Positions 1 to 45,166 are shown, counted from the first letter of the stretch. The stretch is DNA of 45,166 bases from a virus (IMGVR_UViG_3300044699_000097:1-45166); one strand, 5' to 3'. Notes: a model not told the origin generated them from the sequence alone. Numbers and translations: made by a program.

Positions 1-1785
1 TTCCACTATTGGGCCTATTTGGGGGCGAACCCCGTATTTCGACCTACCTATATCTTATCAGCTATATCGGGTCGAGATTGGACCCCCACCCCCCGGAGTG
101 CAGGCACCGTCCCCATACCAAGTTTCGGAGGGAGGCGAACAGCCTCGCCCACATGAGACCCGTCGGGACGTGAATCGCACGTATGTTCTGTGGGTACAAA
201 CCTGTGGGAAATGTGGCCGGGACGTAGGGCAGGCTGAGTGATCGTTAGGATACGAACACCTGTTGGGATGGGGCGGGGGGGGCAGGGTGGCCCCCCCTAG
301 GAGGGTCTCCTGGACGGTGATTTCCTGTGGGGAAGTAGTAGTATCCAACAGGCCTTATAGGAATCCGACCCGAACCGTGGAGAGATTACCCAGGGGGGCG
401 CCAGGGTGCCCCCCCTGCCCCCCCTAGATCAGGGCCGCCACCGATCCCGCCAGCCTCGCCCGCAAACTCCTTCCCGAGCGCCATCAACATGTCCAGTGCT
501 TGGATCCAGGAACGGGCGCTGCGGACGGCTCAAACTTGTCCTTCCGCTGCTTGCGTGCGGGAGGGGGTTCCTGAGGCGAGCAGGGCGATGGATTTCGATC
601 GGCGTGGCGCCCCAGCAGAGCCCGGTCGTGTGCGTCCTACGCCAGGGCGAGACCGTCCGCCCCCCCTGGCCTCCAGCTTTGAGCCACCTCCTTCTGTCTG
701 GCGCTGGGACGTTCCTCCTGCGCCAGGGGAGATAATCCCGCACGATCCACCGATTGGGCGACGATCTGACCAGCGATGTCCCACACTATCGGCGGTGGAT
801 GAGGCCGGCTCGACGGATCGTCGGCCAAACACCATGATCCCCCGCCAATTTCAGTCGCAGCAGGTTTTGCGGTGTGCTTCGAGCCCGACATGCACCTCGT
901 TTGATGGTCATCCCACTGGATTTGGGCGACGAATTTCGGGGGGGGTCGCACCGCATATACGCCAGGCCGACCACCGCCGGGACCTCGAATCGGCAGGACA
1001 CCCGGCCATTCCGGGCGCTGAACCAAAGGCTCCGGCTTCGACGGATCGTGGCACCACGCCCACAGCAGGCGCTGGGCGAAAGCCCTTGCAACGCCGAGTC
1101 GCCTTGCAGGTAGGCGACGGCGCGTAGGTCGGTCCTGGGGCGCAGATCACTCGCCGTCATCCGGTAGCTGAACTCGTTGATCCTCCGCTTCGTCCTCCGC
1201 CGAGCCTCGTTCGTCGTCGACAGCGTGCTGCCTGACCAGGCACTGCGCAGTGCGGCTGGTCTGTGCGTCGTATCCCATGGCGGTGGGCCTGATCGTTGAT
1301 CAGCTTGCCCTCGTCGACCTGTGGAAGTTCAGTCCGTGCGAACGCCCGCCGCTTCTCCTTACTTCTTCGAACTTCGGGTCCGCATCGTCGCTTCGGCTAG
1401 CAATGTCGTAGATACGCCTCGTTGGATCCCCCGCCCCCGAGCCGATGTCGAGGCCCGACCTTGCAGTGTCCCTTGCGCTGGCCCTGCGGCGGGTCACGCC
1501 GCTCGGTGCGCCCGCATCTACCGAGGACTTCTTCGCGCCACTGTCCCCGACGAGCACGCGGAGCAGGTCGACACGTCCCGTCAGTCCCCGGATGATCGAG
1601 TTGGCAGTCGGTAAGCCGGGGCGGGATCGAGCCGTGGCGTTATAGTGCCGTCAGCCAGCCGCGGAGCATCGCATTCCGGCGACTGCCCCAATCGACCAGC
1701 GGCGGTCGGCAACTGCGTCTGCAGGGGCAGCTGCGTCCCAGAACTCTGCTGGATGGAGCAAACCTCGACTCCGTACGCTCGAGGC
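1..1785. other. Left-end region without an intact gene
   Basis: No open frame here shows a recognisable protein, and the frames that are open look like chance frames of GC-rich DNA. The first 430 bases hold long G and C runs and two strong inverted repeats (about 276-297 and 393-415). From about 430 to 1785 the minus strand may carry a frame-broken gene downstream of the primase-polymerase: joined across a shift near 1050 it reads like a plausible helical protein, and near 1530-1565 it reads V-L-V-G-D-S-G-A-K-K-S-S, which resembles a P-loop missing its usual G before K. I cannot assemble a full product, so I give no function. Confidence 0.45.
276..297. repeat. G7/C7 inverted repeat
   Basis: A run of at least seven G is followed by CAGGGTGG and then seven C, which can fold into a very stable hairpin. 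A second, related G6/C6 hairpin lies at 393-415 with the same CAGGGTG word in the loop. No T-run follows either, so neither is a standard terminator. They could be structural elements of a genome end or of an origin, but nothing in the sequence settles this. Confidence 0.4.
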
Positions 1786-2797
1786 TCACTCACCCGTCTG
1801 CTCTCCTGTTTCGTCCCAACGGAGGGGGACAGGCGGCTTGGCACTCATCAACTCCGGCGGGATGTGCGACATCGCCGCTGCGATGTCCCCGCCGAAGTCC
1901 CGAGCGCAGATGTACTGGAAGCCGTTCATCGACCAGTGGCCGTCCGACGTCGGTTGGCCACAGCGTCGATCGACCATCCACTCCGGGCAGTTCTCCGACC
2001 ACACGACGACGCAGCCGTTGCCCTGGGGGTGCAGGCTCAGGCTGGTGCCCCTGGTCTTGCCAGGGCGGGTCCAGCGCACCTCTCCGCCGAAGTCAGCCTG
2101 GACGGTGAAGCCGTCTGCCTCCAGTTCAGCGAACCAGTCGATGTTCGCCTTCATCCACGCCAGGGGGGCCGTCCTCGTCGACCAGGGCCGACGGGTGGCG
2201 CTCCAGGGAGATGCGCTGCGGACCGGCCAGCCACAACTCGATGACCCACGCCGGGAACGCTCCCGGCTCGGTGGACCACAGGTTGTTCGTCGTGCACACG
2301 TACGAGCCGATCTCGCCCGTCTCCGTGTCGATGAACACCGAGTCCGGCAGGACCACGTAGCCGCCCTCCCCACGGGTGTCGATGCCCCTGGGGAAGCCGT
2401 TGGCGGCGTTCAGGCGCAGGTCGGGATCGACCGCCCCGAAGATGTGGAATCCCTGCCGGGGCGTGCGGTGGATCGGCATGTAGCGCTGCCAGGCGCTGCC
2501 GTGGTCCCTGGTCAGCTGCTTCCAGGCCAGGACCCCGCCGTGCTTGGCGTCGACGTCCACGACGGCGATGTACCGGCCGTTGTCCTGCATCCCGCAGGCC
2601 AGGCCGATGTTGTACTCCGGGTCGATGTCGGACCACCACTGCTCGATTTGCTCGACGTCGCTGGTGGCGTCCTTGAAGCCGTGCAGCGTCGCCGGTTCCT
2701 TGGTGTTCGGCTTCAGTGGGAAGATCCGGTAGCCCATCTGTCCCAAGGCCAGGGCCAGGCGGAGGCGTTCGTTGGGCACCGGCGCCACGGCAGTCAC
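1786..2797 (-). CDS. Bifunctional primase-polymerase (Prim-Pol), frameshifted
   Basis: The N-terminal part matches the archaeo-eukaryotic primase Prim-Pol family (PF09250 type), which makes primers and extends DNA in plasmids and phages. Visible features are the basic/aromatic start (GYRIFPLKPNTKEP, residues about 22-35), the metal-binding VVDVD motif with D81 and D83, the TPRQGFHIF segment (112-120, H118), and IDTRGEGGYVV (139-149), which is diagnostic. The GTG start overlaps the upstream stop by GTGA. A one-base slip in a six-G run near 2165 breaks the frame; beyond it the same protein continues with W-M-K-A-N-I-D-W-F and ends in a TGA at 1786-1788, giving about 337 residues. No helicase domain is visible in frame; one could lie in the broken region to the left. 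Function is confident for the N-terminal domain only. Confidence 0.85.
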
Positions 2798-2946
2798 GGC
2801 TCGCTGCGCCGTTCGATGCCGGTTGCGATGGCGTCGAATACCAGCTGTGGGTTGTTCTCCAGCCAGTTGTAGACGGCTTCGACGATGGCGTAATGGAGCA
2901 ACGTCTCGTCGATCGGGAGCTTGCTGATATTGTTCATGATGTTCAT
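2794..2946 (-). CDS. Small protein ahead of Prim-Pol
   Basis: A 50-residue protein beginning MNIMNNISKLPIDETLLHYA. An AAGG-containing ribosome site lies just upstream and its TGA overlaps the GTG of the primase-polymerase by four bases (GTGA), so the two genes are probably translationally coupled. The rest is a helical stretch ending in ERRSEP, with no cysteines or membrane segment. I do not recognise the family. A role in replication is suggested only by its position as first gene of the leftward replication pair. Confidence 0.6.
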   Translation of the reverse strand: MNIMNNISKLPIDETLLHYAIVEAVYNWLENNPQLVFDAIATGIERRSEP

Positions 2947-2967
2947 GGTCCTTCCAGGGGACTGAAT

Positions 2968-3005
2968 GAAGGGTCGGTGGCGTGAACCACCGGCCCTTCG
3001 CTTTT
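2968..3005 (+). terminator. Rho-independent terminator-like hairpin
   Basis: A 13-base stem (2968-2980 with 2987-2999, one mismatch) with loop CGTGAA is followed by GCTTTT. It has terminator form on the plus strand. It sits between the divergent leftward pair and the rightward promoter, so it may insulate the promoter from plus-strand read-through, or act as a leader hairpin 20 bases ahead of the leftward small gene. Confidence 0.6.
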
Positions 3006-3051
3006 GATGGGGCGTGAGGACACTACTCCTCGTGGTGGGGTAGGTCGACCC

Positions 3052-3080
3052 TTGACATGGACCATATTACTACATATACT
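3052..3080 (+). promoter_or_regulatory. Consensus sigma-70 type promoter
   Basis: TTGACA (3052-3057), a 17-base spacer, then TATACT (3075-3080). The -35 is perfect and the -10 differs from TATAAT by one base. This is the best promoter in the window and faces the long rightward operon. Transcription would begin about 6-7 bases after the -10, at or next to the ATG at 3087. CATGG (3056-3060) and CCATG (3085-3089) form a short inverted repeat flanking the promoter core that could be an operator. Confidence 0.85.
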
Positions 3081-3086
3081 GTGCCC

Positions 3087-3348
3087 ATGCCACGCAAAGC
3101 CAGCGTCCGGGGGTACCCCCGGCCAGCAAGCACCGCCGAAGGACCCCCGTGAACGTCGAGTCCAGCTGAACGTGTTGATGCCGCACTGGTATCGCGAACA
3201 GCTGTACGACTACTGCGACGAGCACGGCAAGTCGCTGCACTCCGTCGTCATCGGGGCGATGCTGGCGAAGATCCCGCCACGCAAGCCGCCGAAGGTCGGT
3301 GACTGGCCCCCGGAGACTACAAGTGGGGCTACGTCCCTCAACGAGTGA
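3087..3348 (+). CDS. Ribbon-helix-helix DNA-binding protein, probably leaderless
   Basis: After a basic start (MPRKASVRG) the frame breaks at a G5/C5 stretch near 3103-3120; removing one G joins it to an 80-residue frame ending at TGA 3346-3348. The joined protein has a beta strand RVQLNVLMP and two helices (HWYREQLYDYCDEHGKS and LHSVVIGAMLAKI), the layout of RHH repressors such as the Arc/CopG family, with a proline-rich tail. The ATG lies at the predicted transcription start, so the mRNA would have no leader, which is common in actinobacteria. As first gene after a strong promoter it is a good candidate for an autoregulator of the operon. The fold call is from pattern, not from a search. 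Confidence 0.7.
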
Positions 3349-3369
3349 GATCGACGACGAGGCGGAAGG

Positions 3370-3849
3370 ATGAGCGTCATCGTGGGAATCGATCCGGGCG
3401 TGACCGGCGGGCTCGCCGTCATTCACAAAGGCCGACTGAGCGGCGTCGAGCCAATGCCGGTCCACGACGGCCGGGCCGACGGGATGGGCATCGACGAGTT
3501 GCTCACCCTGTGGGAGCCGGACGCCGTCTACCTCGAAGACACCCAGCCGATGCCCAAGAACGGGAGCATCGCCAGCTTCAGCCTCGGGCTGAACACCGGG
3601 ATCGTCATCGGTGCCGTGACCGCCAACCAGTTCCGCCTCGTGCGGGTCCGCCCGCAGGCGTGGAAGCGCAAGATGGGGCTGATCGGCAAGGACAAGTCGG
3701 CCAGCCGTGGCCTGGCGAGGGAGTTGTTCCCCGAGTTCGGTGACCGCTTCAAGCGGGTCAAGGACGACGGCCTGGCCGAGGCGTGCCTGATCGCTCGCTA
3801 CGGGACGTTCAACGAGTTCGCTCAGTACAACGAGGGGCAGGGGGCATGA
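3370..3849 (+). CDS. RuvC-like Holliday junction resolvase
   Basis: A 159-residue protein of the RuvC/RNase H fold. It starts with VGIDPGVTGG, carrying the first acidic residue D8, then has VYLED with E56, and ends the core with KDDGLAEACLIARYG, where D132/D133 and E137 supply the last acidic cluster. Phage enzymes of this kind resolve branched DNA before or during packaging. An AAGG ribosome site precedes the ATG. It overlaps the next gene by ATGA. The size fits phage RuvC-like resolvases. Confidence 0.85.
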   Translation: MSVIVGIDPGVTGGLAVIHKGRLSGVEPMPVHDGRADGMGIDELLTLWEPDAVYLEDTQPMPKNGSIASFSLGLNTGIVIGAVTANQFRLVRVRPQAWKRKMGLIGKDKSASRGLARELFPEFGDRFKRVKDDGLAEACLIARYGTFNEFAQYNEGQGA

Positions 3850-4013
3850 CCGTCGAACTGTGGCGTGCCTGTCTGGCGCGCTTCGAGGCGTACGGCAATC
3901 GCAGCGAGCAGCTGATGGCCCGGATGCTGTTGACCCTCTGCCAGATCGACGATCCGATGGTCGTACGCATCTTCGACGCCTACGCCAGCGAGATCCTGGA
4001 GGCCGCACCGTGA
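3846..4013 (+). CDS. Small helical protein, unknown function
   Basis: A 55-residue protein starting MTVELWRACLARFEAYGN. It overlaps the resolvase by ATGA and the next gene by GTGA, so it belongs to a tightly coupled chain of genes. It is predicted helical and acidic, without cysteines or membrane segments. I do not recognise the family; its neighbours suggest a supporting role in DNA metabolism. Confidence 0.7.
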   Translation: MTVELWRACLARFEAYGNRSEQLMARMLLTLCQIDDPMVVRIFDAYASEILEAAP

Positions 4014-4327
4014 ACCGTGAAGAACTCGCGCAGCAGATGCGTGACGACCTGACCCAGCCGAAGCCGAGGACCCGGATGATCGACATCGAAAGGTTCTACG
4101 TGTTGTGCGCCCAGGCGGTGAAGACCTACGCGGTCGTGCTCGTCAGCCGTGGGGAGTTCGAGGATCGCTACCGCGAGGAGGATCTGTACCTGAAGCAGAA
4201 GCAGGGCATCCCCCTGGTCTACGGACCGTTCGCTGATGCGGGCTACCAGAACTTCATCCCGGTCAACGACAGCCCGTTCATGAACGACGGCGTCGAGATC
4301 GTCACCCTGTTCGAGGTGATCGGATGA
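4010..4327 (+). CDS. Conserved-looking small protein, unknown function
   Basis: A 105-residue protein with GTG start overlapping the previous TGA. The N-terminal half is charged and helical (MRDDLTQPKPRTRMIDIERF), the second half is richer in aromatic and strand-like residues and ends DGVEIVTLFEVIG. No catalytic motif is seen. Its stop overlaps the next start by ATGA. Confidence 0.75.
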   Translation: MNREELAQQMRDDLTQPKPRTRMIDIERFYVLCAQAVKTYAVVLVSRGEFEDRYREEDLYLKQKQGIPLVYGPFADAGYQNFIPVNDSPFMNDGVEIVTLFEVIG

Positions 4328-4509
4328 GCGACACCTTCACCTGTGCGGTGTGCGGCGGGACCTTCGACAAGGGATGGTCTGACGAGGAGATGTTGGCCGA
4401 GGCGCGCCTCCACGGTTTCGACCTGGAGGGCGACAACGTCCTGGTCTGCGACGACTGCTTCGAGCCGGTCATGAGCGCCAACAACCATCCGATCGGAGAA
4501 CGGCGATGA
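4324..4509 (+). CDS. Zinc-ribbon-like small protein
   Basis: A 61-residue protein with CAVCGG near residues 8-13 and CDDC near residues 43-46, so two CxxC pairs about 30 residues apart, the spacing of a zinc ribbon. A helix (SDEEMLAEARLHGF) lies between them. It overlaps both neighbours by four bases and precedes the RecB-like nuclease. It may bind DNA or a partner protein; no enzyme motif is seen. Confidence 0.75.
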   Translation: MSDTFTCAVCGGTFDKGWSDEEMLAEARLHGFDLEGDNVLVCDDCFEPVMSANNHPIGERR

Positions 4510-5747
4510 GCATGGACCTGGAAGATTTCGCAGACGAGCACGAGAACAAGGGCGACTACCGTCGGGCCAATGGCGCGCCGATGGTCAGCGACCCGGCAGA
4601 CCCCACGAGGTGGCTGCGCTACTCACGACCGTCCAGCTACGCCAAGGTGCTCGACAACTCCTTCGCCCTCAATGACTGGAAGATCAACAAGGCCATGCTC
4701 GGTGTCGCCGGTTCCCCTGCCATGCAGGCGCAGCTGCTCTCCCTGAAGGACAGCGACAAGGACGGCTTCAAGACCATCCGGGAGAAGGCGCTCGACAAGG
4801 GCCAGGCGAACGAGGCAGCCGACACCGGCACGGCCCTGCACGCCATGACCGCCAGGGTCGAGGACACCAAGGACATGTTCAACATCCCGGACGAGTACGC
4901 CGACGATCTCGACGCCTACGTCCAGGCGCTGTGCACCTACGGGTTGGTCAGCGAGCACGTCGAGGTGCACATGTGCAACGACAGCTTCCGGGCTGCGGGC
5001 ACGGCCGATCGCATCTACCGGACGTGCAAGCCGCTGACCGCTCCCGACGGCACGATCATCCCGGCAGGGGAACTCATCCTCGGGGACCTGAAGACCGGGC
5101 AGAAGCTCGACTTCAGCCTGCCCGGCTACTGCGTGCAGATGGCGATCTACGCCGACGGCGTGTTCTACGACGTCGAGACGAACCTGCGCCAGATCACTCC
5201 ACCGATCCACCGGCACTGGACGATCCTCGTGCACCTGCCGGTGGGCAAGGCGAAGTGCCGGATGATCTGGTGCTCGGTGGACGTCGGCCTGAAGGGCGCA
5301 CAGCTGTGCTACGAGGTCAAGGAATGGGACCGCAAGTGGAAGCGGGGCCAGGACATCGGCTACGACGAGCACCTCATCGAGGCGCCGCCGGAGATCGGCG
5401 GACTGGTCAACGTCAGTGACCCAGTCCCGGCCTACGACCCGGTGGACATGATGCCGATGGCCACCGTCTTCGAGCAGATGCACGCCTGGGCCAAGGAGCG
5501 CATCGCACAGATCGGCAAGTACCCCAAGGCCCGTGAGATGCTGATGCAGCGCTGGCCCGACGACCTGCCGAGTCCGAAGAAGATCCAGGACGATGACCAA
5601 CTGACCACGCTGCTCGACCTGCTCGATCTGGTCGAGAAGCAGAATTCGCTCCCGTTCGTCCCCTCAGGGACCGCCAACGGGAAGCGCAAGAGCGAGTTGC
5701 CAATCAGCAACACGCACCACCACACCAAGGGAGCAAAGGAAGCATGA
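4506..5747 (+). CDS. RecB/Cas4-like PD-(D/E)XK nuclease
   Basis: A 413-residue protein with the full motif set of the RecB-family nuclease fold: DTGTALH (H112), GTADRI (D168), LGDLKTG (D194 and K196) and the helix YCVQMAIYA with Q211 and Y215. Phage proteins of this type are exonucleases that process DNA ends in replication and recombination; Cas4 belongs to the same superfamily, but only two cysteines near the ends of the core are seen and no four-cysteine iron-sulphur cluster is evident. It overlaps the zinc-ribbon gene before it and the putative ssDNA-binding gene after it by ATGA. Confidence 0.88.
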   Translation: MSMDLEDFADEHENKGDYRRANGAPMVSDPADPTRWLRYSRPSSYAKVLDNSFALNDWKINKAMLGVAGSPAMQAQLLSLKDSDKDGFKTIREKALDKGQANEAADTGTALHAMTARVEDTKDMFNIPDEYADDLDAYVQALCTYGLVSEHVEVHMCNDSFRAAGTADRIYRTCKPLTAPDGTIIPAGELILGDLKTGQKLDFSLPGYCVQMAIYADGVFYDVETNLRQITPPIHRHWTILVHLPVGKAKCRMIWCSVDVGLKGAQLCYEVKEWDRKWKRGQDIGYDEHLIEAPPEIGGLVNVSDPVPAYDPVDMMPMATVFEQMHAWAKERIAQIGKYPKAREMLMQRWPDDLPSPKKIQDDDQLTTLLDLLDLVEKQNSLPFVPSGTANGKRKSELPISNTHHHTKGAKEA

Positions 5748-6223
5748 GCAACGAAGCAACGGATTTCCTCTTCGGAGGAAGCGGCAAGGCTGCGAAGTTC
5801 GAGGAGATCGGTGACACCGTCGAAGGGATCGTCACCAACGTCGAGAAGACCCAGCAGACCCACATGGAGACCCAGGAGCCGCTGACGTGGCCCGACGGCT
5901 CGCCCCGGTGGCAGCTGGTCGTCACCCTGCAGACCGAGGAGCACACCGACGACAACGACGATGGGCTGCGGCGCATCTTCGCCAAGGGCGGGCGCTACGA
6001 GGTGGCCGAGGGCACCGGCACGAGCATGAAGGACGCCATCGCTGATGCCGTCAAGAAGTCGGGGTCGAAGGACTTCGGTGAGGGGGGCTGGCTGAAGGTC
6101 GGCTACTCCGGTGTCGGCAAGAAGACGAACCGAGGGTTCTCGGCTCCGAAGCTGTTCCGGGCGCAGTACAAGGCGCCGACGTCCAGCATCGCCGCCAAGG
6201 ACCTGTGGGACGAGAACGAATGA
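5744..6223 (+). CDS. Putative single-stranded DNA-binding protein
   Basis: A 159-residue protein starting MSNEATDFLFGGSGKAAKF, followed by strand-rich sequence (VEGIVTNVEKTQQTH, RWQLVVTLQTEE) and ending in an acidic tail (DLWDENE). Phage proteins with a FLFGG start, an OB-like middle and acidic C-terminus are usually annotated as ssDNA-binding proteins, and an acidic tail is typical for recruiting partners. It follows the RecB-like nuclease directly, as in phage recombination modules. The call rests on layout and context; an alternative is a generic structural DNA-metabolism protein. Confidence 0.55.
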   Translation: MSNEATDFLFGGSGKAAKFEEIGDTVEGIVTNVEKTQQTHMETQEPLTWPDGSPRWQLVVTLQTEEHTDDNDDGLRRIFAKGGRYEVAEGTGTSMKDAIADAVKKSGSKDFGEGGWLKVGYSGVGKKTNRGFSAPKLFRAQYKAPTSSIAAKDLWDENE

Positions 6224-6441
6224 CAGCCAAGCGCTTCGAGTTGCACCGCGACGTCGACATCACTGGCGTCAGTGGAACCGGTGTCGTAGCCGAGGGCATC
6301 CTGTTCTCGGACGACGTCGCCGTCCTCCACTGGGTCAGCCAGTGGCCGTCGTCAGTGGTGCATTACGAGAAGGGCATGGAGTCCGTCGAGCACGTCCACG
6401 GACACGGCGGTCACACCCGCATCGTCTGGCTCGATGACTGA
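6220..6441 (+). CDS. Small conserved phage protein (TGVSGTGVVAEG family)
   Basis: A 73-residue strand-rich protein with FELHRDVDITGVSGTGVVAE near the start, a central LHWVSQWPSSVVHY, and HGHGGHTRIVWLDD at the end. I recall short proteins with this same pattern from many actinobacterial phages and hosts, where the function is unknown. It overlaps both neighbours by four bases or one base. The fold looks like a small beta barrel. Confidence 0.75.
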   Translation: MTAKRFELHRDVDITGVSGTGVVAEGILFSDDVAVLHWVSQWPSSVVHYEKGMESVEHVHGHGGHTRIVWLDD

Positions 6442-7100
6442 TGCCTGAGGGGGTGGTCATCCGGCGGCTGCAGCCATCGCTCCGGCTGGCCATCCCCATC
6501 AAGGACAAGCCGCGTAAGCCAGACAAGTGGCGAAGGTTGAAGGATTACCCGCCCCCCACGCCACAGCCGACTCCGTGTCGGCTGTGGCAGGGGGCGGTCG
6601 ACAAGTACGGGTACGGCAAGAAGAAGGTCAAGTACTCAGCCTCCGGGCCGTGGGAGTCGGAGAAGATTCACCGCTGGGTGATGAACATGAGCCGTGAGGT
6701 TCGTCTCCGCCCGGACCAGGTGATCCTGCACCTGTGCGATCAGCCGCTGTGCTACCGGCTCGATCACCTGCGCGTCGGCACGATCCAGGAGAACAACGCC
6801 GACATGCTCGCCAAGGGGCGGGCCAGCAAGCCGCCGGTCAACATCCTCCTGGGCGAGAAGCACGGGATGTCGAAGCTGACCAAGGCGGCAGTGAAGCTGA
6901 TGCGCGAGATGGACGAGGCTGGTGCCTCACAGGTCGAGATCGCTCGGGCCTTCGACGTCAGCAGGACCACCGTGCGGCGAGTGCTGCGCGGTCTGAGTTG
7001 GACGGAGGGCGATGTATCAAATGACGATGTTCCCGGACCTGGCCCCGGAGGAGGAAGTGATCCTGGGCAAGGAGCCGAAGGCCCGCCGGATCGTGCATGA
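6441..7100 (+). CDS. HNH endonuclease with C-terminal helix-turn-helix
   Basis: The core reads CRLWQGAVDKYGYGK, IHRWV, ILHLCDQPLCYRLDHLRVGT and ENNADMLAKGR, the usual layout of free-standing phage HNH endonucleases (beta-beta-alpha metal fold; cysteines may hold zinc). A C-terminal HTH follows (SQVEIARAFDVSRTTVRRVL), typical of site-recognising homing enzymes. The frame runs about 90 bases into the next gene with a low-complexity PGPGPGGG tail, so the true end may be near 7015-7025 with an indel nearby. It starts at the one-base TGATG overlap. Such genes are mobile; here it sits in the middle of the rightward operon. Confidence 0.85.
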   Translation: MPEGVVIRRLQPSLRLAIPIKDKPRKPDKWRRLKDYPPPTPQPTPCRLWQGAVDKYGYGKKKVKYSASGPWESEKIHRWVMNMSREVRLRPDQVILHLCDQPLCYRLDHLRVGTIQENNADMLAKGRASKPPVNILLGEKHGMSKLTKAAVKLMREMDEAGASQVEIARAFDVSRTTVRRVLRGLSWTEGDVSNDDVPGPGPGGGSDPGQGAEGPPDRA

Positions 7101-7153
7101 TCCAGCGATACGACTGTCAGTGCCTCTCCTGCCTGAGGCGTGGCGCAACATAG
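7012..7153 (+). CDS. Small Cys-containing protein, frameshifted
   Basis: An ATG with a GGAGG site just upstream gives MYQMTMFPDLAPEEEVILGK and then a basic stretch. A one-base change near 7098 joins it to a frame reading QRYDCQCLSC and stopping at TAG 7151-7153. The three closely spaced cysteines suggest metal binding. The product would be about 47 residues. I do not recognise it. The alternative is that the open frame runs on into the terminase gene, which is unlikely because the sequence there reads well in another frame. Confidence 0.5.
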
Positions 7154-7162
7154 AGTTCGCCT

Positions 7163-7597
7163 ATGGCGGTCAACCCCAACGACTTCCGTGTGCAACGAGT
7201 GCTCGACTGGCTGTGCACCCCGCCCGCCCACCGGGAGCCACGGACGCAGAACGACCTGGCCGAGGAACTCGGCATGGCTCCGGGGTGGGTCACCACGCTG
7301 AAGAACGACGGCTGGTTCCTGCGTCTGTGGGAGGACCGCTACCGCAAGGAAGTCGGCAACCCGGCCAAGATCCAAGAAGTGCTCCATGCCCTGCAGGAGA
7401 CCGCCGCCGATCGCACCGATCCCCGACAGGTCCCGGCAGCCCGCGCCTACCTCGAAGCGCTCGACCTGATGAAGCCGCGCAAGGTCGACGTCACGGTCAC
7501 CTCGACCGCGGCTAAGGCGTTGACGGATGAGCAGCTGACGGAGATGATCGCTGCGCGGGCAGCACAGGAACTGTTGGAGCGCCAGGAATCGTTGTGA
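7163..7597 (+). CDS. Terminase small subunit-like protein
   Basis: A 144-residue protein with an N-terminal helix-turn-helix (TQNDLAEELGMAPGWVTTLK, residues about 29-48) followed by a W-F-L-R-L-W segment and a long charged helix. This matches the phBC6A51-type small terminase layout, in which the HTH binds the packaging site and hands DNA to the large subunit. It lies upstream of the large terminase but is separated from it by fibre genes. It overlaps the next gene by GTGA. It could instead be another HTH protein, but length and order favour TerS. Confidence 0.65.
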   Translation: MAVNPNDFRVQRVLDWLCTPPAHREPRTQNDLAEELGMAPGWVTTLKNDGWFLRLWEDRYRKEVGNPAKIQEVLHALQETAADRTDPRQVPAARAYLEALDLMKPRKVDVTVTSTAAKALTDEQLTEMIAARAAQELLERQESL

Positions 7598-7926
7598 CCG
7601 TTCAGAGCGGGTACCAGCCGGGGACGGTCAGTCCGTCGTCACGACGCGCCGACTTCGATCTGCGTCGTCGGCTGACCAACCTCGAAGAGATCGTTGCCGA
7701 TATCGAAACTGGCGGCGGCGGAACCGGCGGGCCGGTCAGCTACGTGCACAACCAAGCCACCGTGTCCGCGACATGGTCGATTGCTCACGGGCTCGGCTGG
7801 TACCCCAACGTCACGGTCATCGACTCGGCTGGGACCACGGTGGAAGGTGACATCACCCACACCAACAGCAACCTGCTGACGATCCACTTCAGCGGAGCCT
7901 TCACCGGCGTCGCCTACCTCAGCTAG
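7594..7926 (+). CDS. Small virion/fibre-associated protein
   Basis: A 110-residue protein with a basic start, a glycine-rich linker (ETGGGGTGGPVS) and a beta-rich domain (SATWSIAHGLGWYPNVTVID ... GVAYLS). This C-terminal pattern, HNQ...W.I.HGLG..P.V.V.D..G, is frequent at ends of tail-fibre or baseplate-associated proteins in actinophages. The GTG start overlaps the previous stop. It precedes the fibre genes and is probably a particle component. Confidence 0.6.
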   Translation: MTVQSGYQPGTVSPSSRRADFDLRRRLTNLEEIVADIETGGGGTGGPVSYVHNQATVSATWSIAHGLGWYPNVTVIDSAGTTVEGDITHTNSNLLTIHFSGAFTGVAYLS

Positions 7927-7934
7927 GAGCCCCC

Positions 7935-9231
7935 GTGGCACGCAGCTTCCTGACCGCGATCAACCTCAACAAGAACGAGTTGCAGAACGCCGCGGTGCAG
8001 AACCTCGGTGCCGCACCTGCCTCGCCGGTGAAGGGCCAGCTGTACTTCAACTCGACGGGTGGGGACAACACCCTGTACTGGTGGGACGGGACGTCATGGA
8101 TCCCGGCCAAGGCCACCGGTGGAGCGTTCCCCGGCTACGGATCGGTCCCGGCGGAGACGACGTTCGGGATCACCAAGAACGACGGCGCAGCGACGACGGT
8201 GGCCCGCTCCGATCACACCCACGGTTCTCCGCTGCACGACAACGCCGCGCACTCGGCCGTCAACCTCAACGCCTTGGCCGCACCCACCGGTGCAGTGAGC
8301 ATGGGTGGCCAGCTGGTCACCAACGTGGCCACACCGGTCAGTCGGCACCGACGCAACGAACAAGACGTACGTCGACAACATGGCCGCTGGGTTGTCGTGG
8401 AAGGACGCCGTCCGGGTCACCGGCGGAACCGGGAACAACCTCGCCTTGTCGGGCCTCCTCACAGTTGACACCGTGACCCTGAGTGCCGGTGACCGTGTGC
8501 TCGCCATCGGCCAGACCACCGCTTCTCAGAACGGCATCTACATCGCCGCCGCTGGGGCGTGGACGAGGGCCACCGATGTTGACACCGGCCCCGAGATCGA
8601 AGGCATGGCTGTCTTCGTCATGGAAGGGTTGATATTCGCTGACACGGCCTGGGTGTGCACCACCAACGCGCCCGATCACGGTCGGCACCACCTCCTTGAC
8701 CTTCGCCCAGTTCGCTGGTGGTGGGACCATCAATGCCGGTGCTGGCTGGTGCAGAACGGCACCAGCTTCGACGTGATCGCGGGCGATGCCTCTCTGGTGG
8801 TGTCGGCCAACTCGATCAGTCGTGGCGCGCTGACGGGCGACGTCACCGCATCCTTCGGATCCAACGCCACGACCATCGCTGATGGCGTCGTGACCAACGC
8901 CAAGTTGGCGTCGATGCCCGGCTCCCCGATGCTCAAGGGCCGAGCGACCGTCGGGGCCGGGGTCGTCGAAGACGTCAACATGGTCACGCTCCAGGGCATG
9001 GTGGCGAACTACCTGGGGCGCAAGTACCAGACGGTCGTCAGCGGGGGGGCGACGACGTTCACCGCGACGCACAACTTCAACTCCGTGTCCGTCGCCGTCG
9101 AGGTGTTCCGCAACAGCGCTCCGTTCGACACGATCGACTGCGACGTTGAGCGACCGACCAACAACACCGTGCTGCTGCGTTTCGCCACCGCACCATCGAC
9201 GAACGAGTACGCCGTGGTGGTGCTCGGGTGA
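7935..9231 (+). CDS. Tail fibre protein, frameshifted
   Basis: GTG start with AGGAG at 7925-7929. The protein begins MARSFLTAINLNKNELQNA, has a GQLYFNSTGGDNTLYWWDGT segment, a DHTHG motif, a TNKTYVDNM linker and a long beta-rich tail ending EYAVVVLG. This is the common architecture of actinophage tail fibres that contact the host surface. At least three one-base slips (near 8340, 8668 and 8745) move the frame; with them corrected the protein is about 431 residues. Its stop overlaps the next GTG-type start. The host-binding role is inferred from the family. Confidence 0.8.
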
Positions 9232-10612
9232 GTCGCAAGTTCCTCACTCCGATCGTCCTGCCCGCTGATCCAGCGGTGGCGATGGAGGCTGCCACCAAGC
9301 AGTACGTCGACTCCAAGGCGGGTGGCGGGTCCGAGGTGGAGATCGGTCCGAGCGACCCGATCGGCACGAACCCCTCGGCCGAACTCTGGTACGACGACGA
9401 CGCCGTCGCTCCGCTGAACAGCGACATGCGTTGGTACACGTCGTGGGGTGTCATCGGTCAGGCCAAGATCACATCGCAGCAGACGGGAATCACGACCGTC
9501 GTAACCTTGACGGGGTCCACCATCACGGCGAGCCTGATCGCTGGACGGCGCTATCTGATCAGCGCCACCCTCGCCCCGGTCTTCACAACCGTCGACACCG
9601 TTGGGCTCGTGTACCTCCGTGCTGGCGGTTCGGCCATCCAGACGCGTGCCCTGTCCGGTGCAGTGATTGCCAACGTGTCCAACACGTGGGCGGTCACCAC
9701 CACCTACGACGCAGCAGCCTCAGGTTCTGTGGCGTTTGACGTGGCGATGGCAAAGCAGGGTGGGGCAGGCACGGTTGGCAACTATGCCGATGGCGGGGTG
9801 GTCACCGTCGTCACGGTCGAAGACGTCGGCCCGACCGGTGGCACCAACGTCGTCCCCAGGAATCCGACCTGCGCTGGTTCAGCGCGTGGGGCATCGTCGC
9901 CAACGGCTCGTTGGTCTTCGGTGACGGGGTGCCACTGACCAACAACGCTGCGCTGACCAACCCGATCACCTTCCAGACCGTGGCTGGTCGGCGCTACCGC
10001 ATCTACATGGTCATCCGAGCGGTGTCCAACGCCACGACCATCGGTGCGTGGTTCTCCTTCACGGTTGATGGCGGGATCATCACCGATCGCCATCGTCAGA
10101 TCATCGCCAACACCAACTACAACGCGATCGACGGCGAGTGTCCCTACGTTGGTGACGGCAACTCGCACGTGTTCTCGACGCTGTGGAATGGCCCGACCGG
10201 TCCGGTTGCCTACGGCGGCGGTGGGCAGTTCTACATCGAGGACGTCGGCCCGGTCACCGGGGCGGCGATCATCCCGACTCCGGCGGTGACGCCGTGGACC
10301 GCGTTCCCGTTCACCGCTCCGTGGACGAACTACGACCCCGGTGGCACGTGGGCCAGATGTGAATACCGCAAGAACGGTGATCGGGTCGAGATGCGTGGGT
10401 TGGCCGCTGGTGGGACGATGGGCGGTTTCATCGGCACGTTGCCGGTTGGGTTCCGTCCTCCGGCCTACGTGATGTGGGCGACAGCAGGGTCGATCACGGT
10501 CGACTCGTTCTTCCGTCTCGATGTCCAGTCGGACGGTGTTCTTGTTGCCCGAGGAACAGCGGGCACCTTCGGATACCTCAGCCTGACCGGTTCGTTCTCG
10601 GTGACTCCCTGA
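9228..10612 (+). CDS. Tail fibre protein with duplicated module, frameshifted
   Basis: Starts MSRKFLTPIVLPADPAVAME with TKQYVDSK, then two related beta modules, each opening with R-W-(Y/F)-(T/S)-(S/A)-W-G-(V/I)-I and containing (I/V)-A-G-R-R-Y-(L/R)-I, and each closing with a VEDVGP or IEDVGPVTG motif. A missing C near 9858 breaks the open frame; corrected, the protein is about 461 residues and ends SFSVTP. The C-terminal domain (PVGFRPP...) resembles receptor-facing fibre tips. It is paralogous to the next gene. Confidence 0.8.
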
Positions 10613-11388
10613 TGGGCGTCCTCTACGCCCGCACCGGTGGCAAGTGGGTGCCCGTCGCCCAGGGCAGCGCTGATCAGCGGTGGTTCAGCGCGTGGGGCAT
10701 CATCGGTGTCGGCAGTTTCACGTTCGGGGACGCCGCTCCGTTCGCCAGCCCAGCGGCGCTGACCAACCCGTTGGTTGTGCAGACCGTGGCCGGTCGCCGG
10801 TACCGCGTTCGCATGGTGATCCGTGCCGTCTCGTCAGCGACGACGCAGGCCATCTACTGCATGTTGCAGTCCGATGGGGGGAACGTCGCTGACCGGTACT
10901 CGCAGATCATCAGCGTTGCCTACAACAAGATCGACGGCGACTGGATGTTCACCGGCGACGGAGCATCGCACAGCTACGTCGTCATGTTCACGGCAGCGGG
11001 CGGGTACCAGTGCACCGGCTACTCGTCGGGCGGCAACTACTACATCGAAGACCTCGGCCCGGTCACCGGTGCGTCGCTGATCCCCCCGGCTCCGGCGATC
11101 ACGGCGTGGACGGCACCGACGCTGACCAACGGCTGGCAGAACGCGCCGGGTTGGCAGCCGATGCAGTACCGCATGTACGGCGACATGGTCCAACTCCGTG
11201 GACACATCTTCAACGGGACGGCCAACTCGAACGCGTTCCAGTTGCCGGTCGGGTACCGCCCGCCCGGCCTGATCCAGGTGCCGACGGGGACTGCAGTGGG
11301 CAGTGCCACGATCGGCACCGACGGGACGGTCCAGTCGAACGTGGCTGCGCACATCAGCGTGGTCACCCAGTTCTCGGTGAGCACGTAG
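10612..11388 (+). CDS. Tail fibre tip-like protein, paralogue of preceding gene
   Basis: A 258-residue protein whose sequence repeats the second module of the previous gene: WFSAWGIIGVGSFTFGD, ALTNPLVVQTVAGRRYR, IEDLGPVTGASLIP and LPVGYRPPG. The start overlaps the previous stop (TGATG). Tandem fibre paralogues often give alternative receptor-binding tips. Codon use matches neighbours, so the duplication is probably within this phage lineage. Confidence 0.75.
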   Translation: MGVLYARTGGKWVPVAQGSADQRWFSAWGIIGVGSFTFGDAAPFASPAALTNPLVVQTVAGRRYRVRMVIRAVSSATTQAIYCMLQSDGGNVADRYSQIISVAYNKIDGDWMFTGDGASHSYVVMFTAAGGYQCTGYSSGGNYYIEDLGPVTGASLIPPAPAITAWTAPTLTNGWQNAPGWQPMQYRMYGDMVQLRGHIFNGTANSNAFQLPVGYRPPGLIQVPTGTAVGSATIGTDGTVQSNVAAHISVVTQFSVST

Positions 11389-11395
11389 GAGGATC

Positions 11396-11740
11396 ATGAG
11401 CTTCAACACCATCAGCCAGTCGTCACGTGACGTTGCGCTGCAGGACCGGATCACCGCCGGAGCGATGCAGGAGGCGATCGAGTCCGTCGAGTTCGCTGCC
11501 ACCGAGTTCGCGGAACAGGTGCGGGCCAACCCGATGATCGGGCTCAACCGGTTCCTGTGGCCGACGTGCACCGAGTACGAGGCCGAGTACGCCTCGGCCT
11601 TGGCTGCCGAGAACCCCAACCCAGGGGCCGATGAGGGCGTGATCACCGACGGCAACATCCGCTCCGTCATCCAGAAGTGGTGGCCGGTCGAGGCCGTCCG
11701 GGTGCCGCAGCAGCCGATCTTCCCGCTGCCCCAGCAGTGA
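11396..11740 (+). CDS. Conserved-looking protein ahead of terminase, unknown function
   Basis: A 114-residue protein with a strong GGAGG-like site (AGGAGG at about 11387). It starts MSFNTISQSSRDVALQDRIT and is helical with RFLWPTCTEYEAEYASALA in the middle. I recall similar short proteins next to head genes of actinophages, but not a function. Its TGA overlaps the GTG of the large terminase. Confidence 0.7.
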   Translation: MSFNTISQSSRDVALQDRITAGAMQEAIESVEFAATEFAEQVRANPMIGLNRFLWPTCTEYEAEYASALAAENPNPGADEGVITDGNIRSVIQKWWPVEAVRVPQQPIFPLPQQ

Positions 11741-13401
11741 CCCTCGTCGACGAGTCTCAGATCACCTGGGACCAACTGCTCGAAGAACAGGAGTGGCGCA
11801 AGTGCTTCCCGCAGACGCGGGACGTCAGCAAGCTGCTCGAAGGCTTCACCTACTTCTGCGCCAACCACGTGTACATCAAGCATCCCGAGCGCGGGCGCAT
11901 CAAGTTCGTGCTGTTCGAGGCGCAGCGGATGTCGGCCCACCTGTGGCTGAAGCGCCGCTACTCGATCATGCTGAAGGCTCGCCAGATCGGGTTCTCCACC
12001 CTCGTCAGCATCTTCTGCTTCTGGCTGTCGTTCGGCTACGAGGACCGCGTGATCATCATGCTCAGCCGCACCGAGCGCGATGCGATCAAGCTGTTGGCCA
12101 AGGCCAAGTACAGCTACCGGTTCCTGCCGGAGTGGATGAAGCTGCGTGGCCCGGTGATGAACGCGACGCAGACCAAGATCGAGTTCTCCAATGAGTCGTA
12201 CATGGAGTCGCTACCTTCTGCGAGCGATCCTGCTCGCGGTGAGTCGGTGTATCTCGCGGTGATCGACGAGTTGGCCTACCTGCCGAACAGCGAGGAAGCG
12301 TGGGCCTCGATCGAGCCGGTGGCCGACGTCGGTGGCCGGGTGATCACCCTGTCCACGGCCAACGGCGAGGGCAACCTGTTCCACCAGTTGTGGGTCGGAG
12401 CGCGCTCGGGGACGAACCGCTTCGCCGCCATGTTCCATCCGTGGTGGGCCAACGGTCGCAGCCAGGCGTGGTACGAGGACAAGGTCCGCGACTTGCCGGA
12501 GTGGCAGATCGCCCAGGAGTATCCGTCCGACGAAGAGGAGGCGTTCCTCAAGTCGGGACGCCCGGTGTTCTCCATCGAGGTGCTGCGCAAGCAGGTCGTC
12601 ACCGACCCGATCGCTGAGGGGTTCTTCAACGAGCACCGCGGGCTGTCGTTCCAGCCGGATCACAACGGTCCGCTGAAGGTATGGGAGTTCCCGACCGAGA
12701 TCGGTCGCTACGTCATCGGCGGGGACCCGGCGCAGGGCATGGAACACGGCGACTTCTCCTCGATCCACGTGATCAACGCCCGTGATGGCGAGGTGGTCGC
12801 TCACTGGCACGGGCGGATCGACCCCGACCTGCTCGGCACGCACGTCCTCGCCCCGCTCGGGCGGCTGTACAACAACGCCCTGATCGCCGTCGAGTCGAAC
12901 AACCACGGCCTGGCGACGCTGAAGGCACTGCACCGCGAGCGCTACCACCCGCTGTACATGCAGCGATCGCCGCGCTACAAGAAATCGGTGCCGACCGACA
13001 TCCTCGGATGGCGCACGACGCAGATCACCAAGCCGCTGGCCATCGACGAGTTGAACATGGCCCTGCGCGAGGGGTCGGTGAAGCTCCACGACAAGGCAAC
13101 GGTGGCGGAACTGCGCGGCTTCGTGCGTGATGACGCCGGAAAGTTGAAGGGCTCACCGTTCGACGACCGGGTGATCAGCCTGGCGATCGCCGGACAGATG
13201 CTGAAGCACGTCTGGCTCGCGGAGTACGACCCGAAGAAGGAGCCAGGGCCGGGAACGATGGGCTATTTCGAGCGAATCCTGTACAACGACGACCCTCTGG
13301 CGGAGTTGCACGGGACAAGTACTGTTGGCAAGCGCGAGCCGTTCGGCGCGCCGTGGGTCAGAAAGCAGGTGGCCGGTGGCTACAGGGACAAGACGGCTTG
13401 A
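11737..13401 (+). CDS. Terminase large subunit
   Basis: A 554-residue packaging motor. The ATPase half has the atypical phosphate-binding segment LKARQIGFS (residues about 78-87), a hydrophobic Walker B with acidic pair (VYLAVIDEL, about 171-179), and the STANGEGN coupling motif. The nuclease half shows the three acidic sites in YVIGGDPAQG, ALIAVESNNHG and FDDRVISLA. The GTG at 11737 is preferred to longer frames because it overlaps the previous stop as GTGA, the pattern of this operon. The frame is intact. It acts at the portal to cut and translocate genome DNA. Confidence 0.93.
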   Translation: MTLVDESQITWDQLLEEQEWRKCFPQTRDVSKLLEGFTYFCANHVYIKHPERGRIKFVLFEAQRMSAHLWLKRRYSIMLKARQIGFSTLVSIFCFWLSFGYEDRVIIMLSRTERDAIKLLAKAKYSYRFLPEWMKLRGPVMNATQTKIEFSNESYMESLPSASDPARGESVYLAVIDELAYLPNSEEAWASIEPVADVGGRVITLSTANGEGNLFHQLWVGARSGTNRFAAMFHPWWANGRSQAWYEDKVRDLPEWQIAQEYPSDEEEAFLKSGRPVFSIEVLRKQVVTDPIAEGFFNEHRGLSFQPDHNGPLKVWEFPTEIGRYVIGGDPAQGMEHGDFSSIHVINARDGEVVAHWHGRIDPDLLGTHVLAPLGRLYNNALIAVESNNHGLATLKALHRERYHPLYMQRSPRYKKSVPTDILGWRTTQITKPLAIDELNMALREGSVKLHDKATVAELRGFVRDDAGKLKGSPFDDRVISLAIAGQMLKHVWLAEYDPKKEPGPGTMGYFERILYNDDPLAELHGTSTVGKREPFGAPWVRKQVAGGYRDKTA

Positions 13402-13941
13402 CCGGCAGCGCAAGACCCGCCGGGCCCACGTTCGGAAGAACTCGCGGTGGTATCGCCGGGGTTATGCCGTCCTGCCGCACGAGGTGTGGGGCGATACGCA
13501 GAGGCCACCGTCGACCGGAGGCATCAGCCCGCCTGCGACCGGCGCGCAAGCAGGCATCCCCGGTACGTGGACGCCAGCTGGAAGCCAGCCACCGGCCACG
13601 GTCGCCAACCTGCAGGGCGGCATCCCCTGTCACCGTTGTGGCCAGCCCCCTGACGGCCTGGACGTCCGGTCAGTACGTGCAGACCCGCACCGCTGGGCTC
13701 CTGGTCGAGCGACGTGGACCGGATCGGGCTGGGTCGGTGGTGCCGCTCCGCTGGATGACGACGATCACGTCGCCAACCCGCAGAACTTCACCATCTCCGA
13801 CCTGCAGGCGTGGGTCGACGAGCACCCCGATCTGGCGACGAGGTGCTGACCAACGAGTTGTCGCGGCCCACCCCGCGGGTCACCCTGGTGGACTGGCTGG
13901 AGGGCTTCATCTCTCACCGCGACGACGGCACGATCCCCTGA
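13398..13941 (+). CDS. Head-region protein, multiply frameshifted
   Basis: The start is uncertain; a TTG overlapping the terminase stop (TTGA) is one option. The best reading joins three frames: a basic start (RKNSRWYRRGYAVLPHEVWG), a GTWTPAGSQPPATVANLQGG segment, a TVVASPLTAWTSGQYVQTRT segment, then ATWTGSGWVGGAAP and a helical end (DLQAWVDEHPDLAT, LVDWLEGFISHRDDGTIP). Slips lie near 13625, 13700 and 13840. Proteins with the A-W-T-(T/S)-G-Q-Y-V motif occur near portal genes in actinophages and are taken as virion proteins. About 180 residues. Confidence 0.55.
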
Positions 13942-14144
13942 TGGTCTGCCCGGAGTGCGAGAAGCGCAGCGTCTCGGGCCATCTGGCGACCTGCTATCCC
14001 TGCCACGTCCGCTCGATCGGCTTCACCTACCGGGGCGGTGGGTTCCAGGCCGGGCGCTCGAACTTCAAGGCACGGACCAACGCCGAGTTCCTCGCTGAGC
14101 ACGTCGGTGAGGTGCGAGGGAACCCGAACATCGAGAAGGTCTGA
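13941..14144 (+). CDS. Zinc-finger-like small protein
   Basis: A 67-residue protein starting MVCPECEKRS with a second pair CYPC at residues about 18-21, giving a CxxC...CxxC site, then a basic glycine-rich tail (GGGFQAGRSNFKARTN). It overlaps the neighbours with TGATG junctions. Its position between a head-region gene and the portal is shared with small zinc proteins of some actinophages. Function unknown. Confidence 0.7.
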   Translation: MVCPECEKRSVSGHLATCYPCHVRSIGFTYRGGGFQAGRSNFKARTNAEFLAEHVGEVRGNPNIEKV

Positions 14145-16174
14145 TGCTCCAGCGCGAACTGCTGTCGTACTACCGCGACGAAATCCGCCGGTCGAAGCGG
14201 TGGCGCAGTGACAACTACGACGACGACTGGCAGCGGTACTGCGACATGTACCGCGGGCGGCACTACAGCCGCAAGGACTCCAACGATCAGCTGATCATCA
14301 ACCTGGTCTTCTCGACGATCAACACCATCGCTCCGTCGGTGGCGGTGAACAACCCGAAGTTCGTCGTCAACGCCCGCAAGGCGGAGAAGGCACCGCACGC
14401 GATCATCACCGAAGAGGTCCTCAACTACCTGTGGAGGACGTACCAGTACCAGCCGGAGTTCCGCTTGGCGGTCAACGACTGGTTGGTCGTCGGGCACGGG
14501 TGGGTCAAGACGGGCTACAAGTTCGTCAAGCCACCCGAGGAGAAGAAGACCGACCCTCCGTCGACGTCGGGGCCGACGGACTCGGGTGCAGACGTCGGGA
14601 TCGACGACCGCGAAGACATCGACGGCAACGTCGAGTCGGAGATGTACGTCTACGACGACCGTCCGTTCATCGAACGGATGAGTCCCTTCGACATGTTCGT
14701 CGATCCCGATGCTCGCCACCCGAAGGAGATGTGCTGGATCGCCCAGCGGGTGTGGCGTCCGGTGCAGAACATCCGGGTCGACAGCCGCTACTCGGCCAGC
14801 GCACGACAGAAGGTCAACGGTGCCAGCCAGTCGCGGTGGATGGCCGGTGACGGCGACAGCGATGCGCGCACCGAGCAGCCCGACCACGGCTCACGCCAGT
14901 ACGCCGAGGTGATCGAGTTCTACGACATCGTCCGCGGCAAGGTCTCCACGTTCGCCCTCGACAGCGAGGACACCGACGGCTCCGGTGGGTTCCTGATCAA
15001 GCCGAAGGAGATGCCCTACGCCTTCGGCCACCCGTTCGTCATGCTCCGTGGCTACGAGGTGATCGACAGCTTCTACACGCTGGGCGACGTGGCGCAGATC
15101 GAGTCGCTGCAGCTGGAGTTGAACGAGACCCGCAACCAGATGATGAACCACCGCAAGCGCTTCCAGCGCAAGTGGTTGTACGAGCGGGATGCGTTCGACC
15201 GACAGGGCGTGCTGGCCCTGGAGTCGGACATCGACAACACGATGATCCCCGTCACCTCCGACGGGAACCCGGCCAGCGTCATCGCCCCGCTCCCGGCGGT
15301 CATCACGCCGACGGACTTCTACGACCAGTCCGCGATGATCACCAACGACATCGACAGGGTCAGGGCGTCTCCGACTACCAGCGCGGCGCGGCGCAGACCA
15401 GCGTCAAGCGCACCGCCACCGAGGCAGCGATGATCCAGGACGCGGCGAACAGCCGTGCGCAGGATCGCCTGGCCAAGATCGAGACGGTCCTGGCGGAGAT
15501 CGGTGAGCGGATCATCGGCCTGATGCAGCAGTTCATGACCGGCGAGCAGGTCGCCCGTGTCGTGACCATGCCGGGCAAGATTTGGGTGCCGTACGACAAG
15601 GACTACTTGTCCGGCGACTTCGACTTCGAGGTTGCTGCGGGTCGACCGAGCCGCAGAACGAGACCTTCCGTCGTCAGTCGGCCCTGCAGCTGGTCGATGC
15701 GTCGATGCCGTTCCTGCAGATGGGCGTGGCCAACCCGCTCGGGCTGTACATGTACGTCCTGCAGAAGGGCTTCGGGGTCAAGGACGTCGGTCCGCTGGTC
15801 ATGCGTCCCGAGCAGGCACCACCGGCGAGGGTGACCCGAACGCGCAGGCGATGCAGCCGCCGCCGGGCGAGGAGCAGGGCGGACCGCCGATGAACTCCCC
15901 GACGCAGAACCCAGGTGATGCGCCAGGGCAGTTCCCGCCGGGCGAGGTGCCTCCGCCAGGCCCGACACCGATGGATCAGATGCAGCAGGCGATGCCCCGC
16001 AGGGGATGCCGCCGGGGATGATGCCGCCGCAGGCTGGTCCCGCCACCTGAGCAGGATCCGATGGCCATGCTGATGCAGATGCTCGGACAGCAGGGTCAGG
16101 GACCGCCGCCGGCGGACCCGAGCAGCTGCCGCCGGAGTTGCTGGCGCAGCTGATGAATCCACAAGGGACAGTAG
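14144..16174 (+). CDS. Portal protein, frameshifted
   Basis: Starts MLQRELLSYYRDEIRRSKRW, with R-Y-C-D-M-Y-R-G-R-H, a long conserved core including FDMFVDPDARHPKEMCWIAQ and YGF-like clip strands, and KKxKRF-type helices (NQMMNHRKRFQRKWLY). It forms the dodecameric ring through which DNA enters and leaves the head. One-base slips near 15358, 15640, 15830, 16005, 16055 and 16125 break the frame; the corrected protein is about 676 residues with a P/Q/M-rich tail ending near TAG 16172-16174. The length suits podovirus-like portals. Confidence 0.85.
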
Positions 16175-16183
16175 GAGCACAAC

Positions 16184-16362
16184 ATGGCGAAGCCAGTGGG
16201 CAAGGTCAACCGAACCTCGTGAGGAACTCGACCGATAGGCGGGGGTACACCTCGCGGGCCGAACGCACTCCGGCAGTGACCAAGCGCGAACAGACGCGCG
16301 CCGTCTCCGACACCGTGTCGTCGATGCCCCGCAAGATCGCTGCCAAGGGCAAGGTGAAGTAG
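16184..16362 (+). CDS. Small basic protein between portal and scaffold, frameshifted
   Basis: An AGGAG site at about 16173 precedes ATG 16184, giving MAKPVGKVNRT; a slip near 16220 moves it to a frame reading YTSRAERTPAVTKREQTRA and ending KIAAKGKVK at TAG 16360-16362. The product would be about 59 residues and strongly basic, which fits a DNA- or scaffold-contacting head protein. Not recognised. Confidence 0.5.
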
Positions 16363-16436
16363 CCGCCATCTGTTCCATCCCTCGTGCGTGTGATTAACTT
16401 CCGAGTCAGTCACAGGAGCACGCCAGGAGGAACTCC

Positions 16437-17267
16437 GTGTCGGAAGTAGACGCCCTAGAAGGGCAGCCTGCTGAAGTCGATCCCGAACTCGGGGACATCG
16501 CATCAGCCGGGGAGGTAATCGACGGGACCGAAGACGCCCCGCCGCCTCGCCAATACCTCGAAGTCGACGATCCTGACAACCGCTGGGTGCGGACCAAGGT
16601 CAACGGCGAAGAGATCGAAGTGCCGTTCAGCGAAGCGCTGCGTGGATACAGCCGGGAAGCCGACTACACGCAGAAGGCGCAGACGGTTGCCGAGTTGCGT
16701 CGGCAAGCGGAGTACGGAATCCAGCTGCAGCAAGCGCTGCAGACGGACCCCGCCCTCACGCTGCAAATCCTGGCGCAGCAGTACCAGTTGGATCAGCAGA
16801 GACAGCAGGCCACCCCGGAGCCGGAGCCTGAGTTCGATGATCCCCTGGAACGGCAGCTGTACGAGGAACGCCAGGCGCGTATCGCCCTGGAGCAGCGCTT
16901 CGAGCAGCGCGAGTCGGACAGGGCGTTGGAGATGGCGGTCGGGAACCTCCGCAACCAGTACGCACTGAATGACGATGATCTCCGTTTGGTCGTCGGCACC
17001 GCGATGCAGGCCAACCTGGGGCTCGATGCCCTACCGATGGTCTGGAAGACGATCGCCTTCGACCGCATCCAGGCATCTGTCGCTGCCCACCAGCAGCGCC
17101 AGGCAGCAGAGAACGCTCAGCGAACGCAGGCCAAGACGGCGGCAACGCAGACGGTCTCGTCGGGGCGAGGTGCCCCGGACAGAGACATCGTCCCTCAGAA
17201 GGCGGCTGGACCGATCACACTCCGCCAAGCCGCCGAGCAAGCATGGAAAGACCTCGGCGGCACCTGA
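16437..17267 (+). CDS. Capsid scaffold protein
   Basis: A 276-residue protein with GTG start and AGGAGG upstream. It is acidic at the N-terminus, then has VNGEEIEVPFSEALRGYSRE, and continues as long charged, glutamine-rich coiled coil (LQQALQTDPALTLQILAQQY, QQRFEQRESDRALEM) with a short basic C-terminal part. Position immediately before the major capsid gene and composition are those of phage scaffolds, which guide shell assembly and are lost or cleaved later. No protease motif is seen. Confidence 0.85.
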   Translation: MSEVDALEGQPAEVDPELGDIASAGEVIDGTEDAPPPRQYLEVDDPDNRWVRTKVNGEEIEVPFSEALRGYSREADYTQKAQTVAELRRQAEYGIQLQQALQTDPALTLQILAQQYQLDQQRQQATPEPEPEFDDPLERQLYEERQARIALEQRFEQRESDRALEMAVGNLRNQYALNDDDLRLVVGTAMQANLGLDALPMVWKTIAFDRIQASVAAHQQRQAAENAQRTQAKTAATQTVSSGRGAPDRDIVPQKAAGPITLRQAAEQAWKDLGGT

Positions 17268-17284
17268 CCTGAGAAAGGTGCCCC

Positions 17285-18389
17285 GTGGCAATCGCCTCGA
17301 ACCTTCCGCCCACGTGGGACAGCTTGCTGTCGACCACGATGAACAACTACCGCAAGCAGCTGACGGACAACATCTTCGGATCACGCCCGCTGCTGGAGTA
17401 CCTCCAGTCCAATGGCCGTGTCCGCACGGTTGACGGCGGCATCCAGATCGTCGAGCCGCTGCTCATCGGTCCCGGTGAGGCCGACTCGTACGGTCCCTGG
17501 AGCCAGATCGCGGTGAACCCGGTCGGCGGGATCACCGCCGCCACGTATCCGTGGCGCCAGCTGTACGCCACGATCATCATCTCCGGCCTCGAAGAGGCGC
17601 AGAACAACGGCAAGGAGCAGATGATCAACCTGCTCGACGCCAAGGTGATGCAGGCCGAGCAGACGCTGAAGGACATCCTCGTGCGGATGATCTACGGCAC
17701 CCGTGGAGCGCAGGCCAAGACGACGGACTTCGATCCGTTGACCACCCTGATCGACGCCACGCTCGCCGCTGGCGGGATCACCCCGGCTGCCGCTCCGGCC
17801 CCGGAGAACCTGTGGCGCTCGCCCACCTACAACGCCACGACGGGGACCGGCACCGACGCCAAGGGTGCGGCCATCTCCGGCCTGCCGTTCGGTGCGACGA
17901 TCGCCGGGGACGACCTGGAGTCGATCCTGCGGCGCATGTACCTGTTGGCCAGCGATGGCGGCTCGGACCACGTCGATGCGATCTTCGCCTCGTCCGACGT
18001 CTACGAGATGTACGAGGGCAGCCTCACCCCGCAGGTGCGCTACACCGATACGAGCAAGGCCAACCTCGGGTTCCAGAACCTGATGTTCAAGAACGTGCCG
18101 ATCTACTACGACCCGGATGCTCCGGTGGGTGGGGCGCTCGGCCTGAACTCGAAGTACGTCGGCCTGGCGATCCACTCGGACCGCAACTTCAAGCAGTCCC
18201 CGTTCACTGCCAACCTGTCCGGCACGGTCGCCCCTGGCGCTGCGTCGGCTGCTCCCTGGCATCGTCCCCGGTGCGCCTGCGGCGAACACGATGGACGCCC
18301 GCGTGTCGTTCATCACGACCTACGGCAACACCACGACGCGCGAGCGTCGCCGCAACTTCAAGCTGTCGGGCGTCGTCCCGACCCCCTGA
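17285..18389 (+). CDS. Major capsid protein (HK97-like), one frameshift
   Basis: GTG start with GAAAGG upstream. The sequence begins MAIASNLPPTWDSLLSTTMN and has an E-loop-like region, WRQLYATIIISGLEEAQNNG spine, and a beta-rich P/A domain (NVPIYYDPDAPVGG, NTMDARVSFITTYG) ending NFKLSGVVPTP, where the closing N-F-K-L-S-G-V motif is common in this capsid group. A slip near 18240 breaks the frame; corrected length is about 368 residues. It follows the scaffold and is the main shell protein. Confidence 0.88.
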
Positions 18390-18402
18390 GGACCAAGATG
18401 GA

Positions 18403-18434
18403 GGGGCCCCAATTATGCGAATAATTGGGGCCCC
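18403..18434. repeat. Perfect 14-bp inverted repeat containing the palindromic unit
   Basis: The arms (18403-18416 and 18421-18434) pair perfectly, G4C4 next to the AT-rich core, with loop GCGA, a GNRA tetraloop when read on the plus strand. It lies 14 bases after the capsid stop and 15 bases before the next gene. No T-run follows. The core 18410-18427 is the same palindrome found at leftward gene ends. It may end or punctuate the highly expressed capsid transcript, or act as a protein site. Confidence 0.8.
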
Positions 18435-18449
18435 GACTCAGGAGGCGTC

Positions 18450-18791
18450 GTGTCGAACAGCAAGGACTTCTCGTACATCAAGCCAGCACTGGCCAACGGC
18501 ACGAACGTGATGTTGCAGCACGCCTGGAAGGGCGAGCCTGCGCAAGCAACGGGCCGGGCGGAGAGCCCCGGTGAGAACATCCAGCCCGCCGGGCTGTGGT
18601 CGACGGCGCCGTACGTCGACCCGACGCAGACGCCGAAGGCTCCGCGCAAGGCGCACTGCAGCGGCAAGGGCGGGACCTGCAAGGCGCACGTGATCCACGA
18701 CCTTGGACTGTGCGTGTTCCATGCCCGACAGGCAGGCGTGTACGACGCCTGGGCCGAGAAGGAGGTGGCGTCATCGACGTTGCAGGGCTGA
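18450..18791 (+). CDS. Small Cys/His virion-region protein
   Basis: A 113-residue protein with GTG start after GGAGG. It begins MSNSKDFSYIKPALANGTNV. The second half has C-S-G-K-G-G-T-C-K-A-H-V-I-H-D-L-G-L-C-V-F-H, a cluster of three Cys and three His that could hold zinc. It directly follows the capsid gene, where decoration or head-completion proteins are often encoded, but no such family is recognised. Confidence 0.65.
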   Translation: MSNSKDFSYIKPALANGTNVMLQHAWKGEPAQATGRAESPGENIQPAGLWSTAPYVDPTQTPKAPRKAHCSGKGGTCKAHVIHDLGLCVFHARQAGVYDAWAEKEVASSTLQG

Positions 18792-19450
18792 GAACCTACG
18801 TCCGCGACCATCTCGAACTCGACGAGACGGACCTGCCCGACCGGTTGCTGAACGTCTACCTCCAGGAAGCGTTCGACAGGACGATGGCCTTCTCCAACGA
18901 GTGGCCGCGCAACGAGACCACATGGACCATCGCCAAGGTGCCGGGGGCGTTGTCGCTCACCCTGCCCGCGGACGTCAACGTCCCCGGCATCTTGTCGGTG
19001 GTCGACGTGGAGCGGGGCTACAAGCTGGTGTCGGTCGTCCACGAGAACGCCGAGAACTCGTTCGGCACGACCACCATCGGCGGCACGACGCCGCTGTACT
19101 ACTCGCTGTGGGGCGGGCAGATGTTCCTGTGGCCTCGCCTGTCCGATGACGCCGAAGTCCAGCTGATCCTGCGCGGCTACCGCCAGCCGGTGTGGGACAA
19201 CGGCGCCTCGTCCATCCCCGACCTCGATCCACGGCTGCACGTCACCTTGTGCTACTTCGCGATGGCTCTCGTCCACGCCCAGCAGGAGGACGAGGTGATG
19301 GAGGGCGTGTACATGTCTCGCTGGCAGCGTGACCTGACGCAGCAGCTGCGCACGATCATGCAGCCGGTCGGCAACAAGCCGCTCGTCATGCACGGCGGCG
19401 CCGTGCCCGGCGGCATGAACACCTTCGTGGTGATCCCGCCGAGCCCATGA
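18770..19450 (+). CDS. Head-tail adaptor (connector) protein
   Basis: About 226 residues beginning near VIDVAGLRTYVRDHLELDET and ending VVIPPSP. It has an N-terminal helical part (LPDRLLNVYLQEAFDRTM) and a beta-rich middle (LSLTLPADVNVPGILSVVDV, YSLWGGQMFLWPRLS), as in P22 gp4 or T7 gp11-like adaptors that sit under the portal. No canonical start lies in the right frame after the ideal AAGGAGGTG site, so one base change probably removed a GTG at 18770. The stop overlaps the next ATG (ATGA). Confidence 0.65.
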   Translation, partial: VIDVAGLRTYVRDHLELDETDLPDRLLNVYLQEAFDRTMAFSNEWPRNETTWTIAKVPGALSLTLPADVNVPGILSVVDVERGYKLVSVVHENAENSFGTTTIGGTTPLYYSLWGGQMFLWPRLSDDAEVQLILRGYRQPVWDNGASSIPDLDPRLHVTLCYFAMALVHAQQEDEVMEGVYMSRWQRDLTQQLRTIMQPVGNKPLVMHGGAVPGGMNTFVVIPPSP

Positions 19451-21183
19451 GCGCCAACCGTCTCCAACCCGCGTCGCTGACGACGTTCACCGGTGGCATC
19501 AACCTGCGACGCTCGCAGTTCCAGCTGGAGCCGAGCGAGTCACCGGACCTGCTCAACGTCGACGTCGATCCACGCGGCGGGTTCGTCACCCGGCGGGGAT
19601 GGCGGCGGTGGAATGACACCGACATCGTCGATGTCTCCAGCCCGACGGTCGACTTCATCCCGCGCAACGCCTTCTCCCACGTACGTACCGGCGGGCAGGT
19701 CATCTACGTCACGTACAACAACAACCTGTACCGCTCCGATCAGAGCAGGGTGTTCTCCCAGGTGCTGACGGGGACGTGCCTGGCCGACCCGCACCTCGCT
19801 GACTTCGCCGTGTGGGGCGACCAGTTCTACGTGGTGCAGGGCTACGCCAACGCGCCGGTGCGCTTCGAGGCCAACCTGTCGATGACCCAGCTGACGACGA
19901 CGCCGTTCTCCGAGGTTGACGCGCCGACGGCCAACGTGATGCCTGCGGCCCAGCACATCCGTGGTCACGCCGGATACATGTTCGTCGGCAACACCTTCGA
20001 GGGCGGGGCCAACCACCCCAACCGCGTCCGCTGGTCGCACCCCAACCGGCCCGACTCCTGGCGCGCCGACGACTTCCTCGACATCGAGATCGGTGGCGGG
20101 AAGATCACCGGGATGCTGTCGTTCCGCGACCACCTGTTGATCTTCAAGAACAACAGCCTGTGGGCGCTGTACGGCTACGACGATTCGTCGTGGCAGCTGA
20201 TCAAGATCTCCGCCTGGATCGGTGCACCGACGCCGACAGCGATCACCGCGTCGGAGACGGCGGTGTATTTCTATTCGGCCAACGACATCGGCGGGGTCTA
20301 CGGATACACGGGTGAGGCGCCGACCTACCTGTCCGAGGCACTGCAGCCTGCCTTCGAGGAGATCACCGCGTTCGACAACGTGTTCGTCTCGTGGGCCGGG
20401 CGACGGTTGTGGGTCAGCGTGCCGTGGATCAAGCAGACCGTGCTGGAGCGTCTGCCGGTCGGGACGTCACCGGCGCGGAGCGTGCTGACTCGCACCGCAG
20501 GACAGTCGACGCTGTGGCCGCAGACGTTGTTCGTGGCCGACCCCGACGTCGGCAAGGGCGCATGGACGATGTACCTGTCGACCTACGGCGCGGTGGCTCC
20601 GGTGATCGACGGCTCGGACGTCGACGCCAGCTTCCCGCTGGGGATGATGTGGTCCGGCTCGATGGCCATTGCCATCACCCTCGACGCGATCGAGGAGGGC
20701 TACGACGACCTGCTGAAGACGGTCGACCACGAGGAGTTCGACAGCTTCTACCGCACGCCGTGGATCAACCTGAATCAGCCGGACACGAAGAAGTCGTGGA
20801 AGCGTCCACGGCTGATCTGCCCGCGCGTGCCGCGCAGTACCGATGTGCTCGTCGAGACGTTCCACGACTACGACGAGACGTTCGCCCGGCGGACACGAAC
20901 GATCACCATCCCCTCGCTCGGCCAGGCGTACTGGACGGAGACGGGGTTCGCTGACACAGCGAACAACGGCTTCGACTGGACCGAGGGTGGCGCGGCCGAC
21001 CCGAGCGGGCGCGGCGCCGACTGGGGCACCGAGCACGAGGGATCGGTGATGATCCGTGGTGGGTCGATGGGGATCGCCTCGGCGGTGCAGATGCGGTTCA
21101 GCAAGTCCCCGGCGACGCCGCGGCAGAAGTGGGGAGTGGACGCTGTGGTGATCAAGCCGATCGGTCGACGGGAGCGCACGTGA
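19447..21183 (+). CDS. Tail hub / DNA-stabilisation-like protein
   Basis: A 578-residue intact protein. It begins MSANRLQPASLTTFTGGINL and has SPDLLNVDVDPRGGFVTRRG, the G-G-(I)-N ... P ... N-(V) ... G ... R-R-G pattern seen in podovirus hub proteins (P22 gp10, T7 gp12 type). The rest is repeated beta blades (RGHAGYMFVGNTFEGG, VRWSHPNRPDSW, LLIFKNNSLWALYGYDDSSW) suggesting a propeller. It would close the head and hold packaged DNA. It overlaps both neighbours by four bases. Confidence 0.75.
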   Translation: MSANRLQPASLTTFTGGINLRRSQFQLEPSESPDLLNVDVDPRGGFVTRRGWRRWNDTDIVDVSSPTVDFIPRNAFSHVRTGGQVIYVTYNNNLYRSDQSRVFSQVLTGTCLADPHLADFAVWGDQFYVVQGYANAPVRFEANLSMTQLTTTPFSEVDAPTANVMPAAQHIRGHAGYMFVGNTFEGGANHPNRVRWSHPNRPDSWRADDFLDIEIGGGKITGMLSFRDHLLIFKNNSLWALYGYDDSSWQLIKISAWIGAPTPTAITASETAVYFYSANDIGGVYGYTGEAPTYLSEALQPAFEEITAFDNVFVSWAGRRLWVSVPWIKQTVLERLPVGTSPARSVLTRTAGQSTLWPQTLFVADPDVGKGAWTMYLSTYGAVAPVIDGSDVDASFPLGMMWSGSMAIAITLDAIEEGYDDLLKTVDHEEFDSFYRTPWINLNQPDTKKSWKRPRLICPRVPRSTDVLVETFHDYDETFARRTRTITIPSLGQAYWTETGFADTANNGFDWTEGGAADPSGRGADWGTEHEGSVMIRGGSMGIASAVQMRFSKSPATPRQKWGVDAVVIKPIGRRERT

Positions 21184-22079
21184 GCAAGCTGAGTTACCAG
21201 TACGACCTGCTGAATCTGACGCCTGCCAACGCGCAGCCGGTCGAAGCGAACTTCACCAGGATCGAACAGCACGTCAACCAGGAACTCATCGAGCGTGACG
21301 GATCGGTGGGGATGCGTTCGCCGCTGAAGCTGCCCGGTGATCCGATCGCGGACCTCGATGCTGCGCCCAAGCAGTACGTCGACCAGGTGATCCCGGTCGG
21401 GCTGGTGATGATGTGGGCAGCGGCTGCTCCACCGGCCAACGGCCGATGGCTGTTGTGCGACGGAGCGCCGCTGCAGACCGCCGCGTACCCGGAACTCTTC
21501 GCCGTGATCGGCTACGCATGGGGCGGCTCGGGCGGGACGTTCAACGCGCCCAACTACAACGGCCGCGTGCCCCTCGGCGTCGGCGCTGGACATCCGATGG
21601 CGCAGACCGGTGGCAGCGAGGACTCCTCGCTCCCGGCCCACACCCACCCGATGAACCACGATCACGCTGGGACCAACACCGGCACGATCAGCGCCGATCA
21701 CAGTCATGCGGTGAACATCATGTCCGGCGCCTCCGACCGTGCGCTGGGGACGAGCAACAACGGGGACCACAACCACGCCGTCCCGGTCGCCGGGCAGGGG
21801 TTCCTCGTCGACGGTGTCACGGCCTCTCAGGCGGGCATCCAGATCGGCGGCAGTGGCTACTCGATCACGCCGTTCACCACCAACGGCGGGGGCCACACTC
21901 ACGCCGTGACTGATCACCTCCACCCGGTCAACGGCAACACCGGTGGGGTCAGCAGCAACCACACTCACACCGTGAACGTCCCGACGTTCAACGGCAGCAC
22001 GGCGCAGACGGGCGTGGCTCCGACGGGGACGAACATGCCGCCGTTCTTGGCGATCTCATTCATCATCAGGTGCAAGTGA
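21180..22079 (+). CDS. Tail collar-domain fibre protein
   Basis: A 299-residue protein with GTG start. After an N-terminal virion-binding part (LNLTPANAQPVEANFTRIEQ, KQYVDQVIPVG) it has a collar domain: GRWLLCDGAPLQTAAYPELF and GGTFNAPNYNGRVPLGVG, followed by a histidine-rich beta region (SLPAHTHPMNHDHAG, HTHAVTDHLHP) ending PPFLAISFIIRCK. This is the phage tail collar / microcystin-dependent-protein family. The many H-x-H motifs may bind metal. Probably a host-contacting fibre. Confidence 0.88.
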   Translation: MSKLSYQYDLLNLTPANAQPVEANFTRIEQHVNQELIERDGSVGMRSPLKLPGDPIADLDAAPKQYVDQVIPVGLVMMWAAAAPPANGRWLLCDGAPLQTAAYPELFAVIGYAWGGSGGTFNAPNYNGRVPLGVGAGHPMAQTGGSEDSSLPAHTHPMNHDHAGTNTGTISADHSHAVNIMSGASDRALGTSNNGDHNHAVPVAGQGFLVDGVTASQAGIQIGGSGYSITPFTTNGGGHTHAVTDHLHPVNGNTGGVSSNHTHTVNVPTFNGSTAQTGVAPTGTNMPPFLAISFIIRCK

Positions 22080-22080
22080 A

Positions 22081-22542
22081 ATGGCAAGTCTCGAAGGCTA
22101 TGGAGTGGTGGACACGGGGGCGTATCAGCGACAAGCCGATGCCCTCAACTACCGGTTCAACACCGACTCAGCGAACAACGCCTACGGCCGCTTCCTGTCC
22201 CAGTCGCGAGGCAACCGCAACCTTGGAGACCTGACACAGAACTTCAACCGATCCCTGCCGAGCGCGTACGCCAGCTTCGGCCAGCGCGGTCTCAGCGGTG
22301 GCGGGGTCAACTCGGGGACGATGAAGCGGTCGATGAACAACTACCTGGGCGACTACGCACAGAACTACATGCGCGGTCAGCAGGACCTGACGCAGGACCT
22401 GCAGCAGTTCGATCTGAACCAGGCCAACCTGGGTGCCGGGCTGCAGTACAACCTGGCTGACCTGGAGACGCAGAAGCAGAACGCCATCGCCCGTGCGGCG
22501 CAAGGTCTCGAAGCGCTGCGTCCCTACTTCGGAGGTACGTGA
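22081..22542 (+). CDS. Internal virion protein candidate
   Basis: A 153-residue helical protein rich in N, Q and Y (YRFNTDSANNAYGRFLSQSR, MRGQQDLTQDLQQFDLNQAN). It lies between the collar fibre and three further structural genes, in the place where podoviruses encode ejection proteins. No motif identifies its role. Its TGA overlaps the next start. Confidence 0.65.
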   Translation: MASLEGYGVVDTGAYQRQADALNYRFNTDSANNAYGRFLSQSRGNRNLGDLTQNFNRSLPSAYASFGQRGLSGGGVNSGTMKRSMNNYLGDYAQNYMRGQQDLTQDLQQFDLNQANLGAGLQYNLADLETQKQNAIARAAQGLEALRPYFGGT

Positions 22543-23729
22543 TGGCGAACACCACTGGATGGCAGAAGCTCGGCGCTGCGGCGTACCTCGGTGCTCCGAA
22601 GAAGCCCTCGACGTCGACAACGGCCAAGGCCAACCGCGCTGCCAACCCGACGACGAGCTATGGCAACTGGACCGGTGAGTCGGGATCGTGGGCTGAGCCG
22701 GGGACGTACTCGGGCAACCTCGCTGCGGCCCACCCCGAGATCGTCGCCGGGGCGAAGAACCCCGGCGAGTACAACCAGCAGCTGTACAACGCGATGACGG
22801 CGATGGGCAACGGCGGCGGGCAGACGATGCCGACCAACCGGCTGAAGCCCACGTACACCGGTGGTGGCGGCGGTGGTCGTGGTGGTGGTGGAGGAGGTGG
22901 CGGAGGTGCAGCCGCTCCGCCACAGCTGACCCAGGAGCAGTTGGCGGCGATGTGGGAGTTGCTCGGCAAGGCTCGCCCCGGCGCGCAGCAGGCGGGCCCG
23001 GCGTTCGACGCGCCCGACTACGCCGGTCCGCAGATCTCTCCGTTCGACACGTCGATGTACGACAACCTGCGCACGCAGCTGGGCCAGGCGGTGACCAACG
23101 ACCGGGCGCAGAGCGACCAGGCGTACGGCGCGCTGAACTCCTTCATGCAGCGCAACTACGAGGCGAACCCGTACACCACGCAGCAGACGGCCAACTTCGG
23201 CACGGCTCCCGGCCAGAGCCAGGACGCCATCCAGCGGATGCTGGCGATGCAGGGTGCGTCGCCGGGCCTGACCCAGGGCGCTCGGTCGGATGCCGCAGGA
23301 GCGGACCAGGCGTTCGGCAACCTGCTCGGCATCCTCGGGCAGAACCAGGCACGCGACTACACCAACCGCCAGTACGCCGCGCAGCAGGACCAGGCCAACA
23401 CCGGCCGGATGTACGACATGGCCAAGCTGCAGGGTGACACCGGCATCGGGCTGCAGCAGGGGGCGGCGAAGAACCAGTGGCAGCAGCGCTACGACGAGCG
23501 CGCCGCCGACATCTACAACCAGCAGTACCAGGGCAACCTGACCGAGCAGCAGGCCAACTGGCAGCGGGCCAACCAGCTGAGCGACAGCAACTACGCGACG
23601 AACAACTCGTACACCAACTCGATGCTGTCGTCGGTCCTCGGCAACCTGCTGCCGCTGATCATCTCCGGGCAGCTGCAGGTCCCCGACATCGCTGGCCTGC
23701 TCAACCAGCCGATGACGACGAACGTCTGA
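22542..23729 (+). CDS. Internal/ejection virion protein candidate
   Basis: About 395 residues; ATG 22542 is chosen because GGAGG lies six bases upstream (a GTG three bases earlier is possible). An N-terminal domain is followed by a very long glycine linker (residues about 105-122), then Q/N-rich helices (MQRNYEANPYTTQQTANFG, QWQQRYDERAADIYNQQY) ending in a hydrophobic segment (SVLGNLLPLIISGQL). The mix of flexible linker and amphipathic helices fits a protein pushed through the portal. Family not recognised. Confidence 0.7.
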   Translation: MANTTGWQKLGAAAYLGAPKKPSTSTTAKANRAANPTTSYGNWTGESGSWAEPGTYSGNLAAAHPEIVAGAKNPGEYNQQLYNAMTAMGNGGGQTMPTNRLKPTYTGGGGGGRGGGGGGGGGAAAPPQLTQEQLAAMWELLGKARPGAQQAGPAFDAPDYAGPQISPFDTSMYDNLRTQLGQAVTNDRAQSDQAYGALNSFMQRNYEANPYTTQQTANFGTAPGQSQDAIQRMLAMQGASPGLTQGARSDAAGADQAFGNLLGILGQNQARDYTNRQYAAQQDQANTGRMYDMAKLQGDTGIGLQQGAAKNQWQQRYDERAADIYNQQYQGNLTEQQANWQRANQLSDSNYATNNSYTNSMLSSVLGNLLPLIISGQLQVPDIAGLLNQPMTTNV

Positions 23730-23739
23730 GGAGGCAGCG

Positions 23740-25537
23740 ATGTGGCCTGAAGACATGCCCCAGCCGGGGACCCGCCAGTGGCTCCAGTGGTTCAACGCCC
23801 AGGACCCCGACACGCAGGATCAGGTGCTGTTCGACTTCGGCCTGTCCGATGCGAACACGCCGATGAGTGGCAGCGTCGGGACGGACCAGCCGGAGATCGG
23901 TGCGCAGAACTTCGGGATGCTCGACCTGATGTCGCCGCCGCCGGTCATCAACTCGAAGGGTGTCGTCCAGCCGCCGGGGACGGAGCAGAAGCAGAAGCAG
24001 CTGAACCTGTTCCAGGACGAGAACAGCTTGATGACCGACAACATGCTCGCCGCCATCGCCGGGCAGTTCGCTCCGACCTGCGTTCGAGCCGACGTACAAG
24101 CCGCAGGGCAGCCCGGTCCAGGCCACCGGTCTCCGCCAGCTGCAGAGCCTGGCGAACACCGGTGGGTGGGAAGGGTTCATGGCTTCGCAGATGCTGCCGA
24201 AGGAGTACGGCGGTGGGGGGATGTCGCCGGGTCAGGCCAAGGGCGCGCTGATGGCTGCGCTGAAGGTGCCGGACAACGCCGACCAGCGAGCGCTCGACCA
24301 GCGCGAGGAACTGCGTGGCTCGCTGACCAAGCGCTACGAGACGACCCCGCTGAAGCCGGGCGAGACGCCGCCGACCAAGGACCTGACGACCGACCAGGGC
24401 ATCGTCAACTCGTTCGACTTCACCGACGTCGACAACGTGTCGCGCCAGTGGCAGAGCGATCTGGCCAAGGACCCGGTGATCGGCTACACCGATCCGCAGA
24501 CCGGGCTGTCCTACGCCGGGGCGCTGGCCGAGAAGACGCCGACGATGGAGTGGTTCGACAAGTACGGGCTGCCCTACGCCAACAAGCGCTACGACGATCC
24601 CGACGAGATCAGGCGGATGCAGGACGCCGTCGCTCCGGTGGCTCCCGGTCAGCTGGAGGCCGAGGACCTGCAGAACCAGCAGGCGCTGTCGGCCAACGCC
24701 AGGGCACGTGCCGATCTCGGTGAAGCGAACAGCCAGATGGACGTGCTCGACAGGGCGTACCGCGAGGCGACGAAGAGCGGAATCCTCAAGCCGAGCACGC
24801 CGGGTACGCCGGGCACGCCGGACACGAAGTACACGATGGGCCTGCCCCGGCAGCAGTCGACGCCGACTGCAGGGCTGCAGGTCGCGGCGACGGATGCGAC
24901 TGGCAAGCCGACGATGTACCGCACGGAGACCGGCGCGCTGGTCACCCCGGAAGGCATGGCGGCGATCAACAACACTCAGACTCCGAGGGGCACGCGGCTC
25001 GGTGACGTCTCCTCGGGCGAGCCGGACTTCATCACCAGGACGATCCCTGGGACGCCGGGTACGCCGGGGACGCCGGGGCGCGACACCTTCCTGATGGACA
25101 TCGGGCCCAACGGTCGGCTGATCGGGTTGTCGAACAACCAGAACATCCCCGCCGGAGGCAAGACCGACAAGACGAAGATGGGTGCGGGGGTGTCCGGTCA
25201 GACGAACTTCGACTTCAGCAAGGCGGGCACTGTCCTCCCGGCAACAGCAAGCCCGCTGGAGGCTCTCGGTCTGAAGCCCTTGGTCCCTGGGTCCAACCGC
25301 AGGGTGATGACGGCTGAAGACCTGGCGCCTGCTGCGCAGCGGATCGCAATGGCCAAGCGTGCGGCAGCAGCAACCGTCCCCGGCATCCAGCGAGCGGGCC
25401 AGTCCAGCGAGGCATCGATGCAGCGACAGCTGGCTCGGGCCAGGTTGATGGGGCTGGCTGCGGCCGGACGCACGCCGCTGAGTGACACGCTCGCCGGTCG
25501 GATGATGGCGGCTCGCACCGCTGGGGTCTACGGGTAA
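23740..25537 (+). CDS. Internal virion protein candidate, one frameshift
   Basis: A good AGGAGG site precedes ATG 23740. A slip near 24077 joins the short first frame to a 450-residue continuation; total about 598 residues. It starts MWPEDMPQPGTRQWLQWFNA, is rich in P, G, T and charged helices, contains short collagen-like TPGTPGTP repeats near 24800 and 25050, and ends in basic helices (LARARLMGLAAAGRTP). Order and composition suggest a DNA-ejection or internal core protein. Confidence 0.7.
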
Positions 25538-28500
25538 TGGCAACGCCGGGCAGGTCCAGATTTACTCGCCCGCACGGGCGCTGCCCCGAGGGTTCACGGG
25601 GCGTCCGGCTCCGCCGCCGCTCCGCCCCACACCGGCGCAGGTGCAGGCCAGTCGCCAGGCGACACCGGCCCTCGCTGGCCGATGGAGTGCGCTCGAACCG
25701 TACCTCCAGCAGGCCAAGGCGAAGCAGGTACAGGAGACCGCCGAAGAGGCGATGAAGAAGGCCGAGGAGAAGGCCCGCAACGACGCCTACAACAAGATGC
25801 CCTGGTACAAGAAGGGGCTCGTCAACGCTCTCGACAACCCGGTCGCTGAACTGGTCACCGGCCCCGCTGTCGACGCTGTCGGTACCGGGCAAGATCATCG
25901 CCCTGGGCAAGCAGGAACTGTCCTCGCACCTGCCGCGTGGTGCAGCCGAGTGGATGGAGCATCCGTTCGGTGAGGGCGAGTACGTCGATGCGCTGAACCA
26001 GATCGCCTCGCTGGTCCCGCTGTCCCCGTTCGGCGTCGACACGGAGAAGGCGCGGGCGAACAAGCGCAGCTGGAACGAGCGCATCGCCCCGCGCTCCGAC
26101 TTCGGCCACGGCTCGATCCAGGCATCGACCGGCTCCGAAGTGGGGCGACCGGTTCATGGGCTTCGGCGGAGACGTGCTCAACGACCCGCTGATGCTGGCT
26201 GGAGGGTGGCGGCATCGTCTCCCGTCCGGCGATCCTCGCGAGCGACGCGAGCTGCCACGGCAGGCATGACACCCAGGGTCATCACCGCCGCACGTGAGGC
26301 GTCCGAGGCAGCGGCACGCACCTGGCCGAGCGCGAGGCGCTGGCCACGATGACCGGGCTCGACGAGGGGCTGGTCGGTGCCCGCAAGGCGGCAGCCGAAG
26401 CCGCCGAGGCAGAGCGCCTGGCACCCTCGACGGTGATCCGCGAGCAGCGGGAGATCCCCATCCCGCACAACCGCAAGGCGCGGGCCACCCTGGCCACCGA
26501 GTGGGCCACGGAGAACCCGACGCTGTGGCGCAAGCACGCAGGCGAGATCGCCAAGGGTGTGAAGCAGGGCTTCGAGGCGATGAGCCCCGAGGCCCGCGCC
26601 GATCTCGGTGTGAAGACCGGCAACTGGGCGCTGAAGGGCATCGGAGAGATCCCCTCACCGAGCCGATCCGTCAGGCGATGAAGGAGATCAAGGGGGTCCG
26701 CCGGGCTGCCTTCAGTGATCTGTTCGACAAGATCCCGGCGCGCTGGACGAGACGTCGTCGGCGTACAAGCTGCGCAACGCCCGAGCACTGAAGGGTGCCG
26801 AGGGTGCGTTCCAGACGCTGCGTCGGGAGGGCGCGACGACCGAGGAGAAGGAACTCGCGCTCAACGAAATCTTCCTGCGCAACCAGCTGCCCATCGGTGA
26901 AGGACCGATGAAGGCGCGGGGTGCCACCTTCGTCAAGTCGGCGCTGCGTCAGGCGAAGCAGGCCGGGCCCGAGGCCACACGCAAGGCGATCACCGAGGCC
27001 GAGACCCAGCCCGGCATGAACTGGGTCAACAAGATCTTCTCGAACATCCAGCAGGTACACGAGCGGCTCACCGGCAAGCAGCTGATGTCGAGCATCGACC
27101 GGGAGTCCTACGTCCCCGCCGTGCTCGACGCGAACTGGCGGCGCAACCTGGCGAAGACGAAGGACCCGACTGCCCACGCGTTCATGCACCAGTCGGGGAT
27201 CGTCAAGGATGACCTGCTGGAGGCCAGCCACTTCCTCGACAAGAAGCGCAAGTTCTCCGTGCCGCCGGGCAAGACCCAGCAGGAGTTCGACTTCGGCGGG
27301 AAGAAGGTGGTGCTGAAGGGCAACACCATCGACGACAAGAACGCCGCCCTGCGCCAGGCGTTCCCCGACTGGAAGGGTGACTTCTACTCGAAGGACCTGA
27401 ACGTCATCGCGGAGACGTACCTCGACTCGCTGGCCCGTGATGCCGGGGCACGCCACGCCCGAGCGCAGCTGGCGGAGACGGCGTCGCCCTACGCCAAGGT
27501 CCTCGACGGGATGCTGTGGGACGAGTACGAGACGATGAACCGGGCGCTGCAGCAGAAGCCCTACGCCCGACGCGTCACCGACCTGACGAGCCAGGGGTAC
27601 AACCGTGGTGTCGGCCTGGAGGACGTCGCTGCTGCCGAGCCGGTGCCGTCGAGCGGGTACTTCCGGGAGCAGGTGGACAAGGACCTGACCGAGCAGCTGC
27701 GCCAGGACGTGCAGGGTGCCGGTCACCAGTGGCAGGCCGCTGCCCGCCAGGACATCCAGACGGTGCAGGCCGAGGCACGCGACGTCCTCGAAGACCTGCG
27801 CAAGGGCTGGGCTGAGGGTCTGCGCCTGTCGGCCAAGGAGGACAACCCGCGGATCAAGGAACTCGGCAAGATCGTCGAGGCGGTCAAGGACAAGGTCCGT
27901 GGCTTCGGTGTCGGCAAGATCACCAGCGACAACGCCAACGAGGTGGCTCGGTCGCTGGCCAAGATCGACAACGTCATCGCTGACCTGGAGAAGGAGATGT
28001 CCTCCAGGAAGCGGGTGTGGAACGGGAAGATCACACGGGCGAACAAGCGGGTCGACGCCAACCTGGCCGAGCGACTGCGCGTCCTGAAGGGTGAGCGAGC
28101 GAAGTTGGAGGCGCACGTCGAAGACGTGGGCATCCGACTGAAGGCAGAGATCGAGGAGCGCCGGGCGTGGATCAACGGCGACGTACCGGAGAAGGAGGCA
28201 GCCCTCGCCGCCAAGGAGGCGACGATCCCGAAACCGTCCCCGGCAGACCCCGAGGTGATGGACGGCATCCTCAACCGGCTGGACGGCACGCAGCCGTCGC
28301 CCATTCCTGATGGCGTCTCCGAGTTCCAGTCGCACCCGCAGTACCAGCGGATGGTCGATGACTACAGCGACGTCCTGCGCCGCCTGCAGTCGTCACGCGA
28401 GGACGGCAGGCTGACGTTCAAGAACGGCAAGCTCACGCCCGAGGGACGCAAGCTGGTCGACGAGGCGTCGGCTGCACGCAAGGCACTGCGCGAGGCGCAG

Positions 28501-31500
28501 GGGCAGCTGACCCCGGCCGAGTTCGAGAAGGTGTTCGCCCGCCACGAGGCAGCGAACGTCGCCTTCAAGGATCTCACCGAACAGCTGGACCGAGCACAGA
28601 ACGGGCTGCTCACCCGCGGCGGCAAGACCGTCAAGGAACTGGAAGAGCAACTCGGCCCGCTGGGCAAGGAAGTGCAGGACGCGAACGCCGAACTGCAGCG
28701 GGTCTACGCCACGCAGAAGGAGAAGGGGCGTCCCTTCGAGCAGACGATCAACGGCAGGAAGGTGATGACTAACGCCGACACCGACCTGGTGCAGCAGGTC
28801 GGCACGGACAGGTGGGGACGTTCCCGCTACAAGGTGGGCGAGTGGCGCATCGAGCCAACGACACCCGTGACGGAGAAGGTGCCGACGGGACGGACCACCG
28901 GCCCGAAGTACACGCAGGAAGCGAAGCCCGCCGCTCGCAAGACCAACCTGGACAAGCCGATCAACTACCAGGTGAAGGACCCCGAGGACCTGTACACCAT
29001 CGCTCAGAACGCCGAGGGGCAGTGGACGGTCACGCCGAAGAAGGGCAGGAAGAAGCCGTCCCGTCCCTTCCGCACGCACTACGAGGCGGAGGAGCACGCC
29101 AAGGGGTTGATGGCCGACGAGTTGTCGAAGCGGCTCAACAAGCCCACCGGTCGCAGGCTCGGTCGCTACGAGAAGCGCACGCGCCCACGCTGGAACGTGG
29201 TCAGCCCCGAGGGTGACATCACCCATGCGACGGTGACCTTCGAGGCGGCGCAGGACTACGCCCTGGCCGGACACCTGGAAGACATGGAGGCTCCGGCCTT
29301 CTACTTCCACGGCTCGATGAACCCCATCGACGAGTTGCAGTCACGCAAGGGTGGCGTGTTCAGCAACCTTCACGGTCCTGGCCTGTACACCACGGAGAAC
29401 CCTCACCTCAGCAGGGAGTACCGCACCAAGGCGGGGTTCACGGGTGAGGGCGAGGTCTACCGGGTCTCCGGGCCGAAGGGCAAGCACCTCGATCTCGATC
29501 GCCCCCCGCCGTTGGATGCACGCGGAGCGATCAACGACGTGGTCGACAACGAGATCGCCAACCGGATCGGCCCGCGCCCCGAAGTAGTGGCGGACCCACC
29601 CGTTCCGGAGGGGCACGTCCGTATCTACGGCGGGCACAGCGATCCTCCAGGGTGGCACTCGGTTGCTCCTGACCCGACCGCCGTGGGGGACGAGTTCCTC
29701 AGCTGGGACGAGGCGATGGGGTCCTGGTTCACCACCGATCGCGACCGGGCAGCGCAAGGTTCAGGGCAGTACAGGCCGCAGGACACACTGCACTACCGCG
29801 ACATCCCCGTCGAACAGTTCGAGGCGTTGAAGGGCATGGCCGGTGTCCCGCCGAGCACCAGCAGCGTCTGGCCGGGTTGGTGCCGGACACCGACATCGTC
29901 ATCTCGGACGACATCTACTGGAACGCTCCGCAGGGCACCTCCTCGACCAGGGTCCCGACGTCGGAGATGCATGATGCCTTGGACGAGTTGTACGACTTCA
30001 TGGCTGAGGGTGGGAAGAAGACATCCGAGATCCTGCGCGGCTTCAAGGAGACCCTGCAGTACATGATCGGCCGCGGTGTCATGACCGAGGCCGAAGGCGA
30101 AGAGATCATGTGGAAGATCAACGACGCCCTGGAGGCCGAGGGCTACGTGGCACTGAAGGGCGTGGGCGGCGCGCTGATGGGCGGCGGTCGTGACCACAAC
30201 GTCAAGGTCTGGCTCGACCCCGGCAAGGTGACGATCAACGACGTGATGGACAAGCAGGGCAGCTACCTCGAAGCCCAGCGCGAACTGGCCAAGCTGCGTG
30301 GCGAGTTCGAGAACCTCGGCGGAGAGAACGCCTACCCCAACGGTGCTCCACCTCAGTACGGCACGGGTGCCAACGAGCCGATGAACAAGGGCCGGACGGC
30401 CACGCAGGCGTACCAGGACTACCGCGACTGGCAGATGGCCAAGGAAGCCGTCGAAGACCAGGAGTTGAAGTTCATCCGCGGCGGGGACTTCCACGAGGAG
30501 CAGCAGGCTCGCAACTGGGCGACGCACCAGGCGAACTACAACAACGTCCTTGCAGATGCAACGAAGGAGGAGCGGGCTGCGCTCGATGCAGCGAAGGCTG
30601 CTCGTGACACTCGGGCCGGACAGCGCGAGTCGATCGTCCGCTCCGGCCCCGACGTCGGCAGTCAGGTGTGGCCGTCCGGAACTGCAAGGCCCGGTCGACC
30701 GTGCAGAGCAGGCGCTGAAGGCCAAGGAAGCGAGCTTCACCCCGCCGCACTCCCCGCGGAAGGCGGGCAGAGGCTCGGCGCCTGGAGGAAGAGGAAGCCC
30801 GGCTGATCAAGTGGCACGAGCAGGGCAACATGACCACGGCTGCGTACCAGGCGGAGAAGAGGCGCCTCGCTGAACTGCGCTCCGACGCCATCGAAGAACT
30901 GACCGCGAACAACAAGGCCGGGATGTACACCAAGGCCGAGTACCGGGCGAAGCGGGCGCAGATCGACGTCATCTCGACGAACGACTTCCAGGATCTGGAG
31001 GAGCGCTTCTCCGGTCGACTGAACGACGAGGAGTTCACTCGGCGGATGCGGGTGATCCAGGACCGCAGGGAGAAGCTGCAGCTGGGCCCGAGGATCGCTG
31101 ACCCCGAGGCCACCCAGGCTGCTCTCGAAGCAGCACGCAAGCGCGTGGCCCTGAGTGACGTGGCCCCGAACCGTGGTCATCGGTCCCGACGACATCGGTG
31201 AGGGTGTGACCCAAGCCCGTCGTCGAAGGCGGGAAGCTGATCAAGTACACCGCCGGGGACTACGCGGTCGAGATGCCCCCGGTCAATCCGCTGCCCGGCG
31301 ACACCGCTGCGGACGTCCGGCGGTGGACCATCACCAAGGACCCGACGACGAAGCAGTGGAAGCTCAAGCGTCCCGGCGACACGGAGCCGGTCGTGAGTTC
31401 CGAACCCTGCGTGAGGCAGGGCGAGTACGCCCGAGACGATGCGGCTCGGTCACTCGCTCGCACCTCGGCCGAGCGTCGCCTGCTGCCTCCGGCCGAGCCG

Positions 31501-33741
31501 GGCAACTACATCGGGATGGCCAGCGGGCTGCAGCGGCAGGAGATGAGCGCAGCCGAGCAGGCGGCAGCGAGAAAGGCAGCCCAGCCCGGAGCGAAGGAGA
31601 TCATCTCCGCCGACGACTGGTTCAAGGCCAACGTCCGGGCAGCCACGCGTCCCGAGCGTGAGGCGTTCAACCGTTCCCGCGCCATCATCGAAGAGGCCAA
31701 GCCGGTCAGCCCTCGGTGGATGGAGCCGCTCGGTGGGTTCGGTCCCGAAGAGGAGCGCTTCGTCGAGCGGATCAAGACGCCACCGCAGCCCGCCGCGTTC
31801 GAGACCAAGGCCGTCTCCGCCGAGACCGGACAGCTGGCCTGGAGTGCCGACGCCGCGCACCGAGGCCGAGGCGGTGCAGTACCTGTCGTCGCAGATCTCT
31901 CCGGTGTCGGGGACGATCACGCCGGGCAGCGACCTGCACGACAAGGTGGTCAGGCCGTTCGAGGAGGCACGTGCCGCCGAGCAGAAGCTCGAAGCGGAGG
32001 CTCCCTTCCGAGGGGGCCAAGGTCAAGGCCCGGATCGACAAGTGGTGGGGTGCGCAGCGTGACGCTGAGGTTGGTGCCCTGTCGGAGAAGCACCACGTCT
32101 TCGAGAACCTGAAGACCGACCTGACCGAGCGCGAGTCCCTGCTGCGCAAGCGCAGCGAGGTGACCAAGCTGCGCGAGCGGTTGATGGCCGTGCCTCGTCG
32201 GCCGAACAACGACGACCTGATCGACGCCACCGAAGAGTTGCTGGCCATCGCCAAGGCCAACCCGAACCTGGACAACAACGCGCTCAACGCTGCCGAGTCC
32301 CTGCTGCACACGCACCTCGCTGCGCTGCAGGCACTCGAAGGTCCGAAGCAGTTGATGAACCAGGTCCAGTTCCTGAGCAAGCAGGCGGCGGACAAGAACC
32401 TCGACGACGTCAGCCGTGCCGTGCTCGACGACAGCTGGGATGCCATCCACAAGGGGCTGCTGGAGAAGGGCGATGTCATCATCGACTCCCGTCTGGCTGC
32501 CGCCATGCAGAACATGTACAACATGCAGAAGGCGCCGGGGATCGTCGGTCGTGGGTTCAAGATGTTCACGAACCTGTGGAAGACCTACGCCACCCTGAGC
32601 CCTGGCTTCATCGCTCGCAACGCGATGGGCGGCGTCTTCATGAACACCGCCGACGGTGTGCCGTTCGAGATCCAGACCAGGGCCGTCGGCCTGTGGAAGA
32701 AGTGGGAGCGTGGTGGGAAGCGTGGCTGATCAAGCAGCCGCGTCCGGTCCAGGAAGCCTTCGCCGCCACGTTCGCCTCCGGTGCCGGTGGTCGGGTGGCC
32801 GAGGCTGGCGTCGCAGGCAAGTCGCAGTACCGCATCTACAACAAGCTGTCGAACAACCCACTCACCCGCAAGATCCAGCGGGGCGGCGAGAAGGTCGAGG
32901 GTGCGCTGCGCCTGGCGATGGCGACGCACTCGATCGAGCGGGGTGAGACCGTCGCCGGTGCGGTCGATCGACTCGGCGGGTGCACTTCAACTACGCCGAG
33001 GTGTCCCAGCTGGACGAGTCGGCCAAGCAGATGATCCGTTCTGGACGTTCATGTCCCGCAACCTGCCGCTGCAGTACCAGGAGATGTTCACCAACCCGAG
33101 GGCGTACGCCGCCTACGGCCACGTGCAGCGCAACTTCTCACAGCCCGACGCAGAGAACACCCCGGCGTACTGGAAGGGGCTCGGCACCTGGCGCCTGCCC
33201 TTCGATCTCTCTCGGTCAACCTGCGCACTTCCAACCGGACTTCGGCTTCACTCGCGTGCAGTCCGACATCAACAACGTCACCGACACCCTCACCGGGAAG
33301 AACCCGCTGGCGTTCATGTCGTCGGTCAACCCTGGCTTCTCCGCTCCGCTCGACTCTGCCTACGGCAAGGACAGCTTCACCGGTCGGCAGTTCGGACCCG
33401 ATGACTTCGCCGAGATGAGCGGCCCGTGGGGCAGAGGTCGAGCAGGTCATCGCCTCGCTCGTCCCGGCCAGACCAACGAGCAGGGCCAGGTCTCGGAGAA
33501 CTTCCTGAACTTCATGCGCTCGATCAACCCGGTCGACGACCGCGTCAACCGTCTCGCTCCCGGTGCAGTCGGCGGCATCTCCGATCCCAAGCGCCTCGCT
33601 GAGTCGTGGTTCCGCTTCTTCGGTGGACCCTACCGCACGCTGTCACCCAAGCAGCAGGAGAACGAGGCGATGCGCCGGTACTACGCCCTGCAGGACGAGT
33701 ACAAGCGCCAGGGGGCGATGGCGCAGGAGCAGGCGTCATGA
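25537..33741 (+). CDS. Giant virion-associated polyvalent protein with ADP-ribosyltransferase-like segments, many frameshifts
   Basis: One coding trend runs for 8.2 kb without a convincing internal start and stop; joined across about sixteen one-base slips it gives about 2,730 residues. It begins with a proline-rich part, then long charged helices. At about 29295-29520 it has FYFHGSMNPIDEL, GLYTTENPHLSREY and EVYRVSGPKGKHLDLD, resembling the H-Y-E ADP-ribosyltransferase fold. At about 29600-29840 a second segment has VRIYGG, SWFTTDRDRAA and LHYRDIPVEQFEAL, resembling another such domain of phage polyvalent proteins. The C-terminus has PFWTFMSRNLPLQYQEMFTN, a motif of large phage ejection-type proteins. 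It is the last large gene of the structural operon and may enter the host with DNA. It might be two genes; no clear boundary is visible. Confidence 0.7.
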
Positions 33742-33772
33742 TGGGTACCAGTTCCACAACAAGGAGGAAGTA

Positions 33773-33991
33773 ATGGCCACGAGCACCACCACCGAAGTCG
33801 AGTCCACCGAGGAAGTCGAGCGCAACGAGGACGGCACCCTCGCGAACCCGACCGAGTCGGAGCAGGCACTCATCGACGCCCGGTCGGGCGATGTCGATCC
33901 GAGCGTCGACGCTCAGCTGGCGACGGGGGTGGCTCCTGCGTGGGCGACTGACCCGACGACCAACAAGAACGCCGCTCAGCGGTACGTCTGA
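33773..33991 (+). CDS. Small acidic protein
   Basis: A 72-residue protein with an excellent AAGGAGGAAG site at 33761-33770. It starts MATSTTTEVESTEEVERNED and is acidic throughout, ending TNKNAAQRYV. It ends with a TGATG junction to a membrane protein. No family recognised. Confidence 0.7.
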   Translation: MATSTTTEVESTEEVERNEDGTLANPTESEQALIDARSGDVDPSVDAQLATGVAPAWATDPTTNKNAAQRYV

Positions 33992-34170
33992 TGGTCGGCG
34001 TCGACGACGGCGTGGTGTCCGGGAACTTCACGTTCGCGGACATCATGTTCCTCGTCGCGTTCATCGTCTTCCTCGTCGGGGCGTTCCTCGCGTACGGGGC
34101 CAAGGCATTGTGGGCCACGCTCGTGGCCATCGGCTTGGCAGCGGTCAGCCTCGGGTGGTTCATGTTGTAG
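33991..34170 (+). CDS. Two-span membrane protein, holin-like
   Basis: A 59-residue protein with two hydrophobic segments ([17 protein letters not shown] and [20 protein letters not shown]) separated by YGAKA. Size and topology fit a small holin or other phage membrane protein at the end of the structural operon. Its last 11 bases overlap the end of the leftward collagen-like gene, so the two operons converge here. Confidence 0.6.
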
Positions 34171-34753
34171 TTGTGTCGACAGCGCACACGGTGATCAGCA
34201 GGTTCTGATCCTCGGGTTCGCGTTGATGCACGCTGACTTCTTCGAGGTGGAAACCGACAGGGCAGGACGGACCTACTGGTCCCGCCATTCCTGGGGGGCC
34301 AGTGGGTCCGGCCACTCCTGGCAGACCAGTGGCCCCCGGTTCTCCTTGCTGACCGGGCGGGCCAGCCGGTCCAGGCGGGCCTGTCGCTCCTGGCGGGCCC
34401 GTCGCGCCTGCCTCACCTGGCGCTCCATCTCTTCCCGGCGCTCCCGCAGGACCCGGCTCACCAGCAGGGCCGCGGGGACCGCCAACACCAGCCACACCAG
34501 CAGGACCCTGCCCACCGTCCTCACCGTCGACCCCGTCTGAACCAGCAGGACCTTGTCCACCGTCCGATCCTGGCACTCCCGCTGGTCCCTGTGGTCCGAC
34601 AGGACCTGGTGGACCTGGTGGCCCGACGGCGGGGATCGTGGTGACCGTGGTCGCTGGAACCAGTGGCGGTGCAGGCTCGGAGTTCTGCGTAGCCACACCG
34701 AGCGCCATCGCTGAGGCTGCCGAGCAGCACGCCAGGAAGACGATCGGGTTCAT
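34160..34753 (-). CDS. Secreted collagen-like protein
   Basis: A 197-residue protein. Residues 1-22 form a hydrophobic signal-like segment with CC at 9-10; then a T/P-rich spacer and about 38 G-X-Y triplets ([17 protein letters not shown] and on), closed by a globular end with two cysteines ([15 protein letters not shown] ... ITVCAV). Collagen repeats in phages are usually in fibres; here the gene is separate, has a signal-like start and lies in the lysis cassette. It may be exported to the cell surface or be a virion stalk. Start overlaps the upstream stop (ATGA). Confidence 0.75.
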
Positions 34754-35001
34754 GGTTCTTCATCGTGGTCCGGCCTTCGTTCCAGGCTGCGGGCCATCGA
34801 GGTTCGACCAGCGAGCAGTCCGAGCAAAGCCCCCAGTGTGGTTGAGATGAGGTTGACCAGGATCGCCCCGGCCTGCGTGGTGTCAGCCTGAGGATCGCGG
34901 ATCTCGATGATCGCAACGGTGACCCCGGCGCCGACGATCGAGAGCCCGACGACCAACGTCAGGATCAGCACCATCAGTTCGATCACCGAGCGATCCCGCA
35001 C
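34750..35001 (-). CDS. Holin-like membrane protein
   Basis: An 83-residue protein with two hydrophobic segments ([20 protein letters not shown] and [20 protein letters not shown]) and a charged, arginine-rich C-terminal tail. It immediately follows the amidase endolysin, which is the classic holin place. The GTG at 35001 has no clear ribosome site; a start inside the first helix is less likely because it would remove part of the span. Confidence 0.7.
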
Positions 35002-35011
35002 CCGACATCAG

Positions 35012-35942
35012 CTACGGATGATCCGGTAGAAGTCGCCCTCGACCACCGCCCGGTCGAGTCCTCGATCTCCTCGGGGTTGCCGAGCAGATGATGTCCCGCT
35101 TCAGCGTGTCCATCGACACCGGCTGCAGCTTGGTGTCAGGTGCGCTGGCGATGGTCGGTGAGGAACGGGTTGCCCTCCGGGCCGGGGCCGAACCACGTGA
35201 CGAACAGGTTGTGCACCGTGCCGTCAGCGAGCAACGGTCCCTGCCCGATGAACTGAGCGTTGCGACCGCTGACTCCGAGGATCACCGTGGCCATCTCTTC
35301 CTCCTGTGGGGTTGGGGGGTGCGTGCCTGCACGACGCACAGCTTCGTCACGGATCTCGCGGTAGTCCCACGTGCCCGAGGAGGTGACCGAGTGCGGCACC
35401 CACGGTCCCTGCACGGCGGTGTTGGTCGCTGGATCGATCTTCCTTGTCGGGGCATAGCCCTGGTGCGAGATCAGGTCGGTGACCTGGTTGCCGAACATCT
35501 CCGCCAACGCCTCGTTGCACCGGAAGTAGGCGTCGATCTGCACCTGCGGCCACGACTGCCCGACGCCGTTGTTCTGTGCCTCGATCCCCCACATCGTGGT
35601 GTTGCCCTGATCGACGGGGACGGTGCCCCGGCTGAACGTCGTCGGCCCGCCCTTACCTTGCGTGTTCGCTGCTCCGGCTGCGATCGGCCAGACAACACCG
35701 TCCCTGGCAAGGAGCATGTTGCCGATCGGTCGGTCCGGCGAACCGTTGATCATGTAGTTCAGATCGCTGTCGACCGAGGCGCTTGAGGCGGTGTGATGCC
35801 AGCAGACCGCCAACGGTGGAGCAGAGAACCCACCCGATGAGCGCGAGCGCCGTTCCCATCCCTCGTTGATGCTGTTGACTGCGCATGGCACTCCCGCCCC
35901 TTCGAGGACGTCGATCAACAGGTCGTAGTACAGGTGACCCAT
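35012..35942 (-). CDS. N-acetylmuramoyl-L-alanine amidase (endolysin), frameshifted end
   Basis: An Amidase_2-type enzyme that cleaves the bond between muramic acid and the first alanine of peptidoglycan. Visible zinc and catalytic features are VCWHHTAS (H49/H50), WGIEAQN (E121), ISHQGYAPTRKIDP (H160, K168, D170). The domain spans about residues 1-200; a C-terminal part (VILGVSGRNAQFIGQG ...) may bind the wall. Slips near 35135 and 35065 probably extend it to a TAG at 35012-35014 (about 310 residues). ATGA overlap with the gene upstream. It acts at host lysis. Confidence 0.9.
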
Positions 35943-36130
35943 CAGTCGCTCAACTCGCTGCGCAGCCTGTCGAGGTCGTCACGCAGACGTTCGAGCCGTT
36001 CGATGTACCAACCGTCGGGCCGGTCGATCAGCCAGTTCAACCGGCGGGCGAAGTTGAGCAGCCGCTGCCTCGGTGGATCGCTGGCGTCGTAGGCATCCTC
36101 GGGATCGGTGAGGTCGTTGTCCTCGGTCAC
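35942..36130 (-). CDS. Small charged coiled-coil protein
   Basis: A 62-residue protein, GTG start overlapping the previous TGA. After an acidic start (TEDNDLTDPEDAYDASDPP) it is one long charged helix (RLERLRDDLDRLRSELSD) with leucine spacing of a coiled coil. It is co-translated with the amidase by an ATGA overlap, so a role in lysis timing is possible but not shown. Confidence 0.65.
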   Translation of the reverse strand: MTEDNDLTDPEDAYDASDPPRQRLLNFARRLNWLIDRPDGWYIERLERLRDDLDRLRSELSD

Positions 36131-36282
36131 CGGGGCTTCCAGTCACGCTTGACCGCGGCGTTGGCTCCCTTGACCGCAGCGGCCGGGCTCTTGCCCGCCT
36201 TCTTCATCCCGAGGTACACGTGCTCCCACTGTCGCTTCTTCTTCGGCGTGTCCGCCTTCTTGGTGAACTCCTCGGCAGGCAT
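36127..36282 (-). CDS. Small basic protein
   Basis: A 51-residue protein starting MPAEEFTKKADTPKKKRQWE and ending ANAAVKRDWKPR, strongly basic. A GAGGAGG site lies just before the ATG and the stop overlaps the next GTG. Not recognised; could bind nucleic acid or be a lysis-cassette accessory. Confidence 0.65.
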   Translation of the reverse strand: MPAEEFTKKADTPKKKRQWEHVYLGMKKAGKSPAAAVKGANAAVKRDWKPR

Positions 36283-36291
36283 GGGTCCTCC

Positions 36292-36366
36292 TCAGATGCG
36301 ACGGACGAGCAGCACGATCAGGACGATGATCAAGATCAGCACGAGGAGCCCGCCACCGACGTACAT
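36292..36366 (-). CDS. 24-residue membrane micro-protein
   Basis: MYVGGG followed by an uninterrupted hydrophobic helix (LLVLILIIVLIVLLV) and RRI. A single-span peptide with inside-positive end. It is too short for most gene finders but sits in phase with the cassette, with good codon use and short spacing. It may assist lysis or membrane perturbation. Confidence 0.55.
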   Translation of the reverse strand: MYVGGGLLVLILIIVLIVLLVRRI

Positions 36367-36375
36367 GGACTGAGG

Positions 36376-36477
36376 CTAGTCCCTGCTCCCTGGCCAGGTC
36401 AGGAGCAGCCCGAAGCCGATGATGATGCACCACGCCGCGAACTCGCGAATGTATGAAGGGAACCAAATCTCCGCCAT
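36376..36477 (-). CDS. 33-residue membrane micro-protein
   Basis: MAEIWFPSYIREFAAW followed by CIIIGFGLLLTW and a short polar tail. One membrane span is likely. It is the first gene after the terminator at 36501-36529 and precedes the 24-residue membrane peptide by nine bases. Function unknown. Confidence 0.5.
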   Translation of the reverse strand: MAEIWFPSYIREFAAWCIIIGFGLLLTWPGSRD

Positions 36478-36500
36478 GACCTGATTCTGGACAAAGAAGA

Positions 36501-36529
36501 AGCCCCCCAGCGCTGGGCGCTGAGGGGCT
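36501..36529 (-). terminator. Leftward terminator hairpin
   Basis: On the minus strand a 12-base stem AGCCCCTCAGCG with its partner (one mismatch) and loop CCCAG is followed by TCTTCTTTG. This ends the unit containing the zinc proteins at 36535-37546 just after the stop of the gene at 36535. Confidence 0.75.
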
Positions 36530-36534
36530 GTTCT

Positions 36535-36729
36535 TCAGTCCTCCATTTCCTGCTGCATCACGTCGTAGGCACACATCTCACACATGTCCCCGTCGGTGGC
36601 TCGCCAGTACTGGCAGACCACACAGACCGGAACCTCGTTGCCGTTCTGGTCTGTGTACGTCGGCTTCTCCCTGTCTCGTGCTCGCTGTCTGATCGCTTCG
36701 ATGCGGTCACTCCATCCGAGTGCGCTCAC
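36535..36729 (-). CDS. Zinc-ribbon-like small protein
   Basis: A 64-residue protein (GTG start) with MSALGWSDRIEAIRQRARDR and then CVVCQYWRATDGDMCEMC, two CxxC pairs 11 residues apart. The start is preceded by AGGAG and by the leader word AACCAAC. Its GTG overlaps the upstream stop (GTGA). Probably binds zinc; role unknown. Confidence 0.7.
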   Translation of the reverse strand: MSALGWSDRIEAIRQRARDREKPTYTDQNGNEVPVCVVCQYWRATDGDMCEMCAYDVMQQEMED

Positions 36730-36854
36730 TTCCTCTCCTTGTTGGTTGCTGGGCATGACGCCTTGTGGATTCGCAGCACCGCCTCGATCGACATGCCACG
36801 GGGTGCACGAACCACCCCGTGGCAGTCACCACAGACGGCTTGCTGACCGGTCAC
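36726..36854 (-). CDS. Small Cys/His protein
   Basis: A 42-residue protein: CGDCHGVVRAPRGMSIEAVL then RIHKASCP. One CxxC plus H and C could form a single zinc finger. The GTG follows GGAGG and overlaps the preceding stop. Part of a chain of cysteine-rich mini-genes. Confidence 0.6.
   Translation of the reverse strand: MTGQQAVCGDCHGVVRAPRGMSIEAVLRIHKASCPATNKERK
36741..36747 (-). promoter_or_regulatory. AACCAAC leader word
   Basis: On the minus strand AACCAAC is followed by AAGGAGAGG and a GTG start 12 bases on (gene at 36535-36729). One of seven copies ahead of leftward starts. Confidence 0.65.
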
Positions 36855-37053
36855 CTGCCTCCGAACAGCAGGTCGAGCCGAGCGGGGATGACCCTCGTGT
36901 CGTTGCACGTGTTGCAGCAACGGTCACCCTCCCCGCCGAGCGGATCAGGGTTGTGCCCGTAGCCGCCCGGCTCGTCGTGCCACGGCGCGTGCCACGGTTC
37001 GCACGGCTCGCCGCACAGGCAGCATGGCGGGACCGAGTTCCGGGGCGCTCACT
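36851..37053 (-). CDS. Cysteine-rich small protein, one frameshift
   Basis: The clear part reads PPCCLCGEPCEPWHAPWHDE and DRCCNTCNDTRVIPARL, eight cysteines and several histidines, ending FGGR. No start lies in that frame; one extra C near 37040 would separate it from the GTG at 37053, which has AAGGAG upstream. About 66 residues. The CCxC...CCxxC pattern is that of a treble-clef or zinc-ribbon protein; I recall similar mini-proteins in actinophages. Confidence 0.6.
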
Positions 37054-37546
37054 CCTTCACCTCCGCCAGCTGCTTGGCCAGGTCGGTGCACTCGCCCATG
37101 ACGTAGGCCCAGTCCTTGTACGCCCTGGCCACGCGCCATACGACGGCTCGACGTCGAAGAGCCGGCTTGCTCTCGGCCTTGAGCCGCTCGTTCATCTTGC
37201 GCATGTCGGCGTCCATCCTCGGCGTGACGTCACCGAAGTGGGCGCAGTCGAAGCCGAACCACCAGATCTCAGCCTCACGCCCATCCTCGGGGATGTGGCA
37301 GATGTCGTTGTCCTCATCACAGGCAGCTGCGTAGGTCAGCCCACCGTGGACGTCGACGTGGATGACGTCGACGTCGTTGTAGTCCCTGCCGTGCCACGGG
37401 TGCGACGGCGGGACACCGACGTAGCCGCACAGTGCGCCACTCGGGCCGCGGTTGATCATGCAGTCGAGACCAGTGGTGGGATCGACCCACACCGCATGGT
37501 CCTCCTCGTTGTTCCAGGGGCCTTCGCCCCAGTCTTCGTGGTTCAT
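37049..37546 (-). CDS. Conserved phage protein with HGGLTYA and WWFGFDCAH motifs
   Basis: A 165-residue protein, ATG 37546 preceded by GGAGAG and the AACCAAC leader; a longer in-frame ATG at 37579 is less likely because it reads through the leader. Motifs: ALCGYVGVPPSHPWHGRDY, VDVHGGLTYAAACDED, IWWFGFDCAHFGD. I recognise this pattern from many phage genomes, where function is unknown. A C-terminal basic helix follows. Confidence 0.75.
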   Translation of the reverse strand: MNHEDWGEGPWNNEEDHAVWVDPTTGLDCMINRGPSGALCGYVGVPPSHPWHGRDYNDVDVIHVDVHGGLTYAAACDEDNDICHIPEDGREAEIWWFGFDCAHFGDVTPRMDADMRKMNERLKAESKPALRRRAVVWRVARAYKDWAYVMGECTDLAKQLAEVKE

Positions 37547-37555
37547 CTCTCTCCT

Positions 37556-37570
37556 TGGTTGTTGGTTGTT
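37556..37570 (-). promoter_or_regulatory. AACCAAC leader word
   Basis: On the minus strand an AAC/CAA-rich stretch with AACCAAC leads into AAGGAGAGAG and the ATG at 37546 of the HGGLTYA-family gene. Confidence 0.65.
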
Positions 37571-37571
37571 G

Positions 37572-38012
37572 TCACTCATCGGAGATGCCTCCGAGGAGAT
37601 CCTTCAGGGAACGTAGGTCTGAGGCGAGGCGCTCGGCTCGGGCGATTGCGTCATCCCGCTCCTTCTGCATCACCTCGACCTTGCGCTCGGCCACCATGAT
37701 GCGACGCTCCGCATCCTTGATGGAGTCCTGGCCGACCGCCTTCTGCACGTCCTGCACGATCCGGCGGAGACGGCGTAGCTCTTGGGCCATGTCCTTGCGT
37801 GGCGTGTGCACCTCGGCCGCGACGTAGTCCGGGATGACGTGGACGATCGTCCGCTTCATGTTGTTGGTTGCCTCGGCCTCGCCAGCCTTGACGTGCACCT
37901 GCCAGTGCGAGCCGCAGCCACGCTTGGACTCGAACTCCAACCCGCAGTGCTTGCAGCGGTAGGTGATCTGCTCATCCCCGTCAGCCACCAGCTGGCGGAT
38001 GATCGTGTCCAT
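37572..38012 (-). CDS. C2H2 zinc-finger / coiled-coil protein
   Basis: A 146-residue frame with YRCKHCGLEFESKRGCGSHW and QVH, a C2H2-type finger (CxxC with two H), then a long coiled coil (ELRRLRRIVQDVQKAVGQDS, AERRIMVAERKVEVMQKERD). An internal ATG at 37859, preceded by the leader word AACCAAC without a ribosome site, may be a second start. The start at 38012 has no ribosome site, so the finger may instead be the C-terminus of the upstream gene after a one-base slip near 38020. The zinc finger itself is convincing. Confidence 0.6.
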   Translation of the reverse strand: MDTIIRQLVADGDEQITYRCKHCGLEFESKRGCGSHWQVHVKAGEAEATNNMKRTIVHVIPDYVAAEVHTPRKDMAQELRRLRRIVQDVQKAVGQDSIKDAERRIMVAERKVEVMQKERDDAIARAERLASDLRSLKDLLGGISDE

Positions 38013-38560
38013 GATCGGGAGATGTACTGACCCCCATCACTGCTCGCCATGTTGAGGGTGGGCTCGACCCGCTCCGTCGGAACGAACTCGACCGACTGCG
38101 TCTCGCCATCGAGAGCAACCGATGCTCGGGCTTCCTCAATTATCGGAATGATTGGCTCGGGCTCAGGCTCCTCCTCGATCTCCAGCGTCTTCGGGTTGGT
38201 GCTGGCCAGGACGCCCACCTTGGAGATGAGCACCTGGGCGTGAGCCTTGGACATCCCCGTCTGCTTGACGATGACTTCGAGTAGCTCCGTCGTCGGGAGA
38301 CGCCCCTCGGAGTGACCGAGGATGTTGGCCAGCGTCGACCAGAACACCGACTGGCGTACGCCGGTGTCGGTCGGGATGTTGCGAGTGATCCCGCTCCGAG
38401 AGCGCAGCCGAGCGGGAGCACCGCGCTGCTGCACCAGGTTCCAGCCGAGAGCCACCGCCAGCAGGACGACACCTTGCATCCCCTTGTCGGAGATGTTCGA
38501 CAGGTCGACCGGCTTCAGCTGATCGACCATGATCCACTCGTCAGGAAAGTCGGTGGTCAT
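37856..38560 (-). CDS. Unknown protein, C-terminal frame doubtful
   Basis: Starts MTTDFPDEWIMVDQLKPVDL; residues about 25-120 are helical with a possible winged-helix/HTH part (LPTTELLEVIVKQTGMSKAH), then an acidic hinge (EIEEEPEPEPIIPIIEE). Up to about 38025 the frame is convincing; beyond, it overlaps the zinc-finger frame by 157 bases and reads as low-quality sequence ending RPRQPTT, with a TGA that meets ATG 37859 as ATGA. Either the protein ends here or it truly continues into the zinc finger. Confidence 0.55.
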   Translation of the reverse strand: MTTDFPDEWIMVDQLKPVDLSNISDKGMQGVVLLAVALGWNLVQQRGAPARLRSRSGITRNIPTDTGVRQSVFWSTLANILGHSEGRLPTTELLEVIVKQTGMSKAHAQVLISKVGVLASTNPKTLEIEEEPEPEPIIPIIEEARASVALDGETQSVEFVPTERVEPTLNMASSDGGQYISRSWTRSSASWWLTGMSRSPTAASTAGWSSSPSVAAARTGRCTSRLARPRQPTT

Positions 38561-39031
38561 GCGTCAGCCTCCCGGTCGGGAAGCTGCCGGTGTTGAGGTA
38601 GTGGTCGAACTCCTCGTCGTCCATCGAGATGATCCGTGGCGGCGGAACCGTGAACTCGTTGGCGTGCGGAATCACGTCCTGACCGAGCGACTCGGCGTCG
38701 GCCACCACCCGCTGCCACAGGCGACACAGGGCTGCGAGTCCTTCGACGGCCCGCTCCGAGGGAGGCAGGGTGTTGCCCTCTCCGTCCGGCTCCGCTGCAC
38801 ACAGCACGACGGGACCGAACAGCGCCCGAGCCATGAACATCGACGCGGGGGCGTTGAACTGCAACTCCTCAGCAGCGACTCGTCGTCGATGTACATGCCA
38901 ACCTCGTCCGTGCGGACGAAGTCGAACGTGGCGTCGTCGAGCCCTTCTTTGATCCCTTCATAGGTGCAAGGCACCCCCTTGTAGTGGCCGTCTGGTCGGA
39001 CGGCGAGCAGTTTCTTCATGGGCATAGCCAT
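38541..39031 (-). CDS. DUF3846-like protein, one frameshift
   Basis: The ATG at 39031 has AAAGAG and the AACCAAC leader upstream. The protein starts MAMPMKKLLAVRPDGHYKGV, has EVGMYIDDESLL and, after a slip near 38872, LQFNAPASMFMARALFGPVV and a C-terminal helical part ending in the 17-base overlap with the next gene. The order (LAVRPDG, mYidDE, N..As..a, GPVVL) matches the DUF3846 family common in actinobacteria and their phages, function unknown. About 163 residues. Confidence 0.7.
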
Positions 39032-39047
39032 TTCTTGTTCTCTTTCT

Positions 39048-39054
39048 GTTGGTT
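39048..39054 (-). promoter_or_regulatory. AACCAAC leader word
   Basis: On the minus strand AACCAAC lies 17 bases before the ATG at 39031 of the DUF3846-like gene, with AAAGAG between, and 48 bases after a palindromic unit. Confidence 0.6.
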
Positions 39055-39101
39055 GTCGGTCGGGGAGGTCGCCGCAATGCCGAAGCACCACGACGACCCC
39101 C

Positions 39102-39119
39102 CAATTATTTGGATAATTG
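39102..39119. repeat. Palindromic unit copy (TT variant)
   Basis: CAATTATTTGGATAATTG: seven-base arms CAATTAT/ATAATTG around TTGG. It begins two bases past the stop of the leftward gene at 39122-39507 and 70 bases before the next leftward start. A weak hairpin (CACCACG/CGTGGTG) overlaps the gene's last codons. Confidence 0.85.
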
Positions 39120-39121
39120 AG

Positions 39122-39507
39122 TCACCACGAGGACAGATACGTGTACTGCCGTGGTGGTCCCGGATGGCGAGCCGCCTCGTAGGCGAGGATGCTCACCAGT
39201 GCGTTGTGCACGTCCCGACGTCACCGAAGTAGTACTCGTCGTAGTCGGTGTTGCCGAAGAAGAACCTGCCCATCGTGGGCAACAACTCCGGCCCCAGTTC
39301 GGGGTTGTCGAGCACCCGGCGACACGTCTGTGCCAGCCCGGCCATCGCTTCGAGGTGGAAGGGGATGTACTCGCAGTTGGTCTCGCGACCCTCGTTGAGA
39401 TGATCCTCCACCCACTTGTGCAGGAAGTTGACCTTGCGGAAGTAGGCCACCTCGCAGTAGCTATCAGGCTCAGGTCCCTTGCTGAAGAGGTACTGGTCGA
39501 GGCCCAT
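39122..39507 (-). CDS. MGLDxYL-family conserved phage protein, one frameshift
   Basis: ATG overlaps the upstream stop (ATGA). Starts MGLDQYLFSKG, then CEVAYFRKVNFLHKWVEDHL, PELLPTMGRFFFGNTDYDEY, and after a slip near 39225 continues VHNALVSILAYEAARHPGPP and ends LSSW at TGA 39122-39124. The MGLD start, R-K-x-N-x-(L/I)-H-K-W and FFFG-x-T-x-Y-D-E-(W/Y) motifs are those of a widespread phage and prophage family of unknown function, which also ends in SSW, supporting the corrected frame. Confidence 0.75.
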
Positions 39508-39986
39508 CACCACCACTTCCCTTGCCGAGGCGTGTCGGGGAACTCACGGTCAAGCTCGTCCTTGAACTGACCGACAAGATGCTCGACGGCTTCGTCGTTG
39601 ATGGGCAGGATCGGCCCCCGAGCGCAGATGTGCCCACGCTCGTCGATGTAGGCGTCGATGTTGGCGCCACGCATGACGTAGACCACCGCCTTGTCGAACG
39701 CTGCCGAGAGTTCGGGGCTCTTGTTCTCGAAGTACTCGTCGTTGTCGCGCGGGTCGATCTGCAGGAGGAAGCCGTGCTTGTGGAACAGCAGCGTCACCCG
39801 GTTGGCCTGCAAGGCGTCAGCCTCGAAGCCCTGGGCGATGAGGCAGGCGCGGAAGGCGATCGAGATGTCGTTGCCTTCGTTGCCGATCAGCGCTTGCAGG
39901 ATCTCCAGGACCTGATCAACGTCACCGTCGGCCAGTAGCCGTCGGATCACGCGGTCGGCTCGTCCTTCCATGAATCCGTCGTTCAT
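39507..39986 (-). CDS. Unknown 159-residue protein
   Basis: Starts MNDGFMEGRADRVIRRLLAD; ATG preceded by GGAGAG and the AACCAAC leader at 40002-40008. The N-terminal third is helical, the middle reads IAFRACLIAQGFEADALQAN and VTLLFHKHGFLLQIDPRDND, suggesting an alpha/beta fold, and the C-terminus is acidic. I do not recognise it. Intact frame. Confidence 0.75.
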   Translation of the reverse strand: MNDGFMEGRADRVIRRLLADGDVDQVLEILQALIGNEGNDISIAFRACLIAQGFEADALQANRVTLLFHKHGFLLQIDPRDNDEYFENKSPELSAAFDKAVVYVMRGANIDAYIDERGHICARGPILPINDEAVEHLVGQFKDELDREFPDTPRQGKWW

Positions 39987-40001
39987 GTACTCTCCGTTCT
40001 T

Positions 40002-40008
40002 GTTGGTT
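40002..40008 (-). promoter_or_regulatory. AACCAAC leader word
   Basis: On the minus strand AACCAAC is followed by AAGAACGGAGAG and the ATG at 39986. A strong hairpin lies just upstream (40027-40057). Confidence 0.65.
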
Positions 40009-40026
40009 GTTGGTATGGATGCGCCG

Positions 40027-40057
40027 CACGGGGCAGGGAGCGATCCCCTGCCCCGTG
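40027..40057 (-). terminator. Strong hairpin after AAA+ gene
   Basis: A perfect 12-base stem CACGGGGCAGGG/CCCTGCCCCGTG with a seven-base loop, ten bases beyond the stop of the leftward AAA+ gene. No T-run follows on either strand, so it is terminator-like or an mRNA-stabilising hairpin. Confidence 0.6.
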
Positions 40058-40066
40058 GACGTACTG

Positions 40067-41620
40067 CTAGTTGGTGGTGATCTCGAAGCGCTCGTCACCA
40101 CTGTCGATGTGGATGAGCTTCGCTCCGTTGATCCGGCTCTCGATGGCGTCTCGACCGCCGAGTGCATGGTGCCGTAGTCGAGGCTGGCCTCGACCGTGAT
40201 CTCGCTGGCCATCTCCGAGACGATCTCACGCATCGACTGGTCGAGCGGCGGGAGTTCGGGCTTGTGCTCCATCGCAGCCAGCAACATGCGGTGCTGAGTG
40301 CGCAGCGAGTTTGAGCGAGAACACCAGACGCTCGGTCGTGATGTCGCCAGGAGCGACACGTCGACGGTGCTTGGCGACCGAGAACCTGACGGCTCCCTCC
40401 ATCCCCTTCACGAACGAACGCAGGCATGTAGCCCTCGGTCGCTGCGTACACGGCGTCGAAGTCGACGTCGTCGGCCAGTCCCTCGCCACAGATGAGGCGA
40501 GTGAGCTTCTCGACACCGGGACGATCCATCGCCCCGATCTCGATGACCCGGTGAACCGGCCAGGTCGGAACATCCCGGCGGGGATCTTGTCGAGGTAGTT
40601 GGTCGTGTACACGGCCAGCACCTCGTGGTCCTTGGCGTCGGCACCGTCGATCCGATCGAGCAGCTGTGATACCGCTCGGTCGTCACGCAGGTTGACGACG
40701 GTCTCGATGTCCTCACCGAAGATGAGGCACGGGGCGTACATCTGCGCCAGCTGGATCATCTCGAACGGGCTGTCCCCTGGTGCGGACATCAGTGCCGACC
40801 ACCCGTTGCGCACGGCGACGAGGGCAGCGATCTTGCCCATCCCCGTCTTGCCACCACCGAACTCACCGGCGAGGAGCACGGCACGCTTGCCCGCGATGTC
40901 CTCCTCGCTGAGCAGGTCACGGTCACGCATCACCGAGAAGATGAACGCTTCCGCCTCCTCCCACACCTGCTCGGTGAAGACGAACTTCTCCGGCTCGATC
41001 AGGAGCGGTGTCGATGAACCCACCCTTGCCGTCGAACGCCTTGCCCCGGTAGATGGAGTGGTTGTCGAGGAACCGCTGGATGTCGTCGAAGAACCCGACG
41101 ACCCCATCCTCGTGCTTGCGCTTGTGTTGGGCGACGAGATGGCACATCTTGCCGTCCTTGGTCGCACCGACACTGAGTACCCCACCTTCGAGGCCGGGCA
41201 GCACCATGTTCGAGCCGAACGGCACGTTGACCTTCTGCTCCATCGCGGGTCGGCTTGCCGTGCTCGTCGGGTGGCCATCGGTCCAGCCGATCGAGATGCT
41301 CACCTCCTGCGGTGGGTTGGCTCGGCTGCCCTTCGACTGGACGTAGCCGAACCGATCCTTCAGGGTGCGGTAGACGGCGTAGGCACCGTCGTACGGGCGG
41401 TACTTGAACGTGCGCTGGAGATGATCATCTCCTCCTGCGCCTCGGCGTAGCGCATCAGGTCACGCACGCCCTCGATGACGTTGCCCTTGTACACGGCGGG
41501 GATGTTCCACGCTGTGCCACTGAAGGTCATGGTGTCGTCACGAGTGACGGCGCCTCCGATGATCGCCAGCTGCTGCCATGCGGCAGCGGCCAGCTTCTGC
41601 TGAGTCAGTTCATCAGGCAC
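40067..41620 (-). CDS. AAA+ ATPase, frameshifted
   Basis: GTG 41620 follows GGAGAG and the AACCAAC leader. The N-terminal half (KGNVIEGVRDLMRYAEAQEE, VGFFDDIQRFLDNHSIYRGK) is not recognised. The ATPase core has Walker A GEFGGGKTG, a Walker B-like LIFGEDIE, sensor-1 AVYTTNY, and MFRPGRF with the arginine finger, the second region of homology of classic AAA proteins, then a helical lid (LTRLICGEGLADDVDFD). Slips near 41420, 41010, 40560, 40425, 40310 and 40150 break the frame; corrected length is about 517 residues, ending FEITTN. It probably remodels a protein or DNA complex; the substrate is unknown. Confidence 0.8.
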
Positions 41621-41632
41621 TTGCTCTCCTTG

Positions 41633-41639
41633 GTTGGTT
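41633..41639 (-). promoter_or_regulatory. AACCAAC leader word
   Basis: On the minus strand AACCAAC is followed by CAAGGAGAG and the GTG at 41620 of the AAA+ gene. Confidence 0.65.
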
Positions 41640-41652
41640 GTTGGTCGTGCGG

Positions 41653-41949
41653 TCATTCGTCGTCGAAGCCAGGTAGCCCGTCGAGTTCGGTGCGCTCGTC
41701 GAGTTCTGGATCGCCGTGGTCACCGAGGTAGGTGGCCTTGGTCCGGGTTGCTCGGTCGTACACCTCGTAGCCGTACATCCAGTGCCCTGCTTCGGAGGAC
41801 TGGAGGTACACGACGAGCCGTCGCACACGGCCCGATCGTGCTTCGAGGAGCAGGTATGGGCTGCCGTCACGTTGTCCGATCTCGACAACACGGAGCCCCG
41901 CATCCTGGAAGATGGGTGGCACCCGAGGGATTTCGGGTGGGTCGTTCAC
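41653..41949 (-). CDS. Unknown small protein
   Basis: A 98-residue protein with GTG start after AGGAGG. It is beta-rich (GLRVVEIGQRDGSPYLLLEA, RVRRLVVYLQSSEAGHWMYG) with an acidic C-terminal tail (DELDG...FDDE type). A small single-domain fold. It sits between the terminator at 41977-42004 and the AAA+ gene and has no relative I recognise. Confidence 0.7.
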   Translation of the reverse strand: MNDPPEIPRVPPIFQDAGLRVVEIGQRDGSPYLLLEARSGRVRRLVVYLQSSEAGHWMYGYEVYDRATRTKATYLGDHGDPELDERTELDGLPGFDDE

Positions 41950-41976
41950 TGAATAACCTCCTGAATAAATGGGTCA

Positions 41977-42004
41977 AGCCCCCCCACCCGAAGGTGAGGG
42001 GGCT
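41977..42004 (-). terminator. Leftward terminator with UUCG loop
   Basis: On the minus strand AGCCCCCTCACC pairs with GGTGGGGGGGCT (one mismatch) around loop TTCG closed by C-G, the very stable C(UUCG)G tetraloop. A T-containing ATTTATT lies downstream. It follows the palindrome at 42014-42035. Confidence 0.7.
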
Positions 42005-42013
42005 CGCTAACAA

Positions 42014-42035
42014 CTCAATTATGCGGATAATTGAG
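42014..42035. repeat. Palindromic unit copy (GC variant), extended arms
   Basis: CTCAATTAT GCGG ATAATTGAG, nine-base perfect arms. The core 42016-42033 is the shared 18-base unit. It begins six bases beyond the stop of the leftward membrane micro-gene at 42042 and precedes the UUCG-loop terminator. Confidence 0.88.
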
Positions 42036-42041
42036 CTTCGG

Positions 42042-42176
42042 TCAGCCGCAGGCTTTCAGCAGCATCGCGATGAAGAGGATGATCATCAACCATCCTCCGA
42101 AGGTGGCAGCGCCAGCACCGACTCGGTCGTCGAGGTTGCGCTGCGGGTCATGGCCAGGTGAGGGAGGTTCAGCCAC
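42042..42176 (-). CDS. 44-residue membrane micro-protein
   Basis: GTG start inside the previous gene's last codons. Polar start (AEPPSPGHDPQRNLDDRV) then a single hydrophobic span (GGWLMIILFIAMLLKACG). Good codon use and overlap with the upstream gene support it. Unknown function, probable membrane peptide. Confidence 0.55.
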   Translation of the reverse strand: MAEPPSPGHDPQRNLDDRVGAGAATFGGWLMIILFIAMLLKACG

Positions 42177-42375
42177 AGCGGTGCCTCCTCGTGCGTGGGC
42201 CCACGATCAGCTTCGAGCGTGGGATGTACAGCTGGCCGGTGTATGGGTCCTTGGTGACCGCCGGTACTTGTCGGTAGATGTCCAGAATCATCTCGGCGAC
42301 GACGATGGCGATGGTGGCGAAAACGGCAGCGGCCATCAGCCACAGAATCGCCGCCACCCTGTCGTTGGGCGTCAT
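42169..42375 (-). CDS. Single-span membrane protein
   Basis: A 68-residue protein: MTPNDRVAAIL then a hydrophobic span (WLMAAAVFATIAIVVAEMIL) and a soluble tail with TKDPYTGQLYIPRSKLIVGP and an arginine-rich end. ATG overlaps the upstream stop. An indel close to the end could alter the last residues. Unknown function. Confidence 0.65.
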   Translation of the reverse strand: MTPNDRVAAILWLMAAAVFATIAIVVAEMILDIYRQVPAVTKDPYTGQLYIPRSKLIVGPRTRRHRCG

Positions 42376-42533
42376 GACTTGCCTCCGTGGTGCGTCTCGC
42401 AGTGCGCGGCGGCAGCCTCGATGATGTCGGGGATCAGCTGACTGTTGATCTTGAAGAACGAGCGCTTGCACACGCTGCACCACAAGGACAGGTTGTCGCC
42501 CCGCACGCGGATGTTGTGCAGGTCGACGATCAT
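42372..42533 (-). CDS. Small Cys/His zinc-finger-like protein
   Basis: A 53-residue protein with WCSVCKRSFFKIN, then a helix (IPDIIEAAAAHCETHH). CxxC and a C-x-x-H-H group would form one C2H2/C2HC finger. ATG overlaps the preceding stop (ATGA). Function unknown; may bind DNA or RNA. Confidence 0.65.
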   Translation of the reverse strand: MIVDLHNIRVRGDNLSLWCSVCKRSFFKINSQLIPDIIEAAAAHCETHHGGKS

Positions 42534-42622
42534 GACCACCACCGCGTTCCGTAGTACCAAGCGATGGTGCTGATCCAGCCCATCCAGATGAGCACGAGCA
42601 TGTCGTCGACCAGCCTCTTCAT
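42530..42622 (-). CDS. 30-residue membrane micro-protein
   Basis: MKRLVDD followed by a hydrophobic tryptophan-rich segment (MLVLIWMGWISTIAWYY) and GTRWWS. Both ends overlap neighbours by four bases (ATGA), which strongly supports translation. Probable single-span membrane peptide. Confidence 0.6.
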   Translation of the reverse strand: MKRLVDDMLVLIWMGWISTIAWYYGTRWWS

Positions 42623-42885
42623 GGCCGCACCTCACGCAGCCGTGTATCGAGACGGCGAACGAGGTGACCGAGCGTCGTGGCCACCGCAGCCATCTCCGCC
42701 ATCTGGTGGTCGTCCGACTGTGGGTCGACCAGGGTGGAGATGAGCAGGCAGGCCGTGGAGGTGATCACCTCGGCCCCACGCAGCGCTTCGGGTGACTCGC
42801 CCAGGTCGGCGAGCACGGCGGCGACGATGTCGTCCATCGCCCCCATGTAGACCTCGGCCCGAGCGAGAAGCTCTGCCTCGTTCAT
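42619..42885 (-). CDS. Helical protein, unknown
   Basis: An 88-residue all-helical protein starting MNEAELLARAEVYMGAMDDI and ending LVRRLDTRLREVRP. No cysteines or membrane spans beyond a mildly hydrophobic helix (VITSTACLLISTLV). Overlaps both neighbours by four bases. Not recognised. Confidence 0.65.
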   Translation of the reverse strand: MNEAELLARAEVYMGAMDDIVAAVLADLGESPEALRGAEVITSTACLLISTLVDPQSDDHQMAEMAAVATTLGHLVRRLDTRLREVRP

Positions 42886-43336
42886 GACGTGCTCCAGGCC
42901 GAGTAGCCGACGACGTCGAACAGTGCCTTGGTGGCGCAGGCATGGCGGCGTTGATCGCCAGGCCCATCGGCGTCCCGGTACGAGTACACGCCACAGGCGT
43001 GGTATCGGTCGACCAGACGGTGATCACGGAGGTGCAGGGACACGTTGAGTTGCCACCATCCGACGCAGCACGAGGTACGTACGCCGGTCTCAAGGCGGCA
43101 GTTGGACTCACGCCAGCCGATCTGGTCGAAGCGAGCAGGCAGACCTACTGCCGCGCGGTAGTAGTGCATCTCGTCGCAGTCGGAGGCGAAGGTCGGCACT
43201 GAGGTGGTCTCAGGCACTGCGGTGGGTGGGTCGACACGCTCGGCGGGGACGTCGGCGGTGACCGGCACGTTGATGTCTGGTGGCAGGTCGAGCGTGGACG
43301 GGATGAACGCAGGAGCAGGGACAGGATGATGTGCAT
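42882..43336 (-). CDS. Secreted lytic-transglycosylase-like protein, one frameshift
   Basis: ATG 43336 has GAAAGG upstream. It starts MHIILSLLLP, a signal-like segment; a slip near 43300 joins it to a P/V/T-rich spacer and then a domain with IGWRESNC, CCVGWWQLNVSLHLRD and ATKALFDVVGYSAWS. The R-E-S-(N)-C with downstream G-W-W-Q-L-N resembles SLT/transglycosylase domains, in which this glutamate is catalytic. It would cleave peptidoglycan glycan strands outside the membrane. About 151 residues. Alternative: a non-enzymatic wall-binding relative. Confidence 0.6.
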
Positions 43337-43373
43337 GTAGGGAAGCCTTTCAGCAGGTTGACAAGGGGTATAC

Positions 43374-43404
43374 GCTCGCCAGCAACGCGGACGTGCTGGC
43401 GAGC
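43374..43404. repeat. Perfect 11-bp inverted repeat
   Basis: GCTCGCCAGCA and TGCTGGCGAGC separated by nine bases, 38 bases upstream of the transglycosylase-like gene start. GTATACC lies next to it on the minus strand and might be a -10 element. It could be an operator or a second hairpin ending the preceding unit. Confidence 0.55.
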
Positions 43405-43425
43405 GGTGCTCTTGGGGAACGACAA

Positions 43426-43463
43426 AGCCCCCACGCACCGACCGAAGCCGATACGTGGGGGCT
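43426..43463 (-). terminator. Leftward terminator hairpin
   Basis: A perfect ten-base stem AGCCCCCACG/CGTGGGGGCT around an 18-base loop that can itself fold, followed on the minus strand by TTTGTCGTT. It ends the unit containing the gene at 43500-43995, after the palindrome. Confidence 0.7.
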
Positions 43464-43473
43464 GTTGCCGATC

Positions 43474-43491
43474 CAATTATCTGGATAATTG
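43474..43491. repeat. Palindromic unit copy (CT variant)
   Basis: CAATTATCTGGATAATTG, an eight-base perfect inverted repeat with a two-base centre (TG). It lies eight bases beyond the stop of the leftward gene at 43500 and ten bases before the terminator stem. Confidence 0.88.
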
Positions 43492-43499
43492 AGCGACGC

Positions 43500-43995
43500 T
43501 CAGAAGGTCAAGCGCTCCATGACGTTGACCAGGTGACGCAGCGAGTCGAAGGTGTCCTGGTCGAAGGTGTTGTCGCACACCTCGTCGAGCAGCACCTTGC
43601 AGGCACCAGCGATCGCCTCGATGGCGGGAGACCCCGGCGGAGACCGTTGGCTTGGCCTCCTTCGGGGCGTAGGTGCCCATCATCTTCTTGGTCGGCGCCT
43701 TCTTGGTCGGACGCATGGCGTCAGCGAACTTGGCCTCCATCCGGGCAAGAGCGTCGATGCACCGGTTGGTGTAGGCGACAGTGTCACCGCCAAGGAACTC
43801 ACGCTGACGGCCGACGAAGGCATCGAGGTCCTTGACGACGTCGTGGAGCACGTCGGGGCGCATGAAGTTCTTCTGGCCGAGATGGGTGGCGATGGTGGTG
43901 ACCATCTCTCGGTCGGTACCTGCGGGCAGGTCGTGGGCAACAGCGCTGAGGTGCTGCTTGATCGTGGCGAGTCCGAGTGGACGTCCTGTGGGCAT
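43500..43995 (-). CDS. Unknown protein, one frameshift
   Basis: ATG 43995 follows AGGAGA and the AACCAAC leader. Starts MPTGRPLGLATIKQHLSAVA, mostly helical (DVLHDVVKDLDAFVGRQREF, YTNRCIDALARMEAKFADAM), then a lysine-rich hinge (PTKKAPTKKMMG). A slip near 43630 leads to IEAIAGACKVLLDEVCDNTF and an end at MERLTF. About 165 residues. Not recognised. Confidence 0.65.
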
Positions 43996-44013
43996 GATGT
44001 TTCTCCTGTGTGT

Positions 44014-44020
44014 GTTGGTT
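44014..44020 (-). promoter_or_regulatory. AACCAAC leader word
   Basis: On the minus strand AACCAAC is followed by ACACACAGGAGAAAC and the ATG at 43995. Confidence 0.65.
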
Positions 44021-44196
44021 GATACCCCGGCGGACTTGCCGGAGCAGACGGTGACCGTGCATTGGCTCGGTCGATATGTGGGTTTGGTGGCGCACGCCGC
44101 AGCGATTTCGAGGCTGTGATGCCCGTACCTCGTGGATGAGGTGGCACATTGCTGCGTGCTCGGCTGGATCGTGAGCGTCGAATGCATCGGACCAGT

Positions 44197-44214
44197 CAAT
44201 TATCTGGATAATTG
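44197..44214. repeat. Palindromic unit copy (CT variant)
   Basis: CAATTATCTGGATAATTG, identical to the copy at 43474. It lies just past the terminator of the rightmost gene and 202 bases before the next leftward start. On the minus strand its edge forms TTGACT. The interval 43996-44196 has no convincing gene. Confidence 0.88.
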
Positions 44215-44218
44215 GGCA

Positions 44219-44265
44219 AAGCAAAGGCCCGGCTTTCTGATTATCCAGAAAGCCGAGCCTTGCTT
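44219..44265 (-). terminator. Long bidirectional terminator hairpin
   Basis: Arms of about 20 bases (44219-44239 and 44246-44265) pair with few mismatches around loop ATTATC. On the minus strand it is followed by TTTGCTTTG. It begins 16 bases beyond the stop of the rightmost gene. Its centre shares ATTATCCAGA with the palindromic unit. Confidence 0.8.
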
Positions 44266-44281
44266 ACTCACTGCCTATATC

Positions 44282-45094
44282 TCAGGCTGACTTAGCCTTA
44301 CCCTTTGCATTGACCTTTGTCCCGATATCCGAGACATTGGAAGGCTTGGGCATTGGGAATGGGCCGTTGTTTGCCTCAACTGCCTTAGCAGCCTCATCCA
44401 CCATAACGCCGATCAATCGGATATCCTTAGCCGTCATATTGCGGAGCTTAGCGATATCCAAACCACACTGAGAAAGGAGCTTCTCAATTGCCGTGGTTTG
44501 CGGCGTGGTTGCCTTCCATCCGGCATTACGGCCAGGCTTATCCTGAAATGCACCGTGCATTCCGAACTTACCAACTGCAATGCGCAATTCCTTACGCTCC
44601 TTCACCGTATCGGAAACCGATGAACCACTACCCTTAGCAGGCTTAGTGGCATCATATCCGACCTTATGAGTCTTGATAATGGCGGTGAGATATGGAACCA
44701 GTTTCTGCAGGTTCTTGCAATCCTTGCCATCATTCTTAGGATCAGCCTTGAAATTGCTGAGAGCCTGATTCATAAAGGCTTCGCCTCGCAGGCAAACATA
44801 ATCCTCCTGCAATGCCATTGCCGAACGGCCCCGATATGACTCACCGGTCGCATTCGTGAATCCGAATGCCTTGCAAATGGCGCTGAATTCCGTGCCAAAC
44901 ATATTGGCATTCGGATCACCAATACGGACCTTATAGTAGGTCCAAAGGATGTTTGCGAAATAGCGCTTATCCTTAGCGGTATCGGTAATGAGGCGGAGGA
45001 ATGATTCCCGCTCATTCTTCTCACCAATTGCCCAAGCCTTATCCATTGCCTTCTGTTGTGCCACAGTAAGCGGCACATATGTGATATCCGGCAT
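44282..45094 (-). CDS. Unknown 270-residue protein with outlier codon use
   Basis: Starts MPDITYVPLTVAQQKAMDKA, ends AKGKAKSA; an intact frame. ATG preceded by AAAGGATAG and the AACCAAC leader. Sequence is mainly alpha/beta with YFANILWTYYKVRIG, FSAICKAFGFTNATGESYRG and a lysine-rich C-terminus; no motif I recognise. It is visibly less GC-rich than everything else, yet every Lys codon I read is AAG and every Asp codon GAT, whereas the rest of the window prefers GAC. That suggests recent transfer or selection for a separate expression regime. It has its own terminator. Confidence 0.8.
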   Translation of the reverse strand: MPDITYVPLTVAQQKAMDKAWAIGEKNERESFLRLITDTAKDKRYFANILWTYYKVRIGDPNANMFGTEFSAICKAFGFTNATGESYRGRSAMALQEDYVCLRGEAFMNQALSNFKADPKNDGKDCKNLQKLVPYLTAIIKTHKVGYDATKPAKGSGSSVSDTVKERKELRIAVGKFGMHGAFQDKPGRNAGWKATTPQTTAIEKLLSQCGLDIAKLRNMTAKDIRLIGVMVDEAAKAVEANNGPFPMPKPSNVSDIGTKVNAKGKAKSA

Positions 45095-45109
45095 TACCCT
45101 ATCCTTTGT

Positions 45110-45116
45110 GTTGGTT
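45110..45116 (-). promoter_or_regulatory. AACCAAC leader word
   Basis: On the minus strand AACCAAC is followed by ACAAAGGATAG and the ATG at 45094. A weak TTGATA element lies about 25 bases upstream. Confidence 0.6.
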
Positions 45117-45152
45117 GTTGCTATTGATTAGTGGCTCTCTTATCAACCCTCC

Positions 45153-45166
45153 CAATTATTGGGATA
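45153..45166. repeat. Palindromic unit copy cut by the window end
   Basis: CAATTATTGGGATA, the first 14 of 18 bases of the unit. It lies 58 bases upstream of the rightmost leftward gene, so a further gene end presumably lies beyond the window, or the contig was broken at this repeat. Confidence 0.7.

Follow-up and report, generated by a model that had tools for sequence, protein, structure and literature searches.

A repeated CA-rich leader upstream of the Shine-Dalgarno sequence in the early gene arm of a phage lineage

Why should a series of phage genes reading in the same direction share a short word of C and A just ahead of their ribosome-binding sites, and does that word act in translation, in transcription or in regulation, or is it a by-product of recombination? 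The question is raised by IMG/VR virus record IMGVR_UViG_3300044699_000097:1-45166, here called the window, meaning the whole stretch of 45,166 bp (G+C 65%) that was analysed. Terminase, portal, capsid and other structural genes of the window read rightward; the copies of the word that precede genes belong to a leftward arm of non-structural (early) genes. Its capsid and AAA proteins match those of isolates only distantly, leaving the window without a close isolate; neither a megablast comparison of 9.9 kb of rightward sequence with phage records nor a prophage/host search with the AAA protein returned a match. Because the window record is rich in frameshifts, which break genes including those of the AAA (41620-40067) and DUF3846 proteins, gene structure was taken from G001 (IMGVR_UViG_3300032205_000006), which is colinear with the window at about 88% nucleotide identity and in which these genes are intact. 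Gene starts were called with a simple purpose-written caller and inspection, so that start counts are approximate. Further relatives were found by searches with the portal, AAA, phrog_2164 and 39986-type proteins; they include G018 (IMGVR_UViG_3300025925_000007; 53% amino acid identity in the AAA ATPase, 70% in the portal), L279 (IMGVR_UViG_3300014326_000012), L274 (IMGVR_UViG_3300020125_000179) and the more distant G010, G012 and G016 (portal 57–58%). A distant phage, L066, with a 50% amino acid match in the terminase region, was also compared.

The word AACCAAC occurs nine times in the window, always on the leftward strand and never on the plus strand, and none of 100 dinucleotide shuffles reached nine copies (mean 2.4, largest 8). 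Seven of the nine end 7–18 nt ahead of the starts at 36729, 37546, 39031, 39986, 41620, 43995 and 45094, compared to 0.15 copies expected within 30 nt of any of the approximately 25 leftward starts (binomial p ~1e-11), while the remaining two (37863-37869 and 10770-10776) lie within coding sequence; the structural arm has no such leader. The shared leader at seven leftward starts, first proposed in a preliminary description of this DNA, is thus borne out, and the equal frequency in rightward or shuffled sequence that would have spoken against it was not observed. The same description placed GGAGAG behind the word at all seven starts, which holds for four of them (36729, 37546, 39986 and 41620), but 43995 has AGGAGAAA, 45094 has AAAGGATAGG and 39031 has AAAGAGAAC, which lacks GGAG. 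It was correct, on the other hand, that the word lies upstream of the ribosome site and is more than a likeness to the Shine-Dalgarno sequence (SD): similarity to the SD alone is rejected by its position and by its presence where the SD is weak (39031, 45094). Base composition alone is also an incomplete explanation, since the exact word would be expected in 11% of leaders of this composition and is found more often.

The leaders are variable in build, with one to three AAC/CAAC units. That at 45095-45121 (GCAACAACCAACACAAAGGATAGGGTA) precedes the ATG at 45094 of a 270-aa protein of unassigned function, and is kept in G001 (185) as CAACTACCAAC. The leader at 43996-44024 (TATCAACCAACACACACAGGAGAAACATC), ahead of the ATG at 43995, is also present in G001 (1282), and that at 41621-41649 (CACGACCAACAACCAACCAAGGAGAGCAA), ahead of the GTG at 41620 of the AAA ATPase, recurs in G001 (3553), G018 (L270 9953) and L279 (2802). 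The leader at 39987-40015 (TACCAACAACCAACAAGAACGGAGAGTAC) precedes the ATG at 39986 and recurs in G001 (5186), G018 (L270 11531) and L279 (4419); here a strong GC hairpin lies upstream and the leader separates it from the SD, and in the G018 ortholog the leader separates a different hairpin from the SD. Next come 39032-39058 (CGACAACCAACAGAAAGAGAACAAGAA), ahead of the ATG at 39031 of the DUF3846 protein and matched in G001 (6141) and L279 (5415), and 37547-37573 (GACAACAACCAACAACCAAGGAGAGAG), ahead of the ATG at 37546 of the phrog_2164 protein, orthologs of which carry the leader in G018, L274, L279, G004 and G008. All of these are on the minus strand, as is the seventh copy, AGCAACCAACAAGGAGAGGAA (36730-36750), ahead of the GTG at 36729. 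This one is doubtful: the start overlaps (GTGA) a 43-codon upstream ORF in whose last codons the word lies, coding A-T-N-K-E-R-K-stop, and in G001 the word has degraded to ACTCAAC in near-identical surroundings. We therefore count six firm cases in the window.

Related phages, in which a search for the word had been suggested, contain it repeatedly: it recurs in G001, G018, L279, L274, G004, G008 and L278. G001 keeps it at six of the seven orthologous starts despite substitutions, indels and a changed number of AAC/CAAC units. G018 has 11 copies on the early strand (1.0 expected), eight of them within 35 nt of starts, and its orthologs of 41620, 39986 and 37546 all have the leader. L279 has nine copies (0.5 expected) at six starts and L274 has five (0.5 expected), with none on the opposite strand in either. 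In G004, G008 and L278 the leader stands at the phrog_2164 start, and in these three and L279 it is encoded within the final codons of the upstream gene, as it also is at coupled starts of G018. Across the relatives, the leader persists amid largely diverged flanks at orthologs of three genes: AAA, 39986 and phrog_2164. Further away the pattern loosens: the exact word is absent at called starts of G010, G012 and G016, where several early starts have other, loosely CA-rich leaders (e.g. ACAACGAACCAAGGAG, ATCACAACCAGACAAGGAG, CCACACACAGA), and strict A/C runs of at least 10 are enriched ahead of early starts in the window and G001 but not in G010 or G012. L066 has CACCTACCAAC-AGGAG at three starts. 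A general bacterial trait was rejected, the full pattern AACAACCAACAAGGAG..ATG being found across 257 Gb in just 96 stretches that belong to many different phyla, as was a general viral one, few (e.g. L084, L066, L118) of 120 viral stretches with ACCAACAAGGAG..ATG being multi-copy. The leader is real, common to a phage lineage and retained through divergence.

Which starts carry the leader is related to whether they are coupled to an upstream gene. Among early starts of G001 the word is present at 6/8 uncoupled and 0/10 coupled starts (p = 0.0015), so that the earlier claim that genes within coupled chains lack it stands as a strong trend. As an absolute rule it fails, given the overlap at 36729 and the leaders at some coupled starts in G008, G004, L279, L278 and G018 (13241); conversely, the uncoupled leftward starts at 43336 and 41949 of the window are without the word. 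The same contrast is seen within gene families. Members of the family of window gene 38560 are coupled and have no leader in the window, G001 and L279, but the G018 member (L270 12099) is the first gene of its unit and has one. In the family of 42885, the window and G001 members are coupled and lack the leader, but the L279 member (1844) is a free-standing gene that carries it. The DUF3846 gene, which has the leader in the window, G001 and L279, has none where it has been relocated in G018 (L270 7646). The leader thus tracks position, not gene family, as it also does at 37546, where homology between the window and G001 breaks off at the start codon behind it, and its occurrence at uncoupled rather than coupled starts, including within single families, is as expected of a signal for de novo translation initiation.

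We propose that AACCAAC and the adjacent SD form a modular CA-rich translation-initiation enhancer or ribosome standby leader of the early genes, a reading to which we give a probability of about 0.6. Directly observed are where the word lies, its repeated use and conservation, its low structure, its association with uncoupled starts and the cassette-like boundaries; the proposed mechanism builds on these. The word, (CC)AACAACCAAC, together with the adjoining SD would be the start-associated leader of the early (non-structural) arm. Transcribed within a 5' UTR or a short intergenic stretch, it would place ~15–25 nt of CA-rich RNA with little tendency to fold immediately ahead of the SD, a stretch that may serve as a standby or enhancer site for genes that load ribosomes de novo and not via coupling. 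Contact with the 30S platform, probably aided by ribosomal protein S1, would then raise translation, and such a leader could be especially useful behind GC-rich hairpins in a genome of 65% GC. As it would work with any downstream gene, it could stay in place while genes are swapped behind it and be re-used at many starts.

Calculations of RNA folding agree with part of this proposal. The window leaders are 81% A+C, and their mean fold energy is -13.6 kcal/mol, compared to -18.7 kcal/mol when random genomic fragments are substituted for them; however, the accessibility calculated for the SD and start codon is no better with the leader (0.605 vs 0.589). When all early starts are compared with all late starts, sets which include miscalled starts, there is no difference in A+C content (p = 0.46) but fold energy does differ (p = 0.009). 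In its position and composition, its conservation among relatives and its association with uncoupled starts, the leader favours the unstructured translation enhancer that had been offered as one option; the calculated accessibility at the SD and start codon does not. Other points against a translation leader are that conservation of the exact word exceeds the needs of a purely unstructured pad, that uncoupled starts 43336 and 41949 do without it while some coupled starts have it, and that leaders in the distant relatives are only loosely CA-rich.

The first of these points raises an alternative, which takes in the phage RNA-binding regulator put forward in the preliminary description: that AACCAAC is a specific recognition element through which a trans-acting factor (a phage or host RNA-binding protein, or a GU-rich sRNA) co-regulates translation of the early genes. 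Conservation of the ACCAAC core exceeds what composition predicts and extends across phages, so that S1, another protein or an RNA might recognise it specifically, and a precedent exists in the GU-rich sRNA GcvB, which targets CA-rich elements upstream of the SD in Salmonella (PMC3879156). We nevertheless consider this unlikely, as no candidate factor was found and the copy number and spacing of the word are loose. Searches for known RNA families and tRNAs found none, including no Rfam match, and GTTGGTT occurs on the leftward strand once in G001, once in G018 and not at all in the window, so that no phage sRNA with a full 7-nt match is encoded on that strand of the window; a phage antisense RNA with such a match is rejected on this last result. 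A stronger version, in which the word would be a sequence-specific RNA element switching translation of the whole early arm on or off together, a translation-level regulon beside the phage-specific palindromes described below, seems to us slightly less likely again.

It is also conceivable, though improbable, that the shared sequence is mainly a by-product of mosaicism, a short conserved stretch at gene starts that acts as a recombination junction or is left by one, with any role in translation limited to the SD. Homology between window 37546 and G001 7671 stops at the start codon, the leader being the same and the gene unrelated; G008 297 and G018 13241 have common sequence upstream of the leader (gaactcaatccaac) and different genes behind it; and a near-identical leader of the 43995 type precedes an unrelated gene in G018 (L270 7141). 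Against this, the flanks of leader copies within one genome are dissimilar, so that the copies are not long recent duplications. Moreover, the word outlives indels and changes of unit number, forms part of the coding sequence at coupled starts and, within families, goes with the uncoupled members, all of which indicate function.

A role in transcription, as an initially transcribed sequence or part of a promoter at transcription starts, appears very improbable. It is suggested by L066, where a TTGACA-N17-TATGGT promoter lies no more than about 15 nt ahead of one related leader, and by L084, where similar leaders lie behind a repeated TTGTTCG motif. However, the canonical promoter in L066 places the leader inside the 5' UTR, and -35/-10 hexamers at a fixed distance upstream of the word were not found; promoter-like sites in the arm are at the level of shuffles (2 vs 1.7 in the window, 3 vs 2.0 in G001), although another part of the window (3052-3080) does have a clear promoter. 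Three words adjoin an upstream gene's end or lie within it, those of 37546 and 41620 beginning no more than 8 nt past upstream stop codons and that of 36729 within the gene, and the distance from word to start codon stays at 7–18 nt. The transcription start signal that had been suggested as another option is thus not supported. Chance is ruled out by the shuffles and position statistics given above.

The early arm contains a second set of repeats, palindromes of ~18 bp that from their sequence and placement may be operator- or stoperator-like. In the window the 18-bp palindrome CAATTATCCNNATAATTG occurs in the leftward arm and in the gap after the capsid gene. One operator-like copy (CAATTATCTGGATAATTG, 44197-44214; G001 1066) lies upstream of the unit at 43995, and another (43474-43491; G001 1794) is ahead of a terminator-like hairpin; the equivalent location in G018 (L270 7552) has a palindrome of another sequence. 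A copy upstream of 41949 (CAATTATGCGGATAATTG, 42016-42033; G001 3139) has a counterpart in the same region of G018 (L270 9203), and a further one (CAATTATTTGGATAATTG, 39102-39119; G001 6051) is upstream of the 39031 leader. Past the major capsid gene the palindrome is part of a longer hairpin (GGGGCCCCAATTATGCGAATAATTGGGGCCCC, 18410-18427; G001 25678), and different palindromes occupy this junction in G018, G008 and G004. A degenerate copy (CAATTATCGGAATGATTG, 38137-38154) is inside coding sequence, the orthologous G018 gene containing a palindrome of its own, and one upstream of the 45094 leader is cut by the end of the record (45153-45166) and complete in G001 (109). The G018 palindrome, ATCCGGAANTTCCGGAT, has seven exact copies and stands at several positions equivalent to those in the window, that behind the capsid gene among them; G008 has four copies of CTAGTGCANNTGCACTAG, and G004 has CTACTACACGTGTAGTAG after the capsid gene. 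There are thus many intergenic copies at shared positions with a phage-specific sequence, as would be expected if a protein of changing specificity used them as operators or stoperators. A candidate binder is the product of a small Arc/CopG-like (ribbon-helix-helix) gene on the plus strand (3087-3348), which is frameshifted in the window record and has a leaderless ATG behind a promoter of TTGACA (3052), a 17-bp spacer and TATACT (3075); Pfam gave no ribbon-helix-helix match for its homologs in G001 and G014. Since the leader word is the same across phages and the palindromes are specific to each, the two probably answer to different machinery.

Among known systems these palindromes resemble the stoperators of cluster A phages (PMC6550527) and the inverted repeats, also 18 bp long, in intergenic gaps of Microbacterium phages of cluster EG (PMC7302621), in that all are short, repeated intergenic sites whose sequence differs between related phages. 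Cluster A stoperators are asymmetric and their repressor is identified, whereas the window palindromes are perfect dyads with a candidate binding protein; the EG repeats lie 14–22 bp ahead of starts, and the window palindromes are usually further away.

For the leader itself the closest comparison is with two groups of phages: cluster K mycobacteriophages, which have start-associated sequences (SAS) (Pope 2011; PMC3203893), and Microbacterium phages of cluster EF, which have a SAS-like motif (PMC7302621). Like SAS, the AACCAAC leader is repeated in one orientation at starts of non-structural genes only, with structural genes lacking it, and is kept ahead of different gene families across related phages. 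SAS is a fixed 13-mer, GGGATAGGAGCCC (GGGAAAGGACCCC in EF), which contains the SD and lies 3–7 bp from the start. In contrast, the word consists of C and A only, precedes the SD and is variable in unit number and spacing; the 13-bp consensus in the SD position is not found in it, and it lacks the fused 17-bp inverted repeat that characterises ESAS. The resemblance in logic but not in sequence noted in the preliminary description is therefore confirmed, and the leader is not a member of the SAS family but a differently built start-associated leader.

A second comparison is with ACA/CA-rich elements just upstream of the SD, which are strong, loosely positioned enhancers in Salmonella (PMC3879156). 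The leader, CA-rich, unstructured and just upstream of the SD, has the sequence features of this class and shares with the GcvB targets yifK, dppA and gltI a place directly upstream of the SD without strict spacing; those, however, are single host genes with a tested effect, while AACCAAC is re-used over a phage early arm. In the standby-site model (PMC3936740) the length of single-stranded RNA from hairpin to SD sets the translation rate, and the 39986 leader, placed between a hairpin and the SD, may likewise offer unpaired RNA there, although the calculated accessibility of the SD is unchanged by the leaders; unlike standby sites, which need no particular sequence, the word here is conserved. 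We found no description of the AACCAAC word in the literature searched. Start-associated repeats have been described in actinobacteriophages since 2011 without an established mechanism, and the leader adds a different design to them: a modular word of C and A outside the SD, present or absent within one family according to coupling state. Such a design would separate translation initiation from SD pairing and from transcription, and could serve as a compact expression leader for high-GC bacteria.

Frameshifts occur in many genes of the window (including 40067-41620, 38560-39031 and 3087-3348), and since the same genes are intact in its colinear relative G001, indel errors in the assembly of the window record are suggested. 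The structural arms of G001 and the more distant relative G010 contain very long ORFs (10567-18111, 2514 aa, and 31299-41549, 3416 aa, respectively), the window counterpart of which is broken into fragments at approximately 26908-33741. The first gene of the leftward arm (44282-45094, minus strand, 270 aa), whose product had no family matches in Pfam or PHROGs, has a G+C content visibly below that of adjoining genes and also differs in codon use.

Leaders were also seen in two distant phages. In the phage fragment L084 (IMGVR_UViG_3300040806_001993), which shares almost no protein similarity with G001, they consist of tandem AACCAACC, and several come immediately after TTGTTCG..TA.C, itself a repeated sequence located behind the stop codon of the upstream gene. 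In L066 (IMGVR_UViG_3300042396_000644), CACCTACCAAC-AGGAG is common to three minus-strand starts (7016, 5556 and 4423), one of which has a TTGACA-N17-TATGGT promoter immediately above this sequence.

An 18 bp palindrome, CAATTATCCNNATAATTG, is repeated in the window at boundaries between units and 3' of the capsid gene (18410-18427, 38137-38154, 39102-39119, 42016-42033, 43474-43491, 44197-44214 and 45153-45166). Matching places in relatives hold other palindromes: ATCCGGAANTTCCGGAT in G018 (seven copies), CTAGTGCANNTGCACTAG in G008 (four copies) and CTACTACACGTGTAGTAG in G004. A candidate for binding the palindromes is a small Arc/CopG-like protein (window 3052-3348 including the promoter, plus strand; G001 41064 and G018 18735, both minus strand), whose N-terminal strand varies from phage to phage. 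A canonical sigma-70 promoter directly precedes its gene, with 6 nt between the -10 box and the ATG, and the mRNA is likely leaderless. The palindromes of the window and its relatives are operator- or stoperator-like.
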